From: Brucella gallinifaecis
GTDB taxonomy: Bacteria; Pseudomonadota; Alphaproteobacteria; Rhizobiales; Rhizobiaceae
Direction of reading: 5' to 3'
DNA length: 64,000 nt
NCBI RefSeq assembly: GCF_006476605.1
Contig: NZ_ML636804.1
Location: forward strand, 62,001 to 126,000
The position numbers and the translations under genes are program-made. Below, piece by piece: positions 1 to 64,000 of the stretch; the stretch's first letter is position 1, and every line of letters starts with the position of its first letter. Under the pieces are notes generated by a model. That model worked only from the letters and a program-made list of their open reading frames with translations. It was not told the DNA's origin and searched no databases.

Positions 1-141
1 GACAAGGAAGCAGCATCGATTGCATTCAAGGCAGCTGAGCCTGAACTGATGCGCGCTGCTTCAAAGGGCGTTGTTCACAAGAACACTGCTGCACGTAAGG
101 TCTCTCGCCTTGCTGCACGCGTTAAGGCTTTGAATGCTTGA
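1..141 (+). CDS. rpsT: 30S ribosomal protein S20, C-terminal part
   Basis: The window opens inside a frame of 46 codons ending in TGA at 139-141. The peptide is Lys/Ala-rich and helical, with the [15 protein letters not shown] tail typical of S20, which binds 16S rRNA early in assembly of the 30S subunit. The 5' part lies outside the window. A strong terminator follows 30 bases downstream. rpsT immediately upstream of dnaA is a common alphaproteobacterial arrangement, which supports the identification despite the short piece visible. Confidence 0.93.
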
Positions 142-170
142 TATAGCCTAAATTTAAAACTGGATTTTAG

Positions 171-206
171 AACCCGGCTTATTGTTAGCCGGGTTTTCTC
201 TTTTTG
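171..206 (+). terminator. Rho-independent terminator of rpsT
   Basis: A perfect 9-bp stem, 171-179 with 187-195 (AACCCGGCT / AGCCGGGTT), is followed by a T-rich run up to 206. It sits 30 bases after the rpsT stop. Confidence 0.9.
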
Positions 207-1077
207 AGCATTTTTCGAATGCCGGATAACATTGTTTTTGAATAATATTTTTTAGTATTCTTGCATGTTTATGCAAAACGGCTTCAGGAAATATGAAGGG
301 ATTAATAGAATTTCTCTTATTTTTTCAAAAGCTTGCAGAATATTATCCACATTTATCCACAGGGGCTTTGCAGGACTCGGAAGGGCTATTGAGTCAAGAA
401 GATTTTTAAAAATTATTTTCTCAGAGGAGATATCGCGGTCTCCTAAAAAAACGCCAATCAAAACACATTGAATCCAAAGGCCTTATTTCTTTTGCACCCG
501 ATTCCCTTCATCGGCAAACATGCATTGCAAGCCTTGATCGAAGAAAAAACTACAGATTCGAGGCTTGCTCTTTGCTGCAAGGCTTCGCTAAGGTTAAGCC
601 ATAAGAGGGTAGGCCTTGAGCCTGGAGTTAGCATTAAATCAATAATTTGTCGGCGTGGGCAATCTTGCCTGCGATAGCTAAATTCTGGTCTTAAGTTCCT
701 GTTCCTATTAAGTTTGTCATCTTTTGATGATTGCTTACTATTCATTAACTGGAATGCTGCTTTAGGCACATCCTCGTCAATTGAATGGTTGTCGCCAGAG
801 TCGTTTGAGGCAATTGGCCTTGAGCAGGAATGGCAGCCTGATGAGCAGGGATTATATGTGTCTGAACACCGGGCCGGAAAGGAGAGCTTGGACATTGGTC
901 CATGATCGATGTTTGAGGCAGTGATTTTTGAGTTTGTGTCTGACCTTCCTGGATGAAGTGTCAGTTTGAAATGAGTATCCGCGAGGTGGCTGGATCACAT
1001 GATCAGCTAACCTTATGCAGGAAATAACGACAAGCGCCGTAAAAATGGCGCGTAAGAATGTGAAGGCAGGCGAGACG
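207..1077 (+). promoter_or_regulatory. Long dnaA upstream regulatory region
   Basis: About 870 bases separate the rpsT terminator from the probable dnaA start. The first 200 bases are AT-rich and contain two DnaA boxes. GANTC sites (the CcrM methylase target in alphaproteobacteria) occur at 374, 391, 470, 500, 555 and 798, more than the one to two expected by chance over that span. No convincing gene is seen; open frames here lack a good ribosome-binding site and recognisable protein. A replication origin is possible but not shown, since in many alphaproteobacteria oriC lies near hemE rather than beside dnaA. Confidence 0.6.
343..361 (+). promoter_or_regulatory. Two perfect DnaA boxes in tandem
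   Basis: TTATCCACA occurs at 343-351 and again at 353-361, a 10-bp helical repeat that puts both sites on the same face. Both match the consensus exactly. They could serve dnaA autoregulation or an origin; sequence alone does not decide. Confidence 0.88.
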
Positions 1078-2655
1078 ATGGCAATGATGACCGATAAGTC
1101 GGCGGCAACGATGGGTGATAATGCGCATGCGAACCGTATCCATGGATCTTCTGCAACAAGAAAAGAAAACGGCCTTGTGGTGAGTGCCGAAAATACGCTG
1201 AATGATGATGCCTTTGAACGCCTGACTGCAAAGCTCAAAGCACGTGTGGGCAGTGAGATTTATTCGAGCTGGTTTGGCCGTCTCAAGCTTGACGATCTCT
1301 CCAAGAGTGTTGCGCGCCTTTCTGTTCCGACTGCTTTCCTTCGTTCATGGATCAACAATCATTATTCCGAATTGTTGACCGAGCTCTGGCAGGAGGAAAA
1401 CCCGCAGATTCTTAAGGTCGAAGTGGTCGTGCGCGGCATGAGTCGCGTTGTTCGCACCGCGGCACCTGTTGAAACGCCGGAAGCCGTCGAAGCCAAATCG
1501 CCTGTCACTATGCGTGAAAAGATGGTGTTTCCTGTTGGTCAGCCTAGTGCTGAAAAGCGGGGTTCTGCTGTGGTTGCCGATTCGGTTGCAGCATCAGGTG
1601 CTGTGCTCGGCTCTCCCCTTGATCCACGTTATACGTTTGATTCTTTCATTGATGGCGCTTCTAATCGCGTTGCTCTTGCGGCCGCCCGCACCATTGCAGA
1701 AGCAGGCTCAAGCGCCGTGCGCTTCAATCCGCTTTTCATTCATGCATCCGTTGGCCTTGGCAAGACTCACCTTCTTCAGGCTATTGCCGCAGCAGCTCTC
1801 CAGCGTCAGGAAAAAGCACGGGTTGTCTATCTGACGGCTGAATATTTCATGTGGCGTTTTGCAACGGCCATCCGCGATAACAATGCCCTGTCCTTCAAGG
1901 AACAGCTGCGCGACATCGATCTTCTGGTTATTGATGACATGCAGTTCCTTCAGGGCAAATCGATCCAGCATGAGTTCTGTCATCTGCTCAATACATTGCT
2001 CGACAGCGCCAAGCAGGTTGTGGTTGCGGCTGATCGTGCGCCATCGGAACTGGAATCTCTGGATGTTCGTGTCCGTTCGCGTCTTCAGGGCGGTGTGGCA
2101 CTTGAGGTTGGAGCGCCAGATTATGAAATGCGCCTTGAAATGCTGCGTCGTCGCTTGACCGCAGCTCAGGTTGAAGATCCGAGCCTGAATATTGAAGATG
2201 AAATTCTGGCCCATGTTGCCCGTACAGTGACAGGATCGGGCCGCGAACTGGAAGGTGCATTTAACCAGCTTTTGTTCCGCCAGTCTTTCGAGCCGAATAT
2301 TTCTATCGACCGTGTTGATGAATTGCTTGGGCATCTCACCCGTGTGGGCGAACCAAAGCGTATTCGTATTGAAGAAATCCAGCGCATTGTTGCCCGTCAT
2401 TATAATGTTTCAAAGCAGGATCTTTTGTCCAATCGCCGCACGCGTACCATTGTGAAGCCGCGTCAGATTGCCATGTATCTGGCCAAGATGATGACGCCGC
2501 GCTCGCTGCCTGAAATTGGCCGCCGCTTTGGTGGACGCGATCATACGACTGTTCTTCATGCCGTGCGCAAGATCGAGGATCTGGTTGGTGCTGATGGCAA
2601 GCTGGCGCAGGAGCTTGAGCTGTTGAAGCGCCTCATCAATGATCAGGCTGCTTGA
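1078..2655 (+). CDS. dnaA: Chromosomal replication initiator DnaA
   Basis: ATP-dependent initiator that binds DnaA boxes and melts oriC. From the chosen start the protein is 525 residues. Domain I is near residues 40-130, followed by a Pro/Glu/Val-rich linker. The AAA+ domain shows Walker A GLGKTHLL near 225 and Walker [10 protein letters not shown] near 281. The C-terminal helix-turn-helix carries the signature [11 protein letters not shown] near 485. The frame is open back to an ATG at 1015, with further ATGs at 1045, 1084 and 1087. I chose 1078 because AAGGCAGG lies upstream, but 1087 is equally plausible. It stands alone, with a hairpin before dnaN, and is probably controlled by the DnaA boxes and GANTC sites upstream. 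Confidence 0.96.
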
Positions 2656-2684
2656 TTAAACAGGCTTGGCCACTGTTTTGGTGG

Positions 2685-2740
2685 TTATCAACAAAAACGC
2701 CCACGCACTGACCTTTCGTCGCGTTGCGTGGGCTTGCTTT
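2685..2740 (+). terminator. Hairpin between dnaA and dnaN, with degenerate DnaA box
   Basis: A 9-bp stem, 2699-2707 with 2725-2733 (GCCCACGCA / TGCGTGGGC), has a 17-base loop and is followed by TTGCTTTT. A one-mismatch DnaA box, TTATCAACA, sits at 2685-2693. Probably the dnaA terminator; a role for the box is speculative. Confidence 0.55.
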
Positions 2741-2853
2741 TAGGCACAAAAATCTGCCACTTTAGCAAACCTTCTGGCGCTCTGGCGCCTTATTGATGGG
2801 GGCGTCTGCCCATTGCGCAGTTGCCCTGTCCTAGAGAGCGAGTGCGTTTCAAT

Positions 2854-3972
2854 ATGCGTGTAACCCTGGAACGGTCGAACCTTCTTAAGTCCCTTAACCA
2901 CGTCCATCGTGTGGTGGAGCGGCGCAACACGATTCCAATTCTTTCCAATGTGCTTTTGCAGGCCGAAGGTGCAAGCCTTGCACTCAAAGCAACTGACCTT
3001 GATCTTGAGGTCAATGAAGCAACCGCAGCCATGGTGGAACAGGCGGGTGCAACGACGGTTCCTGCACATCTTCTTTATGACATTGTGCGCAAGCTGCCGG
3101 ACGGCGCTGAAGTGATGTTGGCCGCCAACCCCGATGGCGGCTCGATCTCGGTTATTTCCGGGAAATCCTCTTTCCGTTTGCAGTCGCTGCCCCAGTCTGA
3201 CTTTCCGGAATTGACAGCCGGCTCTTTCACGCATTCTTTCCGCATTGATGCGCAGGCTTTGAAGCGTTTGATTGATCGCACGCAGTTTGCGATCTCGACG
3301 GAAGAAACCCGTTATTATCTCAATGGTATTTATTTCCATGCTATTGAAAGTGACGGTGCGCTGAAGCTGCGTGCAGTTGCAACCGACGGGCACCGTCTGG
3401 CCCGTGCCGAGCTTGAAGCGCCGGCAGGGACCGAAGGCATGCCGGGCATTATTATCCCGCGCAAGACGGTCGCTGAACTTCAGAAGCTCGTTGATGTACC
3501 GGATACGATTGTTTCAGTCGAACTTTCGGACGCAAAAATTCGCTTTACTGTTGGCTCGGTAGTTCTGACATCAAAGCTTATCGATGGCACATTCCCTGAT
3601 TATCAGCGGGTGATTCCTTCGGGCAATGACAAAAAGCTGACTATCAGTCGTCAGGACTTTGCTGCATCCGTTGACCGCGTATCGACAATTTCCAGCGAGC
3701 GTGGACGTGCGGTAAAACTCTCCATTGCTGATGGCCAGCTTACCCTGACGGTTAACAATCCTGATTCGGGCAGCGCGACCGACGAACTCGCAGCAGATTA
3801 CGATGCTGATCCGATCGATATTGGATTTAACTCGAAATATCTGCTCGATATCACCAGCCAGCTTTCAGGCTCTGATGCTATTTTCATGCTGGCCGATGCC
3901 GGCTCGCCTACGCTGGTTCGTGATACAGGCGATGAAGACGTGCTCTATGTTTTGATGCCGATGCGCGTTTAA
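2854..3972 (+). CDS. dnaN: DNA polymerase III beta sliding clamp
   Basis: Ring-forming processivity clamp that tethers Pol III to DNA. The product is 372 residues, the usual length, with three clamp domains. The N-terminus MRVTLERSNLLKSLNHVHRV and the C-terminal YVLMPMRV are typical of the family. The frame extends back to a TTG at 2821, but the conserved N-terminus begins at the ATG at 2854. It lies 16 bases upstream of recF and is probably co-transcribed with it, the common dnaA-dnaN-recF order. Confidence 0.97.
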   Translation: MRVTLERSNLLKSLNHVHRVVERRNTIPILSNVLLQAEGASLALKATDLDLEVNEATAAMVEQAGATTVPAHLLYDIVRKLPDGAEVMLAANPDGGSISVISGKSSFRLQSLPQSDFPELTAGSFTHSFRIDAQALKRLIDRTQFAISTEETRYYLNGIYFHAIESDGALKLRAVATDGHRLARAELEAPAGTEGMPGIIIPRKTVAELQKLVDVPDTIVSVELSDAKIRFTVGSVVLTSKLIDGTFPDYQRVIPSGNDKKLTISRQDFAASVDRVSTISSERGRAVKLSIADGQLTLTVNNPDSGSATDELAADYDADPIDIGFNSKYLLDITSQLSGSDAIFMLADAGSPTLVRDTGDEDVLYVLMPMRV

Positions 3973-3988
3973 GCTCTGAACACTGGTC

Positions 3989-5143
3989 GTGAGTATTTCT
4001 GAAACCATTACAAGCCGCCCGGATCGTGTCTTCGTCCGGCGGCTTAAGCTTGTCGGTTTTCGCAACTATGCAGAGCTTACGCTTCCGCTTGGTTCCGGTC
4101 ATGTGGTGCTGACGGGTGAAAATGGGGCAGGCAAAACCAATCTGATTGAAGCTGTTTCCTTTCTGTCTCCAGGCAGAGGGTTGCGACGCGCTTCTTATGA
4201 TGATGTTGCATCTGCAACGGCACAGGATGGTTTTGCCATTCATGCCATGCTTGACTGTATGATCTATGGCGATGTTGAAATCGGCACAGGTACCGCAGGG
4301 GTGAGCGAAGGCGGGCGCAAGGTTCGTATCAACGGTAATACTGCATCAAGCGACGAATTGCTCGATTATGCACGTATTTTATGGGTTGTCCCCTCAATGG
4401 ATGGCTTGTTTACCGGTGGCGCTTCCGAAAGGCGGCGGTTTCTTGACCGTATGGTGCTGGCCATTGATACCGGCCACGGCAAACGGGTGCTCGATTATGA
4501 AAAGGCCATGCGTTCGCGCAATCGTCTTTTAAGTGACGCAAACAGCGACAATCAGTGGCTGGATGCGATTGAGAGCCAGATGGCCGAGCTTGGCATTGCC
4601 ATTGCTGCGGCGCGTGCCCAATGTATGCAGCTGATTGCAGCGATGATTGAACGCCTGCCTTCTGAGGGACCATTTCCCAAAGCGGATTGCTTTCTTGAAG
4701 GTTCGCTTGAGCAGCGTATAGGTCTTGAAGCAGCCCTTGATCTGGAAGAGGATTTTCGCCGTATTTTGCGCGATGGCCGTATGCGTGATCGCTCAGCCGG
4801 GCGCACGCTTGAAGGCCCGCATCGCACTGACCTGATTGTCCAGCACCGACCCAAATCCATGCCTGCCGCTCTCTGCTCTACCGGCGAACAGAAAGCGCTG
4901 TTGATCGGTCTCATATTGGCCCATGCAAGACTGACCGGAGAACTGTCCGGCATGGCACCGATTCTGCTTCTGGATGAGATAGCCGCCCATCTTGATACGG
5001 GGCGGCGTGCGGCACTGTTTGGCATTCTCGATGATTTGGGCGGACAGGCTTTCATGACCGGCACTGATCAATCACTGTTTGAAGCGCTTGAGGGTGACGC
5101 GCAGTTTTTCAATGTTGCGGCAGGCAAATTGACAAGGATTTGA
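3989..5143 (+). CDS. recF: DNA replication and repair protein RecF
   Basis: SMC/ABC-like ATPase that helps load RecA at gaps with RecO and RecR. The 384-residue product begins with a GTG start at 3989, 16 bases after dnaN. Walker A GENGAGKTNL is near residue 43, a signature-like STGEQKALLIGL segment near 300, and Walker B ILLLDEIAAHLD near 325. Length and motif order match the family, and nothing appears broken. recR is also in this window, at 21385-21990. Confidence 0.95.
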   Translation: MSISETITSRPDRVFVRRLKLVGFRNYAELTLPLGSGHVVLTGENGAGKTNLIEAVSFLSPGRGLRRASYDDVASATAQDGFAIHAMLDCMIYGDVEIGTGTAGVSEGGRKVRINGNTASSDELLDYARILWVVPSMDGLFTGGASERRRFLDRMVLAIDTGHGKRVLDYEKAMRSRNRLLSDANSDNQWLDAIESQMAELGIAIAAARAQCMQLIAAMIERLPSEGPFPKADCFLEGSLEQRIGLEAALDLEEDFRRILRDGRMRDRSAGRTLEGPHRTDLIVQHRPKSMPAALCSTGEQKALLIGLILAHARLTGELSGMAPILLLDEIAAHLDTGRRAALFGILDDLGGQAFMTGTDQSLFEALEGDAQFFNVAAGKLTRI

Positions 5144-5189
5144 AAATAGTCGCTGACAGCGCAGTGCAGCAGGCTTATGCTTGAACATT

Positions 5190-5960
5190 ATGAACGTATC
5201 CTCAAAGCCTTTTTCATCTGAAGAACTCGAGCGCTATGCGCGCCATATCGTGCTGCCGGAAATCGGTGGGCCGGGTCAGCAGAAGCTCAAATCTGCCCGG
5301 GTGCTGATTGTTGGTGCCGGTGGGCTTGGTGCGCCAGTCGTGCAATATCTGGCAGCAGCAGGTATTGGCACGTTGGGTATTGTTGATGATGATACGGTTT
5401 CGCTTTCCAATCTGCAAAGACAGGTGATCTTTGATACGCAAAGCATTGGTCAGGCGAAGGTGGAGAGTGCCAAAGCATCTATTGCCCGGATTAATCCGCA
5501 TGTGCATGTTGAAACCCATGCATTGCGTCTGGATAGCGACAATGCACAGTCGTTGATTTCAGAATATGACGTGGTGGTCGATAGTTCGGATAATTTTGCC
5601 ACCCGCTATACGCTGGCAGATGCTTGCGCCCTGGCAGAGCGTCCGCTGGTAACGGGGGCTATGGGGCGCTTTGATGGTACCGTTACAGTGCTGATGCCTT
5701 ATGCAAAAGGCGCTGACGGTTTGCAAAATCCGTCCTATCGCGATCTGTTTCCCGATATGCCACCACCGGGCACTGTACCGACCTGTGCGCAAGCAGGTGT
5801 TCTTGGTGTTTTGCCGGGGGTGATTGGCAGTTTGCAGGCTATGGAAGTCATCAAGCTGATAGTGGGGATTGGCGAACCATTGGTTGGCAGGCTCCTGCTT
5901 TACAATGCGCTGAATGTGCGTTTTGAAACCATTCGCTACAAGGCCCGTAAACCCAAATGA
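5190..5960 (+). CDS. moeB: MoeB/ThiF/HesA-family E1-like adenylyltransferase
   Basis: Members of this family adenylate the C-terminal glycine of MoaD- or ThiS-type sulfur carriers. The product is about 256 residues. It has a nucleotide-binding GAGGLGAP near 43, DDDTVSLSNLQRQVIF near 68, and TCAQAG, which carries the only cysteine near the usual catalytic position. E. coli MoeB has zinc-binding CxxC pairs; here the equivalent of CYRC reads SYRD and no second pair is seen, so this is the zinc-free form I believe is common in Rhizobiales. The frame opens at a TTG at 5181; the ATG at 5190 was preferred, though neither has a strong ribosome-binding site. Whether it serves MoaD, ThiS or both is not resolved. 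Confidence 0.85.
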   Translation: MNVSSKPFSSEELERYARHIVLPEIGGPGQQKLKSARVLIVGAGGLGAPVVQYLAAAGIGTLGIVDDDTVSLSNLQRQVIFDTQSIGQAKVESAKASIARINPHVHVETHALRLDSDNAQSLISEYDVVVDSSDNFATRYTLADACALAERPLVTGAMGRFDGTVTVLMPYAKGADGLQNPSYRDLFPDMPPPGTVPTCAQAGVLGVLPGVIGSLQAMEVIKLIVGIGEPLVGRLLLYNALNVRFETIRYKARKPK

Positions 5961-5983
5961 TATAATGATGCGTAAGAAATTTG

Positions 5984-6006
5984 GATGCGCAAGATATTTG
6001 CGCATC
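5984..6006. terminator. Hairpin between convergent genes
   Basis: A perfect 9-bp stem (GATGCGCAA / TTGCGCATC, loop GATAT) lies between the stop of the MoeB-like gene and that of the convergent GhrA-like gene. It has no U-tract, so it is a weak terminator candidate for both strands. Confidence 0.4.
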
Positions 6007-6024
6007 ATGTCTGGTGTCCTGAAC

Positions 6025-6981
6025 CTAATATTGTGTGGTCCGGTCAACCACATTTTCCAGCGTTCCATCCCGTTCAAAAGCTTCAATCTGGCGGATGATT
6101 AATGGAACGATTGCGTTCGCTGATGAGCTGGCCGCAGCATGTGGAGTGATTGTCACCTTCGGATGCGCCCAGAGTGGGTTGTCGGCAGGCAAAGGCTCCT
6201 GATTGAACACGTCAAGCGTCACTGCCGACAGCAATCCGCGATCAAGGGCGGCCAGAATATCGGCTTCATTCTGCAAACCGCCACGACCTGCATTGATCAA
6301 TACAGGCGCACCAAGCGGCCCATCACTTTTCAATTGCGCAAACATGGACATAGACAATATGCCCTTGGTGTCTGGCGTCAAAGGCAGCAGGCAGACAAAA
6401 ATATCGGCGCTCTTGAGGAAGGATGTAAAACCGTCCTTGCCGTTAAACGTTTGAACACCGTCCAGCTCCTGTGGGCGGCGGCTCCAGCCGCTCACATTGA
6501 AACCCAGCATTTTGAGCTTTTCGGCGGCATCGCGCCCCAATACGCCAAGCCCCATAATGCCGACAGTGACTTCATGCGCTGCCGGCTGGCGCGGGTCTTC
6601 GTGCCAGACGTGATTTTTCTGCTGCTTGCGATAGTTTGCACCAAGGCGATGATGATCAAGCACCTGCCAGACGACATATTCGCTCATACGCATGGTGAGA
6701 TCATCGGAAATAACACGCACCAATGGCACATCCGGGATATGCGGATCGTGGAAGACATGATCAACACCGGCGCCCAATGAAAAGATCACTTTGAGATTGG
6801 GCAGATTGGCGAGCGATCCGGGCTTTTGTTTCCACACAAGCGCGTATTCAATGCTGGGATCATTATCTGCATGATCGGTTACGACAATGCGTTCAGGCGC
6901 ATGGGCCTTGAAACTGTCGATCCAGATGGATGGATCCCAATTGGTCAGAGATAAAAATATCTTTTTATGATCAGATGTCAT
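6025..6981 (-). CDS. ghrA: D-isomer 2-hydroxyacid dehydrogenase, GhrA-like
   Basis: NAD(P)H-dependent reductase of the glyoxylate/hydroxypyruvate reductase A group, 318 residues. A dinucleotide-binding GLGVLGRDAA lies near residue 147. The active-site Arg is in INAGRGG, the Glu in DVFNQEPLP, and the His in ITPHAAAS near the C-terminus. The start ATG overlaps the stop of yejF by 4 bases (ATGA), so it is translationally coupled as the last gene of the yej operon. The exact substrate cannot be read from sequence. The coupling to a peptide importer is probably positional, although it recalls the conserved yej neighbourhood in Brucella. Confidence 0.87.
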   Translation of the reverse strand: MTSDHKKIFLSLTNWDPSIWIDSFKAHAPERIVVTDHADNDPSIEYALVWKQKPGSLANLPNLKVIFSLGAGVDHVFHDPHIPDVPLVRVISDDLTMRMSEYVVWQVLDHHRLGANYRKQQKNHVWHEDPRQPAAHEVTVGIMGLGVLGRDAAEKLKMLGFNVSGWSRRPQELDGVQTFNGKDGFTSFLKSADIFVCLLPLTPDTKGILSMSMFAQLKSDGPLGAPVLINAGRGGLQNEADILAALDRGLLSAVTLDVFNQEPLPADNPLWAHPKVTITPHAAASSSANAIVPLIIRQIEAFERDGTLENVVDRTTQY

Positions 6982-8615
6982 TGTTTTATTCCTCCCCCGG
7001 TCGCTTCCATATGGAAAGCTGCCGCCATCAGCGCTTTGGTATAGTCGGTTTTGGGATTGGCAAAGACTTCCTTTGACGTTCCATATTCAACCGCCTTGCC
7101 ATTGCGCATGACCAGCACATCATTGGCCAGTGCCCGCACCACTTTCAGATCGTGACTGATGAAAAGATAAGCGAGTTCATGCTTCTTTTGCAATGCACGC
7201 AAGAGATCCACCACCTGCGCCTGAACACTCATATCAAGTGCCGAGGTCGGCTCATCCAGCATTACGAATTTCGGGTTGAGCACCATGGCGCGTGCAATAG
7301 CGATACGCTGGCGCTGGCCACCGGAAAATTCGTGCGGATAGCGAAAGCGGGTTTGCGGGTCGAGATTGACTTCTGCAAGTGCTGCCACCACCCGCTCATC
7401 ACGTGCGTCAGCGGAAAGCTTTGGTTCATGCACCAGAAGCCCTTCCGCAATAATATCCGCAATGGTCATGCGTGGGCTGAGTGAACCGAACGGATCCTGA
7501 AACACGATCTGCATTTCACGCCGCAGCGGACGCATATCCTTGAAGCTGAATTGCGCAATATCGCGGCCATCAAAACGAATTTCGCCTTTTGATGAAATCA
7601 TGCGCGAAAGTGCGAGACCAAGTGTCGTCTTGCCCGAACCCGATTCGCCCACCACGCCAAGCGTCTGGCCTGCACGCAGTTTTACATCAATACCATCCAC
7701 CGCCTTCACATGATCGACTGTCTTGCGCAGAAAGCCTTTCTTGATCGGAAACCAGACACGGATATCCTTGCCTTCCATCACCGTTTTAGCGCTGAGATCG
7801 GCTACGGGTGGTTCGCCCTTTGGCTCTGCTGCAAGCAGGTGCTTGGTATAGTCATGCTGCGGATTATCAAAGATTTCTTTTGTTGGTCCCGTTTCGACAA
7901 TTTTACCTTTGCTCATCACGCAAACCCGGTCGGCAATCTTGCGCACAATGCCAAGATCATGGGTGATGAACAGCATCGACATGCCCTGCGCTCTTTTAAG
8001 CTCGGCAAGAAGCTCCAGAATCTGCGCCTGCACCGTTACATCAAGCGCCGTTGTCGGCTCGTCTGCAATCAGCAGTTTTGGCTTATTGGCAAGCGCCATG
8101 GCGATCATCACACGCTGACGCTGGCCGCCGGAGAGCTGGTGCGGAAAGGATGCGAGACGCTTTTCCGGTTCGCGGATACCAACTTCTTCGAGCAGTTCCA
8201 GCGTACGCTTGCGTGCCGCCTGATCACCCATGCCCTGATGCATTTTCAGGATTTCAGTGATTTGCTGTTCCACCGTATGCAGCGGATTGAGCGAGGTCAT
8301 CGGCTCCTGAAAGATCATTGTCACGTCATTGCCGCGCACACGCCGCAATTCAGGCTCGGATGCCTTCATCAGATCCTTGCCGTTGAAGATAATCTCACCG
8401 CAAGGATGACTTGCTGCCGGATAGGGCAGAAGCTTGAGGATGGAGAGCGCTGAAACCGATTTGCCGGAGCCTGATTCTCCCACCAGCGCGACAGTCTCCC
8501 CTTGCGCTATATCGAAGGAAACGCGATCAACGGAAATCCGTTCTTCCCCATTCTGGCGGAAAGCGACAGAAAGATCGCGAACGCTGAGCAGAGGATTTTT
8601 TACTGATCCACTCAT
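6978..8615 (-). CDS. yejF: Yej peptide ABC transporter, double ATPase YejF
   Basis: Energises the YejABEF importer of oligopeptides and microcin C-like compounds. The 545-residue product is two fused nucleotide-binding domains. The first has Walker A GESGSGKS near 46 and signature [14 protein letters not shown]; the second has [10 protein letters not shown] near 324 and [14 protein letters not shown], with Walker [12 protein letters not shown]. It overlaps yejE upstream and the ghrA-like gene downstream by 4 bases each, indicating coupled translation. Published Brucella melitensis work links Yej to resistance to cationic peptides and to virulence; carry-over to this strain is inference. Confidence 0.95.
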
Positions 8616-9754
8616 TGAAATGCCTTTCGTGGATCGAATGCGTCACGTGTTGCTTCGCCGATGAAAATCAACAGCGACAGCATGACAGAGATCACCACAA
8701 AGCCGGTTATACCAAGCCATGGCGCCTGTAGATTGTTTTTGCCCTGAGCAAGCAATTCACCAAGTGAAGCCGAGCCGGGTGGCAGACCAAAGCCAAGGAA
8801 GTCGAGGGCGGTCAGCGTTGTGATCGAACCATTGAGAATGAATGGCAGGAAAGTCAGCGTTGCCACCATCGCATTGGGCAGCAGGTGCCGCCACATGATC
8901 GTGCCATTCTTCACGCCAAGCGCACGCGCTGCATTGACATATTCAAAGTTTCTGGCACGCAGGAATTCGGCACGGACAACGCCGACAAAAGCCACCCATG
9001 AAAACAGAAGCATAATGCCCAACAAGACCCAGAAACCGGGCGGTAATATCGCAGCAATGATCAGCAAGAGATAAAGCACAGGGATTGAGGACCAGATTTC
9101 AATCACCCGCTGGAAGATCAGATCGACCCAGCCGCCGAAATAACCTTGTACGGCACCCGCTGTCACGCCAATGACTGCGGAAAAAAAGGTGAGAATAAGC
9201 CCGAACAGCACGGAAATACGGAAGCCATAAAGCGCACGCGCAAACACATCTCGCGCCTGATCATCGGTGCCAAGCCAGTTGAAGTTGCCAAGAATACAAT
9301 TGGGATCATTCACACCGAGCGGATAGCGCTGGCAGCGCTGTTCTGCTGTGTAAAGCCAGAATGGTTTGGAGGGCGCAGCTTCAGGAATATCATTATTGAC
9401 GGTGTTGTAGGAATAGCGGACCGGCGGCCATAGCGCCCAGCCATTGCTGTTTATCTCGTCCTGAATAATGGGATCGCGATAATCGGTGACGGCATAAAAA
9501 CCGCCGAATTTTTCTTCCGGGTAATCGACGAAAACAGGTGTCAGCAACTCGCCCTTATACGAAACGAGAATCGGCTTGTCATTGGCGATAAACTCAGAGC
9601 AGAGTGCTGCCACAAGCAAAAACAGGAAAATCCAGAGCGACCAGTACCCGCGCTTATTGGCCTTGAAATTCTGCCAGCGGCGTTTGTTGAGCGGCGAGAG
9701 AAACGGGCGCTTTACCGGCTTTATGGAAGGGGTGAGAGTGGTATCTGTCATCAC
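8612..9754 (-). CDS. yejE: Yej peptide ABC transporter permease YejE
   Basis: Inner-membrane permease of the DppC/OppC type, 380 residues. It has an N-terminal membrane segment near residues 38-55 and a long periplasmic stretch to about 165. The binding-protein-dependent transport domain follows, with the EAA-type loop in the [20 protein letters not shown] region near 285. The periplasmic insertion after helix 1 distinguishes YejE from shorter DppC proteins. The start is MM (ATGATG) with 4 bases overlapping yejB, and its stop overlaps yejF. Confidence 0.94.
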
Positions 9755-10848
9755 ACATCCCTCCGGTCAAAGTCGATGCGTGGATCAATCCATGTATACA
9801 TCAGATCAGAGAGCAGGCCGACCAGAAGCCCGATCAGCGAGAAGATAAACAGGCTGGCAAATACCACAGGGTAATCACGATTGATAATTGATTGATAGCC
9901 AAGAAGCCCCAGACCATCGAGCGAGAAGATCGTTTCAATCAGCAGTGAGCCAGTGAAGAAAGCCGAGATGAAAGCGCCCGGAAAACCGGCAATGACGATC
10001 AGCATGGCATTGCGGAACACATGGCGGTAAAGCACCTGATGTTCGGTTAATCCTTTGGCTCGAGCCGTGGTTACATATTGTTTGCGGATTTCTTCCAGGA
10101 ATGAATTCTTGGTCAGAAGCGTTGTCGTGGCAAAGGCTGAAAGCACCAGCGCCGTCACCGGCAAGACCATATGCCAGAGATAATCGCCAATCTTTCCCCA
10201 TAGTGACATTTGCGCAAAATCAGGCGAGGTGAGGCCACGCAGCGGGAACCAGTCAAAGAATGAGCCACCGGCAAAAAGCACGATCAGCAGGATTGCAAAC
10301 AAGAAGCTCGGAATAGCATAGCCGACAATGATGATGGCGCTGGTCCATGTATCAAAGCGCGTACCTTCCTTGATTGCCTTGCGAATACCAAGCGGAATCG
10401 AGATCAGATAGGACAGGAAAGTGAGCCAGAGACCAAGCGAGATTGATACGGGCATCTTTTCTTTGATGAGGTCGATCACGCTGATGTCACGGAAATAACT
10501 GCGGCCAAAATCAAAGCGCATATAATTCCAGAGCATATGTCCAAAACGTTCCAGCGGCGGCTTGTCGAAACCGAATTGCTTTTCAAGATCGGCAATGAAT
10601 TGCGGATCAAGACCCTGTGCACCGCGATATTTGGAATTGACTGATCCGCTGTCTATTCCCATTTGTCCGGCATCGGCACCGCCGCCGGAAATACGGTCGA
10701 GAGCATCGCCCCCTTGGCCGGAGAGCTGCGCAATGACGCGCTCGACAGGTCCACCGGGTGCGAATTGAACAACAGCAAAAGAGATGGCCATGATGCCGAG
10801 GATTGTCGGGATCATCAAAAGCAGGCGGCGTAAAATATATGCGCCCAT
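9751..10848 (-). CDS. yejB: Yej peptide ABC transporter permease YejB
   Basis: Inner-membrane permease of the DppB/OppB type, 365 residues. The N-terminal [16 protein letters not shown] begins helix 1 directly. A long periplasmic loop (about residues 30-135) precedes the transport domain, whose EAA-type segment is [20 protein letters not shown]. The loop contains a Gly/Asp/Ser-rich run (near 45-65) usual for YejB. It starts 33 bases after the stop of the second yejA and overlaps yejE by 4 bases. Confidence 0.94.
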
Positions 10849-10881
10849 CAGCTCTCACAGCTCCGCATGTTCAGATTGTTT

Positions 10882-12756
10882 TCATGGCTTGCCAACAGCT
10901 TCCACTTTCTTTTCATCAATCCACCAAAGCGTCTCAACCGGGAAGCCATAATCGGGTTTTGGCTCTTTGAAGCCAAAACGATCCCAATAGGCAACCAGAT
11001 GATTCGCTGCTGTCCAATTTGGAATCCACTCCAGTCGGATACGCAAGTACCGATCAAGCACCTTGATTGTTGCAATCAGTTCATCGCGGCTTGAAACCTT
11101 GCCGACATCATCAATCAATGCATCTATTATCGGGTCAGAAGTGCCGGGAAGGTTGTAGCTGCCCGGTGTTTTGGCTGATTGCGATCCAAACATGCTTGCG
11201 AGCGATTCTTTAGTCGGCGTTGCATTAAATTGCATGGCCATGCCCACCAGATCAAAATCGAAATCCTGTAACCGCGCCTGATACTGGCTGGGATCGACCA
11301 GCCGCAAGCTGGCATCAATGCCGATTGCCCGCATCTTCTGTACAAACGGATTATAAATACGCGAGAAGCTTTCCGAATTGCTGAGAATTTCCAGCGAGAA
11401 TTTCTCGCCATTCTTGCTGTGGAACTGACCGTTCTTGCGCTCAAAGCCTGCTGCATGCATCAGTTCAATGGCACGGGAAAACTGCTTGCGGTCTCGCCCG
11501 GAGCCGTCTGATACGGGCATGAGAGGCACCTCGCCAAAAGCCGCTTCGGGAATTTTTCCGCGATAGCGCTCCAGCACCTTCATTTCGCCGGGCGTTGGTA
11601 AGCCCACGGCCTGAAAGTCTGATCCATTGAAATTGGATTGTGAGCGTTGATAGGTAGAATAGAACAGATTTGCATTGGTCCATTCAAAGTCGAAGCACAG
11701 ATTGATTGCTTCGCGTATGCGCGGGTCACGAAACCGTTCTCGGCGCTGGTTCAATGCCCAGGCCTGCATCAAGGGGCGCTTTTCTCGCGTAAATGTGCGT
11801 TTGATGATTTTCTTTTGCTCGATAGCCGGAAAATCATAAGCGGTCGCCCAGTTTTTGGCGACACTTTCCTGCCGGAAGTCGATATTGCCCTTTTTGAAAG
11901 CTTCAAATTCCGGTTGGCGATCACGATAAAACTCGATTTTCAGGCGATCAAAGTTGTTCAGGCCGCGCTGCACCGGCAAATCCTTGGCCCAATAATCTTC
12001 AACGCGTTCATATTCGATGGACTGCCCGGCGACCACTTTGCCAACGCGATAAGCACCTGAACCAAGGATGGTTTCCATATTGGCGGCGTCGAAATCGCGA
12101 TCTTTAAACCAGTCTTTCGATAATATAGGCAGCGTTACGGCATCAAGAATGGCGTCAGGACCACGATCAGTAGCAAAGCGCATCTGCACTTCCCGCTTGC
12201 CTTTTTCTTTCACGGATTGCAGTGCGGCAAGGGTTTGCCGGATAAGCGGATGACCTTTTTCCTTTAATATTGTGTAGGTGAAAACCACGTCTTTTGCTTC
12301 TATGGGCGAGCCATCATGAAAGCGTGCTTCCTTGCGCAGCCGGAAGAGACAGGTCTGACGGTCTGTAGAAAGCGTTACGCTTTTAGCAATCAGGCCATAG
12401 ACGGCATCGGGTTCATCCAGCGCGGAAGCCATGAGGCTGTCAAAGGTCAGCTCCATGCGCGGCGGTGCGTCACCCTTGAAAGTGAGTGTGTTGAGCGTGT
12501 TGAAGGTGGATACATTCTGGTTCCAGAACCATGTGTTTGGTGCCAGTGTAAAAGTGCCGCCTTTGGGCGCATCCGGGTTTACATAGTCAAAATGGCTGAA
12601 ATCTGCCGGATATTTCAGCTCGCCAAAGGCCGAGAGACCATGCAGCGGCTTATTGACGGCAAGCTTTGCAAAAGCCGTTGCAGGTAGACAGGCTGTGATT
12701 GCGGCACTGCCTGAAAGCCCGAGAAAATGGCGGCGATTCATGCGAAGAAAGGTCAT
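10882..12756 (-). CDS. yejA2: Yej periplasmic solute-binding protein, second paralogue
   Basis: Family 5 extracellular solute-binding protein, 624 residues, delivering peptides to YejBEF. The N-terminus carries a twin-arginine-like signal, NRRHFLGLSGSA, ending near ATAFA at about residue 30, so export may be by Tat; the upstream paralogue has an ordinary Sec-type signal. The DFSHFDYVNPDAPKGG segment near 55-70 is shared with its neighbour and is typical of YejA. The start lies 12 bases after the stop of the first copy. The two copies are clearly diverged and presumably differ in ligand preference, which the sequence cannot tell. Confidence 0.93.
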   Translation of the reverse strand: MTFLRMNRRHFLGLSGSAAITACLPATAFAKLAVNKPLHGLSAFGELKYPADFSHFDYVNPDAPKGGTFTLAPNTWFWNQNVSTFNTLNTLTFKGDAPPRMELTFDSLMASALDEPDAVYGLIAKSVTLSTDRQTCLFRLRKEARFHDGSPIEAKDVVFTYTILKEKGHPLIRQTLAALQSVKEKGKREVQMRFATDRGPDAILDAVTLPILSKDWFKDRDFDAANMETILGSGAYRVGKVVAGQSIEYERVEDYWAKDLPVQRGLNNFDRLKIEFYRDRQPEFEAFKKGNIDFRQESVAKNWATAYDFPAIEQKKIIKRTFTREKRPLMQAWALNQRRERFRDPRIREAINLCFDFEWTNANLFYSTYQRSQSNFNGSDFQAVGLPTPGEMKVLERYRGKIPEAAFGEVPLMPVSDGSGRDRKQFSRAIELMHAAGFERKNGQFHSKNGEKFSLEILSNSESFSRIYNPFVQKMRAIGIDASLRLVDPSQYQARLQDFDFDLVGMAMQFNATPTKESLASMFGSQSAKTPGSYNLPGTSDPIIDALIDDVGKVSSRDELIATIKVLDRYLRIRLEWIPNWTAANHLVAYWDRFGFKEPKPDYGFPVETLWWIDEKKVEAVGKP

Positions 12757-12768
12757 TTTCTCGTCTGC

Positions 12769-14637
12769 CTACTGAATAGCGCTTTTGATTTTAGCATCCT
12801 TCGCAGGGTCTACCCACCAGGAGAACGGGTCAATTCCCCGATATTCGGGTTGCTTCTCAGGCATGCCGAACTTGTTCCAATAGGCCACATTGATATGGTC
12901 GGAATACCATTGCGGAATGACGTAGTAATTCCACAACAAAGCACGATCGAGTGCATGGGTTGCAGCAACCAGTTCCTCACGATCCTTGGCATAGATGACG
13001 CGGTCGATCAGCTTGTCGATAGCAGGGTTCTTGATGCCGGCATAATTGCGGCTGCCTTTGAAATCTGCGGCCTTGGAACCCCACATGTCACGCTGTTCAT
13101 TGCCTGGAGAATCGGATTGAGGGGTTAGCGCAGATATAACATCATAGTCAAAATCATTGACCCGAGCCTGATATTGCGCGGCATCAACGGTGCGAATTCG
13201 CGCGTCGATACCTATTTTTTTCAGATTCTGGATATAGAGATTGTGAACGCGCTCAAATGCGCTGCCGTCATTTAGAAACTCGATGGTGAACTGGTTGCCA
13301 TTGGCATCAACCAGCTTGTTGTTCTGTAGTTTCCAGCCAGCTTCATTTAAAAGTTGCAGCGCCTTGCGCAGATTATCGCGCGTCGCCTGTGGCGTATCAT
13401 AAACGGGTGCCTTGAATTCATCTGTCAGTGCTGCTGCAGGCAATGCATCCTTTACTGTCTCAAGAATTGCCTTCTCTTGCTGAGTGGGTGCACCCTCGAG
13501 CTGCAACTCATTGCCCGAGAAATAGCTGTTGATGCGGGTATATTGATTGAAAAACAGCAGACGGTTCATTGTTTCAAAATCGAAAGCATAGGTAAGCGCT
13601 TCACGCACTTTCGGATCTTTGAACTTGTCTTTGCGGGTGTTGAGAAAATAGCCCTGCATCCGGCCTACAGCATTATATGGGAAGGAAGCCTTCACGACAT
13701 CGCCGCGCTGTACGGCAGGGAAATTATATTGTTCAGCCCATCTTTGTGCACGATTTTCATTGCGATAATCATATTCGCCGCCTTTTTTAAAGGCTTCCCA
13801 TGTCGCATCTTCGCTTAGATAATATTCGTAGCGCACTTCATCGAAATTGTTGCGACCGACATTTTCCGGCAAGTCTTTGCCCCAATAATCAGTGACCCGT
13901 TCCCAGACGACTGAACGTCCCGGTACAGCAGTTTTGATTTTATAGGCACCTGATCCGAGCGGAATTTCCAGTGTCGGACGGCTGATATCGCGCTGTTTTC
14001 CCTGTGCGTCCTTGCCTTCCCACCAATGTTTTGGAAGCACAGCAAGTTGCCCCACAATATGTGGTAATTCGCGGTTGCCTTTTTGTGAGAAGGTGAACTT
14101 CACTTCACGCTCGCCGGTCTTTTCGGCTTTTTCAACATCGCCATAATATTTGTTGTAAAGTGGTGACTGTTTTTTGAGGACATCAAACGACCAGATGACA
14201 TCATCAACGGTAATCGGTTGTCCGTCATGCCATTTCGCTTTTTCGTTGAGCCTGAACTTCACCCAGGAAAAATCGTCGGGATATTGCAGTGCTTCAGCGA
14301 TTTGCGGGTATTGGGTGGACCCTTGATCAAGGGCGTCACTCATCAGCGTGTCATAAAGCATTCCGCCGCCGAAGTCAGAAAGACCGGCCGCAGCAACACC
14401 TTGAATGACATAGGGATTAAAGCTGTTGAATGTACCGACTGCGACCTGATTGAGGGCGCCACCTTTGGGTGCGTCGGGGTTTACATAGTCGTAATGCTTG
14501 AAATCTGCCGGGTATTTGGGTTCGCCGGTGAGGCTGGAAGCGTAACGCCATTGGGGTTCGTTATCTGCCGTAAACCCGAAGGATATTGTGCTTGCCAACA
14601 AGGTTATTGCGAAAGCACCTGCCCAAAAACCCCGCAT
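12769..14637 (-). CDS. yejA1: Yej periplasmic solute-binding protein, first paralogue
   Basis: First gene of the minus-strand yej operon: a 622-residue family 5 binding protein with a Sec-type signal peptide (hydrophobic AGAFAITLLASTISFGF, cleavage near residue 24). It shares DFKHYDYVNPDAPKGG near 45-60 and WHDGQPITVDDVIWSF near 137 with its downstream paralogue. The region upstream (14638-14734) should hold the operon promoter, and a terminator for the preceding cytochrome gene separates the two units. Confidence 0.93.
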   Translation of the reverse strand: MRGFWAGAFAITLLASTISFGFTADNEPQWRYASSLTGEPKYPADFKHYDYVNPDAPKGGALNQVAVGTFNSFNPYVIQGVAAAGLSDFGGGMLYDTLMSDALDQGSTQYPQIAEALQYPDDFSWVKFRLNEKAKWHDGQPITVDDVIWSFDVLKKQSPLYNKYYGDVEKAEKTGEREVKFTFSQKGNRELPHIVGQLAVLPKHWWEGKDAQGKQRDISRPTLEIPLGSGAYKIKTAVPGRSVVWERVTDYWGKDLPENVGRNNFDEVRYEYYLSEDATWEAFKKGGEYDYRNENRAQRWAEQYNFPAVQRGDVVKASFPYNAVGRMQGYFLNTRKDKFKDPKVREALTYAFDFETMNRLLFFNQYTRINSYFSGNELQLEGAPTQQEKAILETVKDALPAAALTDEFKAPVYDTPQATRDNLRKALQLLNEAGWKLQNNKLVDANGNQFTIEFLNDGSAFERVHNLYIQNLKKIGIDARIRTVDAAQYQARVNDFDYDVISALTPQSDSPGNEQRDMWGSKAADFKGSRNYAGIKNPAIDKLIDRVIYAKDREELVAATHALDRALLWNYYVIPQWYSDHINVAYWNKFGMPEKQPEYRGIDPFSWWVDPAKDAKIKSAIQ

Positions 14638-14734
14638 CCTGCATCTCCATTTTTGTTTCGCCCGTTCTGGAAGCGATTCTTAGGGCTTTTTGCGGAGGAA
14701 GAAAGGCAGAAGTTGAAAAAACATGCGTGCAATA

Positions 14735-14762
14735 AGAAAGCCGGATTAATATCCGGCTTTCT
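14735..14762 (-). terminator. Terminator of the cytochrome c gene
   Basis: A perfect 12-bp inverted repeat, 14735-14746 with 14751-14762 (AGAAAGCCGGAT / ATCCGGCTTTCT, 4-base loop), starts 18 bases past the stop of the minus-strand cytochrome gene. On that strand it is followed by TATT, a short T-rich tail. Confidence 0.75.
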
Positions 14763-14780
14763 TGCAATATTCCAATCAGC

Positions 14781-15437
14781 TCAATTTGCCGGTTCTGGTT
14801 GAGCCGGTTCTGGTTGAACTGGCGCGTCCCCGTTGCTGGCCGGAGCCTGTTGCTCAGGCTTTGCTTCATCACCCTCAGCGGGTGCTGCTTCAGCCGTTGG
14901 AAGCGGAGCAGGATTGTCAGAGAGCGTGCGCAGGAAAGCAATCAGATCTGCACGTTCATTGTCCTTCTTGTCGCCGGCAAAGCCCATGGCTGTGCCTTTG
15001 ATATAGCCCTTTGGCGAAGTCAGGAACTTGTTGAGATGTTCATAATCCCATTTGTTTCCATTCGCGCCAAATTCCTTCATGGCAGCCGAATAGCCAAAGC
15101 CCTCAACAGAAGCTGCCGGGCGATCCAGCACATCCCAAAGATGAGGCCCAACCTTGTTGGCCCCTCCTTTTTCAGATGTGTGACATGCGGCACAACGTTT
15201 GAAAACTTTTTCACCGCGTTCAGGATCAGCAGATTGCATAAGAACGGCAATCGACACTTCTTCCTTGGCAGGCGCAGCTCCGCCACCTGTCGAAGCTTCT
15301 GCGGTTTCGATTATATAGCCTGGCTTTTCAGGCGCGGGCGCATGAAACAGCGAGTCGGACAGGATGCCCGTTGTCATGACAACGAAAACCGTTGCCAGAA
15401 AAGCCATGATAAATTTATTTGTCCGGGTTGAATTCAT
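14781..15437 (-). CDS. cycM: Membrane-anchored class I cytochrome c (CycM-like)
   Basis: Electron carrier tethered to the inner membrane, facing the periplasm; CycM-type proteins feed electrons from bc1 to terminal oxidases. The product is 218 residues with an uncleaved N-terminal anchor near 10-28. The haem-binding CAACH is near residue 82 and the axial Met is in KGTAMGFAG near 146. The last 40 residues are a Pro/Ala/Glu/Gln-rich tail without clear fold, ending QPEPAQPEPAN. It is transcribed alone, divergent from kdsB, with a 237-base gap between them. Confidence 0.88.
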   Translation of the reverse strand: MNSTRTNKFIMAFLATVFVVMTTGILSDSLFHAPAPEKPGYIIETAEASTGGGAAPAKEEVSIAVLMQSADPERGEKVFKRCAACHTSEKGGANKVGPHLWDVLDRPAASVEGFGYSAAMKEFGANGNKWDYEHLNKFLTSPKGYIKGTAMGFAGDKKDNERADLIAFLRTLSDNPAPLPTAEAAPAEGDEAKPEQQAPASNGDAPVQPEPAQPEPAN

Positions 15438-15674
15438 CGCCGGTCAGCGCTCCCTCTACTCAACGCCTCCAAAGGCCGGCATGCAAAACATAAGTCTGGC
15501 AAGTCTCTCCCCGGCATCGGGCGAAAACTAGGTGGTTTAAGGGGGGGATGCAACACCTATAAGCGGTTCTGGCCCCGTGACTTTTTGACACTTTTGCTGC
15601 AAGGCATGGGTAGATAAATGTCGAAAGAAGGCGCAATAAGAGTTTTTGGCCAAACCACATATGAAGAGGCGGTC

Positions 15675-16478
15675 ATGCTTCAGACTTTGAAAACACTGAC
15701 ACTTATCCCGGCACGTATGGCTTCGGTTCGCTTGCCGAACAAGCCGCTTGCCGATATTTGCGGCAAGCCGATGATCGTGCATGTGGCTGATCGGGCTGTG
15801 GCAGCAAAGCTTGGCCGTACGGTGGTTGCAACCGATAGTGAAGAGATTTTTGCCGCAGTTCAGGCTCATGGTCATGAAGCCATAATGACACGCAGCGATC
15901 ATGAGTCGGGCTCGGATCGTATTTATGAGGCACTGCAAAAACTCGATCCGGATGGTGAAATAGAGGCGATCGTGAATGTGCAGGGTGATCTGCCGACAAT
16001 CGATCCCGAAACGATCCGGCGTGTATTGTTGCCGCTTGTTGATGGACCTGCCGATATTGCCACACTGGGCGTCGAGATTACTGTTGCTGAGGAAAAGACC
16101 AATCCGAATGTCGTCAAGATTGTCGGCTCGCCCAAGGTTTTAGGTTCGCCCAGGGTTTTAGGTTCGCCCAAGATTTTAGGCTCGCAACAGAATGAGGGTC
16201 AGCGTTTGCACGCGCTTTATTTCACCCGTGCGACTGCACCCTATGGCGATGGACCGCTTTATCATCATATCGGGCTTTATGCCTATCGCCGGGCAGCACT
16301 TGAGCGGTTTGTAAAGATCGGCCCATCTGCACTTGAAAAGCGTGAAAAGCTTGAGCAATTGCGCGCGCTTGAAGATGGAATGCGCATTGAAGCCGAGATT
16401 GTCCGCGCTGTTCCGCTTGGTGTTGATACACAGGCTGATCTTGACCGGGCGCGTGAAATTATCGCAAAGGGATTATGA
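15675..16478 (+). CDS. kdsB: CMP-KDO synthetase, with internal tandem repeat
   Basis: 3-deoxy-manno-octulosonate cytidylyltransferase: activates KDO with CTP for lipopolysaccharide core synthesis in the cytoplasm. The product is about 267 residues from the ATG at 15675, preceded by GAAGAGG; the frame is open back to 15618. Motifs: [16 protein letters not shown] at the start and VNVQGDLP near 100 for nucleotide binding. Residues about 151-170 are an in-frame insert of three GSPxxL units just before [14 protein letters not shown], where homologues have a short loop. That makes the protein about 16 residues longer than the usual 251. The frame stays open, so the enzyme is probably functional. 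Confidence 0.94.
16125..16187 (+). repeat. 18-bp tandem repeat inside kdsB
   Basis: Three consecutive 18-bp units at 16125-16142, 16143-16160 and 16161-16178, plus a partial fourth starting GGCTCGCAA. Units read GGCTCGCCCAAGGTTTTA with one to three substitutions between copies. Each encodes six residues ([18 protein letters not shown]), so changes in copy number keep the frame. Confidence 0.95.
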
Positions 16479-16525
16479 CGAACAAGCTTCGATTGTTGCG
16501 GAGCATTTGAGAAAGTACAAACACG

Positions 16526-17389
16526 ATGAAGACCAACCGGATTTCCTTTCAGGGTGAAGCAGGCGCCAATTCCGATACGGCTTGCCGCAACATGTTTCCC
16601 GATATGGAGCCTTTAGCGTGTCCGACTTTTGAAGATGCTTTCAATGCGGTTGAAACTGGCGCTGCCGATCTTGCGATGATTCCTATTGAAAACACGCTTG
16701 CTGGTCGCGTTGCTGATATTCACTATCTTCTGCCGCTGGCTGATATGCATATTGTCGGCGAATATTTTCTGCCGATTCATTTCCAGCTGATGGTGCTGCC
16801 CGGCGTCAAGCGCGAAGAGATCAAAACGGTTCACAGCCATATTCACGCGCTTGGTCAGTGCCGCAAGGTTATCAGACAGAATGGCTGGAAGCCGGTGATT
16901 GCCGGCGACACTGCAGGTGCTGCACGCCTTGTAGCCGACATGAAGGATCGCTCGATGGCAGCCTTGGCGCCAAGTCTTGCGGCTGAACTTTATGGCCTTG
17001 ATATTCTGGAAGAGAATGTCGAGGATTCGGAAGATAATGTGACCCGCTTCGTTGTTTTGTCGAAGACGAAGAAATGGGAGCCTCGCCCCGAAAACGATGA
17101 ACGCATCATGACGACCTTTGTGTTCCGCGTCCGCAACGTGCCAGCAGCTCTTTATAAGGCGATGGGCGGTTTTGCGACCAATGGTGTCAACATGACCAAG
17201 CTTGAAAGCTATCAGCTTGGCGGGCGTTTCATCGCTACGCAGTTTTATGCGGATATTGAAGGCCACCCGGAAGACCGCAATGTGCAGCTCGCTTTGGAAG
17301 AACTGGCCTTTTTCTCAAAGGAAGTGCGGATTCTGGGCGTCTATAAGGGCAGCGATATTCGCGGCACGCAATTGCTGGCAGCGGAATGA
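16526..17389 (+). CDS. pheA: Prephenate dehydratase
   Basis: Converts prephenate to phenylpyruvate in phenylalanine synthesis. The 287-residue monofunctional form has a dehydratase domain (residues about 5-180) beginning RISFQGEAGANSDTA, with the catalytic NVTRFVVL motif near 172. A C-terminal ACT domain (about 195-270) reads FVFRVRNVPAALYKAMGGF. The ACT ligand site, ESRP in many homologues, reads ESYQLGG here, so phenylalanine feedback may differ; that is inference. No chorismate mutase domain is present. The start lies 47 bases after kdsB and co-transcription is likely. Confidence 0.95.
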   Translation: MKTNRISFQGEAGANSDTACRNMFPDMEPLACPTFEDAFNAVETGAADLAMIPIENTLAGRVADIHYLLPLADMHIVGEYFLPIHFQLMVLPGVKREEIKTVHSHIHALGQCRKVIRQNGWKPVIAGDTAGAARLVADMKDRSMAALAPSLAAELYGLDILEENVEDSEDNVTRFVVLSKTKKWEPRPENDERIMTTFVFRVRNVPAALYKAMGGFATNGVNMTKLESYQLGGRFIATQFYADIEGHPEDRNVQLALEELAFFSKEVRILGVYKGSDIRGTQLLAAE

Positions 17390-17394
17390 TCAAA

Positions 17395-17435
17395 GCATGT
17401 CTCTCAAAACTGGGAACCGGTTTTGGGAGACATGC
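17395..17435. repeat. Rhizobial-type intergenic palindrome
   Basis: An imperfect inverted repeat with arms GCATGTCTCTCAAAACTGG and CCGGTTTTGGGAGACATGC lies between the convergent pheA and nudC stops. Similar CATGTCTCCCAAAACCGG-type palindromes are common between genes in Rhizobiales. It could act as a bidirectional terminator. Confidence 0.75.
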
Positions 17436-17452
17436 ATTAAAACAAATAGACT

Positions 17453-18397
17453 CTAGCTTTCCGCCCAGGCTCTGATCAGATGGGTTGCGATGGCACCGGA
17501 TGCCGGTACGTGCAGCCCGTTTTCATGGCTACCTTCAATCATGGCACGTACCTCTGCCTTGCTAAACCAGCGACCATCTTCCAGTTCTGAACGGTCAATG
17601 GTGAAGTCATCGGATAGCACTTCCGCATGACAGCCGATCATCAGCGAATAGGGGAACGGCCATGGCTGGCTCGCATAATAGCCAACGCGACCGATTTGAA
17701 GCCCCATTTCCTCAAGACTTTCCCGTCTTACCGCAGCTTCAATTGTCTCGCCATGTTCGATGAAACCGGCAAGGCAGGAATAAGATCCAGCGGTAAAATG
17801 TGCGCTGCGGGCCAGAATGCATTTTTCACCACGAATGGGCAGCATGATTGCCACCGGATCGGTGCGCGGAAAATGCTCCGCCTGACAATGCGGGCAGACA
17901 CGTTTTGCACCTCCGGCACGCATTTCACTCTTGTTTCCGCAACGTCCGCAAAAGCGGTGATTGCTGTGCCATGCTGTCAGTGCCGCAGCCTGTGCCAGCG
18001 CACCAACAATATCTGAAGGGACCAGACCTTCCATATAGATGCTGCGATAGTCCTGTGCGCGAAAGGGATGTTGGAGGGTTTCTGGATCAAGTAACGCCAT
18101 TAACGCCACAATCGGCGTGCCATCCTGCAAACCGAGCAGGACGGGTTCATGCAAATCTGGCGAGAAAGCCTGCGCTTGCTCAAGCGAAAACAGAGCGCGG
18201 GGTGCCAGTTCCTCAGTATAATCGAGCAACAGCTTATTGCCGCCCAGAATCATTATGCGGGTCTCAGGCAGTTCCAGTGCAGTGAAAGCAGAATCATCCT
18301 GCCGTTTTTCGGAAAGCCGGTCGATGCGGTTTGCTGCAAAGCCAACAAGCTGGCTCGGCTCAGTCTCCGGCAGGTCGTAAAGGCGAAAAGCCATCAT
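17453..18397 (-). CDS. nudC: NADH pyrophosphatase / NAD-cap hydrolase, Nudix family
   Basis: Cleaves NADH to NMNH and AMP, and in E. coli removes NAD caps from RNA. The product is 314 residues. An N-terminal domain is followed by a four-cysteine zinc ribbon (CGRCGNK near 140 and CPHC near 160). The Nudix box GFIEHGETIEAAVRRESLEE is near 202-221, and SQPWPFPYSLM, the NudC-specific tail motif, follows near 233. The start is MM; 18397 or 18394 are equivalent. It lies 25 bases after the upstream HIT gene and is probably co-transcribed. Confidence 0.94.
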   Translation of the reverse strand: MMAFRLYDLPETEPSQLVGFAANRIDRLSEKRQDDSAFTALELPETRIMILGGNKLLLDYTEELAPRALFSLEQAQAFSPDLHEPVLLGLQDGTPIVALMALLDPETLQHPFRAQDYRSIYMEGLVPSDIVGALAQAAALTAWHSNHRFCGRCGNKSEMRAGGAKRVCPHCQAEHFPRTDPVAIMLPIRGEKCILARSAHFTAGSYSCLAGFIEHGETIEAAVRRESLEEMGLQIGRVGYYASQPWPFPYSLMIGCHAEVLSDDFTIDRSELEDGRWFSKAEVRAMIEGSHENGLHVPASGAIATHLIRAWAES

Positions 18398-18422
18398 GTT
18401 CTCGGAATATAATGTGAGGGAA

Positions 18423-18827
18423 TCAGAGTGCTGCGCGAATATCTTCGATCAGTTTTTGTGCGTCGTTATCATGATAGGCTTCGCGAGTGCCGTGGCCCCA
18501 GACAGGGCCGGGCCAGCCCGCATCGTCTTCATTGCGGGCAATGACGTGGATATGCAACTGGCGTACGATATTGCCAAGCGCCCCGCTGTTGATTTTTTGG
18601 CATTTTGTCAGCGTCTTGAGCGCCTGTGCCACAATGCCCGTTTCAAAAGTCAGCATGGTCTGGTCAAGCGGCGTCATATCGTGAATTTCACTCAAGTCAA
18701 TACGGCGCGGAACAAGGATCAGCCATGTCCAGCGCCTGTCATTCATAAGTCGCAGCTCGCACAGGCCAAGTGAGACCACTGAAAAAGTGTCGGCTGAAAG
18801 CCGTTTATCGAGTTCAAACTGTTTCAT
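18423..18827 (-). CDS. HIT-domain protein
   Basis: Histidine-triad superfamily member of 134 residues, a nucleotide hydrolase or transferase fold. The triad region reads RQLHIHVIAR near residue 90: the first triad position is Gln, while the second and third carry His. A WTWLILVPRR strand near 33 and a GPVWG motif near 107 are visible. This Q-containing form recurs in proteobacterial HIT proteins as I recall, so it is not necessarily inactive. The substrate is unknown. It sits directly upstream of nudC, another nucleotide hydrolase, on the minus strand. Confidence 0.85.
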   Translation of the reverse strand: MKQFELDKRLSADTFSVVSLGLCELRLMNDRRWTWLILVPRRIDLSEIHDMTPLDQTMLTFETGIVAQALKTLTKCQKINSGALGNIVRQLHIHVIARNEDDAGWPGPVWGHGTREAYHDNDAQKLIEDIRAAL

Positions 18828-18893
18828 GGGATAATTCTATCAGTTTTTTTGCCTCTGCGCTTGCTTTTTGCGTATTAATTGACGATATGCAGC

Positions 18894-18993
18894 GTGGGAG
18901 GTTGGTGGTGGACGAGCCACTCGCCAACCGGGTCAGGTCCGGAAGGAAGCAGCCCCAACGAGCACGGCACGGGTCATCGTGCCAGCCTCCCAC
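18894..18993 (+). ncRNA. ffs: Signal recognition particle RNA (4.5S type)
   Basis: About 100 bases form one long hairpin: GTGGGAGG at 18894-18901 pairs with CCTCCCAC at 18986-18993. The conserved Ffh-binding domain, GGTCAGGTCCGGAAGGAAGC, is near the apex at 18931-18950. This core is diagnostic. It precedes dnaX, as in many alphaproteobacteria. The ends are estimated from pairing. Confidence 0.95.
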
Positions 18994-19136
18994 CTTTCTT
19001 CACGACGATAATGGTCCTTCATGACGATCATGACTGTTGATGGTTGATAAGCCAGTGTTGAAGCCACTTTCGTCTCCCGTCCAAACTGTTTAGAGTTTGT
19101 TGATCGGAACAGCGAACAGAGAACGGAAGGGTCGCA

Positions 19137-20966
19137 ATGGACACAAAATCCGAAACTGGCGCTTATCGCGTTCTCGCCCGCAAATATCGTCCGCAGAATT
19201 TCAATGATCTGATCGGCCAGGAGCCGATGGTCCGCACGCTGAAAAATGCATTCGAGACAGGCCGTATTGCGCAAGCCTGGATGCTGACCGGTGTGCGTGG
19301 TGTGGGCAAGACGACCACAGCGCGTATTCTCGCGCGTGCGCTCAATTACAAGACTGATTCTATTGATCAGCCGACCATTGATCTTTCCGTGATGGGTGAG
19401 CATTGTCAGGCAATCATGGAAGGCCGCCATGTCGATGTGATTGAAATGGATGCGGCTTCGCATACAGGTATCGATGATATTCGCGAAATCATCGAACAGG
19501 TGCGCTATCGTCCTGTGTCGGCGCGTTACAAAGTCTATATTATCGACGAAGTACACATGCTCTCCAATCAGGCTTTCAATGGCCTGTTGAAGACGCTGGA
19601 AGAGCCGCCGCCGCATGTGAAATTCATCTTTGCGACCACAGAAATCCGTAAAGTCCCGATCACGGTCTTGTCGCGCTGTCAGCGATTTGACCTGCGCCGT
19701 ATCGAATCGGGCACGCTGGCCGCACATCTGCGCCGCATCGCACAAGCAGAAGCAATCGAAGTCGATGATACTTCACTTGCGATGATTGCGCGTGCAGGCG
19801 AAGGCTCGGCACGCGATTCGCTGTCAATTTTTGATCAGGCGATTGCCCATGGCGCGGGGCATGTCTCGGCGGAAGCTGTGCGCTCTATGCTCGGTCTTGC
19901 TGATCGTGCGCGTATTATCGATCTGTTTGAAATGTTGATGCGCGGTGATGTGGCCGGTGCTTTGACCGAATTTCGGGCGCAATATGATGTTGGAGCCGAT
20001 CCATCGGTCGTGCTGACGGATCTGGCTGATTTCAATCATCTGGTCACACGTCTGCGGTTTACGCCCGATGTGGCGGACGATGTATCGCTCTCGGAAGACG
20101 AGCGCGTGCGTGGTCGCGATTTTTCGCAAAAACTCTCAGTGCGTGTGCTTTCACGCACTTGGCAGATGCTGCTCAAGGGCATTAACGAAGTGGATACCGC
20201 AACGCGGCCCGTACAGGCGGCGGAAATGCTGCTGATTCGTCTAGCCCATGCAGCCGATCTGCCAACGCTTGATGAAGCGCTGAAGGGGCTGGAAAATGGC
20301 TCTGTTTCTGCACCACGTCCGCAGCCTTCAGGAGGGGCGAGGCCGAATGGCGGCTCGCAGCCAGAAGCGCGTGGCCCAGAAACCAGTAGTAATGTTGATG
20401 CGGTTTCATCTTCGGTTGTGCCTGCATCAGGTGGTCCTGCAACGGCCATGCGTCTGGTGGAAACACAGCCGCAGCAGGTCCAGCCGGCTGTTGCGCAACC
20501 ATTCGTCGATAATACGCCGCAGCCTTCGGTTCCGATTAACAGCCTTGACGATATTGTGGCGCTGGCTGACAAATATCGCGACATGCAGTTCAAGATTCTG
20601 GTCAAGAACTGCGTGCGCCTTTCGTCGATTGCCGCCGGGCGGCTTGAAATTGGCCTGACCGATGATGCGCCTAAATCGCTGCCGAGCGATATTTCGCTGC
20701 GTTTGCACAACTGGACCGGCATTCGCTGGGTGGTGAGCGTTGCACGCGATGTTGCGGGGCAGACTGTTGCAGAAGTGGAAACCGAGCGTCGCGATAATCT
20801 TGTGACCGATGCGCGTGCTGATCCTGATGTTGCTGCAATTCTGGCAGCTTTTCCGGGTGCAAGGATTACCGATGTCCGCATTGCCGTTGCAGAACAGGGT
20901 GATGATGACGATATAGATCTTGATGTGGTTGAAGACGTGCCCGGTGCGCCTTCTGACGACGACTGA
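19137..20966 (+). CDS. dnaX: DNA polymerase III subunits tau/gamma
   Basis: Clamp-loader ATPase that also couples polymerases at the fork. The 609-residue product has Walker A GVRGVGKTTTARI near 51, DEVHML near 138 and sensor SRCQRF near 178. A Pro/Ser/Gln-rich linker runs about 385-460 and an acidic C-terminal tail ends DDDIDLDVVEDVPG. The zinc module usual in this domain is reduced: only GEHCQAIMEGRH keeps one Cys, a form I recall from Rhizobiales. No A-rich slippery heptamer for a gamma-producing frameshift was noticed. Start ATG at 19137 follows GAACGGAAGG. It leads a dnaX-ybaB unit. Confidence 0.95.
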   Translation: MDTKSETGAYRVLARKYRPQNFNDLIGQEPMVRTLKNAFETGRIAQAWMLTGVRGVGKTTTARILARALNYKTDSIDQPTIDLSVMGEHCQAIMEGRHVDVIEMDAASHTGIDDIREIIEQVRYRPVSARYKVYIIDEVHMLSNQAFNGLLKTLEEPPPHVKFIFATTEIRKVPITVLSRCQRFDLRRIESGTLAAHLRRIAQAEAIEVDDTSLAMIARAGEGSARDSLSIFDQAIAHGAGHVSAEAVRSMLGLADRARIIDLFEMLMRGDVAGALTEFRAQYDVGADPSVVLTDLADFNHLVTRLRFTPDVADDVSLSEDERVRGRDFSQKLSVRVLSRTWQMLLKGINEVDTATRPVQAAEMLLIRLAHAADLPTLDEALKGLENGSVSAPRPQPSGGARPNGGSQPEARGPETSSNVDAVSSSVVPASGGPATAMRLVETQPQQVQPAVAQPFVDNTPQPSVPINSLDDIVALADKYRDMQFKILVKNCVRLSSIAAGRLEIGLTDDAPKSLPSDISLRLHNWTGIRWVVSVARDVAGQTVAEVETERRDNLVTDARADPDVAAILAAFPGARITDVRIAVAEQGDDDDIDLDVVEDVPGAPSDDD

Positions 20967-20992
20967 GTTTTTACAGATAATGGAGTGAACCC

Positions 20993-21316
20993 ATGCGTGA
21001 CATGATGGGCATGATGAAACAGGCGAAAGAATTGCAGGCCAAGATGAAGGCCATGCAGGATGAGATCGCCAATCTGGAAGCAACTGCCTCTTCGGGTGGT
21101 GGTCTGGTAACAATCACGCTTTCGGGCAAGGGCACCTTGTCTTCGCTCAAGATCGACCCTTCGATGATGAAGGAAGAGGACACTGAAATCCTCGAAGACC
21201 TGATCATCGCAGCACATAACGATGCTAAAGCGAAGCTTGAAGCTGAAATGGCCGAAAAGACCCAGTCACTGACCGCTGGTCTGCCAATTCCTCCGGGGCT
21301 CAAGCTGCCATTCTAA
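20993..21316 (+). CDS. ybaB: YbaB/EbfC nucleoid-associated protein
   Basis: A small DNA-binding protein of 107 residues that forms a tweezer-like dimer. [20 protein letters not shown] at the start, the central [12 protein letters not shown] and KIDPSMM are family hallmarks. It follows dnaX by 26 bases, the near-universal dnaX-ybaB-recR order. A terminator separates it from recR here. Confidence 0.95.
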
Positions 21317-21326
21317 GACCATTCGG

Positions 21327-21350
21327 GGGAGCGCTTCAGCTCCCTTTTTT
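21327..21350 (+). terminator. Terminator between ybaB and recR
   Basis: Stem GGGAGC (21327-21332) with GCTCCC (21339-21344), 6-base loop, then six T at 21345-21350. It begins 10 bases after the ybaB stop, so recR expression depends on read-through or its own promoter. Confidence 0.8.
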
Positions 21351-21384
21351 ACCCCTTTATGATACCTCAACCTTTTATAGCAAA

Positions 21385-21990
21385 ATGTCCAAACGTATTG
21401 CCGGCCCTGAAATCGAACGTCTGATCCAGCTTCTGGCCCGCGTGCCGGGATTGGGGCCGCGTTCTGCGCGTCGTGCGGCGCTGCATCTGATCAAGAAGAA
21501 AGAGGCGCTGCTGGTGCCGCTTGGCGGCGCCATGCAGGAAGCGGCTGAAAAGGTGCGTATCTGCTCGTGCTGCGGCAATGTCGATACATCCGACCCCTGC
21601 ACGATCTGCACGGATGTGCGACGTGATCTGTCGATGCTGATTGTGGTCGAGGATGTGTCTGATCTTTGGGCGCTGGAACGTGCAGGCACCATGAATGTGC
21701 GCTATCATGTGCTGGGTGGTCGCCTGTCGCCGCTTGATGGCATTGGTCCGGATGATCTCAACATCAAAGGTCTGGTGGAGCGTGTGGCATCGGGTGAAAT
21801 CAGGGAAGTGATTCTCGCAGTCAATGCCACTGTCGAAGGGCAGACGACGGCGCATTATATCACCGATCAGCTGGCAAATTTTGAAGTCCGTGTCACCCGG
21901 CTTGCGCATGGCGTGCCGGTTGGCGGTGAGCTTGATTATCTTGATGAAGGAACGCTTGCGGCGGCTTTGCGCGCACGCACAGCACTCTGA
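21385..21990 (+). CDS. recR: Recombination protein RecR
   Basis: Partner of RecF and RecO in gap repair; forms a DNA-clamping ring. The product is 201 residues. A helix-hairpin-helix ([15 protein letters not shown]) is near 15-30, a four-Cys zinc motif CSCCGN...CTIC near 54-72, and a Toprim domain begins [13 protein letters not shown] near 85. [12 protein letters not shown] near 152 is a conserved Toprim segment. All key residues are present. Confidence 0.96.
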
Positions 21991-22011
21991 TATTCAATTC
22001 GGGAGACATAT

Positions 22012-23268
22012 ATGAAGGCTGCATTCTGGAAACTAAGCCTGATGGCGGCTTTTTGTATCGCTGCATGCGCTGTCTCCCCATCTGTTGCCGCCCCTTCCAA
22101 AGCGCAGGTCGAAAGACAATATCGCAACTGGATTGAAAAAGACCTCTGGCCAGAGGCAAAAGCAGCAGGCGTTTCGCGTGCAATTTTTGATCAGGCTTTT
22201 GCAGGTGTCAGCATTAACTGGAAACTGCCTGATCTGGTCATTCCGGGCGAAAAGCCGACAACGCCGAAAGAGCAGAAGCAGGCCGAGTTTGGTGCTCCGG
22301 GCAAATATTTCAATCCGAAGACTATTGGTGGCGTCACCAATGGCGGCAAGGCGCGTCTTGGTCAGCATGCAAGCCTGCTCAAACGCATCGAGAAACAATA
22401 TGGCGTGCCGGGGCGTATTGTTGTTGCCATTTGGGGGCGTGAATCGGGCTTTGGCACCGTAAAAATTCCCTATAATGCTTTTGAAGTGCTTGGTACCAAG
22501 GCTTTCATGGCAACGCGCAAGGATATGTTCCGTAAAGAGCTGATTGCGGCCCTTCAGATCACGTCACGCGGTTACATTGCCAATGGCGCGATGAAAAGCT
22601 CGTGGGCGGGCGCTCTGGGTCAGCCGCAATTCATGCCGACTTCCTATCTCAAACATGCCGTTGATTTTGATGGTGATGGCAAACGTGACATCTGGAATTC
22701 GGTGCCCGATACACTGGCTTCAATTGCCAATTATCTTAAAATCCATGGCTGGCAGGCAGGGCGTGACTGGGGTTATGAGGTCAATGTGCCTCAGAATATT
22801 TCGTGCTCGCTGGAAGGGCCGGATCAGGGCAAGACATTTGCTGAATGGGCAAAGCTTGGCATCACCCGCACCAATGGCAAGGCATTTCCGGCCAATGAAA
22901 TGCGGGGCGAGGGCTTCTTGCTGATGCCCGCTGGCCGCTATGGCCCGGCCTTTATCGTGACGCCGAATTTCTACGTTATCAAAGATTACAATATGAGCGA
23001 TCTTTATGCGCTTTTCATTGGTCATGTTGGCGACCGTATTACCTATGGCGCGGGTGATTTTCAGACGCAATGGGGCAATGTCGGCACCATGTACCGTTCT
23101 GAAATTCTGGCGATGCAGAAACGCATGCAGGCGCAGGGCTATGATGTTGGCAAGGCCGATGGTCTGCCGGGTTTTAAAACCCGCCGTTCGATCGGTCTTT
23201 GGCAGTCAAAACATGGCATGGCGCCGACCTGCTTTACCCAGTCTGAACTGGTAAAATCCATTCGTTAA
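22012..23268 (+). CDS. Lytic murein transglycosylase B family with peptidoglycan-binding domain
   Basis: Periplasmic enzyme cleaving the MurNAc-GlcNAc bond to form 1,6-anhydro ends. The product is 418 residues. Signal peptide AAFCIAACAVSPSVAA ends near residue 25; no lipobox at the right position is obvious, so it is probably soluble. The catalytic Glu lies in WGRESGFG near 148. SSWAGALGQPQFMPTSY near 202 is the SLT_2 hallmark. DFDGDGKRDIW near 220 recalls the Ca-binding loop of MltB. A C-terminal PG_binding_1 domain (about 355-415) follows. It begins 22 bases after recR. Confidence 0.92.
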   Translation: MKAAFWKLSLMAAFCIAACAVSPSVAAPSKAQVERQYRNWIEKDLWPEAKAAGVSRAIFDQAFAGVSINWKLPDLVIPGEKPTTPKEQKQAEFGAPGKYFNPKTIGGVTNGGKARLGQHASLLKRIEKQYGVPGRIVVAIWGRESGFGTVKIPYNAFEVLGTKAFMATRKDMFRKELIAALQITSRGYIANGAMKSSWAGALGQPQFMPTSYLKHAVDFDGDGKRDIWNSVPDTLASIANYLKIHGWQAGRDWGYEVNVPQNISCSLEGPDQGKTFAEWAKLGITRTNGKAFPANEMRGEGFLLMPAGRYGPAFIVTPNFYVIKDYNMSDLYALFIGHVGDRITYGAGDFQTQWGNVGTMYRSEILAMQKRMQAQGYDVGKADGLPGFKTRRSIGLWQSKHGMAPTCFTQSELVKSIR

Positions 23269-23272
23269 AATA

Positions 23273-23303
23273 ATTTTCCGGGAGGCAAAAGCTCCCGGAA
23301 AAT
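23273..23303 (+). terminator. Terminator-like hairpin after the transglycosylase gene
   Basis: A 12-bp perfect stem, 23273-23284 with 23292-23303 (ATTTTCCGGGAG / CTCCCGGAAAAT), with loop GCAAAAG, four bases past the stop codon. It is followed by a weak CGTGTTT tail and then the MITE. Confidence 0.75.
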
Positions 23304-23309
23304 CGTGTT

Positions 23310-23578
23310 TAGGGTCAGGACCCATTAGTTTGATGAGAATGGCATCTGAAATGACCAGATTTGCAAGGAGAGACGTGAGGACCGGGGTGGTTCCCCCGGT
23401 TGAGCGGCTCGACGCAGCAGATCGCCAAGTCATTTCGATGTCCGAAGGATGTGGTCCATCCGCCCGCCTACTTCGTCGAAAAGTCTTGAAAATGAACCAC
23501 ATTTCCTTCGCCTTTTCTTCTCGTATCCGAACGGATGGCCTCACACCATTCCCGTCAAATTAATGGGTCCTGACCCTA
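23310..23578. mobile_element. MITE-like element, copy A
   Basis: A 269-bp unit bounded by TA. Its ends are inverted repeats of about 32 bp (29/32 matching) that start GGGTCAGGACCCATTA. An inner hairpin is at 23381-23400 (ACCGGGG / CCCCGGT). It has no transposase. It matches copy B (41700-41969) with about ten differences, about 96% by eye. TA at both ends fits TA target duplication, as made by IS630/Tc1-mariner-type transposases, so this is probably a non-autonomous derivative. The right TIR supplies the TAG stop of the downstream minus-strand gene. Confidence 0.88.
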
Positions 23579-24766
23579 AGCAGCCTTTGTCAGCATTCCG
23601 TGCGGGTCGAGAACAAATTTCTTCGCCACACCCTGATCAAAGCTTTCATAGCCCTGCGGCGCTTCTTCCAGCGAAATCACCTGCGCATTGACTATGTCTG
23701 CAATATTAAGACGTCCATGCAGAATGGCCTGCATGAGCTGGCGGTTATATTTAACCACTGGCGTCTGACCTGTATGGAAAGACTGCGCCTTTGCCCAGCC
23801 AAGGCCAAAACGCAGCGACAGACTTCCCTGCTTGGCGGCATTATCGACAGCGCCCGGATCTTCCGTCACATATAATCCCGGAATGCCGATGGAACCTGCC
23901 GGACGGGTGATTTCCATCATCTGGTTGAGAACAATGGCCGGTTGTTCGCCGCCACTATGCCCGCGGGCTTCAAAGCCGACTGCGTCAATGGCACTGTCCA
24001 CTTCATTGCTGCCCGTTACTTCCGCAATCATGTCGCCAAGGCGATCACTTGCGGAAAGATCGATCGGCTCAAAGCCAACTTTTCGTGCGTGGTCCAGACG
24101 TTCCTTGTTAAAGTCGCCAACCATGACGACCGCAGCACCCAGGATTCGCGCCGAGGCTGCGGCAGCAAGCCCGACGGGTCCGGCACCGGCTACATAGACA
24201 ATCGAGCCAACGCCAACACCTGCTTTCACCGCGCCATGAAAGCCGGTGGGCAGAATGTCGGAAAGCATGGTCAGGTCGCGGATTTTTTCAATCGCCTGTT
24301 CACGATCCGGGAATTTCAGCAGATTGAAGTCGGCATAAGGCACCATGACATAGCGGGCCTGTCCGCCAATCCAGCCGCCCATATCAACATAGCCATAAGC
24401 GCCGCCTGCACGGGACGGATTGACCGTGAGGCAAACGCCGGTATCCTGAGATTTGCAGCATCGGCAGCGCCCACAGGCAACGTTAAAGGGCACGGAAACG
24501 ATGTCGCCCACTTCGAGCATTTCGACATCGCTGCCTTTTTCAATCACTTCGCCGGTGATTTCATGACCAAGCACGAGGCCGGGCATGGCGGTCGTGCGGC
24601 CACGAACCATGTGCTGGTCGGAGCCGCAAATATTGGTTGTGATCACTTTCAAAATGACAGCATGATCGAGCTTGCGCCCATCAGGTGCGCTTAACACCGG
24701 ATCATCAATATCACGAACTTCGACTTTACCCGGGCGCATATAAACAACGCCTCTGTTCCTGCTCAT
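23576..24766 (-). CDS. fdhA: Glutathione-independent formaldehyde dehydrogenase
   Basis: Zinc- and NAD-dependent medium-chain dehydrogenase oxidising formaldehyde to formate. The product is 396 residues from the ATG at 24766, preceded by a strong GGAGGTAG; the frame extends to 24871 without support. NICGSDQHM near 45 carries the catalytic Cys, GHEITGEV near 66 the His, CGRCRCCKSQDTGVC near 98 the structural zinc, and GAGPVGLAAAASA near 180 the Rossmann motif. MVRGRTTAMPGLVLGHE is typical of the Pseudomonas putida FdhA group. Its TAG stop lies in the end of MITE copy A, so the last residues may have been altered by insertion. Confidence 0.92.
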   Translation of the reverse strand: MSRNRGVVYMRPGKVEVRDIDDPVLSAPDGRKLDHAVILKVITTNICGSDQHMVRGRTTAMPGLVLGHEITGEVIEKGSDVEMLEVGDIVSVPFNVACGRCRCCKSQDTGVCLTVNPSRAGGAYGYVDMGGWIGGQARYVMVPYADFNLLKFPDREQAIEKIRDLTMLSDILPTGFHGAVKAGVGVGSIVYVAGAGPVGLAAAASARILGAAVVMVGDFNKERLDHARKVGFEPIDLSASDRLGDMIAEVTGSNEVDSAIDAVGFEARGHSGGEQPAIVLNQMMEITRPAGSIGIPGLYVTEDPGAVDNAAKQGSLSLRFGLGWAKAQSFHTGQTPVVKYNRQLMQAILHGRLNIADIVNAQVISLEEAPQGYESFDQGVAKKFVLDPHGMLTKAA

Positions 24767-24789
24767 GTCTACCTCCTCCAGATCGACTG

Positions 24790-24811
24790 TGCGGATCGTT
24801 CCCGATCCGCA
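24790..24811. promoter_or_regulatory. Perfect inverted repeat upstream of fdhA
   Basis: TGCGGATCG (24790-24798) and CGATCCGCA (24803-24811) with a 4-base spacer, 24 bases upstream of the fdhA start. It lies in the 109-base gap after the LysR gene. It may be an operator, or an mRNA hairpin in the leader. Confidence 0.55.
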
Positions 24812-24875
24812 TATAGGGCCGGGATGTGCGGGATATACCCGTGTAACAAGCCTATCGTGATTATCGGTCAAAGAG

Positions 24876-25778
24876 TTATCCTGTGCGCGACATGTCCGGT
24901 TCTCTCATCAGCATATCAGTGAAAGATTTGAGCGCTTTTGTTTGATAGCGGTCATTGAGTGAAAGCATCAGAAACTGACGCTGGGGCAGGGAAAAATCGG
25001 CTTTTACCAATGTACCTGCCGCAAGATGGGGGGCTGCGACCAGTTCTGAAATTGCCGTGACATAATTTCCAGACAGCACAGCGGAACAGATCGCCTCGTT
25101 GGATGGAAGCTCAAGCGCGATGTCAAGACGTGCAGGATTGTAACCGGCTGCCCGTATCGCATCTTCAAACACGCTGCGGGTGCCAGATCCATGTTCGCGT
25201 AATATCCACTGGCTTTGATAGAGCGAATCCCATGTCAGTTTTCCGGCACTGCGCCATGCATGATCAGGCCTTGTGACAACGATAAGCTGATCCATGCCAA
25301 CCTTGCGAAGTGAGAGGGCAGGAGCCTGTACTGCGCCTTCAACAAGACCGATATCTGCCAAACCTTGTTGTGTGGCCTGTGTTACACTTTCGGTGTTTCC
25401 AAGCGTCAGTCGCACATCAATCATGGGATAGGTCGCATGAAACTGCGCCAGATAAGGGGGCAGCCAGTAGCTTGCGATGGTCTGGCTGGCATGAATGGCA
25501 AGCATGCCCCGTTTGCCGCCGCCAAGTTCCGATAGCATGCGTTCAGCGGAGTGAGCACGCGATACTGTTGCACGCGCTTCATCCAGAAACAGGTGGCCAT
25601 CGCCGGTCAGTTCGATGCGCCGCCCGATCCGGTTGAAAAGCAGCGCACCATAGCGGTCTTCAAGCGTGCGAATGGCCGAACTTACCGCCGACGGCGTGAG
25701 ATGCAGTGCTTCTGAAGCACGGGTCAGATGCTCACGCTCGGCCACTTCGATGAAAATACGCAGTTGTTCCAGTGTCAT
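24876..25778 (-). CDS. yeiE: LysR-family regulator, YeiE-like
   Basis: Transcription factor of about 300 residues. An N-terminal winged helix-turn-helix (MTLEQLRIFIEVAEREHLTR, then ALHLTPSAVSSAIRTLE) is followed by a LysR substrate-binding domain. It faces yeiH across about 100 bases. In E. coli the LysR regulator YeiE sits beside yeiH and responds to sulfite-related stress, so the same role is inferred here. The frame allows an ATG at 25790, but a 15-bp palindrome begins at that base, so 25778 is the better start. fdhA lies downstream on the same strand and could also be a target. Confidence 0.82.
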   Translation of the reverse strand: MTLEQLRIFIEVAEREHLTRASEALHLTPSAVSSAIRTLEDRYGALLFNRIGRRIELTGDGHLFLDEARATVSRAHSAERMLSELGGGKRGMLAIHASQTIASYWLPPYLAQFHATYPMIDVRLTLGNTESVTQATQQGLADIGLVEGAVQAPALSLRKVGMDQLIVVTRPDHAWRSAGKLTWDSLYQSQWILREHGSGTRSVFEDAIRAAGYNPARLDIALELPSNEAICSAVLSGNYVTAISELVAAPHLAAGTLVKADFSLPQRQFLMLSLNDRYQTKALKSFTDMLMREPDMSRTG

Positions 25779-25789
25779 AGCTACAATCA

Positions 25790-25804
25790 TTCGATTTTAT
25801 CGAA
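25790..25804. promoter_or_regulatory. Probable LysR operator
   Basis: Perfect palindrome TTCGAT-TTT-ATCGAA between the divergent lysR and yeiH genes. Its 15-bp length and position match the usual LysR-family recognition site (T-N11-A type), and it lies 11 bases from the LysR start, suggesting autoregulation. Confidence 0.75.
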
Positions 25805-25881
25805 CGAATTGTGCCATATTATGCGATGGAATGAACAGAAGAAATAGCGCATCTGATTGAAAAATATTTCTCAACCTATGA

Positions 25882-26913
25882 ATGCTGCTTGAAATGACCA
25901 CCGCAACCATTACCAAATTCCAGAATATTCTCCCCGGACTGGGCCTAAGTATCGCTGTTTCGGCTCTGGCCGTCGGCCTTGAAATGCTTGAGGCGCATTA
26001 CACAGGCAAAGCGTGGCTGGAGGCACTGGTTCTGGCAATCCTCATCGGGACAGCGGTGCGCACTCTTTTTCGTCCCGGAAAGCAATTTTCCAAAGGCATT
26101 AATTTTTCAGCAAAGCTTCTTCTGGAGATTGCCGTGGTACTGCTTGGCGCCTCGATCAGTGCGCGTGCAGTGATTGATGCCGGGCCGGGTCTTATATTGG
26201 GTATTGCCAGTGTGGTGGCGATTGCGATCATGCTCAGCTATGGCATGGGGCGGCTGTTGAAGCTGCCACATCGCATGGCTATTCTGGTTGCTTGCGGCAA
26301 TTCGATCTGCGGTAATTCTGCTATCGCCGCAACTGCCCCTGTTATTGGCGCTGATAGTGAAGATGTCGCCGCATCAATTGCTTTCACGGCCATTCTCGGG
26401 GTCGTGGTTGTGCTGTGCCTGCCGCTGCTGGTGCCTTTGCTGGGATTATCTTATACACAATATGGCGTATTGGCGGGGCTGACGGTCTATGCGGTGCCGC
26501 AGGTGCTGGCTGCAACCGCACCTGTTGCCATGATCAGTGTTCAGCTTGGCACGCTGGTCAAGCTCGTTCGGGTGCTGATGCTTGGGCCTGTTATTCTGGC
26601 GCTTTCTGTGCTGGCTGGTAACAAGGACGCTGAAGTGAAGCCGGGCCTGTTGCAACTGGTGCCATGGTTCATCATTGGCTTTCTGGGCATGATGGCATTG
26701 CGTTCGCTGGACCTGATCCCTGAAACTATTCTCCCCCTTATTGTGTCAGCATCTACAGCCCTCACGATTATTTCAATGGCAGCTTTGGGGCTTGGTGTGG
26801 ATGTGCGCTCTGTGGCCTCTGCTGGTGGACGTGTTACGCTCGCAGCAATCCTGTCTTTGCTTGCGCTGGGCGCGATCAGTCTCGGCCTCATTCATTTGCT
26901 TGGTGTGGTTTAA
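25882..26913 (+). CDS. yeiH: YeiH / UPF0324 family putative sulfate or sulfite exporter
   Basis: Inner-membrane protein of 343 residues with about ten hydrophobic segments. Family landmarks are VLAILIGTAVRTLF near 50, AVVLLGASISARAV near 87 and ACGNSICGNSAIAA near 139. The family's transport substrate is not settled; sulfate, sulfite or taurine-related compounds have been proposed. Start is uncertain: ATG at 25882 or 25894, neither with a clear ribosome-binding site. It is divergent from the YeiE-like regulator with a LysR operator between them. Confidence 0.88.
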   Translation: MLLEMTTATITKFQNILPGLGLSIAVSALAVGLEMLEAHYTGKAWLEALVLAILIGTAVRTLFRPGKQFSKGINFSAKLLLEIAVVLLGASISARAVIDAGPGLILGIASVVAIAIMLSYGMGRLLKLPHRMAILVACGNSICGNSAIAATAPVIGADSEDVAASIAFTAILGVVVVLCLPLLVPLLGLSYTQYGVLAGLTVYAVPQVLAATAPVAMISVQLGTLVKLVRVLMLGPVILALSVLAGNKDAEVKPGLLQLVPWFIIGFLGMMALRSLDLIPETILPLIVSASTALTIISMAALGLGVDVRSVASAGGRVTLAAILSLLALGAISLGLIHLLGVV

Positions 26914-26960
26914 CGCGTATCTTTTACGTAAAAAGTGGGAAATGAACTTTTGGATATGAA

Positions 26961-26990
26961 AAAGCCCGCCAGATGGCGGGCTTTCTCTTA
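26961..26990. terminator. Bidirectional terminator between yeiH and rpsA
   Basis: A 10-bp stem, AAAGCCCGCC (26961-26970) with GGCGGGCTTT (26975-26984), is T-rich on both strands and placed between convergent genes. Confidence 0.88.
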
Positions 26991-27011
26991 TTTGAATTGA
27001 AGCTTGAAAAC

Positions 27012-28712
27012 TTAGTTGTTTTCCGACTTCTTCATAGCTGCAGCAAGAATGTCGCCGAGCGATGCACCGGAATCGGTCGAGCCGTACTGAGCGACTGCTT
27101 CCTTTTCTTCAGCGATTTCCAGAGCCTTGATGGAGACCTGCAACTTGCGGGTCTTCTTGTCGAAGGCGATGACGCGAGCGTCAACTTTCTGGCCCACGGT
27201 GAAGCGTTCTGGACGCTGTTCGTCACGATCACGCGACAGATCCGAACGCTTGATGAAGCTGTCGAGATCGTGGTCAACGAGACGGACTTCAAGGCCACCA
27301 TCGGTAACGGCTGTGACTTCACAGGTTACAACGGCGTTCTTGCGCAGTTCACCCGAAGCTGCTGCTTCGCCGACCTTGTCGCCGGAAAGCTGCTTGATGC
27401 CGAGCGAGATGCGTTCCTTTTCGATGTCAACGTCGAGAACAACGGCCTTAACAACTTCGCCCTTGTTGTATTCTTCGATGACCTGCTCGCCTGGACGGTT
27501 CCAGTCGAGATCGGAAAGGTGAACCATGCCGTCAACGTCGCCGTCGAGACCAATGAACAGGCCGAATTCGGTCTTGTTCTTGACTTCGCCTTCAACGATT
27601 GTGCCCTGTGGGTACTTGTCAGCAAAGGTCGTCCATGGGTTGTCGAGAGTCTGCTTGAGACCGAGCGAGATACGGCGCTTGACCGGATCAACTTCGAGCA
27701 CAACAACTTCGACTTCCTGCGTGGTCGAAAGAATCTTGCCTGGATGTACGTTCTTCTTGGTCCACGACATTTCTGAAACGTGGATCAGACCTTCGATGCC
27801 TGGCTCGATTTCGACAAATGCGCCGTAATCGGTGATGTTGGTTACAGTACCGGTGATCTTTTTGCCGATCGGGTACTTCGCACCAATGCCATCCCAAGGA
27901 TCGTTCTCGAGCTGCTTCATGCCGAGCGAGATACGATGTGTATCCTGGTTGATACGGATGATCTGCACCTTGACCGACTGGCCGATGGTGAGGATTTCCG
28001 AAGGATGGTTGACGCGGCGCCATGCCATGTCGGTAACGTGCAGGAGGCCGTCAATGCCGCCGAGGTCAACGAACGCACCATAATCGGTGATGTTCTTGAC
28101 AACGCCGTCAACAACCTGACCTTCTTCAAGGTTCTGAACGATTTCCGAACGCTGTTCCGCACGGCTTTCTTCAAGAACTGTACGGCGAGAAACAACGATG
28201 TTGCCGCGGCGCTTGTCCATCTTGAGGATTTCGAAAGGCTGTGGGACGTGCATAAGCGGGGTAACGTCGCGGATCGGACGAATGTCGACCTGTGAACGTG
28301 GAAGGAAGGCAACTGCGCCATCCAGATCGACGGTGAAACCACCCTTGACCTGGTTGAAGATGACGCCGTCGACGCGTTCGCTGTTTGCGAATTTCTGTTC
28401 GAGCTTGCCCCAGCTTTCTTCACGACGTGCTTTTTCGCGCGACAGAACAGCTTCGCCGAGTGCGTTTTCGATGCGCTCAACGTAAACTTCAACTTCGTCG
28501 CCCGGCTTCATCGAGCCGTCTTTGCCCTTCGCGCCGAATTCCTTCAGCGGTACGCGACCTTCGACCTTGAGGCCGGCATCAATGATTGCCATATCTTTTT
28601 CGATGGCAACGATGCGACCCTTTACAACATAACCTTCTGCAAGGTCATTATTGGCAAAGGATTCAGCCAGCAGCGATTCGAAGTCTGCGAGGGAGGGATT
28701 AAATTCAGACAT
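27012..28712 (-). CDS. rpsA: 30S ribosomal protein S1
   Basis: mRNA-binding ribosomal protein needed for initiation on most leaders. The 566-residue product has six S1 (OB-fold) repeats. Examples are GYVVKGRIVAIEKDMAIID near 28, VVDGVVKNITDYGAFVDLGG near 198, and a degenerate last repeat near 455. The start is the ATG at 28712 with GGAGTA seven bases upstream; the frame extends to 28736 without need. Acidic first residues MSEFNPSLADFESLL match alphaproteobacterial S1. It is followed by a terminator and lies downstream of cmk on the same strand. Confidence 0.96.
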   Translation of the reverse strand: MSEFNPSLADFESLLAESFANNDLAEGYVVKGRIVAIEKDMAIIDAGLKVEGRVPLKEFGAKGKDGSMKPGDEVEVYVERIENALGEAVLSREKARREESWGKLEQKFANSERVDGVIFNQVKGGFTVDLDGAVAFLPRSQVDIRPIRDVTPLMHVPQPFEILKMDKRRGNIVVSRRTVLEESRAEQRSEIVQNLEEGQVVDGVVKNITDYGAFVDLGGIDGLLHVTDMAWRRVNHPSEILTIGQSVKVQIIRINQDTHRISLGMKQLENDPWDGIGAKYPIGKKITGTVTNITDYGAFVEIEPGIEGLIHVSEMSWTKKNVHPGKILSTTQEVEVVVLEVDPVKRRISLGLKQTLDNPWTTFADKYPQGTIVEGEVKNKTEFGLFIGLDGDVDGMVHLSDLDWNRPGEQVIEEYNKGEVVKAVVLDVDIEKERISLGIKQLSGDKVGEAAASGELRKNAVVTCEVTAVTDGGLEVRLVDHDLDSFIKRSDLSRDRDEQRPERFTVGQKVDARVIAFDKKTRKLQVSIKALEIAEEKEAVAQYGSTDSGASLGDILAAAMKKSENN

Positions 28713-28924
28713 AAATACTCCTGATGCATCCGGCATAAAACAAACATCGGATGCGGCGCCGGGGGTTAGAGTTGCGTTAGGCCTGTCCTTCGGCTCCGTC
28801 TCTCAAGAGACAACCGGCGCGTGGAACGCGAAGTCAGGTTATAAAGATGAGTAAGCCCTATATAGGAACAAACCCGGAATTCTCCAGCATTATTCTATCA
28901 GAAAGTCGCTAAACTGTCTCGAAA

Positions 28925-30933
<2,009 letters not shown>

Positions 30934-31214
30934 TCATTTTGGCGTTATTCACGCTGGATTAATCAAAGCGGCAGCTTCCTAACACAGGAACAAGGCGTGG
31001 TCATCCGCCAATATGTGTTTTGAGGCATAGTTAGCGTGCAGAATGTGTCTTTGGCTTTGACAAAAGCTGCAAATTGCGTTTATGCACCAAAACAACACTG
31101 TAAGGCGCGTCTTCCGCCTTCTCCCGACTGATTGCCGGTTGAGGAGTTTGATGGCAAGCTGAAAGCATGAAAATGTCGCTGGCGCGACGGCGAAATCAAC
31201 TCAAGAGGCTAAAC

Positions 31215-31604
31215 GTGGCAAAAGCTGAACTTGGTACCAAGCGCATCGACCCGGAAACGGGCAAGAAGTTTTATGATCTCAATCGTGATCCGATTGTCTC
31301 ACCTTATACCGGCATTTCCTATCCGCGTTCTTATTTTGAAGCGACTGTCGCTGAAACCCGCGCGGCAGAACAGGAAGAAGACGAAACCGAAGAGCTGGAT
31401 ACAGCACTTGAAAAGCCGGAATTCGTGTCTCTCGAAGACGCGGATGACGAAGCTAAGGGTGGTGAAGATCTTCCGGATATCGATGATGACGTCGATCTGG
31501 GCGATGACGATGAAGATACATTCCTTGAAGAGGAAGAAGATGAAGACGACGACGTTTCCGGCATTCTTGGCGGTGGCGTTGGTGGTGATGATGACGAAGT
31601 CTGA
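31215..31604 (+). CDS. FYDLN-type acidic protein (TIGR02300-like)
   Basis: Small alphaproteobacterial protein of unknown function, 129 residues. The conserved N-terminus reads AKAELGTKRIDPETGKKFYD, continuing LNRDPIVSPYTG, and resembles a short ribbon-like motif without cysteines. The C-terminal two thirds is very acidic (runs of Asp and Glu near 85-115) and ends in Gly/Asp repeats. I chose GTG at 31215 because AAGAGG precedes it and conservation starts there; the frame is open back to an ATG at 31167. It is divergent from aroA and followed by a strong terminator. Confidence 0.85.
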   Translation: MAKAELGTKRIDPETGKKFYDLNRDPIVSPYTGISYPRSYFEATVAETRAAEQEEDETEELDTALEKPEFVSLEDADDEAKGGEDLPDIDDDVDLGDDDEDTFLEEEEDEDDDVSGILGGGVGGDDDEV

Positions 31605-31630
31605 TCACCGTTTTCTCGGATAGATTTATA

Positions 31631-31663
31631 CAAGGCGGCTCAGTGGGCCGCCTTGTTGTTTTT
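31631..31663 (+). terminator. Terminator of the FYDLN gene
   Basis: A 9-bp perfect stem CAAGGCGGC (31631-31639) with GCCGCCTTG (31647-31655) and a TTGTTTTT tail. Confidence 0.92.
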
Positions 31664-31817
31664 GCGGTTTTTGCGGCTTGTGGAACATAATCTGCAATTA
31701 TTTTCGAGCGTTACGAAAAGAGTTGCGATTTAGCTCTTGATCTTCTCGCAAACGCCATTTAAGAAGCCGCCACACCGGGTAGAAATTCTGTCTGGACGAC
31801 CTCGAAAGAGGACTGAT

Positions 31818-31893
<76 letters not shown>

Positions 31894-32068
31894 ATAACCT
31901 TGCAAGTCTTGGATATTACTAAGTTTCATATAAAATCATTGGCTTAGGTTCACAGTGTAGAACTGGATCGGTTATTTGTATTTGAGTGCAGAATGCCGCA
32001 ATCGATAACGCGCTTCGGCCATTCGCAGTTAAATACGAACGGCCTCGCTCTTGAAGTGGCAAGCTTTC

Positions 32069-32902
32069 TTATGACTTGCCCTGTAATCCAAATATGGCAT
32101 CAGCAATGCTGGATTGGCTCAGCCCGTTTTGCCTTGAATCAACATCTTCGGTTAAAAGCACACCGACTTGACCAATGCCAAGGTCATCCAGCTGATCGGG
32201 CGTACCAAAACCATATTCCATATGCCCGCGACCGATGATGCCAATGACGAGCGCTTCCGGCTTTTCTTTAAGATAGGCTGCGATATTGCAGGCAAAAGCC
32301 CGGTCCCATGTTTGCTGTGCGCGAACAAAGCGATCAAATTCTGGTGCATCCGCTGACTTGCCTTGCATAGAAGGAGGTCCGCCATTTGTGAGGCGAAGGA
32401 GGTGCTCACGATGCGCAAGGCTGGCAGGACGTGCAGGCGTTAATCCATCACGATCGACTTCAGGAATGGCATCCCACCCTTCTTTGCCCACGCGCGTAAC
32501 AAGATCGCGACGACAATTGAGTGCCAGCATTTTCACTTTGAACTCGCGGCAGAAATGAAAAAGCGGCCAGTAGAGATCAGCCTCAAAACCCCAGACCTTG
32601 CCCCATTCTGCCTTTTGCAGAAATGAGGCCTCATCCAGATGGCCTGCAACCCATTCATCCAATACAGATTGCAGCCGTCTTGGAAACATTTCAAAACCCA
32701 CAGCAATCTGGTCTCTAAGGGCAAGAAGAGAAGCTGCAACATTCACCTGCCAACGGTGAATGTCATATCGATCATGGGTTTCTCCGAGAAGAACGACACG
32801 ATTTTCAGCCATTTCTTGCATCACAGATCGATGAGTGCGGATTGTCAGGGATTTGGGATCAACCCATTGTCCCGGTTGGAAAGAAAGCAATTCTGAAGTC
32901 AC
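32069..32902 (-). CDS. ChaN-family (DUF399) putative haem/iron-associated protein
   Basis: Product of 277 residues with the DUF399 fold signatures VVLLGETHDRYDIHRWQ near 37, VGFEMFPRRLQ near 68 and GIIGRGHMEYG near 225. ChaN proteins bind haem or iron and are often lipoproteins; this one has no signal peptide or lipobox, so it is probably cytoplasmic. It is the last gene of the minus-strand haem cluster, overlapping the HemS/ChuX-like gene by 4 bases. Haem involvement is inference from family plus context. Confidence 0.82.
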   Translation of the reverse strand: MTSELLSFQPGQWVDPKSLTIRTHRSVMQEMAENRVVLLGETHDRYDIHRWQVNVAASLLALRDQIAVGFEMFPRRLQSVLDEWVAGHLDEASFLQKAEWGKVWGFEADLYWPLFHFCREFKVKMLALNCRRDLVTRVGKEGWDAIPEVDRDGLTPARPASLAHREHLLRLTNGGPPSMQGKSADAPEFDRFVRAQQTWDRAFACNIAAYLKEKPEALVIGIIGRGHMEYGFGTPDQLDDLGIGQVGVLLTEDVDSRQNGLSQSSIADAIFGLQGKS

Positions 32903-33612
32903 TGAAACGCCTCCTTATTGGCAGAGATGACAAGGCCTGTTTCCTGCCCGCTCGCATCAAGCGCATAAAAGCGATGCTCATTTCCCTCTTCTGCTTCACG
33001 CCAGGATGCAACGTGACCTGCTTTAAGATGCAAGTGGAAATCGGGTTTCATGACATTAATAAAACCGCGGGATGGGCGCACTTCCGGCATTTCACCACTC
33101 CATTCCTGTTTGAATGCCGGCAGATCAAGGGCAATACGCACTTGAGCCTTATTGCGCTGAGCCGCAACAAATGGCTTCAAGCCGGGTTCGTCATCACCGA
33201 TTTCTACCGCTTCACTGTTGCCGCGATTCTTGTCTTTGGGGGGAAGCTGAGAGAATGCAAATTCTTTCAGAGCCTGATCGAACGGCTCCGCCCCATCAAA
33301 GCCGATCACACTTCCGATCACACTCTCATCTTCAGCGATAAGGTCGATACGGGGATAGACCTTATCCTGCATGATGCTGCTGCGATCAGCAATCAGCGAG
33401 ACAATTGCCGAAAGATCTATGCGCGAATGATGCTCATCACCTGAGAAGTAAATCCAGCCGTCACGCACCTCAACTGTTTTCACCACACCAATTCGCTCAT
33501 GCGTTGCGCCACCACTTTTGGAATTGATCATAAGCTTGCCCATTGCAGGCAGTGTTTTGAGAATATCAGCCGCATCGGCCAGAAGTTTTACGCGGGTCGG
33601 TTGTTCGCTCAT
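32899..33612 (-). CDS. Haem-utilisation protein of the HemS/ChuX-like fold
   Basis: Product of 237 residues. The C-terminal section reads FINVMKPDFHLHLKAGHV then SWREAEEG and resembles the haem-binding half of HemS/HmuS/ChuX proteins (compare their VNVLDPHFNLHL-type segment). The N-terminal part, THERIGVVKTVEVRDGWIYF, is weaker but has the same fold flavour. Such proteins store haem or hand it to degradation in the cytoplasm. Start ATG at 33612 follows GAGGAAAT; an open frame continues to 33678. Function is inferred from remembered similarity and from a TonB receptor and ChaN-like gene in the same run. Confidence 0.65.
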   Translation of the reverse strand: MSEQPTRVKLLADAADILKTLPAMGKLMINSKSGGATHERIGVVKTVEVRDGWIYFSGDEHHSRIDLSAIVSLIADRSSIMQDKVYPRIDLIAEDESVIGSVIGFDGAEPFDQALKEFAFSQLPPKDKNRGNSEAVEIGDDEPGLKPFVAAQRNKAQVRIALDLPAFKQEWSGEMPEVRPSRGFINVMKPDFHLHLKAGHVASWREAEEGNEHRFYALDASGQETGLVISANKEAFQ

Positions 33613-33619
33613 AATTTCC

Positions 33620-35350
33620 TCATGCAGTTTGTAGGACAGGTGCTTGCGTTTGGGGTGCGCCAAACGCCTCAAGATCAATCACTCTGTCGATTGAAAGATT
33701 TTCCGGCTCCCTATGAGCCAGAATAATGATGGTTGAATTGGGAAGCTCATGGCGCAGAAGATTGAGCAACTGCGTTTCAGACGGTTTATCCAGTGCACTC
33801 GTTGCTTCATCGAGAAAGAGCCAGTCCGGCTTCATCAACAAGGCGCGAGCAAGGGCAAGTCTTTGTAATTCGCCGCCAGATAATGTTCCCGGCGCAATAT
33901 TCTCAGCCGATGCCGCAGGAAGTGACAGTTTTGATAATCCAACCTTGTCAAGGACAGTATCTATTTCAGCCTGATCAAATTGTTCTGCAAAAAGCGGATA
34001 GCTTATCGCATCATAAAGAGATGCATTGGGCATATAGGGCTTTTGTGAAAGCACAAGCATTGTCGCGTGAGGGCGGTGGAGTGTGCCGCTGGCAAAATTC
34101 CAGGCGCCTGCAATAAGACGAAGCAATGTCGTCTTACCCAGGCCCGAACGCCCCCGCAACCAGACAGTTTTACCCGCTTCGATATCGAGATTAGAAATTT
34201 TCAACAAATCCTGCCCATCGGGCGTTTTCAATGTGACATCACGCAAATTGAGTGATGAATGTGCAGGCTGTGCAATGGATATCTGTCCCTCACGACCAAC
34301 AGTTTGAATTGCATTTAAAAACCCGGACAGTCGTGAGACTGCCGATACGAGTTCAGCCAATTTTCTATAATTGAATATGAACCAGGAGAGATTGGTGGAA
34401 ACATGCGAGAAAGCCTGCCCGAGCTGCATCAGCCCGCCGAATGTCAATGAGCTTGCAAAATATGCCGGTAAACCAAGAAAGGTTGGAATTTTGAAAATGC
34501 TGTGCCGATAGGGAAATGTGAATATGCCAAGCTGTACCTGACGGAAGACCAATCGGAACCAGTTCTCTCGGACAGCCGAAAATTTATCTGCCAGGATCTG
34601 CTTCTCCCGGTTTTCACCATTCATCACGGCAATATCGCCGGCATGCTGGCGTAGATGCGCCATAGCAAAGCGAAAATCTGCTTCTTTCTTCTGTTGTTCA
34701 ACGAAGGTTGTTTTTAGACGCTGTCCGAAGAAATGCGTCATAAATGATGAAATGAACACATAGAGAAAAGCTGCCCAGAGCATGTAACGTGGAATAGCGA
34801 TATCCATGCCGAAAATGCTAAAGCTTAGCACATAAGTTGAAAGACCCCAGAGCACTGCGACATATGAAAACAGAGCTATGATTGTCGTGATCAGATCAAT
34901 GCCTTCCGCCAGTGTATGTTTAACAAATAGCTCGCAATCCTCGGCAATACGCTGATCCGGATTATCGGGTTTATGTCCATCTTTGCGGATTGCCAGATGC
35001 CAATAGGCTTTGTTTGCCATCCAGGCAGAAATAACAATCTCTGTAAGTTTCTGTCGCCAGCGGATTCTCAATGTGCCTTGAAGATATTCGCCACTAAGAC
35101 CGATACAGGTATTGATAAGGACAATAAGCCAGAAAACTCCGATTTGATTGATTGCAACAGAAACATTGCGTTGCTCAAGCGCATTATAAAAATCTGCTGT
35201 CCATTTGATGAGCCAGAGACCTGCATAAATACCGACCAGTTTCAAAGCGAATATCAAAGCCAGAAACAGCCAGCTGAGAGCTTTTCCCTCACCTGAATTG
35301 CAATATTTGAGCAATTGCCAAAATTGTTTAAGCACAATGAGCATAATCAA
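33620..35350 (-). CDS. ABC transporter, fused permease-ATPase of YddA/SbmA-BacA/ABCD type
   Basis: Half-transporter of 576 residues. An ABC_membrane_2 type membrane domain (residues about 1-340, with WRQKLTEIVISAWMANKAYW typical of the SbmA/BacA/YddA family) is joined to an ATPase with Walker A GRSGLGKTTLLR near 402, signature LSGGELQRLALARA near 495 and Walker B LFLDEATSALD. Relatives move vitamin B12, peptides or acyl-CoA. Placement between a TonB haem-type receptor (68 bases upstream) and a haem-binding-type protein (8 bases downstream) is unusual, because haem import normally uses a BtuCD-type system with a periplasmic binding protein. The substrate is not known. Confidence 0.85.
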   Translation of the reverse strand: MIMLIVLKQFWQLLKYCNSGEGKALSWLFLALIFALKLVGIYAGLWLIKWTADFYNALEQRNVSVAINQIGVFWLIVLINTCIGLSGEYLQGTLRIRWRQKLTEIVISAWMANKAYWHLAIRKDGHKPDNPDQRIAEDCELFVKHTLAEGIDLITTIIALFSYVAVLWGLSTYVLSFSIFGMDIAIPRYMLWAAFLYVFISSFMTHFFGQRLKTTFVEQQKKEADFRFAMAHLRQHAGDIAVMNGENREKQILADKFSAVRENWFRLVFRQVQLGIFTFPYRHSIFKIPTFLGLPAYFASSLTFGGLMQLGQAFSHVSTNLSWFIFNYRKLAELVSAVSRLSGFLNAIQTVGREGQISIAQPAHSSLNLRDVTLKTPDGQDLLKISNLDIEAGKTVWLRGRSGLGKTTLLRLIAGAWNFASGTLHRPHATMLVLSQKPYMPNASLYDAISYPLFAEQFDQAEIDTVLDKVGLSKLSLPAASAENIAPGTLSGGELQRLALARALLMKPDWLFLDEATSALDKPSETQLLNLLRHELPNSTIIILAHREPENLSIDRVIDLEAFGAPQTQAPVLQTA

Positions 35351-35417
35351 CCATTACTGACATGAGAAAGCCGGGGCAGCTTTAAACCTGCCCCGGCATA
35401 TTGATCATCATTTGCGA

Positions 35418-37763
35418 TCAGAAACGCATCGTGGCGCCGATCTTGAAGGTACGGCCCGGTGCAATCTGCATCTCAAGTGGATTGACATTGGCAACCGATG
35501 AGGAAGCAGGACTATTCGCATAGCCTGTCAGCGTATTCGGGAAGTAGCGCTTGTCGAAAATGTTTTCGATGCCGAAATTCACATCAATATGCTTGGTCGG
35601 AGACCATTTTGCATAGGCATCAAACACCGAGTAATTCGATGGTTTGAAAGCATTTTCGTCGGCACGCCGCTTTACACCGGACGCAAAAGTACCGACAAAT
35701 TCAGTTTCAAGGTTCCACTCAGGAATAATATAACGCAGACCAAGAACCGTGGTCAGCGGTATGGCGCCGTCGAAAGGTGTCTTTTCAGAATCGGCATCAA
35801 CACGTTGATCACCGCGCATATAGGAAAGAGCGGCATTGGCGAAGAGGTTGTTATAGACCTCATATTCACCGCCGAACTCAATGCCCCAGATTTTTACACT
35901 TCCAACATTGTCTGATGTATATTTATCAGCCGTTCCCGGCACCTGTTGCAGGCTGCGAATGAAATCCTTGTAATCTGAATAAAATGCAGAAGCACTGAAA
36001 TAGCCGTGATCAAACTCGCCGCGCAGACCTGCTTCATAGCTTCGAACAAATTCAGGTTTCAGCTTCGGGTTTGGAATAACCTCTACCATTCCCGTTGCGC
36101 CAATAGACGTCGATGAGACGAACAATTGCTGAGACGTTGGCATTTTGAAGCCTTCGCCATAGGAAGCAAATACCGAATAGGTATCATCAAGTTTATATAT
36201 GGCGCCGAGCCGCTTGATCAGGCGCGTCTTGTCCATTTTTTCCGGCTCGAAACCATCAAGCGGAACATAATCGCCATCCTTGGTCGGATCGATGGAATAT
36301 GTAGCCAGACGCAATCCTGGGGTCAGCGTCAGACGCTCATCCAGCAGTTTAATTTCATCCTGAACATAAAAATCGGCACGAACCGTATCGACTTTCGGAA
36401 AGTTAAAGCCTTGACGCGGCGTGATCGTGGTGATGCCCGTGTTGAGATTGGTGGTGATATTCTCACCGTCATAATTGCTCTTGGTGATATCGCCCGCAAA
36501 ACCATAGATTAATTTATGGCTTGTCTGACCAAGATCAAATGACGATGTCAGCTGGACATCAGCCTGTAGAAAATCCTCGCTATAGTTGCGGATCTGTATG
36601 CGCTCTTCACGCCGTGGCGGCGCGAGAAGCGTGTAATTACGGATTTGATTGCTGGTCGTATCGCGCTTTTGTGGCGAATAGGATATATTCCACTTCAATT
36701 CATCCAGCCAGGATGCTCCGACGTTCCAGCGATGCTCCAGAGCAAAGCGAGAACGCTGCATTTTTAGCGAACGATCCCAGCTCTCGTTTTCATAGTAAAA
36801 GCTGGGTCTGCTCAGATAGAGCGGATTGGCTGCACCGGAATCATATTTCTGATCAACATCGCTATTGCGTTCAAACCATTCGCCGGTCAGCTTGAACTCA
36901 TGGTCAGCCGATGGATTCCATTGTAATTTCATCAAACCATTATAGGAATCAGTATCCATAGGGGATGCTTTATTGCATGGCCAGATGGCTTCACGTGGGC
37001 ACCCCCATATGCCGCCATCGGCCCTTGCTTTACGCATATCAGGCTCAGATGCATTCATATGTCCGAAACTGCCGAGAATCTTGAAATCACCAGCTTCGGC
37101 AGCGCCTGTAATCTGCTGCCGAAAAGACTTGTCAAAACTGTCATAGCTGAACTTGGTTTCAACAGCCCAGGGCTTTGTACCGTCCAACAGGTCGTCTGGA
37201 TCGAGTGTCTTGAAAAATACGACACCCCCGAGAGCATCTGCACCCCATAGAACAGAATTTGGACCGCGTGTAATTTCCACTGACTTCATATTGAAGGGAT
37301 CAACGAAGTCACGGCTACCATCTGTAATCCGCTCCTGAACACGGGCGCCATCAACCAGAATCTGAACACGATTGCCGCCGACGCCACGAATATTAAAGCT
37401 GTTGAGCTGTCCGAAAGGATTGGCGAGCGACGTCTGCCGGTCGACACTTACACCGGGTTCATAACGCACCATATCCTGAATATCGCGCACCTGATGACGA
37501 TCAAGTGTATCACGATCAATCACACTGATGGACATCGGAACATCAAGCACATTTTTGGCTGCGCGTTCTGCGCTCAATGTGATTGTCTTGAGCTTGATCG
37601 TCTCTGCGCTCTCATTCACATCAGATTGGGTGCTCTGTGCCGAAGCGCGTTCAGGCACAGCCTGCGCATGGGCAGGTGTTACTGCTAATAAAGCGACTGA
37701 TGCTGATAAGGCTGCCAACCAGCGGCGATTGACGGTTGTTGAACAGTGTGGAGTCCCCGGCAT
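35418..37763 (-). CDS. TonB-dependent receptor, haem/haemoglobin family
   Basis: Outer-membrane receptor of 781 residues. A signal peptide ends AVTPAHAQA near 35, the TonB box-like IKLKTITLSAER is near 56, and the plug domain includes FNIRGVGGNRVQILVDGARV near 127. The 22-strand barrel ends with the C-terminal Phe (FKIGATMRF). Haem receptors carry FRAP and NPxL motifs; here FKMPTSQQLF and IPNPKLKPE occupy those places. It heads the minus-strand haem-type cluster. A Brucella counterpart could be BhuA, but I cannot assert orthology. Transferrin or another iron ligand is the alternative. Confidence 0.87.
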   Translation of the reverse strand: MPGTPHCSTTVNRRWLAALSASVALLAVTPAHAQAVPERASAQSTQSDVNESAETIKLKTITLSAERAAKNVLDVPMSISVIDRDTLDRHQVRDIQDMVRYEPGVSVDRQTSLANPFGQLNSFNIRGVGGNRVQILVDGARVQERITDGSRDFVDPFNMKSVEITRGPNSVLWGADALGGVVFFKTLDPDDLLDGTKPWAVETKFSYDSFDKSFRQQITGAAEAGDFKILGSFGHMNASEPDMRKARADGGIWGCPREAIWPCNKASPMDTDSYNGLMKLQWNPSADHEFKLTGEWFERNSDVDQKYDSGAANPLYLSRPSFYYENESWDRSLKMQRSRFALEHRWNVGASWLDELKWNISYSPQKRDTTSNQIRNYTLLAPPRREERIQIRNYSEDFLQADVQLTSSFDLGQTSHKLIYGFAGDITKSNYDGENITTNLNTGITTITPRQGFNFPKVDTVRADFYVQDEIKLLDERLTLTPGLRLATYSIDPTKDGDYVPLDGFEPEKMDKTRLIKRLGAIYKLDDTYSVFASYGEGFKMPTSQQLFVSSTSIGATGMVEVIPNPKLKPEFVRSYEAGLRGEFDHGYFSASAFYSDYKDFIRSLQQVPGTADKYTSDNVGSVKIWGIEFGGEYEVYNNLFANAALSYMRGDQRVDADSEKTPFDGAIPLTTVLGLRYIIPEWNLETEFVGTFASGVKRRADENAFKPSNYSVFDAYAKWSPTKHIDVNFGIENIFDKRYFPNTLTGYANSPASSSVANVNPLEMQIAPGRTFKIGATMRF

Positions 37764-37847
37764 AATATCCCCGAAATAAGCGTTGCATAATCGCTGGCTT
37801 GCCTACTGGGACTTGCTGGCTAAAAGTTGATAAATGTGCTCATATAT

Positions 37848-37861
37848 TATTCGCTCGAATA
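37848..37861. promoter_or_regulatory. Palindrome upstream of the TonB receptor
   Basis: A 14-bp perfect palindrome TATTCGCTCGAATA (arms TATTCG / CGAATA) lies 85 bases upstream of the receptor start in AT-rich DNA. It is a candidate iron-responsive operator; no consensus Irr box (TTTAGAA-N-TTCTAAA type) was seen. Confidence 0.4.
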
Positions 37862-38059
37862 TTCAATGGCTCTATTTTACGAAGATCAGCGATTACACAT
37901 AAATGAACAATCGATGATGCCTAATTGCAACATGCCGAAATTTACTCATTTAGCAGTGAAAATGTTTTGGTTGTGTTTTTCTGAAATTACAATTTTTTCT
38001 AGACTTTTCGTTCGATATCACTACACCAATTCAATGAAATAATTTCAGTGAAGTGCAGT

Positions 38060-39196
38060 ATGAAAAGACTTGTTGAATTCGATGGATTGCGTTTTTTGCT
38101 TTGTATGGGAATTGCAATTTTTCATTATTCATTCAGAATTCCTGTAAAGAATGATGTGCTTCAAAGTGTAATATTAACTTTTGCTTATTTTACAGATATT
38201 TTCTTTCTTATTTCCGGATTGTTTCTGGCAGGGCGAAGTGAATATATATGGCGTTGGCGTCAATATGCCGGCTTTGTCGGAAAGAGACTTGCGCGTATTT
38301 ATCCGTTGCATGTCGCAACTTTCTCCTGTTTCGCACTCTTGTCAGTGCTGACTGCTGCTGGTCTTCTTCATCCGAGCCAGGAACCCAATATGAGTTTATG
38401 GGATGGGCTTGCGCAATTATTTCTTGTTCATGATTGGGGCTTGGGGAAAACCCTCTCTTACAATTACGTCAGTTGGTCGCTGAGTGCGCTTTTCCTGATG
38501 TATCTTTGTTTTCCGCTATTCGACATGCTTTGTCGTCGACTGGGAGTGACAATTCTTATTATTGTTGTTGCAGCCATTCTGGGTGGAGAATATCTGGCGC
38601 ATAAATTGAATGCTCCGTCTCTGACGCGGGTTCAATTGGCTGATTTGGGTATATTGCGTGCATTGCCATCATTTCTTTTTGGCATGTGGCTTGCACGGCA
38701 GAAACATTACCAGATGCCCAAAGCTCTGATTATGGTCGCGCTTTTTGTCTGCCTGAGTGTATTTTTATTCTATCATCCTGAAAATACTATTGGTGAACCT
38801 GCAACACTTGAAGGTCCATGGCGCCTGACCTTCTTATATTTCAGCATTTACATACTGTATCTTGCTGCGAAACAAGACATATATACACCATTGCGCTGGT
38901 GGCCTTTTGTAAAATTATCGCGTTACAGTTTTGGTATTTTTATTATCCACCCGCTTGTAGGACTGGTGTTTTTCAATGCTGTTCCGCAACATTGGGGAGA
39001 TACCACCACAGGGGCAATATTGCTGATTGGCGGCGGTGCTTTATTAAGCCTGCTTGCTGCAATTGTTGCCTGGCATCTTTATGAAAATCCGGTCAATAAC
39101 TGGTTGGTAACACGTATCAACAGGTGGATGAGCCAGGAAAACGAAACTGCGGTGCAGCCTCTTCAAAAGGAAATGCCCATTGGCCCTGAAGCCTGA
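38060..39196 (+). CDS. Acyltransferase family 3 membrane protein (OafA/YrhL-like)
   Basis: Integral membrane O-acyltransferase of about 378 residues with roughly ten membrane helices. The N-terminal FDGLRFLLCMGIAIFHYSF contains the conserved RxLA-type/His motif of the Acyl_transf_3 family. IYPLHVATF near 80 is a second family segment, as is FGIFIIHPLVGLVFF near 295. Relatives acetylate O-antigen, peptidoglycan or other surface sugars; the target is not shown. Start ATG at 38060 was preferred to the GTG at 38048. The first 300 bases and upstream DNA are visibly more AT-rich than the neighbours, suggesting transfer. Confidence 0.86.
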   Translation: MKRLVEFDGLRFLLCMGIAIFHYSFRIPVKNDVLQSVILTFAYFTDIFFLISGLFLAGRSEYIWRWRQYAGFVGKRLARIYPLHVATFSCFALLSVLTAAGLLHPSQEPNMSLWDGLAQLFLVHDWGLGKTLSYNYVSWSLSALFLMYLCFPLFDMLCRRLGVTILIIVVAAILGGEYLAHKLNAPSLTRVQLADLGILRALPSFLFGMWLARQKHYQMPKALIMVALFVCLSVFLFYHPENTIGEPATLEGPWRLTFLYFSIYILYLAAKQDIYTPLRWWPFVKLSRYSFGIFIIHPLVGLVFFNAVPQHWGDTTTGAILLIGGGALLSLLAAIVAWHLYENPVNNWLVTRINRWMSQENETAVQPLQKEMPIGPEA

Positions 39197-39587
39197 GCCG
39201 CTTTGTCCAGATCGATGGAAACTATAGAAAATCAGCCCTTTCATGAGGTGATTCCGACCCTGAAAGACAAGGAAGATTTTCGTTGATTTTGCCGCTTCTT
39301 GCACCCTTGCAATCGGAAGCCGGAAATGCATTCTTATCAGATCATGAAAGCACGCTCCCCTTCAGGAGCATGATTCTGAAAGAACCTGTGTGATTTCGGA
39401 TAATATTATGGCTCTGATGTCGCAAAAGGGCAGTGGTGTGGCGTGCTTTTGGAATGACCTTTTAAGATCGCGTGATTGAAATAAAAGGGAGGACCGGCAA
39501 TTCGGTGACGCAGATGCGTTGCGCTTTGACCGGTATGGGTTGTCTGGGGGCATCGGGAAATACGAGGCCTTGCAAAGGAGAAAAAGA
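39197..39587. other. 391-base gap upstream of the LivK-type gene
   Basis: Likely holds the promoter of the downstream binding-protein gene. It contains an imperfect palindrome around 39342-39375 (GATCATGAAAGCACGCTCC / GGAGCATGATTC). Nothing else supportable is seen. Confidence 0.4.
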
Positions 39588-40694
39588 ATGAACCACAAGC
39601 TTCTGTCCAGCGTGGCTTTTGCCGCTACTCTCGGTTTTGCCAGTGCTGCTTATGCGGATATTACCGTTGGCCTTGTTGCACCGCTTACCGGTCCGGTTGC
39701 CGCTTATGGTGATCAGGTCAAGAAGGGCGCGGAAACCGCTGTTGAAGTCATTAATGCCAATGGCGGTATCAAGGGCGAAAAGATCGTTCTGAAATTTGCT
39801 GATGACGCCGGCGAGCCAAAGCAGGGCGTTTCGGCTGCTAACCAGCTGGTTGGCGAAGGCGTCAAGTTTGTTGTTGGTCCGGTTACGACCGGCGTTGCAA
39901 TTCCCGTTTCCGATGTTTTCGCTGAAAACGGCGTGTTGATGGTTACACCAACTGCAACCGGACCGGATCTGACCGCTCGTGGACTGGAAACTGTGTTCCG
40001 TACATGCGGCCGTGATGACCAGCAGGCAGATGTCATGGCGGCATATTTCCTGAAAAACCTGAAGGACAAGAAGGTCGCTATCGTTCACGATAAGGGCGCT
40101 TACGGCAAGGGTCTGGCGGATTCCTTCAAGGCGGCAATCAACAAGGACGGCATTACGGAAGTCCAGTATGATTCTGTTACGCCCGGCGACAAGGATTTTA
40201 GCGCTCTCGTATCCAAGTTGAAGGCTGCCGGCACTGAAGTTGTCTATTTCGGTGGCTATCATGGTGAAGGCGGTCTTTTGGCACGTCAGTTGCATGATGC
40301 AGGTCTGAAAGCATTGATCCTCGGCGGTGAAGGTCTTTCCAATACCGAATTCTGGGCAATTGGTCAGGACAATGCCGAAGGCACGCTGTTCACCAATGCC
40401 GTTGATGCGACGAAAAACCCTGCTTCGAAGGAAGCTGTCGATGCGCTGACCGCTAAGAACATTCCGGTTGAAGCATTTACAATGAATGCCTATGCCGCTG
40501 TTCAGGTTCTTGCAGATGGTATCGAACGCGCTGGCACGACGGATGATGTGACTGCTGTTGCAAAGGTGCTTCGTGATGGTCAGCCAATTGAAACCGTTAT
40601 CGGTAAGCTGACTTATGGTGAAACGGGCGATCTGTCTTCACCAAGCTTTGACGTGTTCAAATGGGAAGATGGCAAGATCGTTGGTCTTGACTGA
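39588..40694 (+). CDS. livK: Branched-chain amino acid ABC transporter binding protein (LivK/Leu-Ile-Val type)
   Basis: Periplasmic binding protein of 368 residues. A Sec signal ends SAAYA near residue 23. The mature start [20 protein letters not shown] is typical of the family, with [19 protein letters not shown] near 143 and [20 protein letters not shown] near 220. Start ATG at 39588 follows AAAGGAG; the open frame continues upstream to 39519 without support. No permease or ATPase genes are adjacent, so it is an orphan binding protein served from elsewhere. A strong terminator follows. Confidence 0.93.
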
Positions 40695-40715
40695 TCCACT
40701 CTTTGAATTGAATGG

Positions 40716-40745
40716 AAACGCCGGGGATTTCCCCGGCGTTTTTTA
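40716..40745 (+). terminator. Terminator of the LivK-type gene
   Basis: An 11-bp perfect stem AAACGCCGGGG (40716-40726) with CCCCGGCGTTT (40731-40741), loop ATTT, then T-rich. Confidence 0.93.
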
Positions 40746-40834
40746 TTCTTACAAATTCACAGAAAGTAAGTTTTGGTTAACCATGTCGGCATAATCTAGC
40801 TGTATCAAAATGGGGCATTTAGCGGAGCAAGCTT

Positions 40835-41035
40835 ATGCAGCGCTATAGATTTGACGATAAAAGAGTTTTGATAGAAGCAATTGTCGAGCTTCTCAATCGT
40901 GGTGTTGAGCCGGACGAGCTGGATATGGTCTTGAGCCGGATCGGACCGGTTGATCTTGATCTGATGCGGCAATGTTTGATCGAGGTCTGGAACTATAATC
41001 ATCCGGCATCGGTTGAAACGCCGATGGCAGCCTGA
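40835..41035 (+). CDS. Small hypothetical protein
   Basis: A 66-residue frame with GCGGAG nine bases before the ATG. The product is charged and probably all-helical (RVLIEAIVELLNRGVEPDEL, MRQCLIEVWNY). I do not recognise the family. It lies alone between two terminators. The good ribosome-binding site, absence of competing frames and compositional match to neighbours favour a real gene. Confidence 0.6.
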   Translation: MQRYRFDDKRVLIEAIVELLNRGVEPDELDMVLSRIGPVDLDLMRQCLIEVWNYNHPASVETPMAA

Positions 41036-41154
41036 TTGATCGGCTGGTGATGTCATAATCTTGAAATACACAGCTATTAAATCTGTCTGTGTATCGGGGA
41101 TTCATTCGGTAATGTGACCACGGATGTACTGGCACATAACCGCAATGAAAGCGG

Positions 41155-41180
41155 AAGGTCGGGTTTAGCCCGGCCTTTTT
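41155..41180 (+). terminator. Rho-independent terminator
   Basis: Stem AAGGTCGGG (41155-41163) with CCCGGCCTT (41169-41177, one G-T pair), 5-base loop, then TTT. It lies 120 bases after the small gene, so it may end either that mRNA or a short RNA in between. Confidence 0.8.
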
Positions 41181-41249
41181 CGTTTGAGCATAGAAGTCCT
41201 GTCGCAACGACACGACGATTGATATGATTATATTTCAAATAAAACATGT

Positions 41250-41356
41250 TTTAGAGCATGATCCGATTTTCGTTCAACGAGGATCGATACGATTATGCTT
41301 AAGGTAGAAAGAGTTAGAGCGCCGATCTGATTCAATCAGATCGAAACGCGCTCTAA
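41250..41356. repeat. Rhizobial-type palindromic repeat pair
   Basis: Two adjoining imperfect palindromes. The first, 41250-41301, runs TTTAGAGCATGATCC to CGATTATGCTTA; the second, 41314-41356, has arms TTAGAGCG / CGCTCTAA with an inner GATCTGATT-CAATCAGATC. The first is repeated in opposite orientation at 58702-58778. Confidence 0.8.
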
Positions 41357-41383
41357 TGAGATTTTTGAACGGGAGTGGGCTGA

Positions 41384-41692
41384 ATGCTGCGTCATATCGT
41401 GCTTGTGAAATTCAGATCGGATGTCGAGGAAACCTCAATCAATGCGGCATTAGATCAAATTGTTGCGTTGCGCGAAAAAATTGCTGGTATTACTGCAATC
41501 AGCACGGGAGCCAATGTCAGTCCTGAAGGGCTGGAAAAAGGCTTCCGGCATGGTTTTGTGGTCGATTTTTTAGATGAAGCCTCACGCGATAGCTATCTCA
41601 CCCATCCCGACCATGTGATTGCGGGCAGTGAACTGGTCAGGCTTGCAGATGGCGGGATCGATGGAATTCTTGTCTTTGACTATAATTATTGA
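41384..41692 (+). CDS. Dabb (stress-responsive alpha/beta barrel) domain protein
   Basis: A 102-residue product covering a single Dabb domain: MLRHIVLVKFRSDVEE at the start, GFVVDFLDEASRDSYLTHPD in the middle, GILVFDYNY at the end. Family members form dimeric barrels; bacterial functions are mostly unknown. It stands alone, and MITE copy B begins 8 bases after its stop. Confidence 0.9.
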   Translation: MLRHIVLVKFRSDVEETSINAALDQIVALREKIAGITAISTGANVSPEGLEKGFRHGFVVDFLDEASRDSYLTHPDHVIAGSELVRLADGGIDGILVFDYNY

Positions 41693-41699
41693 TCGATTT

Positions 41700-41969
41700 T
41701 AGGGTCAGGACCCATTAATTTGATGAGAATGGCATCTGAAATGACAAGATATGCGAGGAGAGACGTGAGGACCGGGGTGGTTCCCCCGGTTGAGCGGCTC
41801 GACGCAGCAGATCGCCAAGTCATTTCGATGTCCGAAGGATGTGGTCCATCCGCCCGGCCTACTTCGTCGTAAAGTCTTGAAAATGAACCACATTTCCTTC
41901 GCCTTTCCTTCTCGTATCCGAACGGATGGCCTCACACCATTCCCACCAAATTAATGAGTCCTGACCCTA
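41700..41969. mobile_element. MITE-like element, copy B
   Basis: A 270-bp unit bounded by TA, nearly identical to copy A (23310-23578), with the same ~32-bp terminal inverted repeats and the inner hairpin at 41771-41790. It lies in the same orientation. It separates the Dabb gene from the molybdopterin-binding gene, whose TAG stop (41967-41969, minus strand) is formed by the element's end. No transposase is present. Confidence 0.88.
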
Positions 41970-42931
41970 GATCAGAAGTCCGCCAACCCCCATTTGACCA
42001 AGCTCCCCGGCATCGAGCTCCATGCCCACCATCAGGCGATCCAGTATCCAGTCAAGGCTGTTTTCACGGGCACTTCGCGCAGATCCGGGGGCGACAACGA
42101 TATATTTTCCGTTGAGCCTGGCCAGAATGAGAAGATTGCCGGGGTCGACAGGAACCCCCATGCGCAAAATATGGCCACCACAATTGATGATTGCACGTGG
42201 AACAATGTCAGCTTCGTCGGCAACGGAAGAGGCGCTGAAAATAACGATCACATCGCAAGAATCTGCTATTTGCTTGATTGATTGTGACAGTGCGGTCGGT
42301 TCATGTTCAACGCGAAGTTCAACGCTGATGGAACCGTGATTGCGGTTGGCCGGCTGGAAATCAGCTCTTTTGTTTTTTCGAGTACACTTTCGCGTATTGC
42401 AGGCATTCGCGATTGTATGAGGCCAATCCGCGTGGCTTTGAACGCTTTGACGTCGATTGTTTCAGCCGTGTTCTGTGTGTCGTGGAGCTTTTTGATTAAT
42501 GTTTCAGGAATGGCAAAGGGGATGATTTTGACCGTTGCGATCATTTGGCCGCGATCAACACGCAAGTTGTTGCGCAAGGTCGCAATCGATATGCGTGGAT
42601 CAAGCAGATTGATCATATCGATGATTGACGGTCTGACTTGAAATAAACCATCGTGCCGGGCGAAAAGATTGATGCGACCGGTTACAGCTTTGCCGGCTTC
42701 GACATTTTCTGAAATCAGCATTTGCCCAATTGCAAACGCTGCTTCATTTTCAAAAATATCCCCATTCTCCAAACGTGCTGCGTGAATATGCGTGATACCT
42801 TGCTGTTTCAGTATCGCCAGATGTTCGCTTGTAAGCAGAGTACCTTTGCGAAAACTGTGGGCGCCTGCGGCAATTGCATAGCCAAGTATCGCTCCTTCAG
42901 CTTCTTCAATTGGCAAGTTACCAAAAATCAT
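41967..42931 (-). pseudogene. Molybdopterin-binding (MoaB/Mog domain) protein, frameshifted
   Basis: Two adjoining minus-strand frames together encode one protein of about 320 residues. The first, 42931 to about 42345, begins MIFGNLPIEEAEGAILGYAI and reaches LISSRPTAI. The protein sense continues in a second frame as NHGSISVELRVEHEPTALSQ and then IFSASSVADEADIVPRAI, MGVPVDPGNLLILARL and the end GLLI. The junction, near 42335-42350, fits a one-base deletion. Without repair, translation stops at 42266. The product may be inactive, or this may be a sequencing error. The C-terminus reaches MITE copy B. The family binds molybdopterin; its precise job here is unknown. Confidence 0.8.
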
Positions 42932-43303
42932 GTATGTCTCTTCAGGTTTATTTCTCGCAAATATAAAACAATCATTTACAATATTTATTATACTTGCGAT
43001 TTTCTTATGAGCATATTTTCTAAATTCGGTTAATTGCGGTTAGTTTACGCTAGAATATCGTCTTGAATCTTTTGAACTGAACTTGTAGAGAGCCGCAAAC
43101 TGCGACTGGTTTGTCTGATTTGATTCTGAATGAGTCGAATATGACTCGCCAACACCCCATAGCCGCGACATTTCGATCCAATACATTTTTAGTCAGAGGC
43201 GTGACAAACGGGATTATTCGTTATAACGGTACTTTTGAAATTTTCAGAATTTACCGAAATCTAGGAAATGACGAATGCGCCGGACTGATGTTCTGTGCGC
43301 AGG
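42932..43303. other. 372-base gap upstream of cyoABCD
   Basis: AT-rich DNA between the divergent molybdopterin-binding gene and cyoA. It should hold both promoters. No RNA gene or clear operator was recognised. Confidence 0.4.
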
Positions 43304-44317
43304 ATGGAAAAACAAATGAAACACGGCACCCCCCGGACGATCGTTTCGTTCGCCGTCTTGGCCCTCACGGCGTTTCTCGCCGGCTGCGAGAACCAGGTCC
43401 TGCTTTCTCCGAAAGGAGAAGTTGGTATGGCAGAGCGCGATCTCATTTATTTTGCAACAGGTCTCATGCTGCTCGTTGTACTCCCGGTCATTGGTATGAC
43501 GCTTTACTTCGCCTGGAAGTACCGCGCTACCAACGAAAAAGCGGAGTATCTGCCTGATTGGCATCATTCCAACAAAATTGAAGCGGCGGTCTGGTTGATC
43601 CCCGTGGTGATTATTATTGTGCTTGGAACCGTGACGTGGATTGCGACGCACAAGCTGGATCCTTATCGTCCGCTGGTGTCCGATGTAAAGCCAATCAATG
43701 TCGAGGTTGTGGCGCTCGACTGGAAGTGGCTGTTCATCTATCCTGATCTCGGCGTTGCCTCGGTCAATGAAATGGCCATGCCTGTTGATGTTCCTGTGAA
43801 CTTCAAGCTGACATCCAGCAGCATTATGAATTCCTTCTTCATTCCTGCGCTTGGCAGTCAGGTTTACACCATGCCAAGCATGCAGACCAAGCTTCATCTG
43901 ATTGCCAATTATGAAGGCGAATTCGACGGGTTTTCGGCCAATTACAGTGGTCAGGGCTTTGCGCAGATGCGTTTCAAGGCACGCTCACTGGATCAGGCCG
44001 GTTTTGACAAGTGGGTTGCTGACGCGAAAGCTTCCGGTCAGGAGTTGACTCGTGAGCGTTATGCTTCGCTGGTACAGCCCAGTGAAAAGGCGCCTGTGCA
44101 ATATTTTGCCTATGATGATAAGGCGCTGTTCCACAATATTGTGAATCGTTGCTGGGATGGCAAGTCGGTCTGTATTGATGATCTTATGCATCAGGAGCAG
44201 ATGGTGCGTGAGGCGCGTGCGGATCTGCGCAAGTCTTCGCCAGTCGATTTCAGCCAGTGGGCAAATGATATCCTTTGTCTGACTCAGCCGCAGCGTATGA
44301 CGCAGCTTGAAAACTGA
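43304..44317 (+). CDS. cyoA: Cytochrome bo3 ubiquinol oxidase subunit II
   Basis: Inner-membrane subunit with a periplasmic cupredoxin-like domain. The product is about 337 residues. A lipoprotein signal ends FLAGC near 30 and two membrane helices follow ([19 protein letters not shown] and [18 protein letters not shown]). The CuA-binding residues of cytochrome c oxidases are absent, as expected for quinol oxidases. The start is uncertain: ATG at 43304 was chosen; ATG at 43316 has AGGA about ten bases upstream. First gene of cyoABCD. Confidence 0.94.
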
Positions 44318-44397
44318 TTTGCCGATGCAGCATGGTCCCGGATATTCAAACCGGGACTTATGCTGCTGATCGCACTCCAATCGAAGTAAGAATAGAA

Positions 44398-46377
44398 ATG
44401 TTCGGAAAACTTACGCTCGAAGCGATTCCCTATCACGAGCCTATCATCATGGTCACATTGGCCGCGGTGGCTGGTGGGGCGCTCGCTATTCTCGCAGCCA
44501 TTACCTACTATAAAAAGTGGGGCGTGCTATGGAATGACTGGCTGACATCGGTCGATCATAAACGCATTGGCGTGATGTATATTATTCTGGCTTTCGTGAT
44601 GCTGTTCCGCGGCTTCTCGGATGCTGTTATGATGCGTGCGCAGCAGGCTATTGCCTCGGGCGCCAATGAAGGTTTCCTTCCGCCTCATCACTATGATCAG
44701 ATTTTTACCGCTCACGGTGTGATCATGATCTTCTTTGTGGCGATGCCTTTCATTGTCGGTCTGATGAATTTTGCCGTGCCGCTCCAGATCGGAGCACGCG
44801 ACGTTGCATTTCCTTACCTCAACTCCTTGAGCTTCTGGCTGACCGTTGCCGGTGCTGTTCTGGTCAACCTGTCGCTCGGTATCGGTGAATTTGCCAAGAC
44901 CGGCTGGCTGGCTTATCCGCCGCTTTCCGGTATTGAGTTCAGCCCGGATGTTGGTGTCGATTACTATATCTGGGCTTTGCAGATTTCCGGTATGGGCACG
45001 CTTCTTTCCGGCGTTAACCTCATCACCACCATCATCAAGATGCGTGCGCCGGGCATGGGCATGATGCAGGTTCCGGTTTTCACCTGGACTGCACTTTGCT
45101 CGAACGTTTTGATCGTGGCTGCGTTCCCGATCCTGACCGTGACCCTGGCTCTGCTTTCGCTTGATCGTTATCTGGATTTCCACTTCTTCACCAATGACAG
45201 TGGTGGCAATCCGATGATGTATGTGAACCTGATCTGGATCTGGGGCCACCCGGAAGTCTATATTCTGGTTCTGCCGTGCTTTGGTGTATTTTCGGAAGTT
45301 GTCTCGACCTTCACGGGCAAGCGACTTTTTGGTTATACGTCAATGGTTTACGCAACTATTGCGATTACTGTATTGTCATTCCTGGTCTGGGTGCACCACT
45401 TCTTCACCATGGGTGGTGGTGCAAGCGTCAATGCCTTCTTCGGCGTTGCAACCATGATCATCTCGATCCCCACGGGCGCGAAAGTCTTCAACTGGCTGTT
45501 CACCATGTATAAGGGGCGGATCCAGTTCACGACACCAATGTACTGGACGATCGGCTTCATGTGCACTTTCGTTATCGGTGGTATGACCGGTGTTCTTCTT
45601 GCTGTTCCGCCGGCAGATTTCGTGCTGCACAACTCGGTGTTCCTGATTGCTCACTTCCATAATGTGATTATCTCGGGCGTGTTGTTTGGCTGTTTTGCCG
45701 GTCTCGTCTACTGGTGGCCGAAGGCATTTGGCTTCAGGCTGCACGAAGGACTGGGCCGTAAGGCATTCTGGTGCTGGCTCGTTGGCTTCATCCTTGCATT
45801 CATGCCGCTTTATGTGCTCGGCCTGATGGGTATGACCCGCCGTCTGAACCATACAGAAAATCCAGCCTGGCACATCTATCTGATCATTGCAGCAATTGGT
45901 GTTGCAGTCATCCTGTGCGGTATCATCTTCCAGGTTCTCCAGATCATGATCTCGATCCGTGATCGTGAAAAGTTGCGTGACAACAATGGTGACACATGGG
46001 GCAATGGCCGTACGCTGGAATGGTCGATTGCTTCGCCTCCGCCATTTTACAATTTTGCTGAAGTTCCGCATGTCCGCGATCATGACAGCTGGTGGGATAT
46101 GAAGCAGAATGGATATGTGCGTCGTACCGAAAAATTTGCCCGCATTCACATGCCAAAAAATACCGGCACGGGCTTTATTATCGGTATCCTGAATATCCCG
46201 CTTGGCTTCGCTCTGGTGTGGCATATCTGGTGGCTGGCAATTGCCGCAGCCGTTGGCATTCTCGTGGTTGCTATCGCCCACTCGTTTAACAATGACAGGG
46301 ACTATTATGTCTCGGCCGAAGAAGTACAGCGCATCGAAGATGCACGTACCCGGCAATTGAATGCTCAGGAGGCTTGA
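44398..46377 (+). CDS. cyoB: Cytochrome bo3 ubiquinol oxidase subunit I
   Basis: Catalytic haem-copper subunit that reduces oxygen and pumps protons. The product is 659 residues with about 15 helices. Visible motifs are a quinone-site [10 protein letters not shown] near 75, [10 protein letters not shown] with the low-spin haem His near 106, [12 protein letters not shown] (CuB) near 284, HHFFTMGG near 333 and AHFHNVI (haem ligands) near 420. The frame extends back to 44332, but ATG at 44398 gives the conserved N-terminus. It is 3 bases from cyoC. Confidence 0.97.
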
Positions 46378-46380
46378 TCC

Positions 46381-47010
46381 ATGAGCGCTACCGTTCATAA
46401 CGCTGGACCTTTCAAGGGCGGCAACGAGCATCCTGCTCACGAAGACCATCACGATGCAGGGTCGACCACGCTGGTCGGCTTCTGGATCTACCTGATGAGT
46501 GACTGCGTTCTCTTCTCGGGTCTTTTTGCAACCTATGCCGTGCTGGCACATCAGTTTGCGGGCGGACCAACCGGCCGTGAACTGTTTGACCTGCAGTTCG
46601 TGCTGACAGAAACCATGTTCCTGCTGGCATCATCGCTGACCTATGGTCTGGCGACATTGTCAATGTACAGAAACAACCGGGCAGGCGTCCTGTTCTGGCT
46701 GGGGGTTACTTTCCTGTTCGGCGCAGCGTTTCTGGTTATGGAAATCTATGAATTCCATCATCTGATCGTTGAAGGTGCAGGTCCGGGCCGCAGTGCATTC
46801 CTTTCGGCTTTCTTTGCGCTGGTTGGAACGCATGGTCTGCATATTACCTCGGGCCTGATCTGGATTCTGGTGCTTTCGGCCCAGCTTCTTCGTGATGGTC
46901 TGACTGAAACAAACCGGACGCGCGTGATGTGCTTGAGCCTCTTCTGGCACTTCCTGGACATCATCTGGATTGGCGTCTTTACCCTTGTCTATCTGCTGGG
47001 TGTATTGTGA
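46381..47010 (+). CDS. cyoC: Cytochrome bo3 ubiquinol oxidase subunit III
   Basis: Non-catalytic membrane subunit of 209 residues with five helices: [20 protein letters not shown] near 35, a central [19 protein letters not shown] near 115 and [20 protein letters not shown] at the end. It follows cyoB by 3 bases, and its stop TGA shares one base with the cyoD ATG. Confidence 0.96.
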
Positions 47011-47375
47011 TGAGCTCTGGACACGAAACACACGATCAAGCCGCACATGGCAGCCTGAAATCATACCTGATCGGTCTGGTACTGGCAATCATCCTCACCA
47101 TCGTTCCGTTTATGCTGGCGATGAATGGCTATTTTACACCAGCAACGACTGCAGCGATTGTTATCGGTATGGCTGCTGTGCAGATCGTGGTGCATCTGGT
47201 TTACTTCCTGCACCTTGATCCAAAATCAGAGAATGGCTGGAATATTCTGGCGCTTATTTTCACGGTTATCATTCTGGCGATCGTGCTTGCTGGCTCCATC
47301 TGGGTCATGCATCACCTCGATACCAATATGATGCCGATGTATATGAGCCCGGATGATGCGCGTAATCTGCCATAG
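47010..47375 (+). CDS. cyoD: Cytochrome bo3 ubiquinol oxidase subunit IV
   Basis: Small membrane subunit of 121 residues with three helices. The family core AAVQIVVHLVYFLHLDPKS is near 58-76. Start ATG at 47010 overlaps the cyoC stop (TGATG); a longer open frame into cyoC is not needed. No cyoE (haem O synthase) follows, so it must be encoded elsewhere. A terminator lies 12 bases downstream. Confidence 0.95.
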   Translation: MSSGHETHDQAAHGSLKSYLIGLVLAIILTIVPFMLAMNGYFTPATTAAIVIGMAAVQIVVHLVYFLHLDPKSENGWNILALIFTVIILAIVLAGSIWVMHHLDTNMMPMYMSPDDARNLP

Positions 47376-47387
47376 TTGAATGTCTGT

Positions 47388-47414
47388 GCGCATCCCGAAC
47401 AGGGATGCGCTTTT
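47388..47414 (+). terminator. Terminator of the cyo operon
   Basis: A perfect 9-bp stem GCGCATCCC (47388-47396) with GGGATGCGC (47402-47410), loop GAACA, then TTTT. Confidence 0.92.
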
Positions 47415-47494
47415 CGAACGGGATGCCTGAAAGCAGACAAAGCGAGCATCTCCAGATTATCAAAGTGATTCAGGGGGAATTTGCCCCTGATTGC

Positions 47495-47590
47495 CTAAAC
47501 CCGGTCTAACGGCCCGGTTGCGCGGCTTTTTCCTCCCTCTCCCCCCTTAAAAGCCGCGTTGCGCCCCGGTTCCCTCCGGGGCGCTTTTCG
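47495..47590 (+). ncRNA. Probable trans-acting sRNA, alpha-r8/MmgR-like
   Basis: Between two hairpin arms, CGCGGCTTTT (47521-47530) and AAAAGCCGCG (47549-47558), lies a pyrimidine loop containing TTTCCTCCCT, an anti-Shine-Dalgarno-like motif that I recall as the ultraconserved element of alphaproteobacterial alpha-r8/MmgR sRNAs (Rfam 'suhB'). A Rho-independent terminator follows: GCGCCCCGG (47561-47569) with CCGGGGCGC (47576-47584), then TTTT. A weaker 5' stem near 47499-47520 precedes it. The 5' end is estimated. The structure is clear; the family name is from memory. Confidence 0.65.
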
Positions 47591-47647
47591 TTTAGAGCGC
47601 ATTTCGAAAAATGTGAGACGGTTATTGAGAAAAGATGCGCGTTAAAA
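47591..47647. repeat. Rhizobial-type palindromic repeat
   Basis: Arms TTAGAGCGCAT and ATGCGCGTTAA flank about 30 bases. It shares the TTAGAGCG end with the repeats at 41314, 51613 and 58707. Confidence 0.55.
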
Positions 47648-47894
47648 CAGGGATTTGAGACGCGAAAATATTACACATTCAGTTCAAAGAACATTTTCTC
47701 TGAAGCGTCGCGATTAAATAAACAACAGATAAAGCTTTATTAAATTTGTGATGATGCTTTTCAAACATCGAAACTTCTCAGCTCTCAAAAAGCCAGAATG
47801 TTATCAAACGCTGATCGAAAATTTGCGACAAAGCCGTTGCGACCAGCTGTAAGCCAACAGTTGATTTCTTCCCGGAGCAGATCACTGACGATGT

Positions 47895-47946
47895 GTCCGA
47901 GCCGCGAGAGCGGGGAAACCACCCCGGTCCTCACGTCTCTTCCCGG
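47895..47946 (-). repeat. Diverged relative of the MITE core
   Basis: Positions 47917-47940 match, in reverse orientation, 24 consecutive bases of the two MITE copies (the stretch around GAGGACCGGGGTGGTT). The flanks are diverged and no terminal repeats are seen. The match ends seven bases from the stop codon of the minus-strand ABC ATPase gene. Confidence 0.7.
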
Positions 47947-49701
47947 TTACGCATCAACAAAACTGTTGCAGGTATAGCTATTTAATCGACGACTATCGTC
48001 GAATCTTGCTCTGGGCACAGCCCGAAGCAAGTTTTTAGTATACTCGCTCTTTGGATCATTAAAGATTTCCTCTGTCTCCCCTTCCTCCACGATCTTGCCA
48101 AAACGCATAATGGCTACTCGATGAGCAAATTGTCTTACAGTGCTCAAATCATGGGTAATGAATAAGAAAGAGAGACCTTGTTCTGCCTGAAGATCCGCAA
48201 GCAAGTTAAGAATTTGCGCTCTGACTGACACATCAAGGGCGGACACAGCTTCATCGGCGACTATAAATTCAGGCTCTAAGGCGAGTGCGCGGGCAATTGC
48301 TACTCGTTGCCTTTGTCCGCCTGAAAACTGATGCGGATATCTTTTCGCTGCGGAAGGATCCAGCTCAACTCGGCGTAAAAGCTCTTCAACGCGGAACTCT
48401 CTCTCCTTGGCATCACCGATTCCATGGATCTCAAGTCCATCCGCAATTGCTTGCCCAACTGTTCGGCGAGGGTTCAATGAAGCGTAAGGGTCTTGAAAGA
48501 TAGTTTGAACTTTCTTACGAAAATCGAAAAGACTCTTTCCCTTAATGGAAGACACATCCTCACCACAGTACCGAATTTGCCCTGAGGTTGGCGTGTCAAG
48601 TCGAGCAACACAACGCCCTAAAGTGCTTTTACCGGAACCGGATTCCCCTATGAGAGCACAGGTTTTCCCACTCTCAACTGTAAGATTAATTCCGTCCACA
48701 GCACGTAAAATCTTGGGTTTTAAACTGAGTAGACCGGCTGAAAGAACATAGTGACGTGAAAGATCTGTGATCTCCAGCACGGGTCCCGCAGAGTCATTTT
48801 CGGAATCGGAAGCGGGAGATACTGTGATTGATGCATTAGCGTTATTTTTCGTGCGCCTATCGCCTGACGCCTCGCCAAAAATCGCTCCTTTATCGACCGT
48901 TGGAAAACGAAAGCCTTTTTTGGCGGGCATTTCAACGTCAGGAGCTGCGGCAAGCAAGGCTTTTGTATAGGGATGGGCTGCGTTTTCAAAAATGCTCTTA
49001 ACATCGCCTTGTTCGACAACTTTTCCGTTGTAGAGCACGATCACTCTATCTGCGATTTCGGCAACGACGCCAAGATCGTGAGTGACGAAAATTAACGCGC
49101 AACCCAGCTCTTTTTTCAGGTCATACAGAAGAGCGAGAACTTGCGCCTGTACGGTGACATCAAGTGCAGTCGTTGGTTCATCTGCTATGATGAGTGCAGG
49201 TTTTGCCGCACATGCAATAGCTAACATGACCCGTTGACGCATGCCCCCTGAAAGTTCATGTGGAAACGCTCTTTCTCTCAGCTTTGGGTCTGGAATACCT
49301 ACGCGTGTTAAAAGAGCAATAACGCGTGCACGGGCTTCTGATCGAGAAACCTGTGAGTTTAGCATAATCATTTCGCTTATTTGCTCACCCACGCGTTTCG
49401 AAGGATTGAGCGCTGTCATTGGTTCCTGGAAAATCATACTGATCTGGCCGCCGCGGATGTTACACATCCTGGCTTCCGAAGCGTTATCCATTCGACTGCC
49501 ACGAAACCAAATTTCGCCTTGTTGTTTGGCTGATTCATCCAGCAGGCCTATGACAGCTTTTCCCGTCACCGATTTACCTGAACCGGACTCGCCAACAAGA
49601 CAAACCGTTTCGCCAGGCTGAACATCAAAGCTTATGTGGTCGACTGCTGTAAAACTTCCGAAGCTGACAGATAGGTCACGGACCGATAGGAGAGACTTCA
49701 T
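47947..49701 (-). CDS. Oligopeptide ABC transporter, fused double ATPase (DppDF/GsiA-like)
   Basis: Product of 584 residues with two nucleotide-binding domains. The first has Walker A GESGSGKS near 37 and LSGGMRQRVMLAIA; the second has [12 protein letters not shown] near 353, [14 protein letters not shown] near 465 and VADEAVSALD. The linker (about 270-310) is Asn/Ser/Asp-rich. The last residues, RLNSYTCNSFVDA, look unlike the family and end at a MITE-related sequence, so the original C-terminus may have been changed. The stop of the gene lies beyond two permease genes, each overlapping by 4 bases. Confidence 0.93.
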   Translation of the reverse strand: MKSLLSVRDLSVSFGSFTAVDHISFDVQPGETVCLVGESGSGKSVTGKAVIGLLDESAKQQGEIWFRGSRMDNASEARMCNIRGGQISMIFQEPMTALNPSKRVGEQISEMIMLNSQVSRSEARARVIALLTRVGIPDPKLRERAFPHELSGGMRQRVMLAIACAAKPALIIADEPTTALDVTVQAQVLALLYDLKKELGCALIFVTHDLGVVAEIADRVIVLYNGKVVEQGDVKSIFENAAHPYTKALLAAAPDVEMPAKKGFRFPTVDKGAIFGEASGDRRTKNNANASITVSPASDSENDSAGPVLEITDLSRHYVLSAGLLSLKPKILRAVDGINLTVESGKTCALIGESGSGKSTLGRCVARLDTPTSGQIRYCGEDVSSIKGKSLFDFRKKVQTIFQDPYASLNPRRTVGQAIADGLEIHGIGDAKEREFRVEELLRRVELDPSAAKRYPHQFSGGQRQRVAIARALALEPEFIVADEAVSALDVSVRAQILNLLADLQAEQGLSFLFITHDLSTVRQFAHRVAIMRFGKIVEEGETEEIFNDPKSEYTKNLLRAVPRARFDDSRRLNSYTCNSFVDA

Positions 49702-50552
49702 TTTCTTAGCTCCGGATTTAAAATATCTTGGATGAAGTCACCGAGAAGATTGACAGCGAGCACGACCAGAAGAAGCGCACAAGCAGGAAAAATAATTGGT
49801 AATGGATTGATAAATATATAGTTTTTAAGCGTGCCAACCATTTGTCCCCAAGAGGAGATTGGTGGCTGAACCCCTAATCCTAAAAAGCTAAGACCCGCCT
49901 CCATCAGCAAGGCAAAAGAGAATGTCACAGAAGTTTGGACCGCTATAATGGAATATAGGTTTGGAAGTGCTTCAGTCCGAATGAGCCTTAATTTTCCTGC
50001 ACCTAATGATTTCGCAGCTAAAACATAATCGCGTGATCTTATACTTTTGGTCATATCAAATATAACGCGCACGAATTGTGGGCAGTAGATAAAACCAATG
50101 GTGAGTATCAGTGTTGGAAGACTGCCCCCGAAAAGCGCAAGGACAATGATTGCTACGAAAGTTTCAGGGATTGAAATCATCAGATCAATGATCCGCATGA
50201 GAGCTGCTTCGACCCGCGGTCCTGCAAACCCAATTGAGACGCCCACAATTGTCCCGATTGTCCCCGCGATTATCACGGCGGCAAAGGCAACACCCAACGA
50301 AATTTGTGCTCCATAGACGATCCTGGACAGAAGATCGCGACCCAGTTCGTCGGTTCCTAGCCAATGCTCTCTCGATGGGCTTGAAAGAATATTTAAAGTG
50401 TCGAGAGCCACGGGATCCTGCAATGGGAGAACCGTCGCAAAGGATGCTAGAAATATAACTGTCATCAAAAACAACATAGCCAGGATAGCTGGTATGTTTT
50501 TTACTTTAAAAAGCTCACCGGTAAGAATCATAAGTTTTCCAGAGATCATCAC
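49698..50552 (-). CDS. Oligopeptide ABC transporter permease (DppC-like)
   Basis: Inner-membrane permease of 284 residues with six helices. LSSPSREHWLGTDELGRDLL near 55-74 is the hallmark N-terminal motif of DppC/OppC proteins. The EAA loop is in LAAKSLGAGKLRLIRTEALP near 190. It overlaps both neighbours by 4 bases. Base composition is lower in G+C than the cyo region. Confidence 0.92.
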   Translation of the reverse strand: MMISGKLMILTGELFKVKNIPAILAMLFLMTVIFLASFATVLPLQDPVALDTLNILSSPSREHWLGTDELGRDLLSRIVYGAQISLGVAFAAVIIAGTIGTIVGVSIGFAGPRVEAALMRIIDLMISIPETFVAIIVLALFGGSLPTLILTIGFIYCPQFVRVIFDMTKSIRSRDYVLAAKSLGAGKLRLIRTEALPNLYSIIAVQTSVTFSFALLMEAGLSFLGLGVQPPISSWGQMVGTLKNYIFINPLPIIFPACALLLVVLAVNLLGDFIQDILNPELRK

Positions 50553-51499
50553 GCAGCCCTCAAACGTGGGTCAAAAATACTTTGAGTGAGGTCGATCAAC
50601 AGGCTTATGAGAATAAAAATCGCAAAAATTGCTAAAAGTGATCCTTGCATCAGTGGATAGTCTCTAGCAAAAGATGCGCTCACCAAAAGTGAACTAAGTC
50701 CCGGCCAATCGAACAGTGCTTCTATTATGACTGCCCCGCCAAGCAAACTCCCGGCACGAATTCCGACAATAGATATGACCGGTACCAAGGCGTTTGGCAG
50801 GGCGTGCCGGTTTAACGCCTGGCTGCGCGTAAGGCCTTTTGACCTCGCTAGAGCAACGTAATCTTTGTGCAGAATGTCAACCAGACTGGCGCGTGCGACC
50901 CGGCTGACAACTCCCATGAAATTGAGACCTATCGCCAAAGCTGGCATTACCAGGCATGATAGATGCAACCAGGGATCCTCTGCAAACGGAACAAATCCCG
51001 AAGGCGGCAATATCTGTAGCCAGACTCCAAATACCAAAACAAGCAATACTCCAGTCACAAAAACCGGGGCAGAAAAACCGATTGTGGCAATAAAGGAGGT
51101 CAAACCGCCAAGTAAGTTTCCGCGATTGCGAGCAGAGATGATACCCAGTGGAAGGCCGAGGATTACGGAAATCATCAACCCCGCTCCGATGAGCTCAAGG
51201 CTTCGCGGAATACGACGGAGCACTTCGCTCAAAACGGGTTCGCCGCTTCTGATCGAGACCCCCAAATCTCCATGAAGAAGCCTTTCCAGCCAAAAAAAGA
51301 ACTGCATCGGCAATGGTTTGTCCAGGCCCATTTCTTGCCTGACACGCATCACGACAGCAGGGTCGCCGCCGGCGCCTTCTCCCAGCATGATCATGACTGG
51401 ATCGCCTGGGATTAAGCGAACGATGAGAAAGATTGCGATTGCCGCCAATGCCAATGTTACGGCAGCAGACGCAGTACGTCGGTAGAAAAAGCTGAACAT
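50549..51499 (-). CDS. Oligopeptide ABC transporter permease (DppB-like)
   Basis: Inner-membrane permease of 316 residues. The start MFSFFYRRTASAAVTLAL leads into helix 1, FLIVRLIPGDPVMIMLGEGA near 25-45 is the DppB hallmark, and the EAA loop is in LARSKGLTRSQALNRHALP near 210. An intercistronic hairpin separates it from the binding-protein gene upstream. Confidence 0.92.
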   Translation of the reverse strand: MFSFFYRRTASAAVTLALAAIAIFLIVRLIPGDPVMIMLGEGAGGDPAVVMRVRQEMGLDKPLPMQFFFWLERLLHGDLGVSIRSGEPVLSEVLRRIPRSLELIGAGLMISVILGLPLGIISARNRGNLLGGLTSFIATIGFSAPVFVTGVLLVLVFGVWLQILPPSGFVPFAEDPWLHLSCLVMPALAIGLNFMGVVSRVARASLVDILHKDYVALARSKGLTRSQALNRHALPNALVPVISIVGIRAGSLLGGAVIIEALFDWPGLSSLLVSASFARDYPLMQGSLLAIFAIFILISLLIDLTQSIFDPRLRAA

Positions 51500-51514
51500 A
51501 AGCGCCTCAATGGC

Positions 51515-51540
51515 GCCCGACTTTTAAACAGAAGCCGGGC
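51515..51540. other. Intercistronic hairpin in the peptide ABC operon
   Basis: Stem GCCCGACTT (51515-51523) with AAGCCGGGC (51532-51540, one mismatch). The T-run lies on the plus-strand side, so for the minus-strand operon it is not a normal terminator. It probably protects the 3' end of the binding-protein mRNA, as REP hairpins do between malE and malF. Confidence 0.5.
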
Positions 51541-51549
51541 TTTTTTGTG

Positions 51550-51632
51550 CTACAGCATAATTCCTTAAGCCAGAAGAGATTGAGGTGAAATTATGCAGCA
51601 AATATAGCGTGTTAGAGCGTTTTCTAGGCGCC
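51550..51632. repeat. Rhizobial-type palindromic repeat, degenerate
   Basis: ACAGCATAATTCCTTAA, TGAAATTATGC and GTTAGAGCGTTTTCTAGGCG echo the repeats at 41250 and 58702. It lies between the binding-protein and permease genes. Confidence 0.5.
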
Positions 51633-51639
51633 TTGCACT

Positions 51640-53190
51640 CTAGCGGAAAGACATTGAGGGCAAACAAATCGCAGCCGCACTCTCATTAAGAGCTCCGGGG
51701 ATATGGACGTAACCCGAAACTTTACGGAGATAGGCCTGGGCTTGCTCTCTGAAGTTTATGAAAATCCACGGCATCGTTTCTAACAAACGTTCTTCTACTT
51801 TTTGATATATGAGTTTCCGCCGCTCAAGATCAGTTTCCGCCCTGCCTTCATCAAGCAAAGCTTCTAAAACATCATCCCTATAGCCAATCGGTTTTGCCCA
51901 ATATGTTGATGTTGAGCCGAAATAATAGCTATAGGCATCAGGGTCATTCAGCTTCATCGATACGCCATAAAGCATAGCATCGTAGTTGCCAGAGTTTTTA
52001 CGGTTAATAAGGTCCGACCATTCAACAAGTTTGATGGTCACATTTATACCTACCTGCTTCAAATTCGCCTGAAGTATCTGAGCTGTGGTCGTATAAACAC
52101 CCAATCCCTGAAATACGATAAGCTCCATGGACAGACCTTCAGCATATCCAGCTTCTTTAAGAAGTTTCTTGGCTTCTTCTAAATCCAGGGAGACACTGTT
52201 TTTTAAATCGGCATTATAAAATGGCGATTCTTCTGGGGTTGGCGCCCCGTAGATAGGCGCTCCATGACCAAAGAATGCAGCTCGAGAGACGGCTTCTCTG
52301 TCGATAGCGAATGCGATAGCTCTGCGCACCAATGGATTGTCCCATGGGCTTCGTGACGCATTAAACCAAATATTCATGAAACCGCCACTGGCAGAATCGA
52401 CTTTGAAATTAGGCATACGTCCAAGAACGTCAATGTCCTTCCATGGTACAAAGTCAATCATGTCAAGAGTGCCGCCCCGAAGTGCACTAACTCTCGCATC
52501 GTCGCTCTTGATCATTCGGAAATCCACACCGTCCAGCAGTGGCTGATCCTTGTGAAAATAGCTGTCATTCTTGAGCAATTTTGCCGATACGCCCGGCTCG
52601 TAAGACGCCAGATGGAATGGTCCCGTACCATTCGCATTGGCCTTTATATTCACACCTGAATTGACCCATGCTCTGGATAGAATTGCCGCTTCTGGAAGGG
52701 ATAGCACTGAGAGAAGAGAAACATTCGGCGCCACACTTTTTAACTCAATCGTCTGCGGATCCAGTATTTTGACAGACACATCATTGAGATAGTTTCGAAG
52801 TGTTGCTCCTGTAGCCTCGTTCTTTATTCTTTCGAGTGAAAAGAGAACATCGTCTGCCACAACGTCAGAACCGTCATGATACTTAACACCTTGGCGCAAT
52901 TTGAAGATGATCGTGGACGCATCTGGCTGCTCCCACGATTCTGCAAGCCCTGCTACCATATTGCCGTTCGTGTCATTGGTAACAAGCGTCGAATAAATCG
53001 AGCCAATAAGCACTTTCCATGCAGTTCCCCCGTAAACATGAGGATCCAGGTTTGTGACTTCGGTCACTGTACCATAGCGCAGAAGATTTCCGCGCCCCTG
53101 GCCAAAAGCTGGTACCGCACCGTTAGTGAGAACGAACCCGCCGATAGCGCATAAGCCAGATAGTGCAAATGTACGCCTTGTCAGTTCCAT
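51640..53190 (-). CDS. Family 5 peptide/opine-type solute-binding protein
   Basis: Periplasmic binding protein of 516 residues and first gene of the transporter. The N-terminus MELTRRTFALSGLCAIGGFV is a twin-arginine-like signal, so folded export is likely. LRYGTVTEVTNLDPHVYGG starts the mature protein, and VKYHDGSDVVADDVLFSLER near 100 is the SBP_bac_5 hallmark. Start ATG at 53190 follows GGAGGCAAAGAC; the open frame to 53220 was not used. Ligand specificity (dipeptide, opine or other) cannot be told from sequence. Confidence 0.9.
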   Translation of the reverse strand: MELTRRTFALSGLCAIGGFVLTNGAVPAFGQGRGNLLRYGTVTEVTNLDPHVYGGTAWKVLIGSIYSTLVTNDTNGNMVAGLAESWEQPDASTIIFKLRQGVKYHDGSDVVADDVLFSLERIKNEATGATLRNYLNDVSVKILDPQTIELKSVAPNVSLLSVLSLPEAAILSRAWVNSGVNIKANANGTGPFHLASYEPGVSAKLLKNDSYFHKDQPLLDGVDFRMIKSDDARVSALRGGTLDMIDFVPWKDIDVLGRMPNFKVDSASGGFMNIWFNASRSPWDNPLVRRAIAFAIDREAVSRAAFFGHGAPIYGAPTPEESPFYNADLKNSVSLDLEEAKKLLKEAGYAEGLSMELIVFQGLGVYTTTAQILQANLKQVGINVTIKLVEWSDLINRKNSGNYDAMLYGVSMKLNDPDAYSYYFGSTSTYWAKPIGYRDDVLEALLDEGRAETDLERRKLIYQKVEERLLETMPWIFINFREQAQAYLRKVSGYVHIPGALNESAAAICLPSMSFR

Positions 53191-53225
53191 GTCTTTGCCT
53201 CCTTGTTTTTGTTCCCGCATTATTT

Positions 53226-54407
53226 TTAAGGTAGATGATGAAGCAATTGATCGATTTCAGCTATATCATTGTAATAGCTGGGTGAAATTCTCAGACGTCC
53301 CCCTCGTTGAGCGAGATCTATGCCCGCCGCCTGAAGTTTTTTGTCAATATCTGCAGGACTTATTGAAGGGTGAAGGAATGAAAGATTCCCGGACCGCTCA
53401 TGATCCGCAAAGGGGCTAGAGATTTGATAGCCCTTCCTTTTTAGGCCTTCGGCTGCGTGCGAATTCAAGGAGTAGATGTGCTTTTCAATAGCACGGGGAG
53501 TGAGTTGGAGCTGTAAGTGAACAGCGGCATCAAGGCCCCATATGCCTGGGAAATTCACCAAGGCTTCTTCGAAACGACCCGCGTTAGGCCGATATTCCAA
53601 TAAATATTCAAGGTGATCTTCACCACGGTCTACAGAATGGTAACCGACAGATGGCGGATCGAGTAACTCCAGCACTTCTTTTCTACAGAAAAATATGCCT
53701 GTTCCCACCGGTGCCAGCATCCATTTGTGTCCACCGAATGCCATAAAATCAACCCCGTACTTGACGACGTCCATTTCCAAAGCACCAACCCATTGGATCG
53801 CATCGAGATTCAGCAGAACGCCATGCTCTTTGCACAGGGCGGAAGTCTGCTCCAGATCCTGACGGAAACCGTTTGTAAATTGCACTGCACTAAGAGATAC
53901 GAGGCGCGTTTTTTCGTCCATCAATGCACGGATATCATCGACAAGAACCCGGCCGTCACGGTTTTTCACCCACCGGATTGAAACACCTTTGGCAGCAAGC
54001 TTCATCCAGCAGTAAACATTGGATGGATACTCAAAGTCCGCAATGATGACATTGTCACCCTCGTTCCAACTCAGTCCGTTTGCGACATTCACCAGGCCTT
54101 CTGTGGTGTTTTTAACGAAAGCGATTTCACTGCGTTTTGCACCAATGAGCTTGGCAACGCGATCCTTGATCACCGTATCGGCATGGCTACACCAATGGGG
54201 ATAATCATTGCGTCCATTGTCACGACAGTTCTCTAAGAAGCGCTCTACCGACGCAACGACGGGCGAACTCAACGCGCCGATGGACGCATTGTTGAGGTAA
54301 ATCCTTTTATCTTTAATGGGAAACAACTTCCCGACATTACTGAATGAAACTCCAGAAATCCCATCCGGATCATCAGCGAATAAAGGCTTGGTGGGTGCAG
54401 CACGCAT
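53226..54407 (-). CDS. Class V aminotransferase-fold PLP enzyme
   Basis: Product of about 393 residues in the cysteine desulfurase / isopenicillin-N epimerase superfamily. YLNNASIGALSSPVV near 37 is the N-terminal motif, KNTTEGLVNVANGL near 98 the phosphate-binding region, and FGGHKWMLAPVGTG near 225 carries the PLP lysine. It lacks an obvious desulfurase cysteine loop, so epimerase, lyase or transaminase activity is possible. The frame extends to a GTG at 54458; a TTG at 54419 with AGGAGT upstream competes with ATG at 54407. It lies 35 bases upstream of the binding-protein start and may process the imported ligand. Confidence 0.85.
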   Translation of the reverse strand: MRAAPTKPLFADDPDGISGVSFSNVGKLFPIKDKRIYLNNASIGALSSPVVASVERFLENCRDNGRNDYPHWCSHADTVIKDRVAKLIGAKRSEIAFVKNTTEGLVNVANGLSWNEGDNVIIADFEYPSNVYCWMKLAAKGVSIRWVKNRDGRVLVDDIRALMDEKTRLVSLSAVQFTNGFRQDLEQTSALCKEHGVLLNLDAIQWVGALEMDVVKYGVDFMAFGGHKWMLAPVGTGIFFCRKEVLELLDPPSVGYHSVDRGEDHLEYLLEYRPNAGRFEEALVNFPGIWGLDAAVHLQLQLTPRAIEKHIYSLNSHAAEGLKRKGYQISSPFADHERSGNLSFLHPSISPADIDKKLQAAGIDLAQRGGRLRISPSYYNDIAEIDQLLHHLP

Positions 54408-54673
54408 TGCGATCGTCAAGATTGACTCCTGTCTATCAACGGCTGAGGTGACTCGCACCTTAAGCCGAGCAAAAATTCTCTATGGATTGTGGGACGTCGC
54501 CCGGCTGAACACTTTTCGCAGGTCAGATGATCCACGTAACGCTTGTATCAATTTATGGATACTGTATACTGGATCCAATCTATCGTTGCAAGCGCATTTG
54601 ATAACTTTTATGAAGCTGGCCAATCTGCTCTAAACAGATAACTACAATTAATTGGCAATTAGAGAGAATCGAT

Positions 54674-55345
54674 ATGACATCCATTCAACCTGCTATTGAG
54701 CGGCGCACGATTGCTTCGCAGGTTACCGAGCGTTTACGGTCCAAGATATTATCGGGAGAGCTCGCAATCGGTCAGCGGCTGAGGCAAGAGCAGCTTGCTG
54801 CAGAGCTTGGTGTCAGCCGGGTTCCTGTACGTGAAGCTCTGAACCAGCTTGAGGCTGAAGGGCTTATTCTTGTGGAAGCCAATAAGGGCGCCGTAGTTAA
54901 AGGAATTTCGGTTGAGGCGCTAAGTGAGATGTATGAGCTTCGTGCACATATTGAAGAGTGGCTTATTGCTCTTGCGATACCGCGCGCAAGCGAGGCGGAT
55001 TATGAAAGCGCTGCGCGTATTCTTGATGAAATGCTAAGTGAAAGCAGCCCGGTGCATTGGACAAGCCAGAATTGGAAGTTTCATGAGACGCTTTACCGGC
55101 CATCAGCGCGAACTCAGTCACTGGATATGCTCGATCGTTTGTATAAAAATACATATCGGCATTTTCCTGTTCCGGTTAGATTCACATTAGGAATTGAAGC
55201 AATGGATACTGAACACCGCGAACTTTTAGCGCTTTACAAAGCCAAAGACATCGTGGCGGCCCAAAAATACTTGCGGCAACATATAATGCGCGGAGCAAGC
55301 TCATTAGTTGAACGAATGCTGGCAGCCCAGAACACGGAAACATAA
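54674..55345 (+). CDS. GntR-family regulator, FCD (FadR-like) subfamily
   Basis: DNA-binding regulator of 223 residues. The winged helix domain (residues about 10-80) includes LGVSRVPVREALNQLEAEGL. The FCD effector domain begins MYELRAHIEEWLIALA near 88, with metal-binding-type His residues in FHETLYRP and REHxx-like DTEHRELLALY. FCD regulators usually respond to organic acids or amino acids. It is divergent from the aminotransferase gene across 267 bases that contain the semi-palindromic ATACTGTATACTGGATCC near 54559-54576, a candidate operator. It likely controls the transporter operon. Confidence 0.88.
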   Translation: MTSIQPAIERRTIASQVTERLRSKILSGELAIGQRLRQEQLAAELGVSRVPVREALNQLEAEGLILVEANKGAVVKGISVEALSEMYELRAHIEEWLIALAIPRASEADYESAARILDEMLSESSPVHWTSQNWKFHETLYRPSARTQSLDMLDRLYKNTYRHFPVPVRFTLGIEAMDTEHRELLALYKAKDIVAAQKYLRQHIMRGASSLVERMLAAQNTET

Positions 55346-55614
55346 GATGGGCTTGCTTCTTTCATGTGGTGATAAGGCATCGTTACCCACCAGACAATGC
55401 CCATCAGACAATGTGCAATGAGCTGAGAAATCTGGGCGCGGTTAGCGCTGCCTTATTGATGTATTTGCTGCAACGAACAGCAATGGGTTTGCAAGAGTTT
55501 CGGAGCTGGTTCTCTGCATCAATTTACAGAATATCCTTGGCGCTTGAAGCCCAGCCGAATATCGAAACAGTCATGGCATCGTGCCATAAAACCAGTCCCG
55601 GTTTTTATCCGCAC

Positions 55615-55692
55615 CTAGTGGATTGAATTTGACATTTGAATCACGGTTACCCTCACTGCCTGTTCAAATGTCAAATTCGTAAAATCCACTAG
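55615..55692. repeat. Long imperfect palindrome 1
   Basis: Arm CTAGTGGATTGAATTTGACA... (55615-55639) is complementary to 55664-55692, which ends ATCCACTAG, with 24 bases between. It could form a long hairpin in RNA or a cruciform. Confidence 0.8.
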
Positions 55693-55706
55693 AAACATAT
55701 ACTTGG

Positions 55707-55782
55707 CTAGTGGTTTTTGGATTCCAACATTTGCCCTCATGGGTGGAGTGGCGGGATGCAAATGTTGGAATCAAACCACTGG
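55707..55782. repeat. Long imperfect palindrome 2
   Basis: Left arm 55707-55734 (CTAGTGGTTT...CCAACATTTGC) and right arm 55758-55782 (GCAAATGTTGGAATCAAACC...). It shares the CTAGTGG end and the overall plan with palindrome 1, 15 bases away, so the two look like members of one repeat class. The 495-base gap 55346-55840 holds nothing else supportable. Confidence 0.8.
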
Positions 55783-55840
55783 CTCACTCATTTCTTCTCT
55801 TGATAAATCCATGCAAGTTATGCCCATCAATTAATTGAAT

Positions 55841-57040
55841 TTATGAGCCTTTACCCGGCAGTTTTCCATTAAGTACGACAGACGCGACGAGGCCGATCAC
55901 CAGCCCCCAGAATGCTCCGCCAATGCCGAGCAAACTGATATTCGCAGCAGATGCAAGAAAGGTAATGAGTGCAGCTTCTCGTGAACGAGCGTCTGCCATT
56001 GCACCGGCAAGGCTTCCCCCGATTGCCCCAAGCAGAGCAAGCCCCGCAAGTGTAGTGATGAATGTTGCGGGAAATGCCATAAATACCGCTGCGAGCGTTA
56101 CTCCAAACACCCCGACCAGAATATAAAAGCAACCCGCAGCTATACCGGCGATCCAACGTTTTGACGGATCTTCATGCGCTTCCCGACCTGTCGCAATGGC
56201 AGCGGTAATTGCTGCAATGTTAAATGCATGCGAGCCAAACGGGGCCATGATAAGTGAGCCCAGACCCGTTACCGTTACGATAGGGTTGGCACTTGTCTGA
56301 AACCCGTCATTTCGCAGTACCAGCATGCCGGGCATATATTGACCTGTTAAGGTGATAAGGAACAACGGCAGTGCGATACTGAGCGTGGCGTTCAGGCTAA
56401 ATTCTGGCATGGTGAAAACGGGAGCGGCCAGTTTCAATTCCAGATCAGATAGATCGACACGACCCTGCATCAGCAGGATAAAAAGCCCAATCACCAAGAT
56501 ACCAATGACTGCATATCGTGCGCAAAAACGCTTTAAAACGACATAGGCAGCAATCAGCGTGCCTACCAAAACGGGATCGACACTCACACTGCTGAATGCA
56601 CCTATTCCAAATTGCAACAATATGCCTGCAAGCAACCCTGAAGCTATGCCCGGAGGTATCAACCGGATGACTTTTTCAAAACACCCGGTAAGACCAAGCA
56701 GTACGAAGGCCACGGCTGAGATCATATATGCCCCGATTGCTTCTGCATAGGATGCCGTGGCGAGCGCAGTGACAAGGAACGCTGCGGCAGGTGTGGACCA
56801 TGCCGTTATGATTGGCTCACGATAACGCCAGCTTAGCAGCAAACCAGAAAGACCGACGCCGATCGAAATCGACCAGACCCAGGATGCGGTCAGTTCGGGG
56901 CTAAGATTGGCTATACGCGCCGCCTGAAAAACGAGAATAAACGTACCGCCATAATTAACGATGACTGAAATCAAGCCTGCAACAACAGGGTGGATGATAT
57001 CATTTATTCGGGCAGGCGTACGTGAAGAGGTGCAGGACAT
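55841..57040 (-). CDS. benE: BenE-family benzoate/proton symporter-like protein
   Basis: Inner-membrane carrier of about 399 residues with 10-12 helices. Family landmarks are AAFLVTALATASYAEAIGAY near 85, GIASGLLAGILLQFG near 130 and a central GSHAFNIAAITAAIATG near 265. ATG at 57040 follows CGGAGTAG; the open frame to 57190 was not used. Substrate is unproven; benzoate-pathway genes are absent here. It is divergent from a MocR regulator, which probably controls it. Confidence 0.88.
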   Translation of the reverse strand: MSCTSSRTPARINDIIHPVVAGLISVIVNYGGTFILVFQAARIANLSPELTASWVWSISIGVGLSGLLLSWRYREPIITAWSTPAAAFLVTALATASYAEAIGAYMISAVAFVLLGLTGCFEKVIRLIPPGIASGLLAGILLQFGIGAFSSVSVDPVLVGTLIAAYVVLKRFCARYAVIGILVIGLFILLMQGRVDLSDLELKLAAPVFTMPEFSLNATLSIALPLFLITLTGQYMPGMLVLRNDGFQTSANPIVTVTGLGSLIMAPFGSHAFNIAAITAAIATGREAHEDPSKRWIAGIAAGCFYILVGVFGVTLAAVFMAFPATFITTLAGLALLGAIGGSLAGAMADARSREAALITFLASAANISLLGIGGAFWGLVIGLVASVVLNGKLPGKGS

Positions 57041-57146
57041 GTTCGGGCTACTCCGGAAAAGCATATTCAAGCGATAGACAGGCTTGACTTTTAGATGCTC
57101 AATGGACTGATGTGCCCCTCCAATTACAGCAAGAGATACCATCCAT

Positions 57147-58655
57147 TTGTTCAAGCACTCGCAACTCGAATCCGTAAAAGCCTGGCTCAATCATCCCGCG
57201 CATTCAGCCATGCCGCTTCATGCGCGTATACAACGTGCGATCCGGCAATTGATTGTGGATGGTGCACTCAGTCGCGGCAAACCACTTCCGGCCTCCCGTG
57301 CGCTCTCACAGTCACTTGGCGTCTCACGCGATACAGTTGAAGCGGCTTATACGCAGCTCCACGCAGAAGGTTTCATTGAGCGCCGGGTCGGCAGCGGTAG
57401 TTTCGTCTCGCAAATCGCAGAGTTTTCCATTGGTCGTCGACACACGAAACGTTCCCGCAACCCAAAAGATCAATCGCCTGAACTCAGCAAGCGTGGCAAG
57501 GCGATATTCCAAAGCGGCGGCGTGCTCGAGACTTTGACACCATGCCCTTTTGCACCCGGCATACCCGACACACGAAATTTCCCGCTTGCGCTTTGGGAGC
57601 GCCTGCAAAGACAAGTGCTCAAAGAGATAGGGCCGCAAACGCTTTTGCATGGAGACCCGCAAGGGGTTGAGCAACTACGACAGGCAATCGCAGATTATAT
57701 CAATCTCGAACGCGGCGCACGCGCCACTGCCGGGCGCGTTTTGATACTCACATCTTCGCAACAGGCGCTGACATTGTGCGCGAATGTATTGTTTGATCCG
57801 GGTGAGCGCATCTCTATCGAAGACCCCGCCTATTATGGAGCCCGCAAGGCATTTGAAGCTGCCGGGCTGAACTGCGTGCCTGTTGAGCTGGATCAGCAAG
57901 GAATCAACATCGAGCCTATCGTCAATGATCCCAACCCGGCACGCGCTGTCTTCCTCACACCCTCACATCAATTTCCAACGGGCGTAACCCTGGCCCTGGA
58001 CCGCCGGCTTGCATTGATCGAATGGGCGAAACGTCACCGAGGCTGGATAATAGAGGATGATTACGACAGTGAGTTTCATTATGCGGGCAAACCCACAGCC
58101 TGCATGCAAGGCCTCGATCATTATGATAGAACTATATATATCGGCACCTTCACCAAGTCGCTCTTTCCGGGATTACGGATAGGCTATGTCGTGCTGCCCG
58201 AACAGCTGGTCAAACCAATGACCACAGCGCGAACGCTTCTTGATGGGCATACGGCTTCCATTGCACAATATACGCTTGCCCGCTTTATAGAAGGCGGACA
58301 TTTCGGAGCCTATATTCGCACCATGCGTGGCATCTATGCCCAGCGCCTTGAAATATTGACCAGATTGGTTCGCAAACATCTTGCAGGTTTTGTCGAGCCG
58401 CGGGTTCCTGTGGGAGGAATGCAAATGCCCTGCCTGTTGACATGCGACATCTCCGAGCAAGTTGTTTTGGAAGCCGCTCGCCGTTCTGAAATTGGGCTGT
58501 TGGGGCTATCAGCACTCCATGCCACAGGTGAAGGCGAGGCAGGGTTTCTGCTCGGCTTCGCAGCCTATACGCCAACAGAACTTGAGATCGCGGTCAGGAA
58601 GCTTGAAAAAATATTCCACACACTCAAGGTCGTTCCGGCACTGAAATATAACTGA
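57147..58655 (+). CDS. MocR-type regulator (GntR HTH fused to aminotransferase-like domain)
   Basis: Product of about 502 residues. A winged helix (HARIQRAIRQLIVDGALSRG, then LGVSRDTVEAAYTQLHAEGF) is joined to a fold-type I aminotransferase-like domain that includes HQFPTGVTL, EDDYDSEFHY and FTKSLFPGLRIGY with the PLP lysine. MocR proteins use PLP to sense vitamin B6 or amino compounds. The TTG at 57147 is the longest start; ATG at 57210 would cut 21 residues but keep the HTH. It faces benE and is its likely regulator. Confidence 0.88.
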   Translation: MFKHSQLESVKAWLNHPAHSAMPLHARIQRAIRQLIVDGALSRGKPLPASRALSQSLGVSRDTVEAAYTQLHAEGFIERRVGSGSFVSQIAEFSIGRRHTKRSRNPKDQSPELSKRGKAIFQSGGVLETLTPCPFAPGIPDTRNFPLALWERLQRQVLKEIGPQTLLHGDPQGVEQLRQAIADYINLERGARATAGRVLILTSSQQALTLCANVLFDPGERISIEDPAYYGARKAFEAAGLNCVPVELDQQGINIEPIVNDPNPARAVFLTPSHQFPTGVTLALDRRLALIEWAKRHRGWIIEDDYDSEFHYAGKPTACMQGLDHYDRTIYIGTFTKSLFPGLRIGYVVLPEQLVKPMTTARTLLDGHTASIAQYTLARFIEGGHFGAYIRTMRGIYAQRLEILTRLVRKHLAGFVEPRVPVGGMQMPCLLTCDISEQVVLEAARRSEIGLLGLSALHATGEGEAGFLLGFAAYTPTELEIAVRKLEKIFHTLKVVPALKYN

Positions 58656-58701
58656 ATTGATAAAGCCTTATCTTCAGATAAACTAAAAATTCTGCCGGGA
58701 T

Positions 58702-58778
58702 CGCGCTCTAAAGTCTTTGTATTTGCAGCATAATCTTATCGATCCTCGTTGAACGAAGATGGGACTTATGCTCTAAAT
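58702..58778. repeat. Rhizobial-type palindromic repeat
   Basis: GCGCTCTAAAG followed by GCAGCATAATCTTATCGATC and the mate CTTATGCTCTAAAT. The central ATCCTCGTTGAACGAA is the reverse complement of the unit at 41250-41301. It lies between the two MocR genes. Confidence 0.8.
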
Positions 58779-58807
58779 CAAACTGTTGCAACACAACCTC
58801 ATGGTCG

Positions 58808-60307
58808 TCACAGTGGAAGAGGTTTACCGTCCTGTCCTTGATGGCGTACCTCATAGATGACTTCCGCCAGTCGGTGCACGCCACGCTCAATTTGTCTTGG
58901 CTCAAGCGCAGCATAACCCATGACCAGACCCATCAAGTCGGGAACTGCGTCAGGTTCATGCGGATCATAGAGTGCGGATATGGAGTAAAGTCCTAGTCTG
59001 GCCTTGCGGGCGGAAAGTAACAGTGCTTCTTCGGATGAGCGCGGCAGCTCCTTGAACCATACGACCAGGTGAAGGCCGGCATCCGCGCCTTCGATGATAA
59101 TAGTTTCCCCAAATCGATGCTTCAGCGCGTTCAGCAGAGTTTCCCGTCGCTCTATGTTGAGGCGACGAACGCGGCGGACGTGCTTTTCATAGGTGCCGTC
59201 TTCGATAAGAGATGCGAACGCCTCCTGATCGGTGATCGGCGAGTGCCTGTCCATGAACTGCTTGGCGGATGCGAAGACTGGTTGCAGCTCAGGCGGGAGG
59301 ACGAGATAGCCGATGCGCAATGTTGGCGAAAGCGTCTTGGAAATCGTGCCAAGATAGATGACATTGTGACTGTCCGGCAGCCCGTAAAGCGGCGGCACGG
59401 GATTGATGTCATAGCGGTATTCACTGTCGTAGTCGTCTTCAATCACATAGGCATTCTGCCGTCGCGACCAAGCCAGCAATTGCTGCCGGCGCGGGACAGG
59501 CAGGATACCACCCAATGGATATTGATGCGACGGGGTAACGTAAGCGAGACGCGCAGACACATTCTCCAGATGTTCGGTTGCGAGACCGTGACTATCGGCT
59601 GGAAGAGTGACCGGCAGGGCTCCTGTACTGGCAAAGGCATATCGCGCCATGGCATATCCGGGATTCTCCATGACGAACCGGTCGCCGGGATTGAGGAGAA
59701 GCCTTGCGCAAAGGTCGAGGCCTTGCTGGGAGCCATTGACGATTATGATCTGTGCCGGACTGCACTGAAGACCACGTGCGCGCCACAGATATCCCTGCAA
59801 GGCAGTGCGCAAGCGCCACGAACCGCAAGGATCACTGTAAGTCAGCCTCTCAGGACGCTGCGCCATTGCCTTGTTCATAGCGCGTTTCCAGATTGTCGTC
59901 GGGAAATCTACGATGGATAAATCTCCATAGTGGAAGTCGGCGACGAGATTGGCACCGGGCTGGTGCGGACGCGGAGGCAAGGTGAGCACGCGTTTACCGT
60001 AGTCTGACAGCAGGACAGGCTGAAGGGTATGTGCGCCCTTGCTCTTGGGCGAATGGTCGAACATCGCGCGTACGACACGTGGCCGGCTACCTTGCCTGAC
60101 CTCAATAAAGCCTTCTGCGGTGAGTTGCTCATAAGCAATGGTGACGGTTGTTCGGGAAACACCCAGTTCCTGAGCCAGTGCCCGCGATGATGGCAATTGA
60201 CCATTCTCACCGAAAACGCCGCTGGCGATCTGGCTTTTCATGGCGTTGTAAATCTTGCGTGCACCCATGGTGTGACGCGGAGATTTCAACATGTGGCTAT
60301 CGTTCAT
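58808..60307 (-). CDS. MocR-type regulator, PdxR-like
   Basis: Product of 499 residues in the MocR/PdxR family. An HTH (ARKIYNAMKSQIASGVFGEN, then LGVSRTTVTIAYEQLTAEGF) is joined to an aminotransferase-like domain with HQYPLGGIL, EDDYDSEYRYDI and ISKTLSPTLRIGYLVLP containing the PLP lysine. Start ATG at 60307 follows GGAAAC; a TTG at 60322 is less likely. It is divergent from an operon encoding an exporter, a PLP-binding protein and a pyridoxal kinase, so a PLP-responsive regulator of that operon is a natural reading, though unproven. Confidence 0.88.
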   Translation of the reverse strand: MNDSHMLKSPRHTMGARKIYNAMKSQIASGVFGENGQLPSSRALAQELGVSRTTVTIAYEQLTAEGFIEVRQGSRPRVVRAMFDHSPKSKGAHTLQPVLLSDYGKRVLTLPPRPHQPGANLVADFHYGDLSIVDFPTTIWKRAMNKAMAQRPERLTYSDPCGSWRLRTALQGYLWRARGLQCSPAQIIIVNGSQQGLDLCARLLLNPGDRFVMENPGYAMARYAFASTGALPVTLPADSHGLATEHLENVSARLAYVTPSHQYPLGGILPVPRRQQLLAWSRRQNAYVIEDDYDSEYRYDINPVPPLYGLPDSHNVIYLGTISKTLSPTLRIGYLVLPPELQPVFASAKQFMDRHSPITDQEAFASLIEDGTYEKHVRRVRRLNIERRETLLNALKHRFGETIIIEGADAGLHLVVWFKELPRSSEEALLLSARKARLGLYSISALYDPHEPDAVPDLMGLVMGYAALEPRQIERGVHRLAEVIYEVRHQGQDGKPLPL

Positions 60308-60359
60308 GCTGTTTCCAGACAATCATTCGGGAATAGCCGAGGCGAGCGGCGTGCCCGGC

Positions 60360-60407
60360 AACTGGACCATATAAATCTATTCTAACTGGCTCACTCTTTT
60401 ATGCCAG
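60360..60407. promoter_or_regulatory. Candidate MocR operator
   Basis: Direct repeats AACTGG at 60360-60365 and 60384-60389 (24-base period, about two helical turns), followed by an inverted TGCCAG at 60402-60407. Paired direct repeats are typical MocR sites. It lies in the 179-base divergent gap. Confidence 0.5.
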
Positions 60408-60486
60408 ATTTTTATTAGGCTGACGCAAAAATCAAGAGACCGACAAGAAGTTGGGCTTCTAAAGCGATGAGAGAGAAAAACTAGCG

Positions 60487-61692
60487 ATGGATCAGCCTCG
60501 ATCCCTGGCCATGCGGCCGCAAACCCATTTTGCCGTCCTGATCGTGCTGAGTGTCACACATCTTCTCAACGATCTGATCCAGTCATTGATTCCGGCGGTC
60601 TATCCGATCATCAAGGACGCATATTCGCTCGATTTTGTGCAGATCGGGATGATCACTATGACCTTTCAGATCGCGGCCTCGCTGTTGCAGCCGGTCGTGG
60701 GGCATGTCACCGATCAGCGCCCGATGCCTTATGCATCTGTCGTTGGCATGGTCTTTTCTCTTGCCGGGCTGGTCGGTCTGGGTTTTGCGACCAGCTATGG
60801 CTTCATCCTCGTTTCGGCTGCCTGTGTCGGGATCGGTTCGTCAATCTTTCACCCCGAGGCGACGCGGATGGTGCGCAATTCCTCTGGTGGACGGCAGGGT
60901 CTGGCTCAGGGGCTGTTTCAGATTGGTGGACAGGCAGGAGGTGCGCTTGGCCCATTACTGGCTGCGATGATCATCGTTCCTCGCGGACAGGCAAGTCTTG
61001 CCTGGTTCGCGGCGGCGGCCCTTATCGCCATGATGCTCATGATATGGACGGCAGGGCAGTACACGACGATCCACCGCCGCCTGATAGCTGCAAAGGCGGC
61101 CTCGGCCATGTTGCCCCGGCCCTCGCTGCCGCCGAAAACGGTGATACTTGGCCTGATAGTCTTGACCCTGCTGATGTTTTCGAAAAATGCCTATGTCGAA
61201 AGTTTCCGGTCCTTTTACACCTTTTATCTGATCGACCGATTTGACGTATCAATCCAGACCTCGCAATTGATGCTGTTTGTCTTTCTGGTAGCATCAGCTG
61301 TAGGCGCATTGGTTGGCGGCATTCTCGGGGATCGGATTGGCCGTTACCGTATCATCTGGATATCGGTTCTCGGTCCCCTGCCACTGACACTGCTGTTGCC
61401 CTTCGCCGATTTCTTCTGGACCGGCATATTGACGGTTTTCATCAACCTCATCATGGCGAGCGCCTTCGCCTCGATCCTGATTTACGCCATGGAACTGGCG
61501 CCCGGCAGGATCGGCCTGATCGGTGGCCTGTTCTACGGCCTCAATTTCGGGCTGGCCGGGATTGCCGCCGCCGGCCTGGGCGCACTGGCCGACAGTATCG
61601 GGATTGAAAGCGTCTACCAGATTTGCGCTTTCCTGCCTCTTGCCGGGCTGATGACCTGGTTTCTTCCGCATATTGAACAGCGGTCGGCATGA
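60487..61692 (+). CDS. MFS exporter, fosmidomycin-resistance (Fsr) type
   Basis: Inner-membrane major facilitator protein of 401 residues with 12 helices. VTHLLNDLIQSLIPAVYPII near 20 and the loop GHVTDQRPMPYASVVGM near 78 fit the Fsr group. GSSIFHPEATRMVR near 118 and GGILGDRIGRYRIIW near 278 are further landmarks. Fsr-like proteins export fosmidomycin, but the natural substrate of this one is unknown. Start ATG at 60487 follows GAGAGAAAAAC. It is the first gene of the plus-strand operon divergent from the MocR gene, and yggS follows 29 bases later. Confidence 0.9.
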   Translation: MDQPRSLAMRPQTHFAVLIVLSVTHLLNDLIQSLIPAVYPIIKDAYSLDFVQIGMITMTFQIAASLLQPVVGHVTDQRPMPYASVVGMVFSLAGLVGLGFATSYGFILVSAACVGIGSSIFHPEATRMVRNSSGGRQGLAQGLFQIGGQAGGALGPLLAAMIIVPRGQASLAWFAAAALIAMMLMIWTAGQYTTIHRRLIAAKAASAMLPRPSLPPKTVILGLIVLTLLMFSKNAYVESFRSFYTFYLIDRFDVSIQTSQLMLFVFLVASAVGALVGGILGDRIGRYRIIWISVLGPLPLTLLLPFADFFWTGILTVFINLIMASAFASILIYAMELAPGRIGLIGGLFYGLNFGLAGIAAAGLGALADSIGIESVYQICAFLPLAGLMTWFLPHIEQRSA

Positions 61693-61721
61693 CGACATCC
61701 ATTCAATTTTGCTACGGATAA

Positions 61722-62504
61722 ATGACTATGACCGATATTCTCACCGCTGAAGACATTGCCCGGTTTGGTGCCGACCCGTGCAAAACCTTTGGCGACAACC
61801 TTGTGGCTGTTGAAGAGCGGATTAAACGCGCTTGCGCCAGAGCGGGACGCGAACGTGCCTCCGTGCGCCTGCTTCCGATCACCAAAACCGTGCCCACCCA
61901 CGTTCTGCGTCACGCCTATAAGGCCGGCATTCGCTCGTTCGGAGAAAACAAGATACAGGAAGCGATGTCCAAGCATGGAGCACTGGAAAGCCTTGCCATC
62001 GACTGGAGCATCGTCGGGCATCTTCAAACCAACAAGGTGAAATATCTCACACGTTTTGCCTGCGAGTTTCATGCACTCGACAGCCTGCGCCTTGCAGATC
62101 AGCTCAACAAACGGCTGGAGCGCGAGGACCGCTCGATGGACGTTTTCGTTCAGGTCAACACGTCGAGCGAAGACAGTAAATTCGGGCTGCATCCTGACGA
62201 GTTGATGCCTTTCGTAGAAACGCTCGACAGGTTCCCGAGGCTTCGTCCGCGTGGTTTGATGACGCTCGCACTCTTTTCCTCCGACATGTCGAAAGTACGG
62301 CCCTGCTTTGCGCTTCTGAGAAATCTCCGGGACAAGGCGGTGCAGGTGCATGCGGGCCTGACGGGGCTGTCGATGGGTATGACTGGAGATTTTGAGGAGG
62401 CCATTGAGGAAGGTGCGACCGTCGTGCGGGTGGGGCAGGCGATCTTCGGCAAACGCCCGACGCCTGACGGGCACTACTGGCCGGGACTGGCGGACAGCGA
62501 ATGA
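61722..62504 (+). CDS. yggS: YggS/PROSC-type PLP-binding protein
   Basis: Single-domain alanine-racemase-like barrel of 260 residues that binds PLP and maintains B6 homeostasis rather than racemising. LLPITKTVPTHVLRHAY near 48 carries the PLP lysine. SFGENKIQEAMSK near 74, WSIVGHLQTNKVKYL near 97, VNTSSEDSKFG near 148, GLSMGMTGDFEEAIEEGATV near 215 and VRVGQAIFG near 235 are the phosphate-site hallmarks. Start at 61722 or 61728 is ambiguous. The stop overlaps the pdxY start by 4 bases. Confidence 0.92.
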   Translation: MTMTDILTAEDIARFGADPCKTFGDNLVAVEERIKRACARAGRERASVRLLPITKTVPTHVLRHAYKAGIRSFGENKIQEAMSKHGALESLAIDWSIVGHLQTNKVKYLTRFACEFHALDSLRLADQLNKRLEREDRSMDVFVQVNTSSEDSKFGLHPDELMPFVETLDRFPRLRPRGLMTLALFSSDMSKVRPCFALLRNLRDKAVQVHAGLTGLSMGMTGDFEEAIEEGATVVRVGQAIFGKRPTPDGHYWPGLADSE

Positions 62505-63379
62505 TGCGGGTGATCTCCATTCAGAGCCAGGTTGTGCATGGTCATGTCGGCAACAGCGCGGCTGTGTTCCCGATGCAGGCCAAGGGGCTGGAAGTCGCGG
62601 CCATTCCAACGGCGCTGCTGTCCAATCACCCGCACTATCCGACCATGCATGGCCGTGTGCTGGAACCCGAACTTGTGGCTGGCTTGCTACAGGGTGTAGA
62701 GGAGCGCGGACTGATCGAGGCATCGAGGGTTGTCGTCACTGGCTATCTTGGATCGGTCGAGAATGCGCGGGTTGTAGCCCGCTTCATTGAACGGGCGCAT
62801 AATCGTAATCCCGATCTGATCTATGTCTGTGATCCGGTTATGGGTGATGATGATCTTGGCATTTTCGTCAAGGAAGGCTTGATCGAAACATTCCGCGACA
62901 GTCTGGTGCCGATGGCGTCGGTCATTACGCCGAACCAGTTCGAGCTCGAATTGCTGGCCGGCAGCAAGGCCCGTTCGGCGGAGGGGCTGGCAATGGCTGC
63001 AGACGAGATCATCAGGCGCGGCACGGGGGCCGTGGTGACGACGGGTTGCGTGCTCGACGACACGCCGGATCGGAGTGTGGAGACGATCACCCGTGCAGAC
63101 GGACAGCTTCATCGAACATCGGTGATGCGTCTCAATATGCGCCCCTGCGGAACAGGCGATATCTTTACCGCCCTTCTGGTTGCCCAGCTTTGCGCAGGCA
63201 GGCCGCTAGCGGAAGCAACTGAGACAGCGACCCGGGAAGTATTCGCCATTCTTTCCCGTAGCCCCTCTGACGGGCCGGGCTCTGACGGGTCTGGCTTTGG
63301 CGGATCTAGCTCTGGCGGATCGGGCGAGATGCGGATCATCGGTTTTCCATTTTCTCAATTCCGGTCTGTCGAGGTTTGA
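62501..63379 (+). CDS. pdxY: Pyridoxal kinase, with C-terminal Gly/Ser repeat
   Basis: Phosphorylates pyridoxal to PLP. The product is 292 residues, ribokinase superfamily. ISIQSQVVHGHVGNSAAVFP near 5-24 is the PdxY substrate region, YVCDPVMGDD near 109 an ATP/Mg motif, TPNQFELELL near 147 and RPCGTGDIFTALLVA near 211, which contains the catalytic Asp. Residues about 255-274 are a Gly/Ser/Asp-rich insert from a 15-bp tandem repeat, just before the conserved C-terminal segment. It overlaps yggS by 4 bases. Confidence 0.93.
   Translation: MMRVISIQSQVVHGHVGNSAAVFPMQAKGLEVAAIPTALLSNHPHYPTMHGRVLEPELVAGLLQGVEERGLIEASRVVVTGYLGSVENARVVARFIERAHNRNPDLIYVCDPVMGDDDLGIFVKEGLIETFRDSLVPMASVITPNQFELELLAGSKARSAEGLAMAADEIIRRGTGAVVTTGCVLDDTPDRSVETITRADGQLHRTSVMRLNMRPCGTGDIFTALLVAQLCAGRPLAEATETATREVFAILSRSPSDGPGSDGSGFGGSSSGGSGEMRIIGFPFSQFRSVEV
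63264..63323 (+). repeat. 15-bp tandem repeat inside pdxY
   Basis: Four 15-bp units at 63264-63278, 63279-63293, 63294-63308 and 63309-63323, for example GCTCTGACGGGTCTG and GCTCTGGCGGATCGG. Each encodes five residues rich in Gly and Ser, so expansion keeps the frame. Confidence 0.9.
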
Positions 63380-63381
63380 TC

Positions 63382-64000
63382 GTGTCCTACCTGCAAGGTC
63401 TGTCTGGTTTTCCGATCACTCCGACAAATGCGAAGGGGAGCGTTGATGTGGCGCAGCTTCGTATGCTTATCGCGCGGCTGGTTGGGGCCGGTGTTGACTC
63501 CATTGGTCTGCTGGGCAGCACGGGAACCTATATGTATCTTAGCCGTGAGGAACGTCTGCGGGCGGTCGAGGCGGCGATCGGGGAAGCCTCAGGAAAAACG
63601 CCTGTGGTGATTGGCATCGGCGCCTTGCGGACAGATGAGGTTGTCCGGCTTGCTCAGGATGCGAAAGGCGCAGGCGCCGTGGCGGGGTTGCTTGCCCCTG
63701 TTTCCTATACGCCGTTGACCGAAGACGAGGTTTTCGACCATTACACAACGGTCGCGCGTAAAAGCGGCCTGCCGATCATCATCTACAACAACCACGCCAC
63801 CACGCATTTCAGCTTCAGTCCGGCACTGATCGGACGTCTCTCGCGTGAACCGGGCATTGTCGGGATCAAGAATCCCGCGCCGATGGATGATGCAGCCAGA
63901 GAGATCGCAGAACAGCGCAGCTCGGTCAGCGAAGGGTTTTCGCTTGGGTATAGCGGCGATTGGGATTCAGTGGAGGCTCTGATTGCCGGCGCGGATGTCT
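63382..64000 (+). CDS. Dihydrodipicolinate synthase / N-acetylneuraminate lyase family, 5' part
   Basis: The frame starts with GTG at 63382, 2 bases after the pdxY stop, preceded by GAGG, and runs off the right edge. Visible are SGFPITPTNAKGSVD near 8, GLLGSTGTYMYLSREER near 40, VSYTPLTEDEVFDHYTTVA near 110 and GLPIIIYNNHATTHFSF near 130, with the conserved Tyr. GIKNPAPMDD near 160 has the Schiff-base lysine. The DapA family includes many lyases; this one replaces the usual GxTGE with GSTGTY, so it is unlikely to be the housekeeping DapA. At least five genes would then share the operon. Confidence 0.85.
   Translation, partial: MSYLQGLSGFPITPTNAKGSVDVAQLRMLIARLVGAGVDSIGLLGSTGTYMYLSREERLRAVEAAIGEASGKTPVVIGIGALRTDEVVRLAQDAKGAGAVAGLLAPVSYTPLTEDEVFDHYTTVARKSGLPIIIYNNHATTHFSFSPALIGRLSREPGIVGIKNPAPMDDAAREIAEQRSSVSEGFSLGYSGDWDSVEALIAGADV

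What the first reader, a model, noticed from the sequence alone, without database searches (positions are those of the whole stretch)
58808..64000. Candidate PLP-centred locus under a MocR regulator
A PdxR-like MocR gene faces an Fsr-like exporter, YggS-type PLP-binding protein, pyridoxal kinase and DapA-family lyase, with coupled starts. A PLP-sensing regulator controlling PLP carrier, salvage kinase and an exporter would be a coherent B6-homeostasis or detoxification unit. The exporter and lyase roles are not explained by known B6 pathways. I do not know of this set being described.
Basis: inference. Interest (0 to 1): 0.75.

Follow-up and report, generated by a model that had tools for sequence, protein, structure and literature searches.

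The report
Mobile PLP-supply operon under MocR control
[quoted passage not shown] related sets ride on plasmids and several bring spare B6-dependent enzymes, which hints at protection against B6-blocking chemicals.

Summary
MocR2 (58808-60322, -) faces an Fsr-type MFS, a YggS paralogue, a pyridoxal kinase and a DapA-family enzyme ending 275 nt beyond the window. MocR2, YggS and kinase pass curated family cut-offs; the DapA-like protein fails the true-DapA cut-off. The divergent region holds a three-box operator (AACTGG-N18-AACTGG-N14-CCAG, 60360-60407), seen upstream of 14 of 14 MocR2 orthologues (window included; 3 by a relaxed pattern) and once in the host genome. The exact five-gene set was in 0 of 120 fetched kinase loci (at least 6 duplicates). 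Four-gene versions occur in Shinella (no MocR beside it) and Aureimonas (no MFS). Accessory YggS proteins form a clade apart from the housekeeping YggS tested; those sought on plasmids often sit with MocR, kinase, transporters and PLP enzymes (GlyA, TrpB, ArgD, SerC, IlvA). Suvorova and Rodionov 2016 already predicted PdxR regulons with pdxK, COG0325, BenE, GlyA, ArgD and DapA families, so the kind is known. Most likely an accessory PLP-supply/protection unit; resistance to PLP-directed antimetabolites is the bold, untested reading.

The parts
58808..60322 (-). MocR2, PdxR-type MocR regulator (GntR wHTH + aminotransferase-like domain); a start at the ATG near 60307 is equally possible
   Evidence: PLP-lysine motif TISKTLSP aligns with GabR TFSKSLLP
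60360..60409 (+). Predicted MocR2 operator, three boxes: AACTGG (60360-60365), AACTGG (60384-60389), CCAGAT (60404-60409)
60487..61692 (+). MFS transporter, Fsr type
61722..62504 (+). YggS (PLPHP) paralogue of the accessory clade; PLP lysine K55 conserved
62501..63379 (+). Pyridoxal/pyridoxine kinase paralogue, with a Gly/Ser-rich stretch near the C-terminus
63376..64000 (+). DapA-superfamily lyase, 5' part; gene ends at contig C5:126275 (L004:10276)
57147..58655 (+). MocR1, second PdxR-type regulator, neighbour unit
55841..57190 (-). BenE-family transporter, divergent from MocR1 (the listed ORF overlaps MocR1's ORF, so its true start is probably further in)

Best explanation
This is most likely a horizontally acquired, PLP-status-controlled accessory operon. 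MocR2 binds PLP in its aminotransferase-like domain (inferred from conserved residues) and docks on a three-box operator at 60360-60407 (conservation shown, binding inferred). When the free PLP signal changes, most likely falls, it lets the divergent operon be read. The operon then supplies a second B6 kinase to make PLP from salvaged vitamers, a second YggS/PLPHP to hold and hand on PLP, an Fsr-type pump, and a pyruvate-type aldolase of unknown substrate. It adds to the housekeeping YggS and kinase rather than replacing them. Its job is to keep PLP enzymes running when B6 is short or under chemical attack; the first two rivals below are the two narrower forms of this umbrella, so the odds overlap. 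Shown: gene families, layout, operator conservation, paralogy, patchy distribution. Inferred: PLP sensing, direction of regulation, transport substrate, aldolase role, acquisition.
For: Family models above curated cut-offs for MocR2, YggS and kinase. Operator: strict pattern upstream of 11 of 14 MocR2 orthologues (window included) and relaxed in the other 3, which are of one genus; in 4.51 Mb of other locus sequence, both strands counted, the only 2 strict hits are the window's and Aureimonas' own sites, with 23 relaxed hits; single hit in the host genome, reversed control 0. Second copies elsewhere in the genome: YggS at 38%, kinase at 34%. Same operon in Shinella daejeonensis (MFS 75, YggS 78, kinase 67, DapA 58%) and, with MocR2 64% but no MFS, in Aureimonas fodinaquatilis (YggS 69, kinase 65, DapA 53%). 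MocR2 relatives sit beside FMN_bind_2, LysE, DapA or LctP genes. Acquisition: no listed match of 34 other genomes of the genus spans the block, while the right-hand backbone is conserved from about 118 nt after DapA (list cut); GC 0.58 against 0.507 for window 1-54000.
Against: No binding, expression or enzyme data. MFS and DapA partners vary between relatives (BenE, LctP, LysE, GATase, GlyA instead), so neither is essential to the core. The Bradyrhizobium kinase relatives show none of the other families queried. Accessory-clade YggS loci in Rhizobium and Paracoccus plasmids have no MocR or kinase annotated within 7 kb, and Tsukamurella's lies beside dnaG. In the Salinicola MAG only an accessory-clade YggS was found, so there it may be the only one.
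Confidence: 0.6

Rival explanations
1. Resistance module against a PLP-directed antimetabolite (B6 analogue or carbonyl-trapping agent). The pump removes the agent, the extra kinase and YggS restore PLP, and in fuller islands spare PLP enzymes and an acetyltransferase replace inhibited targets or modify the agent. (A narrower form of the best explanation.)
For: Plasmid relatives carry PLP enzymes such as GlyA, TrpB, ArgD, IlvA, SerC or GabT near YggS. PLP/B6 genes: 31 of 179 CDS in 13 annotated YggS neighbourhoods against 2 of 154 CDS in six 30-kb control stretches of six of the same plasmids, Fisher p 1.7e-7; with regulator and kinase left out, 13 of 82 against 1 of 154 on those six plasmids, p 5.5e-6. 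One cluster lies between relaxase and traG/trb genes. In E. coli a yggS mutant is hypersensitive to 4'-deoxypyridoxine and PdxY appears not to be inhibited by it (PMC10202323, passages).
Against: The window's own operon has no spare PLP enzyme. No inhibitor is known for it. The two GNATs tested hit no model above cut-off. In E. coli, kinase PdxK makes 4'-deoxypyridoxine toxic, so an extra kinase could also hurt. Control plasmids were chosen after the clusters were seen.
Confidence: 0.3
2. Plain vitamin B6 scavenging: the transporter imports a vitamer, the kinase traps it, YggS buffers PLP, MocR2 represses when PLP is plentiful. (The other narrower form of the best explanation.)
For: PdxR regulons are predicted to control pdxK and transporters, BenE being a putative pyridoxine transporter (PMC5320631 section 11). 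MocR1 with BenE, kinase and often YggS is a recurrent unit.
Against: Fsr-type MFS proteins are regarded as exporters (recalled). Scavenging does not explain the DapA-like enzyme or the PLP enzymes of relatives.
Confidence: 0.35
3. Catabolic unit for an amino acid or amino-acid-like compound: a PLP enzyme makes a 2-keto acid that the DapA-family aldolase cleaves, and LctP/LysE/MFS moves substrates; kinase and YggS only supply cofactor.
For: MocR2 orthologues face a methionine-gamma-lyase-like gene and DapA in L269, L270 and L271, with LctP in L269 and L271 (L271's lyase scored, below the equivalog cut-off).
Against: The window operon has no PLP catabolic enzyme; many relatives lack DapA.
Confidence: 0.2
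4. Chance neighbours without common function.
For: The five-gene set is not seen elsewhere and partners vary.
Against: Conserved order in Shinella and Aureimonas, ATGA coupling, conserved operator.
Confidence: 0.03

Closest known systems
PdxR regulons of Suvorova and Rodionov 2016 (PMC5320631; abstract, sections 9-11 and passages seen)
   Same: PdxR-type MocR; pdxK, COG325 (YggS), BenE, GlyA, ArgD, GuaA-family amidotransferase, RimI/RimL acetyltransferases and DapA families named as members; two direct boxes plus one inverted box is the commonest MocR motif type, with a TGT or TGG core
   Different: 'MFS' and 'fosmidomycin' do not occur in the main text; the five-gene arrangement, the AACTGG operator and plasmid carriage are not in the sections seen; the supplementary tables were not available
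PtsJ-YggS-kinase loci of enterobacterial plasmids (Enterobacter 638, Lelliottia)
   Same: MocR-type regulator divergent from accessory-clade YggS and a PfkB-family kinase 37% to the window's
   Different: Regulator annotated PtsJ, 24% to MocR1; no DapA or Fsr annotated nearby
PdxR-PdxKU locus of Streptococcus pyogenes (PMC11619246; search listing and abstract start only)
   Same: PdxR with a B6 salvage locus PdxKU
   Different: Named PdxK and PdxU only; not looked at further
AGR_C_1641p, PDB 2r8w
   Same: Nearest solved relative of the DapA-like protein, E 5e-91
   Different: Molecule name gives no function

Membership tests
PdxR-type MocR regulator | GntR wHTH joined to aminotransferase fold-I domain, above the PdxR model cut-off | tested here: met
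   NF052282 431.5 bits, cut-off 320; Pfam GntR and Aminotran_1_2. MocR1 also passes (409 bits)
PdxR-type MocR regulator | PLP-binding lysine | tested here: met
   SKT motif aligned to GabR SKS; that this lysine binds PLP in GabR is recalled
PdxR-type MocR regulator | Multi-box operator with a conserved core in the divergent region | tested here: met
   14 of 14 orthologues, window included, 11 strict and 3 relaxed; layout as in PMC5320631 Table 2
PdxR-type MocR regulator | PLP-dependent DNA binding | not testable with these tools
   needs bench work
YggS/PLPHP (COG0325) | Model score and conserved PLP lysine | tested here: met
   TIGR00044 182 bits, cut-off 106; K55 aligned to E. coli YggS, at one of two lysines changed in entry 7uax
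Housekeeping YggS orthologue | Groups with housekeeping YggS in a tree | tested here: not met
   28 accessory rows apart from 11 housekeeping rows, support 100/100; from 13 rows, 100/99. No actinobacterial housekeeping row was included
Pyridoxal kinase | Model score and GTGD motif | tested here: met
   TIGR00687 220 bits, cut-off 144.5; below the narrower PdxY and PdxK cut-offs; GTGD aligned to 2ddm
4-hydroxy-tetrahydrodipicolinate synthase (true DapA) | Equivalog score | tested here: not met
   TIGR00674 131 bits, cut-off 206
4-hydroxy-tetrahydrodipicolinate synthase (true DapA) | Arginine that binds the aldehyde substrate (R138 in E. coli, recalled) | tested here: inconclusive
   By eye the window has NNHATT after the conserved Tyr; compared with the E. 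coli enzyme from recall only
Fsr transporter | Sequence similarity to annotated fsr | tested here: met
   51-52% over 98-99% to three annotated fsr records
Fsr transporter | Drug export activity | not testable with these tools
   needs bench work

The most novel reading that the evidence does not exclude
The operon belongs to a mobile class of PLP-protection islands: a dedicated clade of YggS, a B6 kinase and a MocR sensor, with exchangeable pumps and spare PLP enzymes, spread by plasmids and conjugative elements across Proteobacteria and Actinobacteria as resistance to natural or man-made inhibitors of PLP enzymes.
Probability: 0.28. Interest if true: 0.82.

Novelty: new variant of a known kind. 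Interest (0 to 1): 0.55.

Why it matters
How cells keep reactive PLP low yet deliver it, and which proteins move B6 vitamers, are open questions (PMC9997740, passages). A compact unit that pairs a PLP-type sensor with a kinase, a carrier and a pump, with a sharply defined operator, is a ready test bed. If the plasmid islands protect against PLP-directed inhibitors, they would be an unrecognised, transferable kind of antimetabolite tolerance and would give the accessory YggS clade a role.

Tried and rejected
Rejected: 'DapA = lysine biosynthesis' (below the equivalog cut-off). Rejected: 'the exact five-gene set is a conserved unit' (0 of 120 loci; one search found 6 loci present in both sets by a middle-of-locus probe, so at most 114 are distinct). 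Rejected: orthology of the MFS of the BYT-1 and pKAZ5 clusters with the window's MFS (26-27%), although the pKAZ5 one is annotated as fosmidomycin resistance. Canavanine degradation was considered because of the methionine-gamma-lyase-like gene beside DapA in relatives; one search listed four papers, of which I saw titles and abstract starts only, and did not follow it up. 'pKAZ5' gave no paper. Searches for a published link between such islands and inhibitor resistance showed none in the listings; only the held open-access library was searched. No tRNA in L004 and no direct or inverted repeat of 20 nt or more in L004:1-12000, so no boundary element was seen. Structure prediction and fold search were not used.

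Errors mended on the way: the first YggS tree had four housekeeping rows translated on the wrong strand; corrected and extended. The Fisher test that leaves out MocR and kinase used 12 where the count is 13; one search gives the corrected one. The six control plasmids were picked by hand among annotated records after the clusters had been seen. PLP/B6 genes were counted by reading product names, with MocR-type regulators, B6 or PfkB-family kinases and PLP enzymes counted and the query YggS left out; L294 was left out as a near-copy of L263; unannotated records (L266, L289, L295-L298) were not counted; H14 was not fetched.
Full report
Identity and place. The window is contig C5:62001-126000 of a 3.74 Mb genome. 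Its genus holds G678, whose contig C10 has the same length (64385) as an Ochrobactrum chromiisoli record, so the host is probably in the Ochrobactrum/Brucella group; the species is not known. The DapA-like gene runs to C5:126275.

Observation. All five families are present in the stated order and orientation. MocR2, YggS and kinase pass the curated cut-offs of the PdxR, YggS and pyridoxal-kinase models, the kinase falling short of the narrower PdxY and PdxK ones. The DapA-like protein does not pass the true-DapA cut-off (131 against 206 bits); its nearest solved relative is AGR_C_1641p, 2r8w. The MFS is 51-52% identical to three records annotated fsr. PLP-lysine positions are kept in MocR2 and YggS, and the GTGD motif in the kinase. 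YggS and kinase overlap as ATGA.

Operator. The window has AACTGG at 60360, AACTGG at 60384 and inverted CCAGAT at 60404. A strict pattern, ACTGG N18-19 ACTGG N13-15 CCAG, is found, between 60 nt inside and 300 nt upstream of the MocR match, for 11 of 14 orthologues (the window among them, all about 50% identical or more), and a relaxed one for the other three, which are of one genus. A shortened relative in G704, not among the 14, also shows it. In 4.51 Mb of locus sequence, both strands counted, the only two strict hits are the window's own site and Aureimonas' own; relaxed hits number 23. Base-shuffled upstream regions gave 0 strict and 0.17% relaxed. The host genome has one match and the reversed control none. 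Two direct boxes plus one inverted box is the commonest MocR motif type in PMC5320631 (section 9). So the regulator very probably acts here and, by the strict pattern, nowhere else in this genome.

Paralogy and acquisition. The genome has a second YggS (38%) and a second kinase (34%) elsewhere, and another Fsr-like MFS beside a divergent gene that I take for an AraC-type regulator by eye. Of 12 genomes tested, 11 have a YggS at 57% or more to this genome's housekeeping copy; the Salinicola MAG has only the accessory form. In a tree, 28 accessory and 11 housekeeping YggS rows fall on two sides of a branch with 100/100 support, and 100/99 with E. coli and Agrobacterium rows added. The accessory rows come from Alpha-, Beta- and Gammaproteobacteria and Actinobacteria; they were gathered by similarity to the window's YggS or from loci of its kinase, 16 of the 28 by searching plasmids, and no actinobacterial housekeeping row was in the tree. 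Within the genus (34 other genomes) the right-hand backbone is contiguous in several from about 118 nt after DapA, while no listed match spans MocR2 to DapA; pieces of YggS-kinase occur in G704 and of MFS in several (the listing is cut). The two backbone loci looked at (L122, L123) hold none of the queried genes. GC is 0.58 for the operon part in the window, 0.56 for MocR2, 0.527 for BenE-MocR1 and 0.507 for window 1-54000. Acquisition by transfer is therefore likely but inferred.

Neighbour unit. BenE (55841-57190) and MocR1 (57147-58655) were not part of the finding. In the listed matches the pair appears elsewhere in 16 of the 34 other genomes of the genus and MocR1 alone in one more. In loci of Pseudochrobactrum, Pseudaminobacter, Brucella/Ochrobactrum species, Tsuneonella, Magnetospirillum and Rhodopseudomonas, MocR1 and BenE are joined to the kinase, in many also to YggS. 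The window thus holds two neighbouring PdxR-type units whose gene families overlap.

Conservation of the set. Kinase matches, the window's own included: 63 of 297 genomes of the order at E 1e-40 or better and 27 of 394 of the family at E 1e-45 or better. None of these 120 (at most 114 distinct) has MocR2, MFS, YggS and DapA all at 50% or more beside the kinase. YggS at 50% or more was in 7 of 40 and 12 of 80; a MocR at 30% or more was in the same locus in 7 of 7 and 11 of 12. Bradyrhizobium loci show none of the other families queried. Shinella daejeonensis has MFS-YggS-kinase-DapA without an adjacent MocR; the only MocR2 match in its genome at E 1e-60 or better is 31%. Aureimonas fodinaquatilis has MocR2 facing YggS-kinase-DapA without MFS. 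DapA relatives: 60 places in 56 of 297 family genomes, own included; of 20 fetched, 5 have a MocR2 relative at 54-63% and one a fragment.

Plasmid islands. Of 72,556 plasmid records, 21 encode a YggS relative at E 1e-50 or better; 20 were fetched. Pseudomonas BYT-1 and BYT-5 and plasmid pKAZ5 carry MFS-MocR facing BenE-YggS and, further on, kinase-ArgD-TrpB-TrpA-GlyA-LysR; BYT-1 and BYT-5 also have GNAT and amidotransferase genes between, and LctP and DapA next to the MFS. In BYT-5 the cluster lies between relaxase/DUF3363 and traG/trb genes, which from recall resembles the cargo slot of Tn4371-type elements. Agrobacterium: MocR facing thioredoxin-amidotransferase-GlyA-YggS-PdxY. Prescottella: YggS-PfkB-family kinase-GNAT-SerC facing aminotransferases, GabT, IlvA and a TrpB-like gene, no MocR named. 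Rhodococcus: BenE, two aminotransferases, YggS, GlyA and a PLP-dependent-aminotransferase-family gene, probably MocR. Three Shinella megaplasmids: BenE, MocR1, GlyA, YggS. Against: Rhizobium, Paracoccus and Tsukamurella loci show no such set. By product name, 31 of 179 CDS are PLP or B6 genes in 13 annotated loci, against 2 of 154 in six control stretches (p 1.7e-7); on the six plasmids with controls it is 20 of 82, or 13 of 82 against 1 of 154 without regulator and kinase (p 5.5e-6). A MocR-type or PtsJ regulator is within 7 kb in 9 of the 13.

Mechanism. I take the unit to be an accessory, PLP-responsive supply and protection operon. Scavenging alone does not explain pump, aldolase and the PLP enzymes of relatives. 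A B6 antimetabolite would: in E. coli K-12, yggS loss gives hypersensitivity to 4'-deoxypyridoxine, and PdxY appears not to be inhibited by it; but PdxK makes that compound toxic by phosphorylating it, so an extra kinase could cut either way (PMC10202323, passages). No inhibitor is known here and the window's operon has no spare PLP enzyme, so I keep the resistance reading at 0.28-0.3.

Known or new. PMC5320631 section 11 names almost all these families as PdxR regulon members, including a BenE putative pyridoxine transporter and DapA. Its supplementary tables were not available to me. 'MFS' and 'fosmidomycin' are absent from its main text. What I add: the operator, the four-gene relatives, the neighbour unit, the accessory YggS clade and plasmid carriage; whether any of these is in the supplement is not known.

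Noticed in passing
window 47947-54458: Oligopeptide-type ABC transporter genes with a class V aminotransferase (another PLP enzyme), beside a GntR/FCD regulator (54674-55345), left of BenE; probably a separate unit.
   Followed up: partly
window 55604-55783: A repeat of about 170 bp between the GntR gene and BenE, with three further copies at 94-97% identity on other contigs.
   Followed up: no
window 63260-63328: Gly/Ser/Asp-rich stretch near the kinase C-terminus, absent from the four aligned homologues that reach that far.
   Followed up: no
L005:5932-8189: Second Fsr-like MFS of the host, divergent from a gene that looks like an AraC-type regulator (by eye).
   Followed up: no
L115:5640-19876: G704 contig C3 has two YggS-kinase copies with redoxin and LctP-like genes; one yggS copy is frame-broken, and a shortened MocR2-like ORF has the three-box operator.
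   Followed up: partly
   Followed up: partly
window 33620-37763: SbmA/BacA-like ABC protein next to a TonB-dependent receptor.
   Followed up: no
L269, L270 and L271: MocR2 orthologues facing a methionine-gamma-lyase-like gene and DapA, followed in L269 and L271 by an LctP-like permease and a gene that looks GST-like by eye.
   Followed up: partly
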